This document shows positions 1 to 64,000 of a stretch of 64,000 nt of DNA, piece after piece. The notes below the pieces were generated by a model. It searched no databases and was not told the origin of the DNA. It saw only the letters and a program-made list of their open reading frames with translations. The DNA lies in the NCBI RefSeq assembly GCF_037392515.1, contig NC_090280.1, positions 74,946,504 through 75,010,503 on the forward strand, in the 5' to 3' direction. Every line of letters begins with the position of its first letter. Positions within the stretch are counted from its first letter, which is position 1. The stretch is from Haliotis asinina. Lineage: Eukaryota; Mollusca; Gastropoda; Lepetellida; Haliotidae. A program made the position numbers and the translations under genes.

Positions 1-85
1 ATTATGCAGATCGATGTTCATGTTATTATCACTGGATTGTCTGCTCACTGGATTGTCTGCTTTCAGACCACCGCCACACGAGCCG
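1..85 (+). mobile_element. SINE-1, 3' part only
   Basis: The stretch matches the middle and 3' portion of the SINE copy at 262-541 (the 'gcagatcgatg', 'cactggattgtctg' and 'cagaccaccgcc' blocks) but breaks off before the usual gcgtaaaac and ACTC tail. It carries a short internal duplication of the 'ctcactggattgtctg' block. Confidence 0.7.
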
Positions 86-144
86 ACTTTTGACCTCAAC
101 TACAACATATAGACACTAAGGGAGTGTTCTGGTGTATAACGGAA

Positions 145-715
145 TCATATGCATGTGAACAGACATGAACTCTACGCATGTGCTGAGGTGTCCGCTTTAC
201 GCATTTGTAGAGATGTGCGCTCTACCCATGTGTTCCCATATGCGCTCAATCCATGAATACCACCCGTGAAGGTCGCGGGGAAGAATAGGCCTTCAGCAAC
301 TCATGCTTGCTATAAAAGGCGACTATGCTTGTCGTAAGAGGCGACTAACGGGATCGGTTGGTCAGGCTTGCTGACTTGGTTGGCACATGTCATCGGTTTC
401 CAATTACGCAGATCGATGCTCATGTTGTACATCACTGTATTGTCTGGTCCAGGCTTGATTATTTACAGACCACCGTCATATAGCTGGAATATTGCTGAGT
501 GCGGCGTAAAACTAAACTCACTAACTCACTCACTCACTCACCACCCATGCATACACATGTGCGCACCATGCCTGTGGACAGATGTGCACTCTATGCACGT
601 GCACAAATGTGCTTTCTATGTATGTGTACAGATGTGCACAGATATGCCCGTGGACAGATGTACGCTCTATGCATGTGTACTGGTATGCGTTCCATGCATA
701 TCGACGGATACGCAC
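145..715. repeat. Degenerate minisatellite of about 30 bp, split by a SINE
   Basis: Units of about 30 bp built on 'acagatgtgcactctatgca' recur on both sides of the SINE at 262-541. The left block is about 145-260 and the right block about 545-715. Because the period is near a multiple of three and stops are rare in the unit, several frames are open through the right block; I read these as repeat artefacts. The SINE is therefore younger than the array. Confidence 0.75.
262..541 (+). mobile_element. SINE-1, near full length
   Basis: It begins with 'acccgtgaaggtcgcgggg', carries the 'gtcgtaagaggcgactaacg' block, a middle 'gcagatcgatgctcatgttg' block, and ends 'gcggcgtaaaactaaactc' followed by (ACTC)n. 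The same order of blocks recurs at about ten places in the window. It sits inside the 30-bp minisatellite. Confidence 0.85.
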
Positions 716-759
716 TTTGTATTTTAGTCTTGACAAAAGCCACTGTCCAAAAGAAAAGT

Positions 760-1465
760 ACGTGGCCAACAGCCTATGATTTTACGGGCGAGGGACATAC
801 TCCAAAATTTCAGCATAATAACATTTTGTATGACAGTATTTGTAAATTGTTTACGTTCTACTCCCAACACGGACAGTCGACAAAGCTTCATAATGGTGCA
901 TAATAGCCTGGATATATATGACACTGTGGTGTGGTAAGAGAGCGGCACTAAGCTATTACCACTTAGCATTTTTTGTCAAAAAATATTTGCAAATATTTCA
1001 CACACGCGCACGCAGGATTACTTCCAACAGTCAAATCTGTGTGTAATACACTTACATCAGCAAATGCAATTTGCATGGACTGTCGAACAAAGAATCAACT
1101 TCGCATTATGCTTGAACGTCGTCAGAGGTTACTGTCCAAACACAAGCGATAGGGAACCATAGTGTTCCATAGATGAACGTGATTTGATGAATCAGTTTCA
1201 GCAAGGGTGACGGGCACAGTCACACAAAGAAGTCATACAACGCTATCGTACTTTCCTATACTTAAAATGCCGCCGAAAGTGAAACCTGTTTCAACGTACT
1301 TTCCGATACTCTTTCAACTCCATGGGGAATATACAGCTATGCTGCAGGTTAAGCGCAAGGAACTAAATACTCACATTGCCTGCACATCCTCGTGGGTACT
1401 AATTTTACAATTGAGTCGACTGAGACAATGTGGATCTAAGTATCTTCTCCAAGGATACTATGCAA
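760..1465. other. No gene or repeat recognised
   Basis: AT-rich sequence. The open frames seen on both strands are short, lack recognisable motifs and have no relatives elsewhere in the window. Confidence 0.6.
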
Positions 1466-1469
1466 ATGT

Positions 1470-1565
1470 ACCCACCTCGCGACCCGAACCTAGGTCCATC
1501 CACCGTGGATCGAACCCAGGTCTTCAGCGTGATAGGCAGACGCCTTACCACAGTACTATTGCTCT
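1470..1565 (-). mobile_element. tRNA-derived SINE head
   Basis: On the minus strand the segment has an A-box-like 'tggtaaggcgtctgcc' and a B-box 'gggttcgatcc' at tRNA-like spacing. No cloverleaf with an acceptor stem or discriminator closes around them, so I call it a SINE head rather than a tRNA gene. Confidence 0.6.
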
Positions 1566-1714
1566 CTACAACATTAATGCCTATGTAGATGACTTCCTGC
1601 ATGTTCCTCTATGTTTTTGTACAATTGTGAACTCAACATTAATACAGATGCATATGGCATCCTGTATGCTCCTCTTCTATGAGGCATTGGCTGATTATCG
1701 TTTTCTAGAATGAA

Positions 1715-2075
1715 TTTCGTTCTTGAATATTTAGGTGTTCATCAATGAAATCCATTTCTTGGCATTGTCATATAACCCATCCAATACAGTTTCTTTCTCC
1801 TCCAGTAATCGGGAATCTGAAAGACCATTATTGAAGGTGCTGTTGTTCCAGTTCTTGTGAGCGGAAACATACATCCAGGGAAACTCCTCTTATCATCAAT
1901 TACTTCATCTCTATATTATCTCCAGGCATTGCAAAATATACCAGGGTTCCCTACAGCTTCAGCTGAGAAGAGCGTTTCTCCTCAAAGTCCTTAAACTTCG
2001 GAGTTTTCGTAAACTACTGATTCGAACCAAATACTTTCCCCATGTATCACCAATGTCCTCCCACAATTCATAAAA
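1715..2075 (-). pseudogene. SABATH methyltransferase, C-terminal fragment
   Basis: Read on the minus strand, this segment aligns at nucleotide level with the last third of the intact SABATH gene at 11,683-12,906. The matching blocks, in order, are the LLSAEAAVNP region, the FYNIW region, 'gctcacaagaactggaacaa' (SAHRNWSN), 'ggtctttcagattcccgat' (GLSDSR) and the 'gatgaacacc..atattcaa' end (MNPKVFK). The frame is not open: stops and indels occur throughout and no N-terminal part is seen. It is more diverged than the A, B and C copies, so it is an older duplicate. It lies outside the triplicated block and in opposite orientation, just left of the LINE insertion. Homology is seen directly; its age ranking is inferred from divergence. 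Confidence 0.8.
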
Positions 2076-2131
2076 AAAGTTTCTAACTGTGTATACAACA
2101 TTGTTTATATAAAGGATCACCTAACCATATT

Positions 2132-2144
2132 TAATAGTTCTCAA
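2132..2144 (+). repeat. Left target-site duplication of the LINE
   Basis: The 13 bases taatagttctcaa sit immediately before the first LINE base and recur exactly at 6,644-6,656 after the ACTC tail. Confidence 0.95.
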
Positions 2145-2201
2145 GGCACCCGTGGCGAGCCACCTCCTCGTGGTGGGTGCTGGGTAACGCCAAGAGCTCG
2201 C
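2145..2201 (+). ncRNA. Candidate HDV-like self-cleaving ribozyme at LINE 5' end
   Basis: The fold can be drawn by eye. P1 is ggcaccc (2145-2151) with gggtgct (2175-2181), seven pairs including one G-U. P2 is gcgag (2155-2159) with ctcgc (2197-2201). P3 is ccac (2160-2163) with gtgg (2170-2173), closed by the loop ctcctc. P1' is followed by gggtaac. The loop, the single base between P3 and P1', and this gggyaac joiner match the genomic hepatitis delta ribozyme as I remember it. P4 is very short or absent and the catalytic cytosine cannot be fixed, with ccaaga before P2' the best candidate. Cleavage would fall just before 2145, exactly at the inserted end of the element. HDV-like ribozymes are known at 5' ends of several LINE families. 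Confidence 0.65.
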
Positions 2202-2714
2202 TAACACCCCCGTAGTGGACCAGGGGGCATATTTGGTCCACCAACCTGTTGGCCGTGGGTTGCGGCCCTGTGTTGGTGGAGGAGGGGGTCCTGGTGGTTG
2301 AGGGCAATAGGAACCTGCAACCTTGTTCCTGTTGCTCAACACACCACTTTGGCCCTGACTTCACCTAGACGGGAGGTAGAATTGGCCCGATTCTATCAAT
2401 CGGTTGGTCACGTCATGCCCTGTGCATGGACAACGTTTATTTGGAATCATCACAGCATGGAAATGTTGATTAAAGATTGTGACAACTTTATTAAATTGAA
2501 CTTGTGCCAGAAGGCGGTGGCTCATGGGCCAATCTGGTGATATAGACCTCTGAATTCTAAGTTTCTTAGGAAGATTGTCATGGGCCGGACGAGCCTGATA
2601 TTCCTTTTTTTTTATTTCTTAGCTATTTATGTCTGTATTTCTGGAGTATAGCATCTCTGTAGCTCTGATCTTGCAGTTTGGTTTCCACTGCAGGATCGTC
2701 CTTGTTGACACTCG
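2202..2714 (+). other. LINE 5' leader
   Basis: GC-rich leader between the ribozyme candidate and ORF1, containing repeated ggtcca/ccacca motifs that can pair with one another. No protein is evident in it. The element's own promoter would be expected here, but nothing specific is visible. Confidence 0.6.
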
Positions 2715-3402
2715 ATGGCAGGTGGAGATCAGGGTTTTGCTGAACATCCTTATAGTACCATGGCTAAACACATTCCCCCTGGTTCAAAAACGAACAAACG
2801 GAGACATCTTTCAACATCTTCTGATGATGAAGTCTCTTCAGCAGTAGTGGATTCATGGCCAAGATTCTTGGTCATTGAAACAGCAGATGAAGGTCCATTT
2901 AAATTAAATCCCTTTGCTATATCTATGGGTATCAAAGGTATATGCGGAGAGGTAGCCAACGTTACACGCCTTCGTTCTGGCTCACATCTTGTTGAATGTG
3001 CCCGGAGGCAGCAATCTGTAAACTTGCTAGGATTACAAAATTTCGTTGATACACGGGTTGTTGTCTCTGTGCACAGGACATTGCACTCTTGCAGAGGTAT
3101 TGTTCGTGACCGATCTCGTTGTCTGGCGTACATGACAGAAGAAGAAATTGTTGATGCATTGTTGATGTGCCTCACAGACTGAACAAGAACCAGAGACACA
3201 ATCTAATCCAGGAAAGGTTATTCAGTTGTCAAATAAAGAAAAGAAACAGCTGCGAAGGGCAGCATTTAGAGGTACCATCAACGTCACCAACATCAGTGAC
3301 GGTTCATAATCCGTTTGGACCTCTTGATATGGACGTCACTCCTTCACAACCAGAAGGAGGGAGTAGACTTTCCTCGCGTTCAAGATGCCCGGTTGAACCG
3401 CC
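2715..3402 (+). pseudogene. LINE ORF1, internally deleted
   Basis: The first part (155 codons from 2715, stop at 3180-3182) reads as the RNA-binding ORF1 protein of this LINE type: WPRFLVIE near residue 48, then FKLNPFAISMGIKGI, VTRLRSGSHLVEC, NFVDTRVVVSVHRTLHS and a MTEEEIVDAL end. In the family the CCHC zinc knuckles would follow, but none is present. Instead the sequence jumps to the linker and tail (NPGKVIQLSNKEKKQ onward) in another frame, reaching a stop just before ORF2. That is best explained by a deletion of several hundred bases taking out the knuckles. ORF1 normally coats element RNA. The start chosen is the first ATG in the open frame; an ATG at 2760 is also possible. Confidence 0.8.
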
Positions 3403-6089
3403 ATGAACAGCACTATTAATTTTATTCAATGGAATTGTAGAGGCCTTCGGAATAATTTTAATGATCTACAATTATTAGCTCAAGATTTTAATCCATCGGT
3501 TTTTAGTTTACAAGAGACACACTTGAAAAGTACTGATAACTTTGAATTGCGTCGGCACAATTCATTCCATTCCAGATCACCTTTTCGCTTTGCTCTTTGC
3601 ATAGTTCTCCTTCTACAGCTCTTCGACAGTCCGATCTTCAGGATCTCTTTGAACAACTTCCTCGACCATGTATAATCATGGGTGATCGTAATGGACACAA
3701 TCCTTTGTGGGGAAGTACCGACACCAACAATACAGGAAAACTCCTAGAGGATTTCATTTCAAACAATAACTTATGCACCTTTAATGATGGATCTGTCACA
3801 TATTTACATCCTGGTTCGGGAACTTATTCTGCACTCGATCTGTCCCTCGCAGACCCAACTGTTTTTAACGAATTTGAATTTGAATGGTCAGTTCACGATG
3901 ACCTGTGTGGAAGTGACCATTTTCCATCAATACTTTCCGCTATAAATCAGAGTGATGACTCATCTGCCACAAGGTGGAATTTTGATAAGGCTAACTGGCC
4001 ATATTTCAGATAATGTGTGCTGACAACTTGAACTCTGCCGTTTTTGTTAAAGTTCCAGATCCGATTCAGTTGTTCTCTGACAAACTGAAAAGTATTGCCG
4101 ATGAAGCTATTCCTAAGGCCTCTGCTAAAGCACATGTTCGTAGACCATGGTTTACTGACAGTTGCAAACAAGCTAGGAAGTGTAGAAAGAAGGCAGAAAA
4201 ATATTTTCGCCACCACCCTACAGTTCATAATTTAAATATTTTTAAAATAAACAATGCCAAGGCTCGACGTACTTTTAAACACAGTAAACGCCAGTCTTGC
4301 AAGACCTTTGTATCAAATATTAATTTACGTACACCAAAGACAAAGGTGTGGAACATGGTACAGAGAATCAAGGGTAAAGGTAGAAATTCTAGTGTTCATC
4401 ATCTAAAAGATGGACCCTAGGTTTTAACTGATAAAACTGACATTGCAAACAAGTTGGGTGAAACTTTAGCTAGACATTCTTCTTCCTCAAACTATAATAC
4501 AAAGTTTCAGAAATATAAAGATCAACAAGAAAAACGTAATATTAACTTTCATTCTGATAATGGTGAAGATTATAATGAACTCTTTTCACTACATGTGCTG
4601 AATACTGCCCTAGCGCAAGCTCACGATACGGCAACAGGTGCTGATAATATCCACTATCAGCTCCTGAAACATTTACCCAATACATGTCTTGAAACTCTTC
4701 TGAACATTTTTTATCATATTTGGACAACAGGCCAATTTCCTCCGTCGTGGCGTCAAGCCTTTGTTGTACCAATACCTAAGCCTGGTCGGGATCATACAGA
4801 TCCATCAAACTACAGACCTATTACACTAACTACCTGCGTTTGCAAGACCATGGAACGCATGGTCAATAATAGATTAGTGGGGTTTTTAGAATCCAATAAT
4901 CTTATTACTAACATCCAATGTGGTTTTCGGAAAAATAGAAGCACTATTGACCATTTGGTTCGACTAGAATCATTTCTTAAAAATTCCATTGCCCATTACC
5001 ATCATGCTGTATCAATCTTTTTCGACCTTGAAAAAGCTTATGATGCAACATGGAAATATGGTATCTTAAGAGATTTACATGATTTTGGTTTGAGAGGCCG
5101 TTTGCCTCATTTTATATCACAATTTGTAGTAGGCAGACAATTTCAAGTTCGTGTCGGATCATCCCTGTCTGACCATTATAATCAGGATCAGGGGGTTCCA
5201 CAAGGCAGTATTTTGTCTGTTACTTTGTTTAGCATAAAAATCAATAGTCTCTCGGAAGTATTACATGATTCCATAGATGGGTCATTGTTCGTGGTTTTTT
5301 CATGTCGTGGTAAAAATATGCATACCATTTACAGACAATTACAGATGTGTTTAAATAAAATTCATAACTGGTCACTTGAGAATGGATTTAAGTTTTCACA
5401 GATGCAAAACGGTATCTTCTCGACTGCCAGATCATACCTCAATTTTCACAGCTGAAGCAAACGCTTTATTAACAGACTTAAAATATATCAACAAACATTC
5501 CAAATATAAGCAGTATATAATCTTTTCAGACCCTTTTTCGTGCCTTCAAACTATTAAGGGTCTTTCTACCAAACATCCACTTTTAGTAGAGATTATTGAA
5601 TTGTACAATGATCTTGCTACTGGTCAATACGACGTCGTCTTTTGTTGGTTACCCAGCCACGTTGGCATTTCTGGGAACACACTTGCCGATCTTGGTGCCA
5701 AAGCAGCACTCACCAAATCTATGACACCACTTCTTATTCCATACTCTGATTATAAAGATTTCATCCGATCTTACATCCGGGATCTCATGCAGAAGAATTG
5801 GGACACCCAGATAGGTATCAATAAATTACATGAGATTAAACCCCACATTGGTTACACCTACTTGGGTTGTCAGTCTAGATTTGAAGAGGTCATCATAAGG
5901 CGATGTCGTATTGGCCACAATACGAAAGATGAGGATCATCCGTTCTGTATCCCTTGTGATGAAAGAATCACAGTCAAGCATGTCTTGATTGACTGTGTTG
6001 AATATTCCATCACAAGGGATAAGTATTTTAAAACACGAACCATGAAGGATCTTTTTAGTAATATTAATTATCATTTATCGCATATTTAA
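3403..6089 (+). pseudogene. LINE ORF2 (endonuclease, reverse transcriptase, RNase H), several deletions
   Basis: The ATG at 3403 opens with INFIQWNCRGLRNN and the catalytic glutamate in LQETHL, as in APE endonucleases. The middle of the endonuclease is missing. It resumes in another frame with IIMGDRNGHNPLWG and GSDHFP, which holds the essential histidine. The reverse transcriptase follows (4454-5455) with ATGADNIHYQLLK, PIPKPGRDHTDPSNYRPI, FFDLEKAYD and QGVPQGSILS. The catalytic FVDD box is gone: SLFVVFSCRGKNMH stands where family members carry FVDD before CRGKNMH. Just after it, a large deletion fuses the thumb to the RNase H domain at SSRLPDHTSIFTAEAN, which also removes the first RNase H aspartate. 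FSDPFS and WLPSHVGISGNTLAD remain. The C terminus keeps CIPCDERITVKHVLIDC. This copy cannot reverse transcribe. Confidence 0.88.
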
Positions 6090-6643
6090 AAGAATTAGAT
6101 TTGTTATCCGATTTGTGAATAGATAAATATTTTATAAGTGGTCATTTGGATTAGTAACTGGGATTGTTAGTGGCTGTACCTTCAAGGGGGGTTGAAGTAG
6201 ATTAAAATTATTGTCCTCCTGAGAAGGTACGTAAGTCCCAAGGCATTCAAAGGTAATTTAAATTGACCGTCTATTTTAATTGTAGTATCCCTGTCATTTT
6301 AATCTTGGCTAAAATCCACTTCATCGCCTGCAGCTGAGGGGATGATATAAATCCAGCTAGGGTCCATGCAGGTAGCAAAAGTACTGTAAGTCCCCATGGT
6401 CCCTAGTGTGGTGACCTGCCTTTAGTTGTTGGCGACCTATAGCCTGTTTTTATTCTCTGTATCGTCCTCTCTAGTTTAAATGTTTTAGATTTCATGACTA
6501 GTTTTAACATCAATATATCTGTGATAATCTAGTTAGTTTTACTGTCCTTTGTCGACGGATATTTTAGATTGATTACCTTGTTTTCATCGCTATATGGCTG
6601 TAATATTGCCGATACGATGCAAAAATTTAACTCACTCACTCAC
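6090..6643 (+). other. LINE 3' UTR with (ACTC)n end
   Basis: The untranslated tail ends with 'atatggctgtaatattgccg' and then (ACTC)n. The last 200 bases resemble the detached tails at 14,400-14,636, 30,815-31,005 and 57,090-57,212. It also shares the terminal ACTC repeat and a 'gctggaatattgc..gcg' like motif with both SINE families. Confidence 0.8.
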
Positions 6644-6656
6644 TAATAGTTCTCAA
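6644..6656 (+). repeat. Right target-site duplication of the LINE
   Basis: Exact second copy of taatagttctcaa, directly after the ACTC tail; see the partner at 2132-2144. Confidence 0.95.
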
Positions 6657-7030
6657 ACATTGAATCAATATTTTCCATTTCACATTTCCAAAACAGCACA
6701 CATTATTTACTATAGGTACATTATCATAGGCACATCCATACGTGCTTCAAACCTCTTTCTTTATTCCATCTGGCGTTTCTCCATATGAATTCAAAACATC
6801 TTGCCTGAAAATATTTAAGTGTTTTATCAGAAGACGGTTACAGTTGTTCCTATTGTAGTACAAATTGGCCATTGATTGATTTTAATATCTGTCTTTTTTT
6901 AATTTCTCATAATAGTTCAGTTGAACCATTTTTTCCAAGTCAACATCAAACTGTATTCCTAATAGTTGAAAATTGTTTAGAGATTATCAATCCAAATTCC
7001 AATCTGTACATAGCTTATATCGAATATCGA
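6657..7030. other. No feature recognised
   Basis: AT-rich spacer between the LINE and unit A. No motif or relative in the window was seen. Confidence 0.6.
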
Positions 7031-7189
7031 CACCTTTTCTTTGAGTCTATGTATATCAGAATTTTTCTGCGTGAACTTTCAGTCCAGAGAACCTTGCGAA
7101 AAAAGATAGGGTATTTATTATATATAATCTGTTCAAAGTGTATAATTCACAGTTTCCAAACTGTTATTCATATTCTAAATCTTCTTTGT

Positions 7190-7400
7190 TATATCACGCC
7201 ACGTTATTTTGTGAATGTTTAGCAATGACATTTACATTTATGGCCGGCAGAATGCAATCTGGACACTAGCTGTGACATGTGACCTGAATTTACCATAGCT
7301 TGTTCAATTTTTCTTTTCCTTGGTTTGAAAGAAATAAACAACGGGCGACTCACAAAACTATTACTGACTTTGCAATGTATGGAGATACTTAGTATTCATA
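7190..7400 (+). repeat. Repeat R, copy 1
   Basis: About 200 bp from 'ttattttgtgaatgtttagc' to 'ttgcaatgtatggagatact'. It sits directly upstream of the gypsy fossil here and in units B and C, and stands alone at 15.5 and 40.5 kb. It could be a remnant of the fossil's terminal repeat or leader; no clean TG..CA ends are visible. Confidence 0.7.
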
Positions 7401-7506
7401 AGCTGTTACATTTCGCTAAACTGGACACACATAATACAATGCTATACAATTCAATTTAATAAATTCAAAATGGTAAATTAAGTTACCATGTCTCATCGAG
7501 TTTGAT

Positions 7507-9600
7507 ATGGGTATTTATCATATGTCCGAGTTTAATATCGATACAGATAATTTAGCAGAAATTTGGAACAGATGGAAACAAAGGATGGGCTTATACTTGA
7601 AACTAGACACGCCAAAGGCAAATGAAGAGGAAACACCTAATGCGTTCTTGTATATTATAGGACAGGACGGTAGAGACATTTATAACACTTTACATTTGAA
7701 CAGTCGGAAGTCAACAAGACAGATGCTTTAGAAACCAAGTTTCGTGAAAATTGTACTCCAAAATAAAACGTGACCACTGAAAGATATAAGTTCCATACAA
7801 GATCTCAAAGAGAGGAAGATATAATTGAAGATATGAATATGCTACTGAAAATTGCTAAAGGTTGCAAGTTTGGATCACTTCAGTATGAGCTAATCAGAGA
7901 TAGGACAGTCTGTGGTACACATACAGAACGTTTGAAGGAAAGGTTGTTACGAGAGTTGAAAATCTTACTCTAAAACTATTAGTAAGGCAGACAAGGAATC
8001 CTTGAAACAGATGAAACAGTTTGAACATGAAAACAGCGTCTTGTTTGGGAAGAATACATATTCAAAGAATAATGCAGCAAGATATAAGACTTATGACAAA
8101 AGTAACCTTCAGAAATCAGGAAGACAGAAAGTGACATGCAAACGTAAAAATTGTGAAAATATTCATGGAAAAAGTGAATGCCCCGCTTATGGGAAAACAA
8201 TGTGCTAAGTGCAACAAACTCAACCACTTTCAACGATGTTGTAGAAGTAGACTGTTTCACGAGCTGAAGGAGACGGAAGGACAATTACAACAACATTACT
8301 TCAACAGGAAGCTTTCTTGGCTCGGTAAAGTCTGAAAATAATGAAAATGTTATGTTTACATCAACTGTAATTGAAACAGAGGTGGATAAAATGATATTTT
8401 CATAAATTTGCCAGCTGAAGGTATGATGTTGAAGTTTAAAGTGGATACAGGCTCGCAAGCCAACATCATTCCAATAAAAAGATTCAGGGAAGACTACCAA
8501 CAAATTCCCTTTCGAAAATCATATGTTAAACTAAAAAGTTACAGTGGTGATATAATACCACAATTTAGGAAGTGCAAGCTTTTAAGAGGATACAATGAAT
8601 TAGAACTTACCGTTTTGGACACTGGACAAATTCCTTTATTGACTTCACTGTAACTTAACATAGACAAAGTGATGTCTGTCAAGACAAAGGAAACTGTAGA
8701 TGAATTTTCTGAAATCTTCTCAGAACTTGCGTGTCTCAATGAACCTTTTCACACTGAGAAAGATTCATCAGTTCCACCCGTGATACATCTTCCACGTAAA
8801 GTGCCTCCTTCACTCAGATAAACCCAATTACCATTGGACAGCAAGGTTAAGCAAGGTGTGATTAGAAACCACAGACACGGTCATTTCCTTGGAAATAGTA
8901 GAAAAGGCAGGCTGTGACAAGCTTCGCGTCTGTTTAGATCCAAAAACATCTTAAGTCTTCAATTAAACGGGAAATAACCACACAATTCTCTGGGACTAAA
9001 CAGTATTCAAACATTGATGCAAGTGCAGGATGCTGGCATGTATTGTTAGATCCGCCGTCACAACTGCTCTCTACATTCAACAGGCCTTTTGAGAGGTGAC
9101 CGTGCTATTAGATCACGTCTGCACAGGAAGTGTTCCAAAAGAGAATATATCAGAGGTTTGAACTACAAAAGAGCATGATATATGCCTAAGTTTTGTTGTT
9201 GAAGAAGTTACCAACACAGGTTACAATCGTGAAGTTAAACCAGATCCAAGCAAAATTGAAGACGTCAGGAAAATTTCAGTACCTGAAGATAACAATAAAG
9301 TGGACAGACTGTTAGGGTTCATAAACTATTTGAGAAAGTTCATTCCAAATCTCTCGGAACCCCCTGAACCAATCAGACAACTTCTCAAAAAGTATGCAGC
9401 GTACGTCTGGTCACATGAACAACAAAATGTATTTGAACGGATTGTTGCATATCTTACTGCAGATCCAGGTCCAGTACTCAGTTTCTATGATATCACGAAA
9501 CCAGTTACTGTTACTTTTGATGCATCAACATCTCGGAGCAGTGGAGATTTCAACATGTCACATAAATACAGGTTTGCTATTCTATGGACTGTTAAAGTGT
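7507..9600 (+). mobile_element. Ty3/gypsy fossil, unit A
   Basis: A broken retroelement with pieces in the normal order: a gag-like segment (7,507-7,973), a zinc-knuckle segment (8,002-8,335), a protease segment with VDTGSQANIIP (about 8,408-8,653), reverse transcriptase scraps, and the connection/RNase H start with LLGFINYLRKFIPNL (about 9,300-9,602). The family call rests on this order and these motifs. It has many breaks, on the order of ten, and no integrase is seen. Clear terminal repeats were not found; repeat R upstream is a candidate. The same fossil is present in units B and C, so it predates the triplication. Confidence 0.8.
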
Positions 9601-11200
9601 AATTTACACCTATATTAATAAGTAGAGTTAGGAATACTAGGTAAAATAATCCATTTTTGTGGTCATTCTGGAGAGACTTTAACCATGATCACAAATTTAC
9701 CTATATCATTAGTCTTGGGTTAGCCCAATCGCCAAGTACAAATCAGTTCTGTCAGTTAAGTCATGTTGGCTGGTCGCGCACCTTGGTTGTCTCTTGTGGC
9801 GGTTAAGCAAACAACCAAGGGAACAGAACAGACCACTCACAGGTGAAAGTCAACGCATCGGTCATGATATCCGTTTAGAAGATTCATGGTGGATTGTGGG
9901 ATCGGGCGACAAATATTTGTGTAGGTAGCAGCAAGGCAGGACAATTAAAAGATAGTGAAAAGGTTTATTCTGGATGAATTTTTGCATGTGTTTCTTCTCA
10001 GTATCGCCAACTCGCATTCCTTTACAAACAATGCAAACAAGGGAGACAAGTCTGCAGTTGAAAGAAAAGATGGTATGATAATGGCTATATAAATCTCCTG
10101 TCTCCGTGCACTTGTACGCTAAGCTGAATTACCATGTGTACGTTAGACACGGGCCTATTGTGACAACCTCTTGACAATATCTGTAACATGACTCCAGCTG
10201 CATAGCTAAGAATCACTTGTAGCGTCTGCTGCATATCACATACCTTGTAGAACCTGCGCCGGTGACGACGTGTCACAAGCACATCGTCTGGTGAACGTAA
10301 GTAATGTTAATGCATATTGATTATGGTTCTAAAAAGACAGCCTAACGGGTGGGGAGTTGGATGGGAACAGTATTCGGAGAACTATTGTATTTACTTTCAT
10401 TCTTTTATCATATTATTATTACCTTTCATCAGTCTGGTGGTATAAATGTATTTCTATATATTAGTACATACTTGGGTATTACACAAGATTGGAATAGTGT
10501 GCCTTTGAAAATTGTTCATATGGTAAATCTGAGTGAATTTCAGCTAGGGTTTCAGACTAAGTTTGCTGTTACTTTGCATATGTTAAGCGTAATATTATAT
10601 CAAGGACCAAGTGTGCATGTGCTTGCTCTGTATAACACGGTTAAAATATGTAAACTGGTGACCGGGTTATCCCCGGGGATATTGTGCGTAAAGAGTGTTA
10701 ATGTGCTGCTGGATTATAATGATAATATTTAGCATGCATCCCAGGATTGCCGATCAGGAAAGCTCTCGGGTTTTCCACTGGATGCACAGTCCTTCTGACA
10801 CTCAGGCTAATGCAGAAGGCCGCAGTGTTGGGAAGTCTTCCTACTGTCTGGAAGGTTCTTGGTGGGTTCTACCTGGCAGCGTTTCCTGGAGAACTCCCAT
10901 TCGCTATCCCGGCTGCGTGTAGAGGGCTGGAGGCTGGTGATGAGCCTTACCAGCCTGCCTGTGCCAGGATGTCCGGAACCCTCTGTGCTACATTTTCATT
11001 TGAATCTGCAAAACATAACAATAGTCCATTTAACAAGCGGCCATATCTACGCACTTGTGCATGGGTTAGCATGATATTACTGCTAGATGGTTGACAGTCA
11101 TATGATTTATCTCACCAAGTACCCATTTTCTGCTGGGTGAACAGCGGCAATTCCTGAGCATTATTGATAATTCTTCTTAGCTAAATCCAGTTGCTGCTGC
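9600..11200 (+). other. Leader region upstream of SABATH, shared by all three units
   Basis: The sequence from about 9,830 recurs at 35.99-37.1 kb (B) and 48.54-49.98 kb (C). It contains a weak plus-strand frame at 10,349-10,732 (127 codons) and a minus-strand frame at 10,085-10,282 that are partly kept between copies. Neither shows a known domain, and copies B and C break both, so I do not call them genes. The segment near 10,090-10,300 is a distant relative of 16,080-16,220. Confidence 0.5.
11030..11170 (+). repeat. Dispersed repeat 3
   Basis: Contains 'cacttgtgcatgg' and 'acccattttctgctgggtga' followed by 'cggcaattcctga'. Related copies lie at 15,730, 20,960 (minus), 40,830 and 49,825. 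Confidence 0.65.
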
Positions 11201-11213
11201 TGTTGGTGCTGTG

Positions 11214-11220
11214 TATATAA
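11214..11220 (+). promoter_or_regulatory. Candidate TATA box of SABATH gene A
   Basis: TATATAA sits in a block that is well conserved in all three units (also 37,116 and 49,992). It lies about 210 bp before a candidate splice donor and 470 bp before the start codon, so transcription would begin near 11,245 in a non-coding first exon. Position and conservation are seen; function is inferred. Confidence 0.5.
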
Positions 11221-11427
11221 CTGTTCATCCTACACTCACCTTTATTTGTTCAACGCGTTGTTCATCAATGTCTCGACCAGGTTTCTAGCGCGCACAGAGA
11301 AATCACTTCTCCAGAGCGAATTGCAGTAGCTTAGGCTACTGCCCCTCTATGCTCCAGGAATATTTGGGTCTCTTTTGCGAGTGGTTGGGGAAAATTTACT
11401 TTGGGATTGGTCGGGGGAAATGTGCTG

Positions 11428-11623
11428 GTAAATTAGTGGATTGATGGACTGAGAATTATTTATAATCACAAGATAGCCACAAGACCAGGTCATTTGACCA
11501 GGTGATATAGTTTTGCATTTATCTTGATATTCCCATCCATAATCAGAATGGCATAACTGTGTGAGCTTGACAGGAAATAGTAGTAAGACATATGAGTAAA
11601 AATATGATTTGTCTTTTCTTCAG
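11428..11623 (+). other. Candidate intron in the SABATH 5' UTR
   Basis: A donor ctg|gtaaat at 11,428 and an acceptor after a pyrimidine run (gtcttttcttcag, ending 11,623) bracket about 196 bp. The acceptor block is present in all three units; the donor is kept in A and C, and in B reads cta|gtaaat. This would join a non-coding exon to the coding exon 59 bases before the ATG. Confidence 0.5.
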
Positions 11624-11682
11624 GCAACAATTCCACAGCCGGATTGCATTCGACTCTATAATTTGAAAAAAAAATCATCAAA

Positions 11683-12906
11683 ATGCTCATGCGGATGCTC
11701 TATTCGGGAATCAGAAGACATCTACGAGTTCACAATGGATTTACAGCTGTCCCAGTGAGATACTACGAAGATCCTCATAAAGGATATCGCCCATACTGGA
11801 ACAAAGGTGAAGGAAATTATGGATCAACACTCGGAAAACAAAATGTTCTACATGTCGAAAGAGCGCGAGAAAGCATTCTCAGCTTGGTCAAAACCATTCC
11901 GTTTACTGACAAGGACTCGGCCTTCAACATTGCCGAGTATGGTGCAGCTGATGGTTCCACTTCCATGGCCATTTTCGGGGAGTTGTTAACGACTCTGAAA
12001 GATCACCATGGCCCAAACACCCAATTCCAGGTCATCTATGAAGATTTGGAACTGAATGATTTCAATTCCCTCTTCAAACGTATGTCAGGGATCATCCCTG
12101 ATCCCCCGTCCTACCTCCCAGAAATGGACAATGTCTATATTCTAGCTTCAGGAACAAACTTCTACAAGCAGTGTCTACCTTCAAACTCAATCCATTTCAT
12201 GATGTCGATGATATCTGTCCATTGGCTGTCAAGGACGCCAACCACCTTCAAAGACTCAATTTACGAAGATGACCAGAGTTGTGCTGAGGAGACGGCTGAA
12301 CTACACAAGCAGGCTGAGTTGGACTGGGAAACCTTCTTACTAAGAAGAAGTAGAGAACTAAAACGGGGAGGCTTACTTGTCGTAAGTGTCTGCGCTGAGT
12401 TTGAGGACAGAGACACTGGACAAAATAGACATACTCAGTCTTCCTTTGTGGGAGTACTGAATGAAGTATGGAAGGAATACAGTGAATCTGGAAAAATCTC
12501 CAAAGACGAGTTTGTCAATACAAATATGTCCGCTTGTTATCGCACCATGAAGGAAGTGAGAAAACCGTTCGATGACAAAACGTCACCCGTTTCCAGGTCT
12601 GGATTAACTCTCTTATCAGCTGAAGCTGCCGTGAACCCTGATGTATTTTACAACATTTGGAAGGAGAAGAAAGACAAAGCAGGAATTGACGACAGGGAAG
12701 AGTTTGCTAGGATGTACGTGTCCGCCCACAGGAACTGGAGCAACAGCACTTTCATGAATGGCCTCTCAGATTCCCGATCGCAGGAGGAGAAGGAGCAGAT
12801 AGTTGATGGGTTGTATGGCGACGTGAAGGAACGTTTGTCAAGGATGAACCCCAAAGTATTCAAGGACGATGGGAAGATGATATATATCGTGATTAGAAAG
12901 AAATAG
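11683..12906 (+). CDS. SABATH-family SAM-dependent carboxyl methyltransferase, intact copy A
   Basis: Encodes 407 residues in one uninterrupted exon. The family, best known from plants (salicylate, jasmonate and theobromine/caffeine enzymes), transfers a methyl group from SAM to a carboxyl or ring nitrogen. Visible motifs: KGEGNYGSTLGKQ at 41-53 (SAM/substrate loop), FNIAEYGAADGSTS at 81-94 (motif I), VIYEDLELNDFNSLF at 117-131, ASGTNFYKQCLPSNSIHF at 155-172, HWLS at 180-183 (the family's substrate-pocket tryptophan), and FLLRRSRELKRGGLLVV at 218-234. The end IYIVIRKK resembles the family's usual C terminus. Length is slightly above the usual 350-390. The first 28 residues lack acidic residues and are rich in Arg and hydrophobics, so a mitochondrial presequence is possible. 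The ATG at 11,683 is the first in frame; ATGs at residues 3 and 5 are alternatives. The substrate cannot be told from sequence. It is the only copy here able to make a full protein. Confidence 0.92.
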   Translation: MLMRMLYSGIRRHLRVHNGFTAVPVRYYEDPHKGYRPYWNKGEGNYGSTLGKQNVLHVERARESILSLVKTIPFTDKDSAFNIAEYGAADGSTSMAIFGELLTTLKDHHGPNTQFQVIYEDLELNDFNSLFKRMSGIIPDPPSYLPEMDNVYILASGTNFYKQCLPSNSIHFMMSMISVHWLSRTPTTFKDSIYEDDQSCAEETAELHKQAELDWETFLLRRSRELKRGGLLVVSVCAEFEDRDTGQNRHTQSSFVGVLNEVWKEYSESGKISKDEFVNTNMSACYRTMKEVRKPFDDKTSPVSRSGLTLLSAEAAVNPDVFYNIWKEKKDKAGIDDREEFARMYVSAHRNWSNSTFMNGLSDSRSQEEKEQIVDGLYGDVKERLSRMNPKVFKDDGKMIYIVIRKK

Positions 12907-13029
12907 TCATCCTAGGCGAAATGAAAGAAGATTCTGCTTATATATAAAGAGCATGAACTCCAATATATATATGTTCGGTGAACATCATGCGGGTTTCCGA
13001 GTACATGGGACTCACTGAGCAGGACACCT

Positions 13030-13170
13030 ATAGTAATGTCTAGTACTAAACATCTATCCGTGGAATATTCAAGGGATTCACTCGCACACTTAGACACTTA
13101 TTTGACAATTACGTAATACTAAGCTTTCCATCCCAGCACGAAGGGTAAAACGCGTCGGAATATACTTTCC
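13030..13170 (+). mobile_element. LINE endonuclease fragment (CR1/RTE-like), shortened
   Basis: Matches 38,692-38,930 of unit B, where the endonuclease start is better preserved. Here about 120 bp of the middle are missing. It runs straight into Tc1 sequence. Confidence 0.65.
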
Positions 13171-13685
13171 GAAAGAATGCACGCTGGAGATTGCCAATCT
13201 TCTATTGTCAGGCGTCTGAATGTCAGTCTGAACGAGATATCACGGCTTGCAGGACTTGGCAACCAAACAGGTAGAACAAATGACCGTCCCCGTCCCACAG
13301 ACCTCGAGTTACCACTGTAGCCGAAGATCGGTACATCTGGGACTACACTTGCGTGATCGTACTGCCACGAATGAGAGCACAACATCCAGGCTGCCTTGAC
13401 TTCTTAGGATATCCGGTCAAACTGTACGGAACAGGTTGGATGAGATTGGTTTGAGAGCCAGGAATTCGACGTCGGGCCCGTGCTACGTTGTCACCATGGC
13501 GCTCAGTTTCTTTGTTATCTAAATGTATCCCTTGGTTGTACATGTATTGACATTACTTCTTTCAAACTGGTGTAAAACGCCATGCACTAAAGTATATTTG
13601 TGGAGGAGTTATACATATTTGAAAATACAACATTATCGCAATAGCTTTATGGCTTATGCGTTTCCTTTTCGGAATAGTATACTTA
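13165..13685 (+). mobile_element. Tc1/mariner fragment
   Basis: Begins at 'gaatgcacgctggagattgc' and reads as the paired helix-turn-helix start of a Tc1-like transposase (RRLNVSLNEISRLAG, then RPTVTT and AEDRYI-like text) with frameshifts. It then passes, after a large loss of the catalytic domain, to the element's 3' end near 'gcttatgcgtttccttttcgg', an inverted-repeat-like terminus. The related terminus at 60,026 reads 'ctgtcccaaaaaagaaacgc'. Confidence 0.75.
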
Positions 13686-13919
13686 AATAGATGCATTCTG
13701 TCCGCATGATAGTAGTCCATGGCAGTTATGCTGCCCGTATTTGTCTACAATATCATCCGTGAAGATCCGGGGTAGGGTTTGGCTTCTGTAATCCATGCTG
13801 AAGCTAAACTCAGTCTTTGACTGCCAGAAGTGAGAGCTGTTCAGGTTTCAAACACGAATCAAGGGGGTGTCCTTGCAGTGATTGCCGAATGTAAAACAGG
13901 TAAACAGGTCTAAAACTCA

Positions 13920-14420
13920 GCGAGGCTTATCCCGTATGGATTTGATGCAGCATGTGAAAGATGTCTTGTGGAAATATACTTGGGTTAGCGAGGAAGTAAG
14001 ACTTTGCTTGGATGAGCGAGTGTTCTTTCCAATTAAAATCAGCTTCAGTGTGCAGGTCTCAGCCGTTTTACCTGAGACAACTGAGTCCTCCTGTTTCAGG
14101 TCTCTACTTTGTCTCAAGCGCGTCTTCCAGTAAAACTTCGTTTGTTTAGTTCACTCGTTTATCGGTTCTTTAGGTGATATTTTTTTTTTTTGTAGAATGG
14201 GTCTTTAAAGATAACACTGATCTTCTACAGCTTCTGCACAGTTGTTAGTTTCAAGGTACACACTGCTTGTAAAAGTCTGTTTCAGAAGTCATTGTCCATT
14301 GTTTATGAAGGTGGAAGGGCGGACCAGGAATGGCTCCTTGAAACGATACATCTATAAATCTTGATAGAGGAAATAGAAGTGAGTAATGAGGACATGAACT
14401 TGTTGTGGGCGATATGTAGC
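13920..14420 (-). pseudogene. SABATH paralogue 2, inverted fragment
   Basis: On the minus strand two short stretches match the methyltransferase in order: SETDFYKQCVP (compare SGTNFYKQCLP of copy A) at about 14,253-14,290, and RQSRDLKQEDSVVS (compare RRSRELKRGG) at about 14,075-14,117. The intervening part, including HWLS, is deleted. The segment matches 59,420-59,720 on the plus strand better than it matches copy A, so there is a second SABATH subfamily. The same inverted fragment follows copy B at 39,760-40,055. Confidence 0.75.
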
Positions 14421-14636
14421 CTGTTTTTATGTTGTATTGTCCATTGTATAGTGATATTAGTTTTAGCTCCACGCTAGTCTTAAATCTAACTGTGATATTC
14501 TAGTGGTGTTACTGCCCTTCGTCGAAAGGTTTTTTTCTATACGTACATTCCATTTCAGCGTTAAATGTTCTAGTCGCGATATGGCTAAAATATTGTCGAT
14601 GTGGCGTTAAACATTAACTCACTCACTCACTCACTC
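14400..14636 (+). mobile_element. LINE 3' tail, 5'-truncated
   Basis: Resembles the last 230 bases of the LINE at 2,145-6,643, from 'tagcctgtttttat' to 'gatatggctaaaatattgtc' and (ACTC)n. It is absent from unit B, so it either arrived in A after duplication or was lost from B. Confidence 0.75.
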
Positions 14637-15309
14637 AAGACGTGGCGTTGTGATTTGACCTGGAAACTCCTTCAAAACGGATACCAGTTTCCCAAAGTAA
14701 TCTGGATTTTCATTGCCAGATAGTGCATTCTCTTTGCTGTACAACTTCAAGTGGAAGGTCGAATTCCGTTGCGTTTTGGCTATGACTTTTTCACCCATGT
14801 AAGAAAATCAAAATCAACATGTTCAGGTAAAATCGATTCTTTTTACTTGTGCATTTGAGTACAATTATGTTATCAACGCTTTTGTTACATATTTTGACGA
14901 TTGTTTGAAAATATTTGGCAATGAATAGAATTTCAAAACTACAAATCGCCTATGCGTTTCACCTTTGGGACAGTATATTTCTGGTACGAGGACGGTTGTT
15001 GACATGAAATAGTTACGCGGGGTAATAATGTGCAAATCTAATTAGTATTTATCTTCCCTTGCAAGGATGCATCCAGTTTTTCACAATACTGGGCCAGTTG
15101 GCCCGATGATTAGAGAAAGTGGGCCAACACCTATGGGAACAAGGAGCAAAATGTTTTTTTTTTTATTTTGAATGACGTCACTATTTGACTACCATAATGA
15201 AAGGTAGTCACGTGATCATACTCACTCACGAATTCCAATAGTGCAGTTGCATCGTTTGACCATATACACCACGGAATCTTGATGATTGGTATCTGTACTG
15301 TATTTGTTC

Positions 15310-15465
15310 AAGTCTTTGCTGGATTGTTTGTTGTTTAACGCCAGTTATAAGCCGTGTTCAAGTAACATTATTCTACATGAATGACGTGGTCACGTGCTGG
15401 ATTGTTTGTTGTTTCAACAATATCCCAGTTATAAGCCGTGTTCAAGTAACGCTATGACGTGGTCA
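15310..15465 (+). repeat. Local tandem duplication, about 75 bp
   Basis: The segment with 'tgctggattgtttgttgttt' and 'ataagccgtgttcaagtaac' occurs twice in a row, while unit B (40,420-40,510) has one copy. The duplication arose after the units split. Confidence 0.7.
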
Positions 15466-15514
15466 TTAGTAAAGTATTGTTCATATTGTTGATTTTGTCT
15501 GTATAAAATCAAGC

Positions 15515-15725
15515 AAGATTATTTCGTGAATGCTGGCCATTTCAGTTTGTGGCCAATATGATCCCTGTCCGTAGTATGCAATCCGGACACTTTCTGTGAC
15601 ATGTAACCTGAGTTTGTCAATGGCCTGTTCATTTTTCTCTTTTTCATCTTCCTTGATGTGAAAGAGTGAAAAATATCCGCGATTCCCTGAAACATCATAG
15701 ATTTTGCAATGTATGCAGACATTCA
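15515..15725 (+). repeat. Repeat R, copy 2 (solitary)
   Basis: Diverged copy of repeat R without a gypsy fossil beside it. Minus-strand reading retains EQAIDKLRLHVTESVRI, compared with EQAIDKFRSHVTGSVRI in the unit B copy. Confidence 0.65.
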
Positions 15726-15729
15726 CAAA

Positions 15730-15905
15730 CAGGCTTACGGTAAACGATGCCGTCGGTGAGGCGCTGTGGGAGGTTAACAGTTATAGGATTTATCCCAACG
15801 GGTATCCATTCACTGCATGGTGGGACAGAGGCAATTCATGAACATACTTACTTCCCTGGGTGAGACCCACATGTGTCACAATTCTTCGTTGTGAGGCGGG
15901 AGTGA
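15730..15905 (+). repeat. Dispersed repeat 3
   Basis: Long copy, with 'gtgaggcgctgtgggaggtt', 'ggtgggacagaggcaattc' and 'ttcgttgtgaggcgggag' blocks. No coding content. Confidence 0.7.
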
Positions 15906-16439
15906 AGTCATAGAGATTTCAGGAATCACTTCTGAGGAAACTCAAGAGTCAATGTATCAAACACGGCCAAGGACTCTACGAGACGAATGCAGCTTAAAGT
16001 CAACTGATTTGTGACCTGGGCTGTATGCAAAGCACAACACGCCACAACTTAAAGCAGTTTGAGAAATTAAATGGCCGACAGTGCATTCGACACGGGCATC
16101 ACCTTGGAATGTATGTCACGTGGTGGCACAGCGTATCACGCAACTGGTACAACTTGAGCTGGTGACGAACTGCTATTTGCACGCATATATCGTCTAGTGA
16201 ATGTAACTTCATGTAGGTACGCCTTTATGTATATAGCTGAATTTAATTTACTTCTCATCATGAAACTGTCATTAGAAACCTTGCCTGCTACATCTTTCAT
16301 GCCTCAAATCTTCGCCTCAAAGCTCTTGTAGTGTAAAGGTGTATATCACTGTATCTCCCAAAACTTAGACATCCATTTAGTAGACGGCCATAAATTCTAA
16401 GAACGGAGATTAATTAAGCAACATCCATGGGTGAAGGGG

Positions 16440-16900
16440 AACAGTCCTAATTGGTGTTCCGCGCTGAGATGACCCAGTTTGTATTGATAGAACAAGGCAG
16501 GTATACTCGCCCAAAAACGCCTTTAGAAGACAGGGTTTGTAAATTTTGTTGCAGCAAATCAGTTGAAGAAGTAACTTTCTCACCGGGTGTTACTTTTATT
16601 CAGATATCAGATACAATTTATGGCAGGATATGTTCCGTATTAATGTCTTCTTAAGCTCAGTCTATATTTGTGTTACATATGAAAGATTTGTGACGCCTTT
16701 TGCCGCAAAATAACATATGTCCATAATAAGTTTTAGTTCCGGACAATAATTATCAGTGTACATTTTAATATCTTAATGTTTTAGTCTGATATTTGTGGAT
16801 TTTAAGTAGTTATCGTATCTCAAGGGCCGTAGGGTCTACACTATTTATTGGGAATTTTATGAGATTTTAGCATGTCACTTGTATGCCACGGGCACTATTT
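16440..16900 (+). mobile_element. LINE ORF2 C-terminal fragment and 3' UTR
   Basis: The frame from about 16,451 reads LIEQGRYTRPKTPLEDRVC followed by KFCCSKSVEE, the arginine-tyrosine and CxxC motif seen at the C terminus of CR1/RTE-like LINE polymerases. The rest of the polymerase is absent. It may be the 3' end of the element whose 5' scrap lies at 13,030. The unit B partner is at 41,500. Confidence 0.7.
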
Positions 16901-16904
16901 TTCT

Positions 16905-16980
16905 TCTTTGATATTCTAGTGTTGTTACTGCCCTTCGTCGACAGGTTTTTATTATACATACATTCCACTGTTCCAGGAAT
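16905..16980 (+). mobile_element. LINE tail scrap
   Basis: Short match ('tgatattctagtgttgttac', 'cccttcgtcgacagg') to the tail at 14,400-14,636. Confidence 0.5.
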
Positions 16981-17293
16981 GTACATGATCACTGGTAACG
17001 ATTATGATCATTAGGTATTAAGGCCGGGCGGGACAACTTAGGAGAATCTGTAGAAAGATAAGATTAAACACGATCGTTATATAATTCAATATAGACTTTC
17101 TTTAAATGACGTTGCTTTCCACTGTTTAAAGCCTATTAGTACCAGACAACCGAGTATTTTACAGTGTGAATTTAACTATGTTTCTTATTGGCTTTTACAA
17201 TTTAAAAAGCTGATGCATTATTCCCATCCGTTTCATTATAACACAGTTATAACTTCTTAGTGGATTCACGAATCATCAATACTCAACTACATA

Positions 17294-17412
17294 CCCTTAT
17301 AACCCGTGAAGATCTGGCATAGAACAGGTCCTCGGCAACCTATGCTTCTACAAAAGGCGACTATGGTCATGGTGACCTGGTTGACACGCGTCATCGATTC
17401 CCAATTGCAATT
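17294..17412 (+). mobile_element. SINE-1, 5' half
   Basis: Starts 'acccgtgaagatctggcata' and keeps 'aaaaggcgactatgg' and 'gacacgcgtcatcgattccc', then stops. Unit B partner at 42,262-42,370, so it predates the duplication. Confidence 0.7.
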
Positions 17413-17414
17413 GT

Positions 17415-19805
17415 AATAATTACATGTTATGTCCTTGATAAACGCTTATTTCAAGATATAACTATTATGTTTAGGTAAATGTTGTGGAAATGCAGTGCTT
17501 GATATGCACGGCATGATAGTACCGTATTTACTTATTTGTTTATCTTCTCTTATATACTTCAGTTGGGTTACGGTTAAGAATTTAGTCTGCCAAAAGGTGT
17601 AAGAAACCCACTGTGAACCAGCAAAAGAGAACAAAGACAAGTTTAAAATAATCAGATACTGTATTTAGGCAATGAGAGCACGTTATACAAAGTCACAAGT
17701 CAATATCACCATATCTATTTCAAATACAATACAGGTGAGACAAAATCTAAGGCAGTGGATCACAAAATATATTGTATAGCATACTCACCAATAATCTTAG
17801 TGCGAGAGAGAAACAGTCGTGCAGAATGTAACACGGCGAGCTCTGACAGCAGTCTCAGGGGTTGGCAGATTGATGATCATATACTCCAATGAATGAATGT
17901 GAATGTGTCAATCTGTGCATCTGTGTCGCTCAGAACACGGCAACTAGCCGAAAGTACGAGCACCTACGGCCATCGCCAACACTGTAGAATACCCCAGAAT
18001 AACCACCTGCAAGTAAACAAACAGGAAGTCAAGTGCAGATAATTTCCGGAAAACCTGCAGCGAGAATCCTGAAAATGCGGATCATCTATTAGACGAAATG
18101 TGACCCATTATAATTATTATTCAAAACACTAAACATTGTGACCCAATAATAATTATTACTTAATTAATAACAAAATATACGGAAAATACAAACTGGTAAC
18201 AGCTGAACATTATTTACTGTTTGTTTATCTTATCTTATATATCTCAGTTGAACTTGTCATAAATATGCTGAAGGAACAAAAGGTCTTGTCTAATTGAGCC
18301 TGTGCTGCTCCAGTATAAGAGATAGGTCTCAGCTTGATGATTAGTTGTGCACTGAACCAGAAATGTTGTTGTTTACATTGTCAAAGATATGGCTGTCTAA
18401 CCTTAGTGAGGTCTCCTGCATATCACCCATGCCTTGTTGTAAATGTACGAGTACCTTGTAGTGTTATTTATCACATTATTGTGACAGTTGTATCTTCCAC
18501 CTCTCACGTTTTCTCTGTAACGCTAGTGTACGTAAATGTATGTTTTCCTGTATCTGGCCTGTTCATCGAGTTCATTACAAACATGTAAAATGAAAACGCC
18601 ATGTTTTTGTCAACGCCTATTCTGCTGTTGGATTGGCATTGGTGAATATATACTCTTCAAAAATAGGGGAACTGTATTTTCAATGTACGATTGTCGAAAT
18701 AGGGAGATGTATGGGATTGAATCAATGTTGATACAATAATAACAGATGTTTTAAGAATGAATCACCTCATGGATTTCATTTAAAGCAAAGTGGTTCGTTC
18801 AGTTATTCCCCTTGTTAGGTAATTGGAGTATGACAGGTTCACAGATGCAAGAAAATTAGCGGAAAAAAATGGTCTACAGTGATTTATCGACCTGCCTGAA
18901 AAACGTCAACATTCATAATGACACCCCATGCACATGTAGGAGGCTCCCACGTTGTGCACGTGTTTCCGTGTGGTGATAACGTGAAATGATGCTGCATACA
19001 CAAGATGAATGTCTTTGTAACGTTCCTCAGTGGGTTTTCTTTCTATCAGACTTCAAAAGTTCAGATCCCCTGCCATTGTGTAGAGTATGCTTTGTGGATA
19101 ACAACTTTTTAATGATATTATGATATAACACTTACACGGTTGTCAAGCAAGAATCTGCTTTCTGATACCTATTCAATATCCCACGACCCACATCCACTTC
19201 CGTTAAGCAGCATGACTATGGCTGCGTGCATGTTCCAGTGTCATTGAGGACCTTAGCGTGACTAAAGCAAGCTATAGATTTATAATAAATAACAGTAAAG
19301 TATAAATATCTGTTAACGAAAGACAGTAAAAGTAGATCGTCACAGACATAAACCGAAACTAGCAATCAAACAGCTTAAAACCAGGCTGTAGATCGCCAAC
19401 AAATGAAGTTGACGAAAGAATAATTTACATAGATGTAAGAATTATTTTAGACTGATGTGCTGATACTCTTCCATAGTGAAATTATCATCCTCATGAACGA
19501 AAATATTATCTACGTTAACAAGTGTATTATCCACATGGATGGTAGAATTTGGATAGTTGCACGAATACGCTTCCATATCACCGTGTTTGTAAACACTGGT
19601 CGACAGTTTGTGTCTGTTACGCCTCCTTTAGACTACATTCATACTATATTTTATTCCATACAGCATAAAGGCCTACCTTTGAATATTGGGTATAACATTC
19701 AATACGTGTAACACATACTGAGGTCAGTGTAGGAATACTTACGGGGCTTTCAAGAGTATCTACATGGCGAGTCAACTTCATGCTGGAGGTTCACTTCGAA
19801 TGAAT
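17415..19805. other. No gene recognised
   Basis: AT-rich. The segments at 17,520 and 18,200 are partial duplicates of each other ('ttgtttatctt..ttatat..cagttg'). A Tc1-like terminus may lie at 18,645 ('atactcttcaaaaataggg'), but no transposase or second terminus was found. Open frames are short and motif-free. Confidence 0.5.
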
Positions 19806-19811
19806 GAGTTA

Positions 19812-19975
19812 GTGAGTATAAGCTTGCGCCGCTTTTAGCAATATTTCAGCAAAATAATGACCGGGGACACCAAAAATGGGGTTCACACATTGTGTCCATG
19901 TGGGGAATCGAACCCGGGTCGTCGTCGTGACAAGCGGATACTTTAACCACTAGGCTACCCCATATTTATACTAGT
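19812..19975 (-). mobile_element. SINE-2 (tRNA-derived)
   Basis: On the minus strand it reads 'gtagcctagtggttaaagta' (A-box region) and 'cccgggttcgattccccac' (B box), then 'tgtgtgaaccccatttttgg' and a 'gaaatattgctaaaagcggc' tail. Unit B partner at 42,758-42,885. Confidence 0.8.
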
Positions 19976-20234
19976 CATTTGCAGCTTCTGTGGTACGTAT
20001 TGTTATGTGTACTAAATGCGGTCTCAGAATTACCACATGGTAAAACCCTGGCATTGACACTAGAGTCCACATTCATTAAAATATATCAAGATTTGCTCGA
20101 TTACAGTGGAGATTTCTATAATATTGGTTAGGTTTGGACGCCACCACTGATGGTCATAGTGATGCCATAATTCCTCCTGTGAATCAGGAATTGACGTATC
20201 ACTGAAAGGTCTCCCAATTCGTTATAATTCATAA

Positions 20235-20420
20235 CAGATAACGAGTGAGTGAGTGAGTGTTACACCACATTCGGCAATATTCCAGCTATATAGCGGCGGT
20301 CTGAAAATAACTGCGTCTGGACCAGACAACCCAATGATCAACAGCATGAGCATAGACCTACGCAATTGGATAGACTACATGTGTCAATGAAGTGAGCGAG
20401 TCTGACCACCCGATCCTGTT
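20235..20420 (-). mobile_element. SINE-1
   Basis: Inverted copy. Its ACTC end is at the left ('gagtgagtgagtg') and its 'gtggtcagactcgctcac' block at the right. Partner at 43,165-43,320. Confidence 0.75.
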
Positions 20421-20959
20421 AGTCCGCTCTAACCTTAAAGGGGGGCATTTGGTTCAACATTAAATTTTTAGACGTTTAAATACGTATTCATTCTTTCTAG
20501 GTCAATATGCCATAGCACAGCCAGGGCCCATGATCGCCACGCTTATTCAGACCGATTTGTATGTTTATGTATGTTTATAGGCATTATAGTAGAGATGTGA
20601 TCCTTTTCGTACCTCATGTCTGACCATCTCCATCCAACATTCAATGTCACGTCAAGGGCACAGCGTTTATACGGCATGGTACCGTTTGTGTGCACAGTAA
20701 ACAAATCAGGTAAACACGTATGTCTCATGTAACCTGTATTATGTTTCCAGTGAGCCCTAGAAATTGGTCATGAAGCATCTCATCAATAAACAGACCCGTA
20801 GGAACGTTAGGGTTTGTGAGGATGGTTGGGGGATATGTATTGTGTACACAGTTTGTGCGTAGAGCTGAGGTCACACATCAACCGAAATTAAGCAAAGTCG
20901 ATCGCGGGGAGCCTTTGTGTGGGTGGCCGTGTTTGGCAGCTTGACTCCTGAGAGTTTCT

Positions 20960-21125
20960 GGAAATTCAGACCTGCCCCACAATGAGGCACATGTGATACA
21001 CGTGGTCTCACCTGAGGCAAGTCAGTTTGTTCAAGAGTGCTTCTGTTCACCCAGCAGAAAAAACAACTCGGTACCTGATGAGATAAGCCATGTGACTGCT
21101 AGCCTTCTAGCGCCTCACGGGCACC
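20960..21125 (-). repeat. Dispersed repeat 3, inverted
   Basis: Reverse complement contains 'tctgctgggtgaacagaagc' and 'gtgagaccacgtgtatcaca', matching the copy at 15,730. Confidence 0.65.
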
Positions 21126-21640
21126 TTGGGTTATCAGGGGTAATAATAATAATCAGAATCTGATGAGAGCATCCATTGAACAACTAGTCAGATGGATACT
21201 AGGCGTTATATGAATGATTTATCATTGTAATCATGTATATTCTACGCTCTATGCTCGTAAGCTTTGACTAGAGATGTCACATGTGACTGACCGATCTCAG
21301 CTTTAAGTGATCAGCGTTATCTTTGACATCATCACCTACCTACTACGACGCCACATGGCGAAGAACTCGTAAACTACACCCAGTGAATACATCAAGTAAA
21401 ACATAAGACAGCATTATACGAAATGTGAAGAAATATGTATCTTTGTATGGCCTAGATATGTATTTAGAAGGATGTGAAAGGTGATGATATTCTATCGTCT
21501 GAATAGCTATTGTGAAAGGTGTGGAGCGGATATGTCATTCTATGCCCTAACTGAATGCTGGTGGTAAAGTAATGTTCCTCTTCCTTCTTAATGGCTATTG
21601 TGTGGGATGTATTATAGAACCTTAAGAAACAGGGCCCTTA

Positions 21641-21753
21641 TTCTCGAAACGTTCGTAGCCCTAAGAATTTTTAACTTTAACTTTAACTTTAACTTGATCG
21701 TATGTGTTAAGAATGGGCTAAAGAAGTTTGTAGGGCTACGAACGTTTCGAGAA
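21641..21753. mobile_element. MITE with perfect 23-bp terminal inverted repeats
   Basis: The arms at 21,641-21,663 and 21,731-21,753 are exact reverse complements beginning ttctcgaaacgttcg. The 67-bp centre carries a (tttaac)n run. TA dinucleotides flank both ends, as expected of a Tc1/mariner-type target site. There is no coding capacity. A strong hairpin would form in either strand. Confidence 0.85.
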
Positions 21754-21924
21754 TACCTAGCCTGTTACTGTCTTTATTATTTACTGTACAGAGAGTAGAG
21801 CAGCATAATTCACTTGACAATACGGAATTTATAGCAGCACATTTTTGATCAGTTTAAAATGCGACTGTACAGAATGAAAAGCAATACATCTGGTTATCTG
21901 TTCTAGATATTTAAACGAGTTTGT

Positions 21925-22155
21925 ACCCTTGAAGATCCGGGTTAGAATTGATCAGCAGCAGGCCATGCTTGTCGTAAGAGGCGACAAATAGAATCGGGTG
22001 GTCAAAGCTCGCTGTCTTGATGAACACATGTGATCGTATCCCAGTTGCGTAAACTGATACTCGAAATGTTGATCACTGGTTTGTCTGGTCCAGGCACGAT
22101 TATATATGAAACGCTGTCATGGAGCTGGAATACTGCTCAGCGCAGCGTAAAACTA
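21925..22155 (+). mobile_element. SINE-1
   Basis: Full order of blocks from 'cccttgaagatccgggttag' to 'cgcagcgtaaaactac'. The ACTC tail is eroded. Confidence 0.75.
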
Positions 22156-22371
22156 CTAGCAAAGCAGATTTAGTCATCTGGGTGCCGTTGTACAAAACAG
22201 TCTTAGAGCAATTGTAATCGTAGCTCCAATACCTCGACATAGACGTTCGACAGCAGTAGACCAAAGGTTGATTTGTGCAATGACTCCCAGGTCCAGACAT
22301 ATACTAACGGAAAGGTTGATTTCCAGCAGCTACAAGGCGGGCAATAGCAGAACCTGCACGTGACTTTCCAG

Positions 22372-22519
22372 GAGGGACGATGTGCCTACGTTGTTATAAT
22401 GATGGCAGCGTTCTTGATCTCCGAGCCGCTGCCAATCGGAGACAGCGCTGCTTCCAGTCTTCATGTTCCCGCTCCTCAATGTAGTGGAGGCTAATGTCAT
22501 ATCCAAGGCTTACATGAAT
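22372..22519 (+). pseudogene. SLC13 exon, first recognisable
   Basis: After acceptor ttccag it reads CAYVVIMMAAFLISEPLPIG, then (one frame over, near 22,440) TALLPVFMFPLLNVVEANV and KAYMN before donor gtgagt. This is the second helix with the 'E.LP...T.LLP' motif of SLC13. Confidence 0.8.
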
Positions 22520-22639
22520 GTGAGTAGAAGCAATTTACACTCTTTCAATGGTGCTTTGATACTAGTGTATCCAGAGTCCTTAAGCAAAAATCGATACAAA
22601 CTAGTCTTGTTTTGTTAACAAACTGTTACAGTGTACAAC

Positions 22640-22735
22640 TTTGCCCGTATATTATTTTTTGTTTGTTTCTTTGTTTGTTTTTTGTTGTTGTTTTTATTTT
22701 TTATTTTTCTATTTTATTTATTTTTGCCATTTGAC
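22640..22735 (+). repeat. T-rich low-complexity tract
   Basis: Runs of ttgttt and ttattt create an open frame of Phe and Leu that imitates a membrane protein. It lies in an SLC13 intron and I do not treat it as coding. Confidence 0.7.
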
Positions 22736-23473
22736 AAGAGATATAACATCAGCAATTATAGTAAAATAACTCTGAAAACATTGTATGAATGCATCGCCGA
22801 AAATCGCCAAACTTACAAAGCTTGCTAGTCAGTCTTACAGACCCCGTAACGAATATATACAAGTCTAGATTTCCACAGTATCAGTAAACGAAGAAAGTCT
22901 CAGGGTTCCATTTCATTATATGTTGTTATATCATGTCATATATCATGAATCATTCTGTTACCGTAAAATATGTTCATTTCAGAGGTTTAATACAGTCACA
23001 TCCTGTTCTGAACAGACTCACGTCAATGTGAAGAAGAAAATTTTAAGTAGAACGAAATACTTTCCTGAAATATCTCATAATGCTCCACCAGTACTACATC
23101 TATTTCAAATAGTGACCAAATGCATAATGACATAATAGCCATTTACAGATGGAGGATTTACATATTACACATTTATGATATACTGACAGATACTATATGT
23201 TTACCAGCTGAAATTCCCCTTGCGTAAAAACTCAATATCGACGCTGTACGGAACATTCGAATAACGACTATGTTCCGACAGCATGTTTATCCAAGTCACA
23301 ATAAGTCTTTATCGCTGCTCGTTGTAGTTTTGGCTTTGTGACTTTGTTAAGGTTTTTGGATGCTGCTCATAGTATCAACCACTGGGTTGATCGCCATCAT
23401 GATCAGCAGAAATAATGCAGCCTAAACCCATTGAAGAAAAATCTTACAACGAAAACACTATTATTTTTAACAG

Positions 23474-23615
23474 GTTAATGCTTGGCTAGATGATAGCAAC
23501 ATGGTTTCTGTCGATGTGGATCAGCAACACTGCAACAACGGCTATGATGATCCAATAGCCAATGCCATTCTCATGCAGCTGAAGGATACGAAAGACAGGT
23601 CTAAAGACGAGGGAG
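23474..23615 (+). pseudogene. SLC13 exon with first SNT motif
   Basis: Reads LMLG, TAG, MIATWFLSMWISNTATTAMMI. After a one-base loss near 23,550 it continues IANAILMQLKDTKDRSKDEG to donor gtacgc. The SNT triplet is intact. Confidence 0.85.
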
Positions 23616-23689
23616 GTACGCTACACCTGTATTAGTCAGCCGACATTCTCCCACAGCTGAAGCCAGCATATGAGAGATTGGTCTAATTA

Positions 23690-23890
23690 CCAGGGATGCT
23701 CGTAGATGCTGTTCTTCAGTCGGAAGGCAGGAACCTATGCTTGTCGTAAGAGGCAGTTGACGGCACTGTGTGGTTCGGCTAGCTGACTTGGTTCGTGTAT
23801 ATATGTTCGTCATATCCCAACATCGATGCTTATTATGTCAATTATTGTGTTGTCTGTCCTAGACTCGAACGTCGGATGGCTTTCTGCATC
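23690..23890 (+). mobile_element. SINE-1, worn
   Basis: Keeps 'atgcttgtcgtaagaggcag', 'ttggctagctgacttggtt'-like and 'tgtgttgtctgtcc' blocks in order. Confidence 0.55.
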
Positions 23891-24255
23891 ACAGCACACA
23901 CAAACATACGATACATATTCTTCGGCAAATTTACTGATCCGAAAAATCTTTTGATGAGCAGTAATCTGAATCACACATTTCCTGAAGTTATCTGACAGAA
24001 AATGTCCTTCTTGACCACTCTTCCTTCTTAAAGTTCACATAGATTCATGTCCCTTTGCATCACTAATTCAACAACGGATTAATATTAACTTGTGTTTCGA
24101 GAGACAACTGTACATGCCAGATAATTAAAGAGGAAAACCCTATCGAATTACCTATCAACGTCTTGTTCTCCAGTTGTCAATAAAGTATTTCTCTTTGTGA
24201 TCTTTGGAATCTTTCAAATTTGTTTTCCATTTGTGAGACATATTTTCCTTTTCAG

Positions 24256-24349
24256 AAATTGAAATGAGTGGAAAAGAATCAAGTAACGACAAAAAGGTTG
24301 AAAAGGAAGAAAAGGAACCACCAGTGGAGAAGTTACAAATCCAACCGTT
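24256..24349 (+). pseudogene. SLC13 linker exon
   Basis: Between ttttcag and gtaagt, one frame gives a charged loop (IEMSGKESSNDKKVEKEEK and onward). Its phases join correctly to the exons before and after. A Lys/Glu-rich cytosolic loop is expected here in the family. This exon itself is undamaged. Confidence 0.7.
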
Positions 24350-24667
24350 GTAAGTTTATTGCCAGAATCTGTTCCACCATATTGCAAGATGATATCCCTG
24401 TCTTGCTAGAGTTCCAGCCCACGTTACAGATGCTGATGGCCCAGTTGTTTCGGTTAAGTACCTAACGTCAGTATGAAAATTATGATCGTGGCTATGAATT
24501 CCTGGTTCATTCTCTCTATGTATTTCATATTTATTTACACCATAGACATATACGTTGGTTTCAGCACATCTGTTTTTCTTTTCCATGCTAATATTCAAGA
24601 AATACAGCCCAAAGCTAATATTTCTAGTCTGCGTCTTGAATAGTAAACATCCGACACTGTTCTTATT

Positions 24668-24877
24668 GAGTCTATTAGTGATTTTTTTCATGTGTCTTCT
24701 AGTGATTTTTTTCATGTGTCTTCTAGTGATTTTTTTCTTGTGTCTTCTAGTGAATTTTTACCTGTATCTTCTAGTGATTGTTTTCTTGTGTCATCTAGTG
24801 ATTTGTTTCTTGTGTCTTCTAGTGATTTTTTTCTCGTATCTTCTAGAGATTTGTTTCTTGTGTCTTCTAGTGATTAA
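24668..24877 (+). repeat. 24-bp minisatellite, about nine units
   Basis: Units of the form 'tcttctagtgattttttt' plus 'catgtg' or variants repeat from 24,668 to 24,877. Since 24 is a multiple of three, one frame spells VSSSDFFL-like octapeptides. It lies in an SLC13 intron and has no start or splice context, so I take it as non-coding. Confidence 0.9.
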
Positions 24878-24889
24878 TACTTAGCACAA

Positions 24890-26140
24890 CAGTTTCTGTC
24901 AGCAACAATACCAGAGAAAATCATTTATGATTACTGACCAAATGAAAAAGGTGACACAAAAATGACATATTGATAAATAAATAAAGGAACATCTGTGATG
25001 ACAAATGCCCAAGAAATATAACTTACTGTTATTCTTTACACGACTCTTCAGAGATAATTCTTGCTGCCTCACCATCACTCACCTGTTTAAGGAGTAAGAA
25101 TTGACCCTGAAATGTCGTATAAAAATACAACGAAGTTCTTGTCCATAAAATATATGACGTATTTAAATCTGCTAGTATCACGTATAGTAAACAGTGGACA
25201 CTTGGGTCTTCTGTTGTTGCGCACTGCTTGGGATATTAACTTTACGTCAACACAAAAAAACGAGATAAAATCAATCTGGATTATTCGCCAGAAGTAATAA
25301 TATTGGTCGTAAAAGACAGCATAAAGGTGAGTAGAGACTAATAAGTAATGAAACACCAGTGTTGACAACATGGGTTCGCGATAAGGGTCAGTAAAACCAT
25401 GCCTTAATGTCATGTCGAACCAGTAGTTTGCCCGAGTTGTAATAAAGTTTTAAATGTTTGTCAGTTGCCTGGCGTCGTCCAGCAGTTCTGTCTTATGGCG
25501 GCCATTTGTAGACGACCATTTAGTTTCATACAAATACTTTGAATCTTGACGAGTGACGGAACAGACAATCTTGAGGCACGATATGGATGTTATTAGAGCT
25601 GAACCCCATCTGTCAATGTTGTCTTTCATCTGGTGAGTTCAAGTCGGTTATTCTTATGTTTGTTGGTAATAATAATCGTTTCATTAATGTTCAAACCGTG
25701 TAATTAATTATGTAGTAAGTATTGTTACGCGTTGATTAGGACCTTGAAACTGAAACGATCCCAGTAATCAGTCCGTAGAAGAACTGGGCTCGAAACCAAC
25801 AAACAGTTAAGAAATGTGTTGTAATTTAGAACTGCATTATAAAATTAACTAAGTTTACAAATCCATACAAATGCATCACGATGAAAGTACAAAATGGAGG
25901 CACTGTAGTCAATAAAATTCTAAGATAGCGTATTATAAGAGCCGTGCTTACATCGACAATATTCACCTCTAAGCCACATTAATGCAACTTCCGTTGGAAA
26001 TAGGCTTCTAATTGGAAATATCTACAAGGAATTACATTAAAAGCGACGTATCATAATGATGTATCTCAATCAACATTTGATTCGTATGAAAAGGACAATG
26101 CGATATTTTACGGAAGTTTCATCTTACAACTCCCCGTTGC
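24890..26140. other. Intron sequence, one block kept in unit B
   Basis: No gene seen. The block 25,465-25,640 matches 43,555-43,715. It includes a possible short exon, ATG at 25,583 then MDVIRAEPHLSML to a donor-like ctg|gtgagt, which is lost in B. I could not connect it to anything. Confidence 0.45.
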
Positions 26141-26142
26141 AG

Positions 26143-26276
26143 TGATGGATCAGACATTGCTGAGGAAGCAGAGTTTACCCGTTTGAAGAAGGCTCTTTCT
26201 CTATGTATTGCATACGTTGCTAAATCCGGAGGCATCGCAAGTCTTACAGGAACTGGAACAAAGGGCAAACAGATGA
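26143..26276 (+). pseudogene. SLC13 exon, TGTG motif
   Basis: Reads FTRLKKALSLCIAYVAKSGG then IASLTGTGTKGKQM, matching the 'CYAASIGGTGTLTGTG' helix of SLC13. The entry phase agrees with the linker exon. The exit, at gtgagt, is out of phase with the next exon by one base. The donor lies at the start of a tandem repeat (26,262-26,450). Confidence 0.8.
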
Positions 26277-26450
26277 GTGAGTGTAGAATGAGTGATATGT
26301 ACCTACAACAGATGAGTGAGTGTAGAATGAGTTATATACCTATAATTCCCAGTAAATCGGCGTGTACGACTATGACTAAGCAAGGCAGAATGAGTGATAT
26401 GTACCTACAACAGATGAGTGAGTGTAGAATGAGTTATATACCTACAATTC
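26262..26450 (+). repeat. Tandem repeat carrying copies of a splice donor
   Basis: Blocks of 'cagatgagtgagtgtagaat' plus 'gagtgatatgtacctacaa' recur, with the longest repeat distance about 120 bp. The first block overlaps the end of the SLC13 exon, so its gtgagt donor is copied three times. Confidence 0.75.
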
Positions 26451-26672
26451 CCAGTCTTAATGAGTAAATGGACGTGTAAGACAGTGATTAAGCAAGGCCA
26501 GTTTTGTATTTGTTTTGGGAAGTTGTTATTGTCCAAGGTCAGAAGAAAGCATGGCGTCAGCTTCTCATTTCCTAAAAACGATCCAGTTTATCGAACCGCT
26601 GATGAGGTTGTATAAACGACAATTTATAACGATAATGGGATCATAATTCATGGCAACAACATGCTGTTCCAG

Positions 26673-26801
26673 ACTATACAACGCCCGTGGTATTGAGTCC
26701 CCCGTCAACTTTGCCTCCTGGATGGCCTACGGATTACCTTTGTCTGTTGTCGTCCTCTTTGTCTGCTGGTGCTGGCTCAACATTCTGTACCTCAGATGCA
26801 A
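26673..26801 (+). pseudogene. SLC13 exon, NFASWM helix
   Basis: Reads YNARGIESPVNFASWMAYG then LPLSVVVLFVCWCWLNILYL to a gtaag donor, a good match to the family's 'NF.SWM.FA.P' helix. Open in this unit. Confidence 0.85.
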
Positions 26802-26989
26802 GTAAGAATATTTGGCCATTACTGATTATTTACGAAGCACTCTACAATCTTCTATCTACATGACGACCGTCCGGAAATAATCGAGTTTGAGCAACACATG
26901 TCAGTGATTGACATCATGAGCATCGTTCTATGCACTTGGGATAGGATTACATGCATCAAGACAGGCCCCTAATGACATCATGTGGTGCT

Positions 26990-27140
26990 GAAGACAAATT
27001 TTGGACCAGCCTTAACGGACTTGTCATGCATCCAAATTGCGTAGATCGATGCTCATGATGTTGATCACAGGATTGGTTGGTAAAGGCTCAGTTATGTACA
27101 TACTGCTGGAATATTGTTGAGTGCAGCGTTACACACCAAA
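26990..27140 (+). mobile_element. SINE-1, partial
   Basis: 'gcgtagatcgatgctcatga' and 'ctgctggaatattgttgagt' blocks with 'gcagcgttacac' end. Confidence 0.65.
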
Positions 27141-27442
27141 TCAACTATCCGACCGATCAAGTATTTTATTACATCACCATTCTCCCAGCACTAAATGTAC
27201 CTTAAACACTACTATACATTATAGCATTTACTTTATTTTTCATCATTTTGGGTCATTAAATGACTATGATATATACGGAACGTGACAGTTAAAAACAGAA
27301 ACATTGTTTAACTGATAGTCTTTCATGCCATCGAAGAGGTGTCCTAGTTTGACACAAAGTAGGAGAGATTTCGTCACTTGGAAATGCCCTGCACTTCCTC
27401 TCAGAATGGAATAATGTCTACCTGTTTACTTTCATATTGCAG

Positions 27443-27544
27443 GGGTCTCTGCACTTGCTTGAGCGATGATCCTTTGAGAAAGATCCAGGCCCAGAAAGTG
27501 AGAAATGCTATCGTGACAGATTACAAGAAACTTGGTGCCATCAC
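27443..27544 (+). pseudogene. SLC13 exon, cytosolic loop
   Basis: Between attgcag and gtgagc it reads LSDDPLRKIQAQKVRNAIV then TDYKKLGAIT, matching the loop ending 'EY.KLGP' in SLC13. It joins in phase on both sides. Open in unit A; the unit B copy has one extra base. Confidence 0.85.
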
Positions 27545-28018
27545 GTGAGCTTTCATTTTTTATTACTCTCGGGTTCTGTTTCTTCCTGCAGGAAGTGTAC
27601 AGTTATAGCAATTGCTCCAACACAATGTATTCGCATATGTGTACTGCAACCTATTGTAATGACACATTACTCACGGGATTATATGTGTTTTGTGTTATGT
27701 GTTACACAATCATTTTATAGTGGGTTTGAGAAAAAGATAATAAAATGACATCGGAATCAGCAAAGAAACTACCATACTTATGAAACGTATGGGTCTGGTG
27801 CAGATGTTTGCCTATAAAGTCGTCAACTAGTCCAGAGCGTGCTATCAGCATGCTTACCTTGCCTTGAGTTCAAGGCCGTTCGAAAAAAAAGGATTCTGCT
27901 TTCTGGTATTCCTTGTACATATCAGGTATTTCAGAAGATTTCTCACTGGTAAAATATTTCAATATACTGCATATTTTCCTGCAAATGTTTACTGCATTGT
28001 AATGTGCTTTGTCATCAG

Positions 28019-28123
28019 ATACGCCCAAGCCAATGTCATGGTCGTATTTGTTCTAAAGGTTATTTTCTGGGTCTCGCGAGATCTCGGAGGAGTTGGTGGC
28101 TGGGGAGATCTCTTTGACCATAA
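28019..28123 (+). pseudogene. SLC13 exon, WxxRDxG helix
   Basis: Reads YAQANVMVVFVLKVIFWVSR then DLGGVGGWGDLF to donor gtaagt, matching 'LLWFSRDPGFVPGWG'. Open in unit A. The next family segment (the DATVALL helix) is not found before 28,598. Confidence 0.85.
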
Positions 28124-28597
28124 GTAAGTTGTAACTTGAAGTTGAAAACTGTAAGTTTGGTAATGAAACACTGAACCTTGTCCATTACACTTTGTATCTT
28201 TGTAAAACAATCTGTGTATGTTTGAAATTGTAAATGATAGGCACTTACGGACACCTACTTTAGGTAGATGTGGGCTATAACTTTCAAAACCTTCTTGGAG
28301 TCGAACAGTTTTTGGAGATGGAATGGGATTTTATCCGTAAAAAATACAGAAAATGCTTAAAGTGCTTACGTACTAATAATTTAAGAGGGGGTCCACCATG
28401 AAATAAATAACAGTTTTTGCAAGAAGTTTGTTTTAACAAAAATGATTGTTTAGGTTTGATTTTAATGAAACAGTTGGTTTTACACCTTTTTCTGAAAGTG
28501 CCTGTAGCCTCTGTACTAAACGCCAGCACATGACCACCAGGAAGTAAAATGGTCATATTGGTGATATGGTGATACTTCAACTGTACCTTTTCTACCG

Positions 28598-28740
28598 CGC
28601 ATGAAATGACTGAAGAAGAGAAGGCAAAAGCCAAGGCTCCAATCACACGGTTACTCACGTGGAAGGTCCTCCACGAGAAGATGCCATGGGCACTCTTTCT
28701 CTTGCTAGGAGGCGGGTATGCTCTTGCTAAGAGCTGTGAG
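28598..28740 (+). pseudogene. SLC13 exon with lost acceptor and repeated donor
   Basis: Reads MTEEEKAKAKAPITRLLTWK then VLHEKMPWALFLLLGGGYAL and AKSCE, the 'LLTWK..QEKMPW.I.LLLGGGFALA' signature of SLC13. The acceptor is ctacCG where unit B keeps ctacAG at 45,970-45,975. The end of the exon and its donor gtagga are the first unit of a 73-bp tandem array. Confidence 0.85.
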
Positions 28741-29010
28741 GTAGGATCTTTATTGTCAAAGATGCATGTTTGTTTGCTTGGCCACATATAATGCTCTTGC
28801 TAAGGGCTGTGGGGTAGGATCTTTATTGTCAAAGATGCATGTTTGTTTGCTTGACCACATATAATGCTCTTGCTAAGGGCTGTGAGGTAGGATCGTTATT
28901 GTCAAAGATGCATGTTTGTTTGCTTGGACACATATAATGCTCTCTCTAAGGGCTGTGAGGTAGGATCGTAATCGTCAAAGATACATGTGTGTTTGCTTGT
29001 ACCTATAAAA
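28719..29010 (+). repeat. 73-bp tandem array duplicating an exon end and splice donor
   Basis: Four units, each with 'gctcttgctaagggctgtga', the donor gtaggatc and about 50 bp of intron. Donors fall at 28,741, 28,814, 28,887 and 28,960, exactly 73 bp apart. The unit B array has six. Confidence 0.9.
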
Positions 29011-29029
29011 TGTTCTTGTGAAGCCTGGA

Positions 29030-29165
29030 TGTTAAAGCGTTGCTCGTTACGGTAAAGGCGGGTTCGATTCCTCACTCCTCACATGGGCACAAAGTGTGTG
29101 TCATTTCTGGTGTACCCTGCTACGTTTTTTCAGAATGTAAAGCATAAAGCGGCGTAAAACCATAC
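29030..29165 (+). mobile_element. SINE-2 (tRNA-derived)
   Basis: 'agcctggatgttaaagcgtt' head, 'ggcgggttcgattcctcac' B box and 'aaagcggcgtaaaaccatac' end. Directly follows the 73-bp array; partner at 46,535-46,640. Confidence 0.75.
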
Positions 29166-29223
29166 TCGCTCTGGATACTACATAAACAGAAAAGTAACTA
29201 GTTCTACTTTGTGTTAATTACAG

Positions 29224-29384
29224 GAGTTGGGCCCGTCTTACTGGATAGGTACTCAGCTGCAGGTGATGAAGGGCCTGAATCCGTGGCTGCCGCTTCTGAT
29301 TATCTATCACCTGTGTGCTGCACAACAGAGGTCACCAGCAACACAGCAACAACAACACTTGTCATGCCGATCCTCTCCAACCTG
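29224..29384 (+). pseudogene. SLC13 exon with second SNT motif
   Basis: Reads ELGPSYWIGTQLQVMKGLN then PWLPLLIIYHLCAA. After loss of one base near 29,313 it continues TEVTSNTATTTLVMPILSNL to donor gtacgc. The unit B copy (gctgcagcaacag) is in frame at this spot, showing what A lost. Confidence 0.88.
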
Positions 29385-30005
29385 GTACGCTACATGTGTG
29401 TGTTTGTGTTTTCGTCAGTGGCGTAGTGTGTAATATAAATGACGTCATAGCCCATAATCGGTTCATCAGGAATTAGGAAAGGTGACTACAACACGTGTCC
29501 ATGTAATCATTATACAAATTCAATAAAATGACTTAAAACAATTTCATTTCACTGATTCACGATTCAAAGAACTTTAGGAAGCTTTCCATTTTGTGACGTT
29601 TATTTGATACTATTCCAGATATTCATGTTCAAACTTAGCATTTGTACGAATTTCATTTTATTTTAGTCTGTAAATGTTTTCCAAATGTAACATGTTTGTA
29701 TTTACTGCATAAGTTCTATTCAAATCCAACTATTCATAAATGTAATAGTCTAATGTGAATTGTCAATCCAGATATTGTAAAGAAACCTAGCTATGTATGT
29801 ACACCATGGAAGGAAAGTTCGAGATTCACCCGTCTGCCAATAACGTCAGATTTCCCTTTGTACATTTTGTAAATCAATTTACTGTCTGTTGAACTTTATA
29901 TGCACACATGTACCACTCTGTACTTAAATGTAGCCTGGGCCTATGACCTCCACTACAAAGAAATATAGAAAGACTGATTGTATACGAATAATGACAAGCA
30001 ATGTC
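29385..30005. other. Intron, nothing recognised
   Basis: The first 200 bases match the end of unit B (46,807-47,000). The rest is unique to unit A. Confidence 0.55.
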
Positions 30006-30007
30006 AT

Positions 30008-30125
30008 TGTATACGAGGGACGATAGGGTAGTCTAGTGGTCAGTGGTTCGATTCCCCACTAGGGTGCAATGTGTGAAGACCATGTCTGGGGTCAGCCGCA
30101 ATGATGTTGCAGCGGTTACAGAATC
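30008..30125 (+). mobile_element. SINE-2, worn
   Basis: 'gggtagtctagtggtcagtg' followed by 'ggttcgattccccactaggg' and 'caatgtgtgaagaccatgtc'. Confidence 0.7.
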
Positions 30126-30166
30126 AACTCATTCACCATTTATACGAATGACGTTTTATATGCATC

Positions 30167-30183
30167 CTTAAGTATTCACAGAT
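30167..30183 (+). repeat. Left target-site duplication of SINE-1
   Basis: cttaagtattcacagat, 17 bp, exact copy at 30,408-30,424. Confidence 0.92.
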
Positions 30184-30407
30184 CCATGAAGGTCAAAGGT
30201 AGAAAAGGCAAACCCTTGCCATAAGAGGCGACTAAAAGGATCGGGTGGTCAGGCTCGCTGAGTTGGTTGGCATATGTCATCGGTTCCCATTTGGCCCGAT
30301 CGATGCTCATGCTGTTGATCACTGGATTGACTTGATTATTTACAGACTGCTGCCATATAGTTGGAATATTACTGAGTGCGGCGTAAAACTAAACTTACTC
30401 ACACTCA
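30184..30407 (+). mobile_element. SINE-1 with exact 17-bp target-site duplications
   Basis: 224 bp from 'ccatgaaggtc' to 'ctcacactca'. The clean duplications define the true ends of this family. It sits in an SLC13 intron, 60 bp before the next exon, so the duplicated sequence lies between SINE and acceptor. Confidence 0.92.
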
Positions 30408-30424
30408 CTTAAGTATTCACAGAT
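30408..30424 (+). repeat. Right target-site duplication of SINE-1
   Basis: Exact partner of 30,167-30,183. Confidence 0.92.
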
Positions 30425-30467
30425 GATGTTTTCCTGGACTAAACGAACCCTGCTCTCCATTCTACAG

Positions 30468-30605
30468 GCTATTGGAACTGGAGTGAACCCGTTGTTCTAC
30501 ATGTTCCCGGCAGCCCTCTCTGTTTCATTTGCATACATGTTGCCCGCTGCCACGCCCCCAAATGCCATCGTCTTTGGCTACGGCCACATCAAAGTGTCCG
30601 ACAGG
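30468..30605 (+). pseudogene. SLC13 exon, PPNAIVF motif
   Basis: Reads [20 protein letters not shown] then [20 protein letters not shown] and IKVSDR between ctacag and gtaaga. This is the family's most conserved C-terminal block. It is in phase with both neighbours and undamaged. Not present in unit B. Confidence 0.9.
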
Positions 30606-30814
30606 GTAAGACACTTATATTGTCAACAGAGGCTGCGTAGGACCAGGTCTTTCAAAGTGTATATATTTCTATCCTAATAATAGTAAGGGACAATGTCTAC
30701 CATTGGGTTACATTTAGCGTCCGAACAACACATGTAACTCCAGCTTTGGTCCACGCTTGTAGCAAAAGCAAACGTCCCCATTGCCCATACTATGGTGAGC
30801 AGCCGTTGGCGATC

Positions 30815-31005
30815 TATGGCCTGTTTCATACTGTAAAACAGATCTTGACTGCTATGCTAGTTTTATCATGATATGTAATAATCTAGTCATTTCAAAGTCC
30901 TTTGACGTCAGAATAATATCACAACATTAATTAATCATGTATGCTAAACTCCTGTAGTTGTCGCAGAAATTCTGTCGATGTGACTTAATTTTAACTCACT
31001 CACAC
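30815..31005 (+). mobile_element. LINE 3' tail, 5'-truncated
   Basis: 'gatctatggcctgttt' to 'gtcgatgtgac' and a short ACTC end, as in the tail at 6,400-6,643. It ends 14 bases before the last SLC13 exon's acceptor, ttactttcag. Confidence 0.65.
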
Positions 31006-31019
31006 ATTATTACTTTCAG

Positions 31020-31163
31020 GCGACAGCTGGAATCATGATGAACATTTTGGCCGTACCTCTGTTGCTTATGGCAACTGCCACATGGGGAAACGCCATTTTC
31101 CATTTTGATGTTGTCCCACAGCCCTTTAGACACAACGAAACCCTTCCGGTGAACATCACTTAA
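31020..31163 (+). pseudogene. SLC13 last exon
   Basis: Reads ATAGIMMNILAVPLLLMATA then TWGNAIFHFDVVPQPFRHN, ending at TAA 31,161-31,163. It matches 'GVIMNI......NTWG.AIFDLD..P', the normal C terminus. Undamaged; no clear polyadenylation signal follows. Confidence 0.88.
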
Positions 31164-31529
31164 TCTTAGGCTAATGCTGCAGCTGCCCGTGATCCTTTGA
31201 TACACCCTAGCGTCATCACTTCAGAGTTTATGGAAATTACTTATCTCTGTAAAACCTGTTTGAGGTCATACTTGTATCATTTCTACCTGGATCACATCTA
31301 CGATTTTCTGTCTGATTTTCACGCATCCCGGATGACCACGCCTTGCGACGTTTGTGTTCACATTGTCTACGTGCATCGTGCGATTTCGTTGGGTACAGGC
31401 CGAGGGAAACATGCATGAAGGCTGCACAGGAATCGCATGGACATTGTATGGAGATCTTACGGAGGGCGGTGATCCTGCATTAACGGAGCGGATATCACAC
31501 AGTCTCTGACTATTCCATCAAAGGTTTAA

Positions 31530-31830
31530 CGCCGCAGTCTTATGGCCACGGTCTGTAAATAATCGAGTCTGGACCAGACAATCCAGTGATCAACATGTAG
31601 GAATAACGTGTCTGGGACAATCTGCCTCTCAAAACTTTCATTACTTATCCATGTCAGGTTCCTTGTCAGCAGAGATGGCCCTCTGCAACCAATGCTTGTC
31701 GTAAGGGGCGACAGACGGAAGCAGGTGGTCAAGCACGCTGACTTGGTTGACACATATCATGGTGTCCTAAATGTGCTGATGGGTGGTCACCATTTCAACC
31801 ACTGGTTTCTCTGGTTTAGACTCGATCTAT
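31530..31830. mobile_element. Two SINE-1 pieces in opposite orientation
   Basis: 31,530-31,595 is a minus-strand 3' piece ('ctggaccagacaatccagtg'). 31,665-31,830 is a plus-strand piece ('atgcttgtcgtaaggggcga'). They sit at the A/B junction. Confidence 0.6.
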
Positions 31831-31909
31831 TAGTAGGAATCTGTTCAAAGTGTATAATTCACCGTTTCGAAACTATTATTCATATTGTTAATCTTCTTTG
31901 TTATATCAC

Positions 31910-32110
31910 GCCACGTTATATGGTGAATGTTTAGCAATGACATTTGAATTTTTGGCCCGCAGGATGCAATCCGGACACTTCCTGTCACATGTGACCTGAA
32001 TTTGTCAATAGCTTGTTCAGTTTTTCTTTTCCTTGGTTTGACAGAAAGAAACAACGGGCGACTCGCCAAACTGTTACTGACTTTGCAATGTATGGAGATA
32101 TTCATTTCGT
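31910..32110 (+). repeat. Repeat R, copy 3
   Basis: First of two R copies in tandem at the head of unit B. Minus-strand reading shows EQAIDKFRSHVTGSVRI. Confidence 0.7.
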
Positions 32111-32459
32111 TAAACTGGACACACATAATAGAATGCAATACAATTCAATTTAATAAATTCAAAATGGTATATCAAGTTACCATGTCTCAGCGAGTTTGAT
32201 ATGAATATTTATCATATGTCCGAGTTAAATATCGAACGAGAACGTAGTTCGATTTTGATATCTAACTTGGGTGAACTTTTCTTTGAGCCTGTCTATATCA
32301 GCTTTTTTCTGCATGAACTTTTAGTCCTTGTCAAAAAGATTATTTATTATAAAAGGGTACTTATTATGCATAAGCGTCTTTAAGTGTATAATTCACATGG
32401 TAATTTCGAAACTATTATTCATATTGTTAATCTTCTTTGTTATATCTCGCCACGTTATT

Positions 32460-32665
32460 TGGTGAATGTTTGGCACTGACATTTGAATTTGTGGCCCATA
32501 GGATCTCTTGGTATCCAACCGGACACTTCCTGCCACACGTGACCTGAATTTGTCAATGGCTTGGTCAATCTTTATATTCCTTGGTTTGAAAGAAAGAAAC
32601 CACGGGCGACTCGCCAAACTATCACTGACTTTGCAATATATGGAGATATTCATTAGCTGTTCAAC
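32460..32665 (+). repeat. Repeat R, copy 4
   Basis: Second tandem R copy of unit B, about 550 bp after the first, with the intervening sequence also duplicated. Minus-strand reading DQAIDKFRSRVAGSVRL. Confidence 0.7.
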
Positions 32666-32687
32666 ATTGCTAAACTGGACACAATGC

Positions 32688-32742
32688 AATACAATACAAT
32701 ACAATACAATACAATACAATACAATACAATACAATACAATAA
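32688..32742 (+). repeat. (ACAAT)n microsatellite
   Basis: About ten pure ACAAT units. Units A and C have only 'caatacaattcaattt' at the same place, so it expanded in B. Confidence 0.95.
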
Positions 32743-33059
32743 ATTCAAAAAGATATAATACGTTGCCATGTCTCCTAGAGTTTGATATGGAGATTTATCC
32801 TGTGTCCGAGTTAACTATCGAACGAGAATGTAGCTCAATTTTGATATCTAATTTGGGTGAGTGATAAATCTGAATATCACAACCAACTGACGAAACTGCT
32901 CATGACATTTCGACGGACATGACAGTGCACGTGGAAACATGGCCGTCTCCATCAAGTTTACCTCATGAGTGAATATGGAAGGATAATTTCGGACATACAC
33001 ACAAAGTACTTAGCAGAATATAGCATGAATGGAACATTTAAAACCACCATCAAAACTGT

Positions 33060-35690
33060 AATTTAACACAGATAACTTAGCAGAACAGTGGAACAGATGG
33101 AAACAAAGGATGGACTTACATTTGAAGCTAGGCATGCCAAAGGCAAATGAAGAGAAAAACCTAATACGTTCTTGTATATTATAGGACAGGACGGTAGAGA
33201 CATTCATAACACTTTACATTTGAACAGTCAGGAGTCAACAAGATAGATGCTTTAACCAAGTTTCGTGAATACTGTACTCCAAAACAAAACGTTACCACTG
33301 AAAGACATAAGTCCAATGCAAGATCTCAAAGCAAGGGGAATATTGATAAATATATGAATATGCGACTGAAAATTGCTAAAGGCTGCAAGTTTGGAACAAT
33401 TCAGAATGAGCTAATCTGAGATAGAATAGTCTGTGGTACACATTAAGAACGTGTGAAGGAAGGTTGTTAGATAGAGTTGAAAATCTTACTCTAGAAGTAT
33501 TTGTAAGGCAGATGAGAAATCCTTGAAACAGATGAAACAGTTTGAGCATGAAAACAGAGTCTTGTTTGTGAAGAATACATATTTAAAGAATAATGGTGCA
33601 AGATCAAAGACTTATGACAAAGGTAACCCTCAGAAATCAGAAAAACAGAAAGTAACATTCAAATATAGAAATTGTAAAAATATTCATGGTGAACGTGAAT
33701 GCCACGCGTATGGGAAAAATTTGCTTAGTGCAAAAAAATTAACTACTTTCAACAATGTTGTACAAATAGAAGTAGACTGTTTCACGAGCTGAAGGAGACG
33801 GAAGGACAATTACCACAATCAACAGGAAGCCTTTTTGGCTCGGTAAGTCTGAAACTAATGAAAATGTTATGTTTATATCAAGTGTAATTGAAACATAGGT
33901 GGTTAAAATTGATATTTTCATAATTTGCCAGCTGATGGTATGATGTTGAAGTTTAAAGTGGTTACAGGCTCGCAAGCCAACATCATTCCAGGCAAGATTT
34001 CCAAGAAATTCCCATTCGAAAATCATCTGTTAAACCAAAAAGTTACAATGGTGATATAATACCACAATTTGGGAAGTGCAAGCTTTTAAGTGGATACAAT
34101 GAATTAGAACTTCACATTGTGGACACTGAACAAATTCCTTTACCGAGCTGCAAAACTTCACTGTAACTTAACATACACAAAATGAAGAAACTGTAGATGG
34201 GTTTTCTGAAATCTTCTCGGGACTTGGGTGTCTCAATGAACCTTATCACATTGAGAAAGATCCCTCAGTTCCACCTGTGATACATCCTCCACTTAAAGTG
34301 CCTACTTCACTCAGAGATAAACCCAAGAAGTCATTGGACAGCATGGTTAAGCAAAGTGGCATTAGAAATTAGAAAGGTTGACCAACCAAAAGACATTTCC
34401 TCTGACAAGCTTCGGATCTGTTTGGATCCAAAACATCTTAATGCTTCAATTATACGGGAACACTTTCAGATTCCCACGATAGAAGAAATATAACCAGAAA
34501 CCTATCTGGGCCTCAACAGTATTCAAAGATTGATGCAAATGCAGGGTGCTGGCAGGTATTGTTAGATCCGCCGTCACAACTGCTCACTACTCTCAACACG
34601 CCTTTTGGAAGGTGACTCTGCTATTGGAATGCCATTTGGGATGAAGTCTACACAGGAACTGTTCCAAAAGAGAATATATCAGAGGTTTAAACTACAGAGG
34701 AGCACGATGCATGCCTAAGATCATTACTGCAGAGATGCAAGCAGATAAACTTGACACTTAACAAATAGGAGTGCAAGTTTGTTGTTGCAGAAGAGGTTAC
34801 AACTCGTGACTTTAAATCAGATCCAAGCAAAATTGAAGACGTCGGGAAAATGTCACTACCTGAAGATAACAATCGAGTTGAAAGACTGTTAGGGTTCATA
34901 AACTATTTGGCAAAGTTCATTCCAAATCTCTCGGAACCATCTCAACCAATGAGACAATTTTCTCACAAAGGATGCATTGTACGTTTGGTAACAAGAACAA
35001 CAAAATGCATTTGAACGGATTGTTGCATATCTTACTACAGATCCAGGTCCAGTGCTCCGGTTCTGTGATGTCACAAAAACAGTTTCTTTGACTTGTGATG
35101 CATCAAAATCTCGGAGCAGTGGGGATTTCAACATGTCACAGCTAGTCCGTATCAGTCACAGTCCAATGGACTTGCAGAGAAATCTGTCCAGGTTGGGAAG
35201 AGAATGCTGGAGAAAGCGAAGGTGGACAAGAAGGATCCTCCGTCAGTTTACTGAAATTACGAAACATACTGACTGATGCCACTGGATCACCTGTTCAACT
35301 TCTCATGTCTCAATTCAGCACTGCCAACAAGTGCATCTCAACTTCAACCTCACATCATCGATCCAGAAGAAATCCAACATAAGCTCAGTAAGAAACAGAA
35401 AACTCACAAGAAATAGTTTGATCAGATTTCTAAAGAATTGTCAAAATTGGAAGAGGAAGATGTAGTGAGAATACAAGAAAAAAAGCAGATGGAATCCACC
35501 AGTAGTTGTTAAACAAGACGATGCTCCTCGATCGTATCAGATACAAACATCTGAAGACAAAGTATACTTATTGTAGATATGTTAGTGTAGAATCAGATCA
35601 CAAACCACTTGAATCCATTCTCAAGGAACCTCTCATCTCCACTGCTCAGGTTACAATGGATGTTGCTGAGGCTACAGATTCGATGGGTAT
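33060..35690 (+). mobile_element. Ty3/gypsy fossil, unit B
   Basis: Same fossil as at 7,507-9,600: gag-like, zinc-knuckle, protease and reverse transcriptase parts in order, plus about 550 bp at the 3' side (35,140-35,690) not present in A. It is broken with many interruptions, more than in A. Confidence 0.75.
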
Positions 35691-35756
35691 GTGGTAACTG
35701 TTGAACTGTGATGTTTCATGTGTATGGTGTATGTATATGTGTGTTTCATAATCATA

Positions 35757-37110
35757 AGTACAGGTTTGCTATTCTGTGGACTGTTAAAGTCTAAATTACA
35801 CCTATATCCATAAGTAGAGTTAGGAATACTATGTAAACAAATAATCAGCTTTTGTGGTCATTCTGGAGAGACTTTAACCATGATCACAAATTTACCTATA
35901 TCATTAGTCGTGGGTTAGCCCTATCGGCAAGTAAATGCGCGCTGGCCTGTTGATGTACAAATCAGTTCTGTCAGTTAAGTCATGTTGACTGGTCGTCTCT
36001 TGTGGGCGGTTAAGCTAAGAACAGAACAGACCACTCACAGATGGAAGTCAACGCATCGGTCATGATATCCGTTTAGAAGATTCATGGTGGACTGTGGGAT
36101 CGGGCGACAAATATTTGGGTCGGTAGCATCAAGGGAGGACAAATAAAATATGGGTGAAGAGATAGAGAAAAGGTTTATTCTTGAAAAAACATTTTTGCAT
36201 GTGTTCCTTCTCAGTATCGCCAACTCACATTCCTTTACAAACAATGCGAACAAACATTGACAACTCTGCAGTTGAAAGAAAAGATTATATGATAATGGCG
36301 ATATAAATCTCCTGTCTCCGTGCACTTGTGCATAAAGCTGAATTACCATGTGTACGTTAGACACGGGTCTATTGTGACAACCTCTTGACAATATCTGTAA
36401 CGTGACTCCAGCTGCACACCTAACAATCACTTGCAGCGTCTGCTGCATATCACATACCTTGTAGAACCTGCGCCGGTGACGACGTGTCACATGCACATCG
36501 TCTGGTGAACGTAAGTAATGTTAATGCATATTGATTATGGTTCTAAAAAGACAGCCTAACGTGTGATGGGTTGGATGGGAACAGTATTCGGAGAGCTATT
36601 GTATTTACTTTCATTCTTTAATCATATTTTCATTACCTCTCATCAGTCTGACTGTATAAATGCATTTCTATATATTAATACACACTTGGGTATTACACAA
36701 GATTGGAATAGTTTGCCTTTGAAAATTGTTCATATGGTAAATCTGAGTGAATCTCAGCTAGGGTTTCAGACTAAGTTTGCTGTTACTTTGCATATGATTA
36801 AGCGTAATATTACATCAAGGACCAGGTGTCCATCCAAATCTTCCTACTGTGCGGAAGGTTCTTGGTGGGTTCTACCTGGCAGCGTTTCCTGGAGAAGTCC
36901 CATTCGCTATCCCGGCTGCGTGTAGAGGGGGCAAGGCTGGTGATAAGCCCTACCAGCCTGACTGTGCCAGGATCCCCCGAACCCTCTGTGCTACATTTTC
37001 ATTTTAATCTGTAAAACATAACAATAGCTATTTACAGAGCGCCCATATCCACGTACGTATGCATGGGTTAGCATGATATTACTGCTGGATGGTTCCTGCT
37101 ATTGTTGGTG
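35757..37110 (+). other. Leader region of SABATH copy B
   Basis: Collinear with 9,575-11,210, with a deletion that removes about 190 bp around A 10,610-10,800 and most of dispersed repeat 3. Minus-strand open frame at 36,035-36,496 is not kept in A or C. Confidence 0.5.
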
Positions 37111-37115
37111 CTGTA

Positions 37116-37122
37116 TATATAA
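37116..37122 (+). promoter_or_regulatory. Candidate TATA box of SABATH copy B
   Basis: TATATAA in the same conserved block as at 11,214, so the truncated gene kept a promoter. Confidence 0.45.
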
Positions 37123-37584
37123 CTGTTCATCCTACCCTCACCTTTATTTGTACAACACGTTGGTCATCAATGTCTCGGCCAGGTTTCTAGTGCGCACGGA
37201 AGAAGCACTTCTCCAGAGCGAATTGCAGTAACTTAGGCTACTGCCCCTCTATGCTCCATGAATATTTGGGTCTCTTTTGCGAGTGGTTGGGGAAAATTTG
37301 CTTTGGGATTGGTCGGGGAAATTTACTAGTAAATTAGTGGATTAATGGACTGAGAATTATTCATAGTCACAAGATAGTCACAAGACTGGGCCATTTGGCC
37401 AGCTGATACAGTTTTTATTTATCTTGATATTCTCATCAATAATCAGAATGGCATAACTGTGTGAGCTAGACAGGGAATAGTAGTAAGGCATTTGAGTAAA
37501 AATATGATTTGTCTTTTCTTCAGGCAACAATTCCACAGCCGGATTGCATACGACTCTCTATAATTTGAAAAAAAAATCATCAAA

Positions 37585-38496
37585 ATGTTCATCCGGATGC
37601 TCTGTTCGGGAATCAGAAGACATCTACGAGTTCACAATGGATTTACAGCTGTCCCAGTGAGATACTACGAAGATCCTCATAAAGGATATCGCCCATACTG
37701 GAACAAAGGTGAAGGAAATTATGGATCAACACTCGGAAAACAAAGTGTTGTACATGTCCAAAGAGCACGAGAAAGCATTCTCAGCTTGGTCAAAACTATT
37801 CCCTTTACTGACAAGGACTCGGCCTTCAACATTGCCGAGTATGGTGCAGCTGATGGTTCCACTTCCATGGCCATTTTCGGGGAGTTGTTAATGACTCTGA
37901 AAGATCATCATGGCCCAAACACCCAATTCCAGATCATCTATGAAGATTTGGAACTGAATGATTTCAAATCCCTCTTCAAACGTATATCAGGGATCATCCC
38001 TGATCCCCCGTCCTACCTCCTAGAAATGGACAATGTCTATGTTCTAGCTTCAGGAACAAACTTCTACAAGCAGTGTGTACCAAAGATCTCCAAAGACGAG
38101 TTCGTCAATACAAATATGTCCCTTTGTTATCGCACCATGAAGGAGGTGAGAAAACCGTTCGATGACAAAACGTCACCCGTTTCCAGGTCTGGATTAACTC
38201 TCTTATCAGCTGAAGCTGCCGTGAACCCTGATGTATTTTACAACATTTGGAGGGAGAAGAAAGACAAAGCAGGAATTGACGACAGGGAAGAGTTTGCTAG
38301 GATGTACGTGTCCGCCCACAGGAACTGGAGCAACAGCACTTTCATGAATGGCCTCTCAGATTCCCGATCACAGGAGGAGAAGGAGCAAATAGTTGATGGG
38401 TTGTATGGCGACGTGAAGGAACGTTTGTCAAGGATGAACCCCAAAGTATTCAAGGACGATGGGAAGATGATATATATCGTGATCAGAAAGGAATAG
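37585..38496 (+). pseudogene. SABATH methyltransferase copy B, in-frame deletion
   Basis: Open for 303 codons, but residues 167-270 of copy A (312 bp) are missing in frame: KQCVP is followed directly by KISKDEFVN. The loss takes out SNSIHFMM, the HWLS pocket motif, and the RRSRELKRGGLLVV strand, so methyl transfer is very unlikely. Outside the gap it differs from copy A at only about 16 residues, so the duplication is recent. N terminus MFIRMLCSGIRRHLRVHNGF keeps the basic, presequence-like character. Because the frame stays open it could still be translated; I call it a pseudogene on loss of the active-site half. Confidence 0.85.
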
Positions 38497-38539
38497 TCAT
38501 CCTAGGCAAAATGAAAGAAGATTCTGCTTATATATAAAG

Positions 38540-38592
38540 AGCATGAACCCCAAAATATTCAAGGACGATGGAAGGAGATATATATTCTGATT
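38540..38592 (+). repeat. Duplicated tail of the SABATH reading frame
   Basis: 'gaaccccaaaatattcaagg' and 'acgatgg' repeat the MNPKVFKDDG codons of the gene end 120 bp upstream. A longer version follows copy C. Confidence 0.8.
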
Positions 38593-38691
38593 ATTATTCT
38601 GAACAGAACGCGGCATAGGGACACGGTCATGGTTCGGTGAACATCATGCGGGTTTCCGAGTACATGGGACTCACTGAGCAGGACACTAGTA

Positions 38692-38930
38692 GCAATGTCT
38701 AGTATTAAACATATGTGCATCTATCCGTGGAACATTCAAGGGATTCACTCGCACCTAAATGACTATGATTTTTCATTGTTCTGTAAACAGTTTGAAGTGT
38801 TTGCTTTAATTGAGACCATGCTTCAGGATTGTGAGATAATTAGACTCTTATTTGACAATTACGTAATACTATGCTTTCCATCCCCAGCACGAAGGGTAAA
38901 ACGCATCGGAATATACTTTGCGATACGGAA
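38692..38930 (+). mobile_element. LINE endonuclease N-terminal fragment (CR1/RTE-like)
   Basis: Reads MCIYPWNIQGIHSHLNDYDF then SLFCKQFEVFALIETML and PSPARRVKRIGIYFAIRN, the start of an APE endonuclease with its catalytic Glu in ALIETML. Its own ORF is cut off by Tc1 sequence. Confidence 0.8.
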
Positions 38931-39400
38931 CATCGCCATTGAGAATGCACGCGGGAGATTGCCAATCTTCTATTGTCAGGCGTCTGAATGTCAGTCTGAA
39001 CGAGATATCACGGCTTGCAGGTCTTTGCAACCAAACAGGTAGAACAAATGACCGTAACCGTCCCACAGTTACCACTGTAGCCCAAGATCGGTACATCTGG
39101 GCACTACATTTGCGTGATCGTACTGCCACGAATGAGAACACAACATCCAAGCTGCCTTGACTTCTTAGGATATCCGCTCAAACTGTACGGAACAGGTTGG
39201 ATGAGATTGGTTTGAGAGCCAGGAGATTCGACGTCGGGCCCGTGCTACGTTGTCACCATGGCGCTCAGTGGCTTTGTTATGTATCCCTTGGTTGTATAGA
39301 CATAATCTTCTTTTAAAAGTTGAGGAGTTATTCATATTTGAAAATACAACATTATCGCAATAGATTTCTGGCTTATGCGTTTCCTTTTCGGAATAGTACA
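38925..39400 (+). mobile_element. Tc1/mariner fragment
   Basis: Reads RRLNVSLNEISRLAGLCNQT, TVTTVAQDRYIWALHLRD: the paired helix-turn-helix DNA-binding part of a Tc1-like transposase. The DDE domain is absent; the 3' part reaches 'gcttatgcgtttccttttcg'. Same insertion as at 13,165. Confidence 0.8.
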
Positions 39401-39759
39401 TGCAATACTTAAATAGATGCATTCCCTACATACTCCTCTGTTCGCATGATTGTAGCCCATGACAGTTAGGCTGCCCGTATTTGTCTACGATATCATCAGT
39501 GATGATCCGGAGTAGGATTTGGCTTCTTTAATCAATGCTGAAGCTAAACTCAGTCATTGACTGCCAGAAGTGAGAGCTGGTCAGGTTTCAAACACGAGTC
39601 GGTGGGGGGTCCTTGCAGAGATGTAAAACAGGTAAACTGGTCTAAATCTCAGCAAGGCTTATCCCGTATGGATAACAAACATGCCGATTTGCTACAGTAT
39701 TTGAAAGATGCCTTGTAGAAATATACTTACGTTAGCGAGGAAGTAAGGTTTTGCTTGGA

Positions 39760-40055
39760 TGAACGAGTGTGTATTCCAAGTAAAACAGCTTCAGTGTGCA
39801 GGTCTGAGTCGTTCACCACAAACTCAGAGGTTTTACTTGCGACAACTGAGTCCTCCTGTTTCAGGTCTCTACTTTGTCTCAAGCGCGTCTTCCAGTAAAA
39901 CTTCGTTTGTTTACTCCACTCGTTTATCGGTTTTTCGGGTGATATTTTTTTGTAGAATGGGTCTTTAAAGATAACATTGATCTTCTACAGCTACTGTACA
40001 GATGCCAGTTTGAAGGTACACACTGCTTGTAAAAGTCTGTCTCAGAACCCATTGT
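39760..40055 (-). pseudogene. SABATH paralogue 2, inverted fragment, unit B
   Basis: Minus-strand SETDFYKQCVPSN near 40,000-40,050 and an RSRDLKQEDSVV-like stretch near 39,850-39,880. The same inverted fragment as at 13,920-14,420 with further loss at its right side. Confidence 0.75.
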
Positions 40056-40544
40056 CCATTGTAAGTAATCTGGATAGTATATTTCTGGTACTGTGACAGT
40101 TTTTGACATGAAATAGTTACACGGGATAATAATGTGAAAATCTAGTCAGTATTTATCGTCTCTTGCAGGGATGCATCCAGTTTTTCACATTACTGGGTCA
40201 GCTGGCCCGATGATTAGAGAAAGTGGGCCAACACCTATGGGAACAAGGGACAATCTGTTTTATAATTTTGAATGACGTCACTATTTGACTACGATACTAA
40301 AAGTCAGTCACGTGATCATACTCACTCACGAATTCTAATAGTGCATTTGCATCGTTTGACCATATACACCATGGAATCTTAATGATTGGTATCTGTATTG
40401 TATTTGTTCAAGTCTTTGTTGGATTGTTCGTTGTTTAACGCCACCTTCAGCAATATCCCATTATGTGATGTTCAAGTAACATCACACTACATGAATGACG
40501 TGGTCATTAGTAAAGTATTGTTCATATTGTTTATTATATCTAGC

Positions 40545-40750
40545 AAGATTATTTCGTTAATGCTGGTCATTTCAATTTGTGGCCAATATGATCCCTGTCC
40601 GTAGAATGCATACCGGACACTTTCTGTGACACGTAACCTGAGTTTGTCAATGGCCTGTTCATTTTCTCCTTTTCATCTCCCTTGAAGTGAACGAATGTAA
40701 ATATCCACGCTTCGCCAAAACATCATAGATTTTGCAATGTATGCAGACAT
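40545..40750 (+). repeat. Repeat R, copy 5 (solitary)
   Basis: Partner of 15,515-15,725. Here the shared 'acacacataatagacc' end that links R to the gypsy leader is still visible. Confidence 0.65.
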
Positions 40751-40829
40751 TCAGAAACTGGTGAAAGGATATATATTTCTAAACTTGACACACATAATAG
40801 ACCAATAATAATTATGGTTATTATAAAGC

Positions 40830-41035
40830 GTCCGTTTCCAAGCACTTGTGTATGCCCCAAAGACGCTAATGCTTACGGTAAACGATGCCGTCGGTGAGGC
40901 GCTGGGAGGTTAACAGTTATAGGATTTTCCCCACCGGGTATCAGTTCACTGCATAGTGGGACAGAGGCAAATCATGAACATGCTTACTTCCCTGGGTGAG
41001 ACCCCATGTGTCACAATTCTTCATTGTGAGGCAGG
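40830..41035 (+). repeat. Dispersed repeat 3
   Basis: Longest copy, from 'aagcgtccgtttccaagcac' to 'cattgtgaggcaggag'. Confidence 0.7.
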
Positions 41036-41499
41036 AGTGAAGTCATAGAGATTTCAGGAATCACTTCTGAGGAATCTGAAGAGTCAATAATCAAACACGG
41101 CCAAAGACTCTCCGAGACGAATGCAGCTTAAGGTCAACTGATTTGTGACCTGGGCTGTATGCACAGCAAAACACGCCACAACTAAAAGCGGTTTGAGAAA
41201 TTTAATGACCGACAGTGCGTTCGAAACGGGCACCACGGGCATATATCGTCTAGTGAATGTAACTTCATGTAGGTACACCTTTATGTATATTACTGAATTT
41301 AATGTACTTCTCACCAGGAAACTGTCATTAGAAACCTTGCCTGCTACATCTTCCATGCCTCAAATCTTCGCCTCAAAACTCTTGTAGAGTAAAGGTATAT
41401 ATCACTGTCTTTCCCAAAACTTAGACATCCATTTATTAGACGGCCATAAATTACATTCTAAGGACGCAGATTACTTAAGCAACACCCTTTGCTGAAATG

Positions 41500-41945
41500 G
41501 AACAATCCTAATTGGTGTTTCGCGCCGAGAAGACCGAGTTTGTATTGATAGAACAAAACAGGTATACCCACCCGAAAACGCCTCTAGAAGACAGGGTTTG
41601 TAAATTTTGTTGCAGCAAATCAGTTGAAGACGAAGTAACCTTCTCACCAGGTGTTACTTTTATTCAGATATCAGATACAATTAATGGCAGGATATGTCCT
41701 CTTATGCTCAGTCTATATTTGTGTTACATATGAAAGATTTGTGACGCCCTTTGCCGCGAAAATAACAAATGTCCATAATAAGTTTTAGTTCCGGACAATA
41801 ATTATCAGTGTACATTTTAATATCTTAATGTTTTAGTCTGATATTTGTGGATTTGAAGTAGTTATCGTATCTCAAGGGCCGTAGGGTCTACACTATTTAT
41901 TGGGAATTTTATGCGATTTTAGCATGTCAGTTGTATGCCACGGGG
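41500..41945 (+). mobile_element. LINE ORF2 C-terminal fragment, unit B
   Basis: Reads RYTHPKTPLEDRVCKFC then CSKSVEDEVTF. It keeps the DE pair lost in the unit A copy at 16,440. Confidence 0.7.
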
Positions 41946-42261
41946 TACGTTCATAAACTATTTGTCTTTTTGTTGATGAGTAAATGATGTGAACTCTACA
42001 TTAAGTTTAAAGATGCATGATATGTTTTCATTTAAAAATTTCTGTATTTCATGTTCCAGGAATGATGCTGTCTTCCACTGTTTAAAGCCTATTAGTACCA
42101 GACAACCGAGTATTTTACTGTGTGAATTTAACTATGTTTCATATTGGCTTTTACAATTTAAAAAACTTAATAATATGCATTATTCCCATCCCTGTCATTA
42201 TAATACAGTTATAACTTCTTAGTGGATTCACGAATCATCAATACTCAACTACATACCCTTA

Positions 42262-42370
42262 TAACCCGTGAAGATCTGGCATAGAACAGGTCCTCAGCAA
42301 CCTATGCTTCTACAAAAGGCGACTATGGTCATGGTGATCTGGTTGACACGTGTCATCGATTCCCAATTGC
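42262..42370 (+). mobile_element. SINE-1, 5' half
   Basis: Unit B partner of 17,294-17,412, ending at the same point. Confidence 0.7.
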
Positions 42371-42757
42371 AATTGTAATAATTACATGTTATGTCCTTGA
42401 TAAACGCTTATTTCAAGATATAACTATTATTTTTAGGCAAATGTTGTGGAAATGCAGTGTTTGATATGCATGACATCATCAACATAGTATCGTATTCATT
42501 ATTTACTGTTTGTTTATCTTATCTTATATATCTCAGTTGAACTTGTCATAAATATGTTGAAGGAACAAAAGGTCTTGTCCCATTGATTCTGTGCTGCTCC
42601 ACTGTAAGAAATGGGTCTCAGCTTGATGATTAGTTGTGCATGGAACAGGAAATGTTGTTGTGTTGATTTCTGTAAGATATGGCTGTCTAACCTTGGGTCT
42701 CCTGCATATCACCCATACCTTGTTGTAAATGTACGAGTACCTTGTACTGTTATGTAT

Positions 42758-42885
42758 CCAGCAAAAAAATGAGCGGGGACACCCAAAATGGGGTTCACAC
42801 ATTGTGTCCATGTGGGGAATCGAACCCGGGTCGTCGTCGTAACAAGCGGATACTTTAACCACTAGGCTACCCCATATTTATACTA
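42758..42885 (-). mobile_element. SINE-2 (tRNA-derived)
   Basis: Unit B partner of 19,812-19,975; its 3' part is cut by the deletion that joins 42,750 to it. Confidence 0.75.
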
Positions 42886-43164
42886 GACATTTGCAGCTTC
42901 TGTGGTACGTATTGTTATGTGTACTAAATGATTACCACATGGTAAAACCCTGGCAGTGACACTAGACTCCAAATACATTAAAGTATATCAACATTTGCTC
43001 GATTACAGTGAAGATTTCTATAATATTGGTTAGGTTTGGATGCCACCACTGATGGTCATAGTGGTGCCATATCTCCTCCTGTCAATCACGTAGGAATTGA
43101 GCATCACTGATCCCAGACATGTCTCCTAATTCGATATTATTCATAACAGATAACAGAGTGTGTG

Positions 43165-43320
43165 AGTGAGTTTAGTTTACACTACACTCGGCAATATTCC
43201 AGCTATTTAGTGGCGGACCAGACAATCAAATGATCAACAGCATGAAAATAGACCTACGCAACTGAACCGAGTCAACGAAGTCCGCGAGCCTGACCACCCG
43301 ATCCTGCTAGTCACCTCTAA
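43165..43320 (-). mobile_element. SINE-1
   Basis: Unit B partner of 20,235-20,420 with an internal loss. Confidence 0.7.
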
Positions 43321-46097
43321 ATCCATAGAGCTGACGTTTGGTTCAGCATTTATGTTTTAGACCGTTTAAATACGTATTCGTTCTTTCTAGGTTAATATGT
43401 CATAGCACAGCCAGGGGCCTTGATCGTCCCACTTATTCAGACCGATTTGGGCTGAGTACAGTAAACAGTTTGTGTGCACAGTAAACAGACCCGTAGGAAC
43501 GTTAGGGTTTGTGAGGATGGTTGGGGTGGGTAGGGTTCGGGGTTGGGGGTCGCGCCGCCCAACAGTTCTGTCATAAGACGGCCATTTGTAAACGACGTTT
43601 CACACAAATACTTTGAATCTTGACGAGTGACGGAACAGACAATCTTGAGGCACGATATGGACGTTATTAGAACTAAACCCGATCCGTCAATTTTGTCTTT
43701 CACCTGGTGCGTTCACCGTGTACGTGTAAGCAAGGCCAGTTTTGTATTTGTTTTGGGAGGTTGTTATTGTCCAAGGTCAGCAGAAAGCATGGCGTCGAGC
43801 TCTGATTACCTAAAAACGATCCAATTTATCGAACTGCTGATGAGGTTGTATAAACGACAATTTATAACGATAATGGTATCACAATTCATGGCAACAACAT
43901 GCTGTTCCAGACTATACAACGCCCGTGTATTGAGTCCCCCGTCAACTTTGCCTCCTGGATGGCCTACGGATTCCCTTTGTCTGCTGTCTTCCTCATTGTC
44001 TGCTGGTGCTGGCTCAACATTTTGTACCTCAGATGCAAGTAAGAATATTTGGCCATTATCGTTTGTTTACGAAGCACTATGCAATCTTCTATCTACATGA
44101 CGACCGTCTGGAAATAATCGAGACTGGGTAACACATGTCAGTGATTGACATCATGAGCATTGTTCTTGGGGTAGGCTTACATGCATCAAGAGAGGCTGAA
44201 AACACATTAGTCGCCCCTAACGACACCATGTGGTGCTGAAGACCAATTCTGGACCAGGCCCAACGTTGCATTTACTGTTGGAATATTTTTGAGTGCAACG
44301 TTAAACACCAAATCAACTATCCGACCTCTTTTATTATGATGCGACACATCACCACTCTCCCAGCACTAAATGTATCTTAAACACTACTATACATTATAGC
44401 ATTTACTTTATTTTTCACCATGTTTGGGTCAGTAAATGGATACGATATATACGGAACGTGACAGTTAAAAATAGAAACATTGTTTAGCTAATAGTCTTTC
44501 ATGCCATCGAAGAGGTGTCCTAGTTTGGCACAAAGTAAGACAGCTTTCGTCACTTGGAAATGCCGCGCACTTATCTCAGAATGGAATAATGACCACCTGT
44601 TTAATTTTATATTGCAGGGGTCTTCTCCGCTTGTTTGAGCGATGACCCTTTAAGAGAGATCCAGGCCCAGAATGTGAGAAATGTCATCGTGACAGAGTAC
44701 AAGGAACTTGGCCCCACCACGTGAGCTTTCCTCTTTCTTACTCTCGGGTTCTGTTTCTTCCTGGAGGAAGTGTACAGCCATAGCAATTGTTCCAACACAA
44801 CGTATTCGCAACCTATTGTAATGAGACTTTACTCACAGGATTATATGTGTTTTGTGTTATGTGTTACACAATCAATTTATAGTGGGTTTGAGAAAAAGAT
44901 AATTAAATGAAACGTATGGGTCTGGTGCAGATGTTTGCCTACAACTGAAGTCATAAAGTCGTCAACTTGTCCAGAACGTGCTATCAGCAAGCTTACCTTG
45001 CCTTGAGCTCAAGGCCGTTCAATGAAAAGGATTCTGCTTTCTGATGTTTCTTGTACATAGCGGGTATTTCAGAAGATTTCCCACTGGTAAAATATTTCAA
45101 CATGCTGCATATTTTCCTGCAAATGTATACTGCATTGTAATGTGCTTTGTCGTCAGGTACGCCCAGGCCAATGTCATGGCCTTATTTGGTCTACTGGTTA
45201 TTTTCTGGGTCGAGAGATCTCGGAGGAGTTGGTGGCTGAGGAGATCTTTTTGACCATGAGTAAGTTTTCAAATTGTAACGTAACGGTCTGTTTCATTTCT
45301 ATTTCTTTTGAAAACACCACAAGAAGCATCTCAGCTATAACCACAAACCTGTAGAAACTGAACTCTATGTGACATTTTCAACAGCTCAAATTGACCCGCA
45401 TTCTCTCGATATTATATACCGAATCTGAATAAAACCCCAAACATGAACTTGTAAGAGACATTTTCTTTGCAGCTTGGTAAAAGATTCGACCCCTGCAGTT
45501 TTCTTAGCAGTGCTGCTGTTTGATTTTTCCTTCCAAACTACCACGTGTCTGTTGTCTTCGGAAAAACTGTAAGTTTGGTTATGAAACACTGGACCTTGTC
45601 TGTCACACTTTGTATCTCTGTAAAACAAGCTTTGTGTGTTCGAAATTATAAATGATAGGCACTTACGGACACCTACTTTAGGTAGATGTTGGCTATAACT
45701 TTCAAAACCTTCTTAGAGTCGAACAGTTTTTGGAGATGGAATGGGATTTTATCCGTAGAAAATACAGAAAACGCTCAAAGTGCTTACGTACTTGTAATTT
45801 AAGAAGGGGTGCACCATGAAATAAATAACAGTTTTGCAAGGAGTTTGTCTAAAAAATTTAATTGTTTAGGTTTAATTTTACAAAACATTTGGTTTTGCAA
45901 CTTTAGCAGAAAATGTCTGTAGACTCTGTACTAAACGCCAGCCCTTGAACTCCTTCAACTGTACTTTTTCTACAGTGTATGGAATGACTGAAGAAGAGAA
46001 GGCGGAAGCTGAGGCTCCAATCACACCGTTACTGACGTGGAAGGTCCTCCACGAGAAGATGCCATGGGCACTCTTCCTCCTGCTAGGAGGCGGATAT

Positions 46098-46535
46098 GCT
46101 CTTGCTAAGGGCTGTGAGGTAGGATCTTTATTGTCAAAGATGCATGTTTGTTTGCTTGGACACACATAATGCTTGGTAAGGGCTGCGGGGTAGGATCTTT
46201 ATTGTCAAAGAAGCATATCAGTTTGCTTGGACACACATAATGCTTGGTAAGGGCTGTGGGGTAGGATCTTTATTGTCAAAAATGCATGTTAGTTTGCTTG
46301 GACACATATAACGTTCTCTCTAAGGGCTCCGAGGTAGGATCTTTATTGTCAAAGATGCATGTTTGTTTGCTTGGACACATATAATGCTCTTGCTGAGGGC
46401 TGTAGGGTTGGATCGTTATTGTCAATGATGCATGTTTGTTTGCTTGGACACATATCATGATGCTCTTGCTAATGGATGTTGGGTAGGATCTTTATTGTCC
46501 AAGATGCATGTTGCTTGGACAGATATAATGCTCTT
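46098..46535 (+). repeat. 71-76-bp tandem array duplicating an exon end and splice donor, unit B
   Basis: Six units with donors at 46,119, 46,190, 46,261, 46,334, 46,407 and 46,483, against four in unit A. The fifth donor reads ggttgg rather than ggtagg. The array grew or shrank after the units separated. Confidence 0.88.
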
Positions 46536-46640
46536 GCAAAGCCTGGATGTAATAAAAGCGTTGCTCGTTACGGTGAAGGCGGGTTCGATTCCTCACATGG
46601 GTACAAAGTGTGTGTCATTTCTGGTGTAATTTGCTGGGAG
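46535..46640 (+). mobile_element. SINE-2 (tRNA-derived)
   Basis: Partner of 29,030-29,165, with 'gcgggttcgattcctcacat' B box. Confidence 0.7.
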
Positions 46641-47029
46641 CTTTTGTTTGTTTGTTTGTTGTTTTTTAACGTAAATCATAACAGAAAAGTAACTAGTTCT
46701 ACTTTGTGTTTATTTGAATCCGTGGCTGCTGCTTCTGATTATCTGTTACATGTGTGCTGCAGCAACAGAGGTCACCAGCAACACAGCAACACCCGTCATG
46801 CCGATCCTGTGTTTTCGTCAGTGGCGTAGTGTGTACATAAATGACGGGATAGCCTATAATTGGTTCATCAGGAATTAAGAAAGTTGACTACAACATGTGT
46901 CCATGTAATCATTATACAAATGGGACCGTACAAATTCAATAAAATGACTTAAAACAATTTAATTCACTGATTCACGATTTTCTTAACACGAAATCAAAGA
47001 ACTTTACGAAGTTGAAACCTTTCCCTTCA

Positions 47030-47120
47030 ATTTTTCTTTTCCTTGGTTTGACAGAAAGAAACAACGGGCGACTCGCCAAACTGTTACTGACTTTGCAATG
47101 TATGGAGATATTCATTTCGT
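47030..47120 (+). repeat. Repeat R, copy 6 (5'-truncated)
   Basis: Starts abruptly at 'caatttttcttttccttggt', marking the B/C junction. Confidence 0.75.
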
Positions 47121-47499
47121 TAAACTGGACACACATAATAGAATGCAATACAATTCAATTTAATAAATTCAAAATGGTATAATAAGTTACTATGTCTCAT
47201 CGAGTTTGATATGAATATTTATCATATGTCCGAGTTAAATATCGAACGAGAACGTAGTTCGATTTTGATATCTAACTTGGGTGAGTGATAAATCTGAATA
47301 TCTGAATATCACAACGAACTGACGAAACTGAGAATTTCGACGGACATGACAGCGCACGTGGAAACATTGCCGTCTACATCAAGTTCACCCGGGCGTGACA
47401 GAACCTCATGGGTGAGTATGGAAGGATAGTTTCCGACATAAACACAAAGTACTAAGCAGAATATAGCATAAATGGAACATTTAAAACCACCATCAAAAC

Positions 47500-48540
47500 T
47501 GTAAACAAAGGATGGGCTTATATTTGAAGCTAGGCATGCCAAAGGCAAATGAAGAGGAAACATCTAAGGCGTTCTTGTATATTATAGGACAGGACGGTAG
47601 AGACATTCATAAAACTTTGCATTTGAACAGTCGGAAGTCAACAAGACAGATGCTTCAGAAACCACGTTTCGTGAATATTGTACTCCAAAGCAAAACGTGA
47701 CCACTGAAAGACATAAGTTCCATACAAGATCTCAAAGAGAGGAAGATATAATTGAAGATATGAATATGCTACTGAAAATTGCTAAAGATTGCAAGTTTGG
47801 AACACTTCAGTATGAGCTAATCAGAGATAGGATAGTCTGTGGTACACATTGAGAGCGTGTGAAGGAAAGGTTGTTACGGGAGTTGAAAATCTTTCTCTAG
47901 AACTATTTGTTAGGCAGATAAGGACAGTTTGAACATGAAAACAGCGTCTTGTTTCTTAAGAATACATATTCAAAGAATAATGGAGCAAGATCAAAGACTT
48001 ATGGATACAAGTCACTTTCAGAAATCAGGAAAACGGAAAGTGACATTCAAACGTAGAAATTGTGAAAATATTCATGGAAAAAGTGAATGAATCGCTTATG
48101 GGAAAACAATGTGCTCAGTGCAAAATACTCAACTACTTTCAACAATGTTGTAGACGTAGACTGTTTCACGAGCTGAAAGAGACGGAAGGACAATTACCAC
48201 AATCAACAGGAAGCGTTCTTGGCTCGGTAGAGACTGAAACTAATGAAAATGTTATGTTTATATCAACCGTAATTGAAACAGAGGTGGATAAAATGATATT
48301 TCCATAAATGGGTCACTTGAAGGTATGATGTTGAAGTTTAAAGTGGATACAGGCTCGCAAGCCAACATCATTCCAGTAAAATGATTCAGGCAAGACTACC
48401 AACAAAGTCCCATTCGAAAATCATCAGTTAAAGTAAAACGTTGCAGTGATGATATCATACCACAAGTGCAAGCTGTTAAGAGGATACAATGAATTAGAAC
48501 TTCACGTTGTGGACGCTGAACAAATTCCTTTATTGAGCTG
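47500..48540 (+). mobile_element. Ty3/gypsy fossil, unit C
   Basis: Gag-like, zinc-knuckle and protease parts as in units A and B. The reverse transcriptase part is absent. Broken, with several interruptions. Confidence 0.75.
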
Positions 48541-48544
48541 CAAT

Positions 48545-50460
48545 ATGGATGGAAGTCAACGCAACGGTCATGATATCCGTTTCTAAGTGTCTTGGTGGAC
48601 TGTGGGATCAGGCCACAAAGAAAGATATTTGGGACGGTAGCATCAAGGCAGGACAGTTAGAAGATGGGGGAAGAGATGGTGAAAAAGTTTATTCTGGGTG
48701 ATTTTCTGCATACGTGCTTTCTCAGTATCGCCAACTCGCGTTCCTTTACAAACAATGCAAACAAGGAAGATTACTCTGCAATTGAAATAAAAAATGATAT
48801 GATAATGGCTATGTAAATCTCCTGTCTCCGTGCACTTGTACATAAGCTGAATTACCATGTGGACCGTGTGGACACGGGCCTATTGTTAACCTCTTGACAA
48901 TGTGTGTGACGTGCCTGCAACTGCACAGTTATAAATTATTTAGAGCGTTTGTTGCATATCACATACCCCGTAGGACTTGCGCTTGCCATGACGTGTCACA
49001 TGCATGGAAATATTGGCTGGTGAATATAAGTAATGTTAATGCATATTGATTATGTTTCTAAAAGGACAGCCTAACGGGTGATGGGTTGGATGGGAACAGT
49101 ATTCGGAGAGCTATATTTCTGTTGTATTACTATTTTTTGTCACATTTTCATTACCTTTCATCAGTCTGACTCTATAAATGCATTTCTATATATTAATGGA
49201 CACTTGGGTATTCTAAACACATGATGGTAATCCTGTGCCTTTGAAAATTGTTCACATGGTCAATCTGAGTGTATTTCAGCTGGGGTTTCAGACTATATTT
49301 GCTATTACTTTGCATTTGTCAAGCATAATATTATGTCAAGGTGTGCATGTGTTTGCACTGTATAACACGGTTAAAATATGCAAACTGGTGACAGGGTTGT
49401 CCCCGGAAATATTGTGCACAAAAAGTGTTTCTGTGCTATTGGATTACGATGATAATAATTAGCTTGCTCCCGAAGTACACTGTCGTCAGACACCCCATTG
49501 TTCTCGGTGCACTTGGTTTGGTACCTCCTGATATCTTAGCGCAGATCAGGTAAGGTCTCGGGTTTCCACTGGATGCACAGTCATTCTGACACTCAGGCTA
49601 ATGCAGAAGGCCGCAGGGTTGGGAAATCTTCATACTCTCCGGAAAGTTCTTGGTTAGTTCAACTAGGCAGCGTTTCCGCTGTCAGCGTTTTCGCTATCTC
49701 GGCTGCGTGTAGAGGGGGCAAGGCTGGTGATGAGCCTTACCAGCCTGACTGTGCCAGGATCTCCCGAACCCTCTCTGCTACATTTTCAATTTATTCTATA
49801 AAACATAATCATAGCTATTGACAGAGCGCCCATATCCACGCACTTGTGCATGGGTTAGCATAATATCACTGCTAGATGGTTGACAGTCATATGACTCACC
49901 AAGTACCCATTTTCTGCTGGGTGAACGGCGGCAATTCCTGAGCATTATTGATAATACTGATAATACAGTTACTGCTATTGTTGGTGCTGTTTATATAATT
50001 GTTCATCCTACATTCACCTTTATTTCTACAACACTTTTGTCATCAATGTCTTGGCCAGGTTTCTGGTGCGCACAGAGGAAACACCTCTTCACAGCGAATT
50101 GCAGTAACTTAGACTACTGCCCCTCTATGCTCCAGGAACATTTGGGTCTCTTTTGCGAGTGGTCGGGGAAAGACTACTTTGGAAATGGCCGGGGGAGAGG
50201 TTCTGGTAAATTAATGGATTAATGGACTGAGAATTATTCATAGTGACAAGATAGTCACAAGACTGGGCCAACTGACCAGCTGATTTAGTTTTTATTAATC
50301 TTGATTTTCTCATTAATAATAGGAATGCCATAACTGTGTGTATAGGAGCTAGACAGGGAATAGTAGTAAGACATGGAAGTAAAAATATGATTTGTCTTTT
50401 CTTCAGGCAACAATTCTACAGCCGGGTTGCATGCAACTCTCTATAATTTGAAAACAAAAT
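48545..50460 (+). other. Leader region of SABATH copy C
   Basis: Collinear with 9,830-11,670. TATATAA at 49,992, a donor-like ctg|gtaaat near 50,203 and the 'ttgtcttttcttcagg' acceptor near 50,406 are all kept. Dispersed repeat 3 lies at 49,825-49,945. Confidence 0.55.
49992..49998 (+). promoter_or_regulatory. Candidate TATA box of SABATH copy C
   Basis: Third copy of the conserved TATATAA block. Confidence 0.45.
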
Positions 50461-50479
50461 CTACATCAAAATCATCAAA

Positions 50480-51698
50480 ATGTTCATCTGGATGCTCAAT
50501 TCAGGAATCAGAAGACTTCGACGAGATCACAATGGATTTACAGCTTTCCCAGTGAGATACTACGAAGATCCTCATAAAGGATATCGCCCATACTGGAACA
50601 CAGGTGAAGGAAATTATGGATCAACACTCGGAAAACAAAATGTTGTATATGTCGAAAGAGCGCGAGAAAGCATTCTCAGCTTGGTCAAAACTATTCCCTT
50701 TACTGACAAGGACTCGGCCTTCAACATTGCCGAGTATGGTACAGCTGATGGTTCCACTTCCATGGCCATTTTCGGGGAGCTGAAAGAGGGACTCTGAAAG
50801 ATCATCATGGCCCAAACACCCAATTCCAGGTCATCTATGAAGATTTGGAACTGAATGATTTCAATTCCCTCTTCAAACGTATGTCAGGGATCATCCCTGA
50901 TCCCCCGTCCTACCTCCTAGAAATGGACAATGTCTATGTTCTAGCTTCAGGAACAAACTTCTACAAGCAGTGTGTACCTTCAAACGCAATCCATTTCATG
51001 ATGTCGGTGATGTCTGTCCATTGGCTGTCAAGGACTCCAACCACCTTCAAAGACTCAATTTACAAAGATGTCAAGAGTAGTGCTGAGGAGACGGCTGCAC
51101 TACACAAGCAAGCTGAGTTGGACTGGGAAACCTTTTTACTAAGGAGAAGTAGAGACGGGGAGGCTTACTTGTCGTAGGTCTCCTTGCTGAGTTAGAGGAC
51201 AGAGACACTGGACAAAATAGATACACTCAGTCTTCCTTTGTAGGAGTACTGAATGAAGTATGGAAGGAATACAGTGAATCTGGGAAAATCTCCAAAGACG
51301 AGTTCGTCAATACAAATATATCCGTTTGTTATCGCACCATGAAGGAGGTGAGAAAACCGTTCGATGACAAAACGTCACCCGTTTCCAGGTCTGGATTAAC
51401 TCTCTTATCAGCTGAAGCTGCTGTGAACCCTGATTTATTTTACAACATTTGGAGGGAGAAGAAAGACAAAGCAGGAATTGACGACAGGGAAGAGTTTGCT
51501 AGGATGTACGTGTCCGCCCACAGGAACTGGAGCAATAGCACTTTCATGAATGGCCTCTCAGATTCCGGATCACTGGAGGAGAAGGAGCAAATAGTTGATG
51601 GGTTGTATGGCGACGTGAAGGGACGTTTGTCAAGGATGAACCCCAAAATATTGAAGGACGATGGGAAAAAGATATATGTCGTGATCAGAAAGAAATAG
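50480..51698 (+). pseudogene. SABATH methyltransferase copy C, two frameshifts
   Basis: All parts of the protein are present in three frames. The first (from 50,480) covers the N terminus through NIAEYGTADGSTSMAIFGEL. Near 50,780 two extra bases shift the frame. The second covers ELNDFNSLFKRM to HWLSRTP and FLLRRSRDG. Near 51,156 seven bases are lost and the frame shifts again. The third ends VVIRKK at 51,698, and the motif-I alanine is now threonine. Protein identity to copy A is high, so inactivation is recent. N terminus MFIWMLNSGIRRLRRDHNGF. Confidence 0.9.
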
Positions 51699-51719
51699 TC
51701 ATCCCAGGCGAGATGAAAG

Positions 51720-51840
51720 AAGATATGGGTTATATATGAAAGGTCATTAACCCCAAAATATTCAAGGACGATGGAATGAAGATACATATTGTAATCGGCA
51801 AGGAATAGTCATCCTAGGAGAAATGAAAGAAGATATGACA
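51720..51840 (+). repeat. Duplicated tail of the SABATH reading frame, unit C
   Basis: 'aaccccaaaatattcaagga' through 'aaggaatagtcatcctagga' repeats the last 70 coding bases plus stop and 3' flank of copy C, about 120 bp apart. Confidence 0.85.
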
Positions 51841-52470
51841 CATAAAATGTGTGTGTGTATGTGTGTTTTAAGGTTGGATGGTTTTAAGGTTGGATGGGTT
51901 TAACAATTGGAGTTGGTTTGGTTTTTCATAGAAACGAGATGACACTGATTTCTTGACCCCCTCTTATGTCACAAAGCTTGTTTCTTATGCTGTATCTTAC
52001 TTGTCGTATGATAAGCTTGTTATAGTCAACCGTGTGTATGTGTCAGACGGTGAGTGTCTAAAGCAAGTTTGAACACGTCTTGTGGGTGTCAATGACAGTG
52101 GTGGCTGTTCCCGCAAGATCCAACAAAGGAGCAGAGCAAGAGGAATCGGCATAGGGACACGGTCATGGTTCGGTGAATATCATTTGGGTTAAAGATGATT
52201 TCATTCTGGAGGAATTTTTCATAAATGACCTAGTAGAATGCAAACTAGTGGTATAAGGTGTATATTTGTACATTTGGAACTGGACATTTCACTTCTGCTC
52301 TTTGGTAGATGATTCTAAAACTTGTGAAACTCTGTCGCTAACTGCAATGAAAGCGAGCTTTCCCGTCATACCGATTGTTGATTAACTATGACGCACCTCA
52401 TTAAATGGCTATGAATATATTTGACATGAAAATAGCATCTATTTTTCTTCATGGCGCTGAAATTTGCGGA
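51840..52470. other. No gene recognised
   Basis: A short gtgtgtatgtgtgt tract and a 'ttaaggttggatgg' direct repeat occur near 51,850-51,900; the rest is unremarkable. Confidence 0.6.
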
Positions 52471-52805
52471 TATACACTCTTCAAAAGAAGAAAAGCAAAA
52501 TCCAAATATCAATGAACACTCTGTGTCATTCACGGACCTGTAGATCAACGGAAAACAACGATACATGAATGAAATTTTGTGGAACAATGCATTGCTGTGT
52601 TGTTCATATTTCATGAAAATATCACTCATCACAGTAATTACTGCTGTCGGTCAACAAGGTGAAGGATGTACGGAGGGAGAATCTGTCGATGTATCAACTG
52701 GCCGTCAGATTGCCTTGGAATCAGATTGCTTCTTGGTAAAGCACAAGTTCCGATTTTGCCTTGGAAAAGCACAAGTTCCGAACTGCGGATGTTTAAGATC
52801 TCACC

Positions 52806-53330
52806 CTACACCATAACACTCTGTTCACCGAATCTGTCCATCTGTCTGGTACATTTAGGAGAAAAACGTTCATGACATCGTCTGTAAACACGGGATTCAT
52901 CGCTAAACCATATGCGCCTCCAGTCAGCCAGGTTCCAGGGCAGCACCGTGTTACACCATCTCACTCGTCGACGTCGATGTAGTCGTGTCAAGGAGGGGGA
53001 AACTTTTGGAAGTTTGGCATGTAGTCCTACTTCTCGGAGACGGTTCCTGATTGTCTGATCGGACACTTTTCGGTCTAAACTGTTCTTGTGCTGTGTCCGG
53101 GGCGGTACGATGGCGGTTACATAGGTGGGTTACCCGGATGTACCGATCTTGGGCAAGTGTGGTGATTCTAGGTCTTCCTGATCTTGGACGGTCATTTGTC
53201 GAGTTTCTTTGACGAAATCGATTCCACAATCAAGTTATTGTGCTGGTATGATCTTTGCCACCTCAGTCTTTGATTCGCCAGCTTGCAATCGTCCAATCGC
53301 CTGATTTTGATCGGCAGCGAGTTTGATTGA
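52806..53330 (-). pseudogene. Tc1-like transposase, damaged
   Basis: Minus-strand pieces read MWNRFRQRNSTNDRPRSGRP then RITTLAQDRYIRVTHLCN (helix-turn-helix and GRPR hook), and after a frameshift MSDQTIRNRLREVGLHAK, RVRWCNTVLPWNL and IWFSDESRVY, which holds the first catalytic Asp. The other two acidic residues of the DDE/D triad are missing. Confidence 0.88.
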
Positions 53331-53334
53331 GCTT

Positions 53335-53560
53335 AAACAAAACTTCACACGAGTCACAGGCAGGGTTTAGAATGACTATTCAACAACTGATAATATTTTC
53401 ATTCTACAGTCGCTTGTCCAAAATTACCTGTGGAAACCTGGTCATAGTTTTTATGCCTCATTCATTGATTTCCGCAAGGCCTTTGATTGTGGTCCCGTTT
53501 TCGTGTACAATACTTGCAAAGATCGTGGATGAAATTGTGACATTCATTTAGGACTTTTCT
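53335..53560 (+). mobile_element. LINE reverse transcriptase fragment
   Basis: Frames here read SHESQAGFR, then DNIFILQSLVQNYLWKPGHS and FIDFRKAFDCG, the 'AGFR...D.IF.LQ......FYVAFIDFRKAFD' stretch of a CR1/Jockey-like polymerase, with one frame change. Only this part of the polymerase remains. Confidence 0.75.
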
Positions 53561-53789
53561 AGCACGTGAGAAACAAGCATTGTGCCTGATATTCGTGATG
53601 CATGACATCCACATCATGACAATCCTGATTGATAAAACGGTTCAAAATCATTTTTGGTTGCGTTTGGTCAAGCATGATCTTCCAGAAACAATGTGCAACC
53701 CTAAGAAAATGTTTGAGTTTCCATATTTGTGCAAAATTGTATCATTTTTTAATTTCATTTAGCGCTTCTGTTTTTATGAAGAGTGTACA

Positions 53790-54180
53790 TTTAGAGCAGA
53801 TTTTGAAAAGCGCCAGAGCTTGTTTCTCAAGAAGTATTTAGGCTTAGGACAATTTGTGTCTACAAAGACTGTGTTAGGGAGTTGGACAGATATCAAATGT
53901 TTACTTACAAAGAGGTCGCCGTGTACTGGCCATGCGTATTCGTTGAATAGATTGCGAATTCACTCAACAGGCAAATTAAGAGCTGAATATACTCCTTGCC
54001 AGGGAGTAAACATGTCTTTACACCGTCACTACAAATGCATAAATCATGATTTGAAATAATCTACTCCAGTAATTTCGCTGTTTGAATTAGTGAAACCTCA
54101 GAGTGTCTGGTCGTCATTTAAATCGCCCATAATGAAACAGAGTTTATGTAGTTAATCACAAAGAGTTAGTTAGACAGTCG
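53790..54180. other. No feature recognised
   Basis: Probably the upstream, worn part of the LINE that follows, but no motif is readable. Confidence 0.4.
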
Positions 54181-55660
54181 ATGAAGGTGGAATGTACAAA
54201 GAACATAAAGTAAAAGCTTTAACTAAATCTGACATTGTCAGTAAGCTGGCTGAAATTCTCGCCATACATTCTTCTTCGTCAAATTAAGTTCCAGAATTTC
54301 AAAAATATCAGAAACAGCAGGTGAAGAAAGGAATGAAGTTTAACCCAGACTATGGCAAAGATTATAATGAATTATTTTCATAGCATGAGCTCCACACTGT
54401 CCTTGACCAAGGTCATGATACAACAACAGGAGCTGATAAATATTCACTATCAGCACTTGAACTAACTAAAATTTATTTACACTCCGGCATTAGAATTTAC
54501 ATCAGAAGCATTTACCTGATTCATTTTTGGAAACACTTCTAAATATATATGATACAATATCAATATAACTGACACCTTCGTGGCGCAATGCTACTTTTGT
54601 ACCTCTTCTAAAGCCTGGAATCTAATTACAGACCAATCTCTTTAACAAGTTGTGCCTGTACAACCATTGACACGAACGGTAAATATTAGATTAGCATGGT
54701 ATCTTTAAACAAATAGTCTTATAACAAATATTCAATGTGGTTTAAGGAAAAGTCGTAGTACCACTTATCATTTGGTACGTTTTGCATCCTTTGTTGTTAA
54801 TGTTATAGGAAATAAACTACATGCAGTATCGATATTCTTTGATCGCGAGAGGGCAATACGGTACCACCTGGAAGCATGCCATTTTAAAGAATTTACATCA
54901 TTTGGGTTTGAGGGATCGTTTACCTCCTTTTATATTACAGTTTTTTAACAGACAGGCGATTTAAAGTCCGTAAGGATTCATCTCTGTCTGAGCTTTGTGT
55001 CCCACAAGGTTATATTTTTTCTGCCACACTGTATCAAGGTCAACAGCTTATACAAGGTTTTAAATCATGCGTTTATTTGATAACTTTTTGTGTATGGTAT
55101 TAATATTTCTTGTTGCGGTAAATATATACATGCAAATGAGCAGCAGTTTCATGTGTGTTTAAATAAAAACAAACAAATAAATTTTCTAAATCCAAAACTA
55201 ATTAAATACATTTTTGTAGAAAATATAAACTGCACATAGTTGGCACGCCAATCAAAGTTGGTATGGAGGCCAAGTTCTTAGGTTTAATTTTTGATTAGTA
55301 TTTCAATGCCAAAACATTAAAGTATCCGTTAATTATCATTTAATCATTGAGTCTTAAAAGAAATAGAGTTGACTGATACATTTTTAACAATATATTTTGT
55401 GAAACGATAAATGATAGTAGAACAAATTAGCAACTGTTACGAGAGTGTGGTTTTTTTTTCTCATTTGTATAATCACTGATTAGGTTATAGTTATTATAAG
55501 TCACATTTCCAGTCATATATATTCAGTGGCAGTAGTATGTTAGCGGCAGGCCATTTGATAGCGCTTCAGCTTCCTGACCTTGGCAATCTTGTGTTTACGT
55601 CCTATTGTTCTGACTGAATACTGCTACAGCCACATTTTGTTGGAATGTTCCCGACAGTAT
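54180..55660 (+). mobile_element. Degenerate LINE, related to the one at 2,145-6,643
   Basis: Scattered stretches match ORF2 of the first LINE in order: SKLAEILAIHSSSSN, FQKYQKQQ, DYNELFS, TTTGADK, NIQCGLRKSRSTT-like text, VSIFFDRE-like text and KVGMEAKFLGLIFD. Stops and indels are dense, so it is much older. Near 55,630 a HILLECS-like motif may come from a second LINE. Confidence 0.75.
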
Positions 55661-55679
55661 ACGTAAAGGCTGGTTGTTG

Positions 55680-57085
55680 TGTTCACGTATTATACTGGAG
55701 TTGTGTGTCTTTGCCTATCATCGACCGTTTGTCAACATCATCTGAATCATCTGCCCTTGAAGACTGACACTCCGTGTATGACTGCTCTGTCTAAACACGC
55801 TTCATTTAGAATTTCTGTTTTCCGTAATGCCAAGTTATTATTTGATATTTGTGACCCATTATTTGTTGCATTGTACTAGAAATCATCTGTAGCTTGCCCA
55901 TTGTTTACTCAATATATATTTGAATATTTTAGACTTGTCTGTGTTATATTTTGCTGGTTCAAAGGGAATCTCTTATACCTCTTCTCACGGTCATTTATTA
56001 ACTGTAACAGCCTTCAGAACTCTAAATAGTCTGGATAAAGCTTACTGTGTTTGTATTTACCTTGAAAGTCTGTATTATGAACGCTCGATGTAGCAGCGAT
56101 CTAGAAACTGAGGATTGAACGTATATAGGTAATAATGGTTCAAGCCTCTATACTATCTGAAATAGGAAAAAACCTGTTTTCCATGTTTATCCCTACAATT
56201 TATGCAGTTGGTATGTAAAAGTGTGAAACTAAGCTCAGCCTAAATACAGTTCCAGTGATAAGGAGATAGGAAAAGTAATAAAAGGGCCTTACCGAGGAAA
56301 GATTAGTACAGAAATGAATAATGTAGACCTTTTCAAAGTCTAAAGCGATCAGACCATGGCTTTATGCAAATTAGTGTGCAGTGATATTGTACTATAAATG
56401 ACACTTTTAAAGTTAGACTTAGCTTCATTATAAACGATAACGTTCATGGTAAAACTACTAAGGATGTTGCTAACATACAGACTCACTATAAAAAGAAACA
56501 GATAGGAGGGGTCGTCTCAAAAGCAAAACCACGACGGGTGTAGCAGACGATGATCGGGGTTGGGGTCGGACTGGTTGACAGAGGTATCAGCTAAGATATG
56601 ATAATCTTTTAGGGAAATTATACAAGGGAAATACACAGTATGTCATAACAATTTACAAATAATACCCAGTCCTGTCGATCGCCGGGTGACCTTGCTATCT
56701 ATAAATTTTGAGACATTTAATACGATGCTTTCCTGTGGGTATCAGGTATCATAATCTTTTACATATCTCAACATAAATGTTATGAAAGAAATACGCTTAA
56801 GATGTTTAATCAATGGATTTAGACACATTCAACACACACGAAAACACAGAAAATATCTTCGAGATGGCCCCTTGAGCCTGTAGGCGCATGCATTTCATGC
56901 CAAGGTGAGTCGACGGTTCGTCGTCAAACCTGGATGTGCGACCTAATTGCCATCTATAGTCTGATCTATTGTTTTCAACAGCTTGTATTTTTGTGTTAAA
57001 GTCTTGCTGGATTTTACGAGTAAACATACTTTTCTGGTAAACCTCTTATGCATCCCACTGAATGACAAGTTAGGCCAAAGTGAGT
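55680..57085. other. No gene recognised
   Basis: AT-rich spacer. Frames of up to 73 codons occur but carry no motif and have no second copy in the window. Confidence 0.55.
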
Positions 57086-57089
57086 TATT

Positions 57090-57212
57090 TCGACGTATCC
57101 TGTGATAGTCTAGTTTTACGGTCCTTTGTTGACAGATATTATAAATTAATTACTTTGTTGTCATTGCTATATGGCTGTAATATTGCCGATGTATGATTTT
57201 AACTCACTCACT
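57090..57212 (+). mobile_element. LINE 3' tail, 5'-truncated
   Basis: 'tgatagtctagttttacggt' to 'tatatggctgtaatattgcc' and ACTCACTCAC, very close to 6,520-6,643. Confidence 0.8.
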
Positions 57213-57224
57213 TGCTCAAATCAG

Positions 57225-58170
57225 TCAGACACAGGAAAGAGCATATCAGACTCGAACAGGTTTTTGTCTTGAACTTAAGACTTTGAACACTTCTACCTTA
57301 GCCAAAATTAATATTAGTGTGAATGAGTGGCATCGACATTTTAGAAATCTCCTCAACTCAGAAAATGATAATAATACAGATGACTTTGTTGCTTTTGGTT
57401 CTAGAAATCTTCAGGCAATGATGACATAATATCCGAGTTAATTAATTCTCAGAATTCGGCATATTATCCTAGAAATATTTAGAAATATTATTATACATGA
57501 TTTTAGAAAATGGTACTTTTCCAACTTATTGGACAATCGGTATCATTGTCCCGATCCTTAAATAAGGATGGCCCGATAATCCAAATGATTACAGAAGAAT
57601 TACTCTTTGGAGTATTTTAGTAGGTTTTAACAGGCAATTAATAACTTGGGTAGAGGCATTGAATGAAATAAACGGAACTCAGGCAGGATTAAGACATGAA
57701 TATACGACTACTACTTTTTCATACAAAGTGTTATACAGATATACCTCAGCATCAAAGGTGGTAAACTTTTCTTTGATTTCGAAAAAGCATTTGCTTCATT
57801 TCACAGACAAACAAAACCTACGGTCTGTTTTATTACCCTAAATTGAAAACAAATGATTCATAATATGTATGATATTCTGATATTCTTTCGAACTGAAACT
57901 CAAGGTAGGACAAGGCTGTATACTTAGCCCATTTTCATTCTCAGTTTTCATATTGAATTAGAAACCCAAACTGAAGGCAATTGTGAATATGCAATACAGA
58001 TGCACCCTGACCAAGTACATATTTTTTCTTCTTTTAGTATTCTCAAGCACTGTTACAGGTTAATAAAGACTTATACTAGGACTTGAGAGTTATTGTAACA
58101 AATACAATTAACTGTAAATAGAAACAAAACTAACGTAGTAGTGTTTAGAAAGTGGGAACTTTTATTTTAA
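57225..58170 (+). mobile_element. Degenerate LINE (RTE/Jockey-like) polymerase
   Basis: Readable pieces in order: NEWHRHFRNLLNSEND, GIIVPILK, NPNDYRRITL, NGTQAGLRHEYTTT, FDFEKAF-like text near 57,775, KVGQGCILSPFSFSVFI, and the V-V-FRKW-like motif near 58,140. The YADD box is not seen. Many stops and shifts. Confidence 0.75.
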
Positions 58171-59235
58171 AAGGTAAACAGTTCGTACAAGTAATTGGGA
58201 ATGTTTTTCACTAATTCTTTATCTTGGATAACACATATTAATTACGCCCGCTCGCATGCACAAAAAACCATGATAGGTATCTTTAAAAAATTAAATATAC
58301 TTGTGGAGGCATCAATGTAAGTTTAGTAATTTTACTTTTCATTCACTGGCTCTCAGCAGACTGGTCATAAAACATCGGCTAAGGACAGGTCCACCACGTG
58401 TAACAACACTCAGGGAAGATACATCCCTTTTTCGAAATCACAAAGCCAAGTAATGTAAAAAAAGTTAAGAGCTAGACCTATCTTAAAGACGTTAATCGGT
58501 TTAAACCAGATAACAAAACATCATTCCCGTCTATGGCAACCGCAACATTTGGATCTCTTTCGAGAGTGATAAGGGGAACTTTGAACTCACCATGAAGTTA
58601 AATGGTTAATCAAACGCATAATGGACAGAGCTTTATCCATACTCACAAGCCTTTCTGACAACAGACACTGAAGGCATTAAGACACAGCAGAAAGTAAAAC
58701 ATTACCTGTCAAGTCTGAGCAAAGAATCAAAGGAACTGTATTTTCCATTTAACACAGAGGAGCAAAGCTGTCAAGGGCAACGTCAATACAACACCGTCAT
58801 TTGCCATAGGACACACGATTAAACAGCAATCAAGAAGCGATAATGACCAACAGAGTATATTTGGGTATGACTTGATCTGGTGACACATCTGATCTGAACT
58901 GCCACATTCACAGTTATTATGTGGGTGATAGTGTTCTTCTGTGTCTGTTACTACATATGCTTCCTAAACAAAACTTTTGGACGTGATAAGTGTTTTTCTA
59001 GGATGTGATTTGTTCCAATATATTGATAGGTATATATGACACTATATGTTTTCCCTGTTCGTTGTCTGAGAGGAGGGTTTGGTGAAACACCCAAAATGCA
59101 TCTATGTATGGTCCGAAACTCTAAGTGTATTACCAACCCAATCTTTCATCAGATGAAACAAAGGTGACTTACTCGTTCTGCAGGTCATAAAAACGGTTAC
59201 ATGTTACGTCCTTTGAACATTTCAGGTAGAAAATT
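58170..59235. other. No gene recognised
   Basis: No motif and no relative elsewhere in the window was found. It separates the LINE from a SABATH fragment. Confidence 0.55.
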
Positions 59236-59239
59236 TATA

Positions 59240-59720
59240 AGCTATGTCGATGTGTTTGCAAGCGAATGTTCTTTAACGGATCAAAACACAAATTTGTCAA
59301 CAGCATGCATTTCAGGGTGTCTGTCAGTGTAGGACCTTGATATTCAACATTGCAGACCTTGGTGCAGCTGATGGTTCCGCCAACAAGGCCATTTTTGGGG
59401 TGAGTTGTTGACAAGTTCATCATGGCCTCAACACCCACTTCCATTCAATCTAGCACGATTTGTAGAAGGATCGTTATAAGGGGCCATTTCTTATCCGGTC
59501 TTCCACCTTGATAGACAATGCACAATGGCTTCTGAGAACACACTTTACTGGAAGACGCGCTTGAGGCGAAGTAGGGAATTGAATCAAGAGGGCTCAGTTG
59601 TCACATGTAAAACCTCTGAGTTTGTCGTGAACGACTACGACCTGCACAGTGACGCTGATTTAAATAGAATACACACACCCTCATCCAACTGTTCCAAAGC
59701 CTTACTTCCCCGCTAATGCA
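59240..59720 (+). pseudogene. SABATH paralogue 2, fragment
   Basis: Reads FNIADLGAADGSANKAIFG (motif I, close to the plant-type IADLG), followed after losses by a stretch matching the EMDNVY region and then YWKTRLRRSRELNQEGSVVT (the helix before the GGLLVV strand). The substrate-pocket part is missing. It matches the inverted fragments at 13,920 and 39,760 better than copies A-C, which supports a separate subfamily. It is followed by the same non-coding flank as those fragments. Confidence 0.8.
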
Positions 59721-60025
59721 CAAGGCATCTTTCACATACTGCATCAAATCGGCATATGTGTTGTCCATACGGGATAAGCTTCGCTCAGCTTTAAACCTGT
59801 TTTACATTCGGTAATCACTGCAAGGACACCTCCTTGACTTGTGCTTGAAACCTGAACACCTCTCACTTCTGGCAGTCAATGACTGATGTTTTTCAGTATG
59901 GACTACTGACGCCAAATCCTACCCCGGATCTTCCCGGATTATATCGTACACAAATAACTGTCATAGGCTACTATCATGCGAACAGAGGAGTAAGCGTTGA
60001 ATGCATTTATCTAAGTACTGCAAAT

Positions 60026-60740
60026 ACTGTCCCAAAAAAGAAACGCTTAGGCCAGAAATCTGTTGCGAAAATGTTGTGTTTTCAATTATGTATAACTCCT
60101 CCACAAATATAGTTTAGTGCATGGCGTTTTACACCAGTTTAGAAGGTAATGTCTATACAACCAAGGGATACATTTAGATAACGGAGACAATTGTGACGGC
60201 GTAGCACGGGCCCGACGTCGGATCTCCTGGCCCACAAAGCTGTCTCTTTCAACCTGTTCCATGCAGTTTGACCGGATATCCTATAAAGCCAAGGCAGCCT
60301 GGATGTTGTGCTCTCATCCGTGGCAGCACGCCACGTAGTACCCGCATGTACTGGTCTTCAAGTACAGTGGCAACTCGAGGTCTGTGGGATGGGGACGGTC
60401 ACGGCGGGCTTATATATCAGGTTCCCTTGCTTTCAGACGAATCTCTTTCAACATGTTCCATACAGTTTTTGACCGGATAGCCTCAGAAGTCCAGGCACCC
60501 TGGCTGCTGGGCTCTCACCCGTGGCAGAACAATCACGCAACTGCAGTGTCCGGATGTAACGATCTTGGGCTATAGTGCTAACTCGAGGTCTGCCTGTACG
60601 GGAACGGTCATTTGTTATACCTGTTTGGTTCCAACGAGCTGCTAATCGTGATATCTTGCTCACACTAGCATTCAGACGCCTGGCAACAGAAGTTTGTTAA
60701 TCTCCTGCGTGCATTCTTTCAATGGCGATGTTCCGTGTTC
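60026..60740 (-). mobile_element. Tc1/mariner fragment with internal tandem duplication
   Basis: The left edge is a terminus 'ctgtcccaaaaaagaaacgc'. The minus strand reads MSKISRLAARWNQTGITNDR and RVSTIAQDRYIRTLQLRD, a Tc1 helix-turn-helix region. A block of about 200 bp ('ttgaccggat..' at 60,265 and again at 60,472) is repeated. The catalytic domain is missing. This is the same family, in reverse, as at 13,165 and 38,925. Confidence 0.8.
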
Positions 60741-60744
60741 CGAG

Positions 60745-60850
60745 TCAAGACGTGGTGTTTGACTGTGTTAATTATTCCATCACAAGGGATAACTTTTATA
60801 TCACGATGGATCTTTTTAATAATGTCAGCTATCATTTAATTATTGCGTTT
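60745..60850 (+). mobile_element. LINE ORF2 C-terminal scrap
   Basis: Reads DCVNYSITRDNFY then DLFNNVSYHLI, matching DCVEYSITRDKYF..DLFSNINYHLS at the end of the LINE at 5,990-6,085. Confidence 0.85.
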
Positions 60851-60926
60851 GGTTTGTCAAATGACTTGTATATATGTAACCGGAGTGGTTTTGGACATAC
60901 CACAACGGCAAATAGGTTCCAGTAGA

Positions 60927-61289
60927 TGTCAGGGTTTATTGGCAAACTCGTAACAGAAAGGCCCGAGTGTATGGCACTGCGCCCCTTTCGACGTCAGAAA
61001 CGTTAGCAAGTATGTTTGCCACACCTGTGAAAAAGCTGTATATGCTGACCAGTGACTGAGAGACTGAAGTGGAAAGGTAATCTGACCCACAAACACTCTG
61101 CTTGGGAATATAAGGGGCCTGGGACTGAGACAAGACAATAGGTGAAATGAACAACGTAAGTGCTGGGCTCACTGTGCTATTGTGAAAGTGAAGCAAGTTA
61201 GATTGAGTGGTTAAAGTGGGGCTAGACTTAATGATTAAAATACAAGTTAAAATATACTGGCTAATATATACCATTTAAATACTCCTACA
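60927..61289 (-). repeat. 3' LTR of the Ty3/gypsy element
   Basis: Read on the minus strand the 363 bp begin TGTAGGAG directly after a purine tract and end CCTGACA. The TG..CA ends and the purine tract support the boundaries. The partner LTR lies outside the window, so the ends are not confirmed by a second copy. Confidence 0.7.
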
Positions 61290-61303
61290 TTCTTCCCTCC
61301 CCA
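61290..61303 (-). other. Polypurine tract
   Basis: ggggagggaagaa on the minus strand, immediately before the LTR start; this is the usual plus-strand primer position. Confidence 0.65.
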
Positions 61304-64000
61304 GGAAAATGACGTCTCTGTCATCCTGTGTTTTGGCGTGTGAGAATATGTAGAAATGCTTTTGTGATGTCTGGTGCAGTATCTTGTAGTGTTGGTTAAA
61401 TGCTCTAGGTACCGAACCCTAGCCAACCATTCTGGTTCTTCTGTGATATGGCTGAGTGCATACTGTCCTGAACGCACCCAACTAGGGGGTTGCCTAGCAC
61501 GTGTCGACCTTCGTGGTGCCACACTGACTCTACTAGTGTCTGGAGCAGAGTCATCTGCGATGTCCATTTCTTCAACTGCTTCAGGTGAAGACACAAAGTC
61601 CAAAACACCAATGTCTGTTCCTGCTTCTTCACTTTCAGGAATGACGTCATCTCTATGTAGATCTGATATATTAATACCAACATCTTCATCCACTTCATCA
61701 TCAGAAAGATTCAACTCTGTGTCTCCCTCTCCTGGGATGTGACCGTCGTCACCAGAGATGTCTTCCGCTGCTACTTCAGTCTCATGATCGTCACCACTCG
61801 CCTGAATAGCAGCATCCGTATCTACAGACGCATCCTGTTTGGTATCTGTTGGAATACCAGACACTGCAGCATCTCAAATTTTGTGGATCTCTACAATCGC
61901 GTCTTCCTGACTGATGTTGTCATCTGGTCGTACTTTATCTGGCTCCGGTGGTGGTCTAGATCGTCTTGGCCTTGGTACAGGTTTGGGTCCGGCTGATGGA
62001 GGTTGTGCCTCGGGAGATGACCCAACCTCATCAAAGTCATTAAGAGCACCGATGGGCAAAAGGAGATCCCTATGCAAAGTCTTCTGTCGACCTTCACCAT
62101 TCTCCTTCTTCACTACAAAGACAGGAACATCTTGATTAGGCTGAGACAAAATGATGTAAGGGTCCTCCTCCCATTTGTCTGACAGCATATGTTTGTCTTC
62201 AAATGCCAATATCTTTACTAGCACGCGCTCTCCAGTCTGCAGTATGGCTCCCCTCACCCTTACGTCATATCCTTTCTTCTGCTTGTCACGAGACGTTCTG
62301 GTTGAAGCAAAGGCAAGTTCATACGAATCCTTCAATCGTTTCCTGAGTGATCTAGTATACTCATTGAGTGATGTCGGTGTCATACCAAGTTCTAATCCAA
62401 AGGCAAGGTCTAGAGGCAGACGTGGTTCCCTACCAAACATTAAGAAGAACGGCGATTGTCCAGTTGAATCATGGCGTGTGCAATTATACGTATGCACAAG
62501 AGGCCCAGTGTGAGATTTCCAATCACTCTTCTTGTCAGGGGATAAAGTTCCCAACATGTCACATAGTGTGCGATTGAACCTCTCGCATGCCATTTCCCAT
62601 AGGGTGATATGGTGTCATTCTGGATTTCTTCATGCCAGTTAATGAACACAATTCTTTTATAAGATTTCCATCAAAGTTTGCTCCTTGATCAGAGTGTATA
62701 TGCTGTGGAATACCATAATGCACAATGAAGTTGTCAAAAAAGGCTTTAGCTGTGGTCTTGGCTGTCATATTGTTGGTGACATATGCCTGTGCATACCTGG
62801 TGAAATGATCCGTGACAACTGTGCTTTCCTCCTTTGCATGGCTCAAGGTCCAAGAAATCCATTGATACTAACTCTAGTGGTTTAGTGGTTTCAATTCCTT
62901 AGAGTGGAGCTCTCTGATTGGTTGGCGTCTTACGACAAATGCATCGCCTGCAATTTGTGATCCATTCATCAACGTCTTTAGACATGCCTGGCCAGAAGAA
63001 TCTATCTCTCAAGAGAGACAAAGTCCGGTCTCGTCCTGGATGACCCATATTGTCGTGAAGGCCTTCTAATGCATCTTTGATGAAATCAGCTGGTAAAACC
63101 AATTGCTTTCTAGTTTGTCCATTAATAGACACCACTCTATACATAACTCCCTGTTCAAGATGTAAATTCCTTGAGATCTTGAGCAATATTGAGTGAGTAG
63201 GAGAATTACAGAAATCCTCTCTCCTTGGTTTCTTGTGAGATTGTAAACTTCTTATACATTGCTTCAAGATTGGGTCATAGCTCTGTGCCTTCCTCCAATC
63301 CCCTTTTGACATCCTGGCTAAAGGGACACCAATGGTATCTAGATTCTCCTCCAGAGTTAAGTCAACCTGCATACATAAAGTCTCAACATAAGGTTGAGTA
63401 TGAATGACATTGCCCACTTCAAAGGCAGAAACTCAAGTCGATGTGCAGAATAGTTTTTCTCAGCTTTGTTTAACCCTCTGCTGGCATATGCAATCACTCG
63501 CTTCTGTCCGTCTTGCTCTTGGTACAGAACAGCGCCCAGTCCATGAGTACTAGCATCGGTATGGAGTTCAAATGGTAAACTGTAATCAGCATAAGCTAGA
63601 ATAGGAGGTGAAACCAGAAGCTGTTTTAGGTGATGGAATGCCTTTTCTTGCTCTCGTCCCCATATCCATAGCTGTTGGGCAGCTTTCTTCCGTGTTCTCT
63701 TTGACTGAGCTGGTGGAGGCATAAGGTTTGACAAAGGCTTGGTGATTGCAGCAAAATTCTTCACAAATCTCCGGTAATACCCTGCGAATCCAAGGAACTG
63801 TCTAACTTCTATTGGATTCTTTGGTTGAGGCCATGCCTTGATCTTTTCAACTTTAGTCGGATCTGGTTCAATGCCTTGTCCGGATACAATATGTCCTAAG
63901 AACTTGTTTTTAAAAAAACTGCACTTGTCTGGCGCAAGCTTGAATCCACAGTCCCTGAGCCTCTTGAACACCATCTTCAACCTATGTTCTTCAAAGGTAT

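Follow-up and report, generated by a model that had tools for sequence, protein, structure and literature searches.

An intact SABATH/FAMT-type methyltransferase gene within a tandem array in Haliotis asinina

The methyltransferases of Pfam family PF03492 (SABATH/FAMT) are known already. To our knowledge, the characterised SABATH enzymes are almost all from plants, with the fatty acid O-methyltransferase FAMT as their bacterial counterpart; the presence of PF03492 in animals is probably visible already in protein databases, and no title on an animal SABATH/PF03492 enzyme was found among the matches listed from the CC-licensed PMC literature. Animals have a carboxyl methyltransferase of Rossmann fold in the insect juvenile hormone acid methyltransferase (7ec0). 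Loganic acid methyltransferase uses Q38, H162 and W163 to hold the carboxylate of its substrate, and either of the changes H162A and W163F leaves negligible activity (PMC10420828). FAMT is reported to be active on C8-C12 acids and on their 3-hydroxy acids (PMC9744835).

The window analysed here, a stretch of 64,000 nucleotides from Haliotis asinina (assembly GCF_037392515.1, contig NC_090280.1, positions 74,946,504 to 75,010,503), encodes a further member of this family, which we call copy A.

11683 to 12906, + strand: copy A, intact PF03492 (SABATH/FAMT) methyltransferase open reading frame (reading frame, Pfam, model and fold matches)

The frame occupies exactly these positions, with 407 codons from ATG to TAG. 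Its product matches PF03492 (Methyltransf_7) over residues 77-403 with 113.8 bits (E 1.3e-32), far above the curated Pfam cut-off of 29.8 bits, and the frame is therefore not a product of chance; no NCBIfam family was found for the protein. There is no intron within the coding region, which runs uninterrupted and to which bacterial homologues align over residues ∼40-406. Among solved structures, mycobacterial FAMT (5f2k/5f2n/5f2o) is the closest to copy A both by sequence, with 5f2k at the top (2.2e-20), and by fold (TMt 0.87); the plant SABATH structures follow it by sequence, at 4.8e-12 at best.

An AlphaFold2 model of the protein, calculated from alignment A2 with 47 bacterial homologues picked by hand, has a mean pLDDT of 85.2 and a pTM of 0.83, with a confident core and with residues 1-46 below 50 in pLDDT. 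Foldseek searches with this model place FAMT chains at ranks 1-5 (TMt 0.86-0.87) and plant SABATH chains at ranks 6-29 (TMt 0.75-0.83), all 29 being family members, before a sharp drop at rank 30 (TMt 0.54); as judged by AlphaFold2 and Foldseek, copy A is predicted to adopt the SABATH/FAMT fold. A viral structure library gave weak matches only, with target TM-scores of at most 0.56 among the 50 matches listed, mostly to generic methyltransferases and capping enzymes.

Both FAMT and copy A have a Gln seven residues after a Tyr, whereas FAMT is only 24% identical, has Gln-Trp where copy A has His-Trp, and forms its own group in our best trees. The plant carboxyl methyltransferases 1m6e, 3b5i, 8wwq and 6c8r (TMt 0.75-0.83) and the N-methylating plant members 6lyh, 8uzd, 2efj and 2eg5 share the Pfam family and fold of copy A, and several plant SABATH structures carry its His-Trp motif, but they are 16-22% identical to it and are not its nearest group in the best trees. 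The insect enzyme 7ec0 appears at Foldseek rank 47, with a TMt of 0.57 and 10% identity.

The tandem array and its contents

Self-comparison shows the window to be a tandem array with units of ∼15-22 kb, containing three recent gene copies, one in each of units A, B and C, and four older fragments.

7034 to 29564, no strand: tandem unit A (self-comparison, approximate limits)
31838 to 46979, no strand: tandem unit B (self-comparison, approximate limits)
47026 to 51834, no strand: partial tandem unit C (self-comparison, approximate limits)
37585 to 38496, + strand: copy B, a 303-codon open reading frame with an in-frame 312-nt deletion (comparison with copy A)
50480 to 51698, + strand: copy C, a pseudogene with two frameshifting indels (comparison with copy A)
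1716 to 1981, - strand: older fragment, residues 307-396 (tblastn E 1.6e-22; profile search iE 3.6e-5)
13974 to 14343, - strand: older degenerate fragment downstream of copy A (tblastn E 6.6e-4)
39580 to 40109, - strand: older fragment downstream of copy B (tblastn E 5.4e-8; unit-to-unit DNA similarity)
59343 to 59623, + strand: older fragment, residues 81-145 and weakly 193-240 (tblastn E 1.1e-7, second piece 0.17)

Copy B is without exactly 104 codons (167-270), with its reading frame kept, and is very unlikely to be active because the deletion removes the H180-W181 motif and the model strand 226-238. A 110-bp tandem duplication at 51639-51837 spans the 3' end of copy C, whose final ∼19 codons therefore occur a second time in a degenerate version. 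A profile search recovers the fragment at 1716-1981 and misses those at 13974-14343, 39580-40109 and 59343-59623, and these three of the four older fragments are thus weakly supported, by tblastn and by the DNA similarity of their surroundings. The fragments at 14 and 40 kb lie in the equivalent place of units A and B and are therefore older than that duplication. At motif I the relic at 59343-59410 (+ strand) carries Asp (FNIADLG) and the three recent copies carry Glu, so that Glu may be a recent change in the cluster.

Comparison of 360 stop-to-stop frames of at least 55 residues with the window itself revealed no further recognisable gene in the units; of the frames in the units, two were also run against Pfam, and one of them gave a retroelement match below threshold. 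Neither Rfam, at gathering thresholds, nor ARAGORN reported anything in the window. Two retroelements were found with Pfam.

2715 to 6089, + strand: broken LINE (endonuclease 3597-4010, reverse transcriptase 4454-5452)
61250 to 63998, - strand: LTR-type retroelement pieces (RNase H 63360-63998, integrase zinc-binding domain 62902-63417)

The LINE also gives a weak, sub-threshold RNase-H-like match at 5376-6086, and a related reverse transcriptase stretch lies near 54225-55167; two further open reading frames of the LTR-type element have no Pfam match. The types of these elements suggest an animal, perhaps a mollusc, as host. Units A and B share a tandem repeat of ∼71-73 bp (28718-28999, 3.9 copies, and 46101-46512, 5.7 copies). 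Another repeat, which by eye we take to resemble a decayed Tc1-type element, lies downstream of copies A and B (13090-13540 and 38840-39296) and recurs inverted at 59764-60736 (- strand).

The first-pass annotation had described an intact 407-residue SABATH-family gene, lacking coding introns and set amid animal repeats, and the analysis bears out an intact PF03492 gene without coding introns among retroelements. In place of the lone, plant-like gene that it pictured, there is a tandem array that includes disrupted copies and relics, and the closest relatives found are bacterial (at most 36% identity). The cluster most likely evolves by tandem duplication and birth and death, with copy A as its one member observed to be intact.

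Bacterial relatives and the origin of the gene

A motif scan of 84,980 species genomes gave 176 pattern matches, 106 of them relatives; of these 80 were kept, 64 being mycobacterial by title, with 24-33% identity to copy A in the best segment. Protein searches within single phyla found matches in 4 of 398 genomes in Pseudomonadota (the phylum of G002 per L012; seed included), and in the seed genome only in Acidobacteriota (that of G003 per L031; 1/199) and Verrucomicrobiota (that of G001 per L005; 1/194). Follow-up of the Pseudomonadota matches gave 22/150, 11/61, 2/148, 4/4 and 9/289 genomes, seeds included. The best relatives are G895, with 36% identity over animal residues 40-406 (E 7.4e-58), and G1164, with 35% (E 2.1e-57). 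As judged by sequence, the nearest relatives among the genomes searched are this Pseudomonadota subfamily, not the plant enzymes.

The subfamily (G895, G1164, G827 and others) shares features of its C-terminal region with copy A; it differs in having no Arg-rich N-terminus and in a motif that is either His-Tyr or His-Trp. No NCBIfam name was returned for the three bacterial members scanned, and a relative was encoded in none of the 78 and none of the 4 pattern matches in viral contigs. Bacterial neighbourhoods were viewed in eight regions, with 20 neighbouring open reading frames scanned against Pfam. In L125 and L131, from one bacterial family, the methyltransferase gene is flanked by a histone-deacetylase-like gene on one side and by a 4HBT thioesterase gene on the other. 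No neighbour is common to the other six regions among the scanned frames, and no substrate was therefore inferred from neighbourhoods.

Phylogenetic analysis, proposed in the earlier annotation as a check, did not put the protein in another methyltransferase family. A first tree, of 64 rows, pairs the animal protein with 30 Pseudomonadota rows as its sister group (support 98/97), and this placement recurs in a second tree, also of 64 rows (99/93), to which three more plant rows were added and from which the long-branch rows L113, L114 and L091 were left out. The eukaryotic rows are the animal protein and the plants, with no other animal, fungal or protist row; the plant rows (three in the first tree, six in the second) are partial sequences as printed by HMMER, from nine plant sequences. 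Both trees leave out L081, L082, L083, L085, L086, L090, L092 and L122 (duplicates, alternative fetches and fragments), 55 of the 80 motif-scan loci and those Pseudomonadota follow-up matches to which no locus was assigned. The animal branch is long (2.05 in the first tree, 1.87 in the second), and its composition is flagged as odd. AU tests reject neither the joining of the animal protein with plants (p 0.075 and 0.386 in the first and second tree) nor that with FAMT (p 0.067 and 0.377). Bacterial affinity is thus the favoured placement of copy A, and not an established one.

Two accounts of origin can be set against these data. A Pseudomonadota-like methyltransferase may have entered the animal lineage by an old transfer, later acquiring a presequence, perhaps a leader intron, and then duplicating; we entertain this tentatively, and it is compatible with a functional enzyme. 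The sister position in both best trees is consistent with it, as are the E-values, which reach 7.4e-58 in Pseudomonadota against 4e-30 for FAMT-type loci and 4.8e-12 for plant structures at best, and the patchy bacterial occurrence (4/398 genomes of the Pseudomonadota phylum). The AU tests nevertheless do not reject placement with plants or with FAMT, the animal branch is long and of odd composition, and nesting inside bacteria is not something that trees with one animal and no fungal or protist member can reveal. The other account, likewise possible without being probable, is that an old eukaryotic SABATH gene was inherited vertically and lost its introns, possibly by ancient retroposition. 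The absence of a coding intron speaks for this, and so does the failure of the AU tests to reject grouping with plants, whereas the best trees do not join the animal protein to plants and no poly-A tract directly follows the copy A stop codon.

Constraint on copy A, its leader and its N-terminus

Between copies A and B there are 11 synonymous and 17 nonsynonymous differences (dN/dS 0.44, one-sided binomial p 0.034), between A and C 21 and 42 (dN/dS 0.57, p 0.032), and between B and C 8 and 26 (dN/dS 0.95, p 0.52), these being small numbers, drawn from sequence common to the pairs, to which gene conversion could contribute. Divergence is also lower in the coding sequence than in the 5' flank, at 28/909 against 38/489 for A-B and 63/1212 against 66/487 for A-C. 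The pattern fits purifying selection on copy A and relaxation in the broken copies, although the signals are weak.

It is unlikely, on this evidence, that copy A is a young pseudogene which has yet to acquire a lesion, in a cluster that is dying. Two of the three recent copies are indeed broken and the older fragments are degenerate, but dN/dS is below 1 for A against both other copies and not for B against C, and copy A retains an intact frame, the motif residues, the TATA element and the acceptor-like site. Contamination or very recent transfer is hardly credible, and nothing was found in its favour: the copies sit in tandem units among retroelements with non-coding flanks common to the units, they lie alongside relics of differing age (one present in units A and B alike), and the bacterial relatives found here are at most 36% identical over the core length.

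The reading that we favour, by a little over even odds, is that copy A is a functional nuclear PF03492 (SABATH/FAMT) gene encoding a SAM-dependent carboxyl O-methyltransferase, possibly a mitochondrial one. Three features were noted upstream of copy A and at its 5' end.

11214 to 11220, + strand: TATATAA, candidate TATA box (present in all three recent copies)
11610 to 11623, + strand: splice-acceptor-like site, TTTTCTTCAG followed by G, with AG at 11622-11623 (conserved across the three recent copies)
11683 to 11766, + strand: codons 1-28, Arg-rich and acid-free, candidate mitochondrial presequence (composition and length relative to bacteria; function inferred)

Donor candidates for a leader intron are weak and not well kept in copy B, and a 5' UTR intron upstream of copy A is for that reason only plausible. 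A coding upstream exon spliced on to the copy A frame was considered and dropped, as the frames of the aligned leaders disagree between copies.

The first 28 residues of copy A include five Arg and no Asp or Glu, a charge pattern matched by 0.5% of whole-protein shuffles, and the maximal hydrophobic moment of the N-terminus is 0.64, a value given with no control for the moment. The acid-free pattern is kept in copy B; copy C has one Asp there. Of the 30 Pseudomonadota rows, 29 offer an in-frame ATG no more than 45 residues upstream; most of these ATGs lie 8-16 residues ahead of the conserved MKGxGYYS, and many follow a Shine-Dalgarno-like motif, so that the N-terminus of copy A is longer than the bacterial ones by roughly 25-30 residues. 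Shorter bacterial rows, begun at the ATG closest upstream of the match, went into alignment A2, the model and the trees, and this affects only the N-terminal fringe. The N-terminus thus resembles a mitochondrial presequence, and both its composition and its greater length fit mitochondrial import. A mitochondrial-type N-terminus and a TATA-bearing leader had both been proposed at first pass, and both proposals agree with the features listed above.

Proposed chemistry and its implications

In the mechanism that we propose for copy A, SAM would be bound in the Rossmann core, at about residues 80-240, and a small or fatty carboxylic acid would be held by H180, W181 and probably Q53. The methyl group would then be moved to the carboxylate to give a methyl ester and SAH, and the basic N-terminus would probably direct the protein to mitochondria. 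For copy A we infer that it is expressed and active, that it methylates carboxyl groups rather than N or S, which kind of acid it takes, and that it is imported into mitochondria.

The H180-W181 pair aligns clearly with the H162-W163 motif of loganic acid methyltransferase. Q53 follows the conserved Tyr46 by seven residues, the spacing of the Gln in FAMT and SAMT, but in the multiple alignment the gaps around it fall differently, so that the pairing is uncertain. Several observations count against carboxyl methylation: the motif-I Asp, present in all 47 bacterial rows, is replaced by Glu85 in copy A; copy A differs at 8 of the 31 columns that are at least 90% conserved in those rows, the motif-I Asp included; and the His-Trp motif is also found in N-methylating family members. 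We still hold carboxyl O-methylation to be the most likely chemistry. As for the substrate, our best guess, by analogy with FAMT as the nearest protein of characterised function, is a fatty acid or another hydrophobic acid.

A more far-reaching picture, which we regard as improbable when all its parts are taken together, is that a carboxyl methyltransferase of bacterial origin entered the animal lineage in the distant past, gained a mitochondrial presequence, and is maintained in a tandem cluster with rapid turnover, where it makes methyl esters from fatty acids or other carboxylic acids. If true, this would represent a bacterial-derived methyl-ester chemistry in animals that is unrelated to the insect juvenile hormone acid methyltransferase. 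As an intact and apparently constrained gene, copy A provides a concrete protein with which to ask whether animals make small-acid methyl esters through an enzyme of this family, and its targeting-type N-terminus allows the subcellular site of such chemistry to be asked as well; since its intronless coding region may be expressed directly, the question is a testable one.
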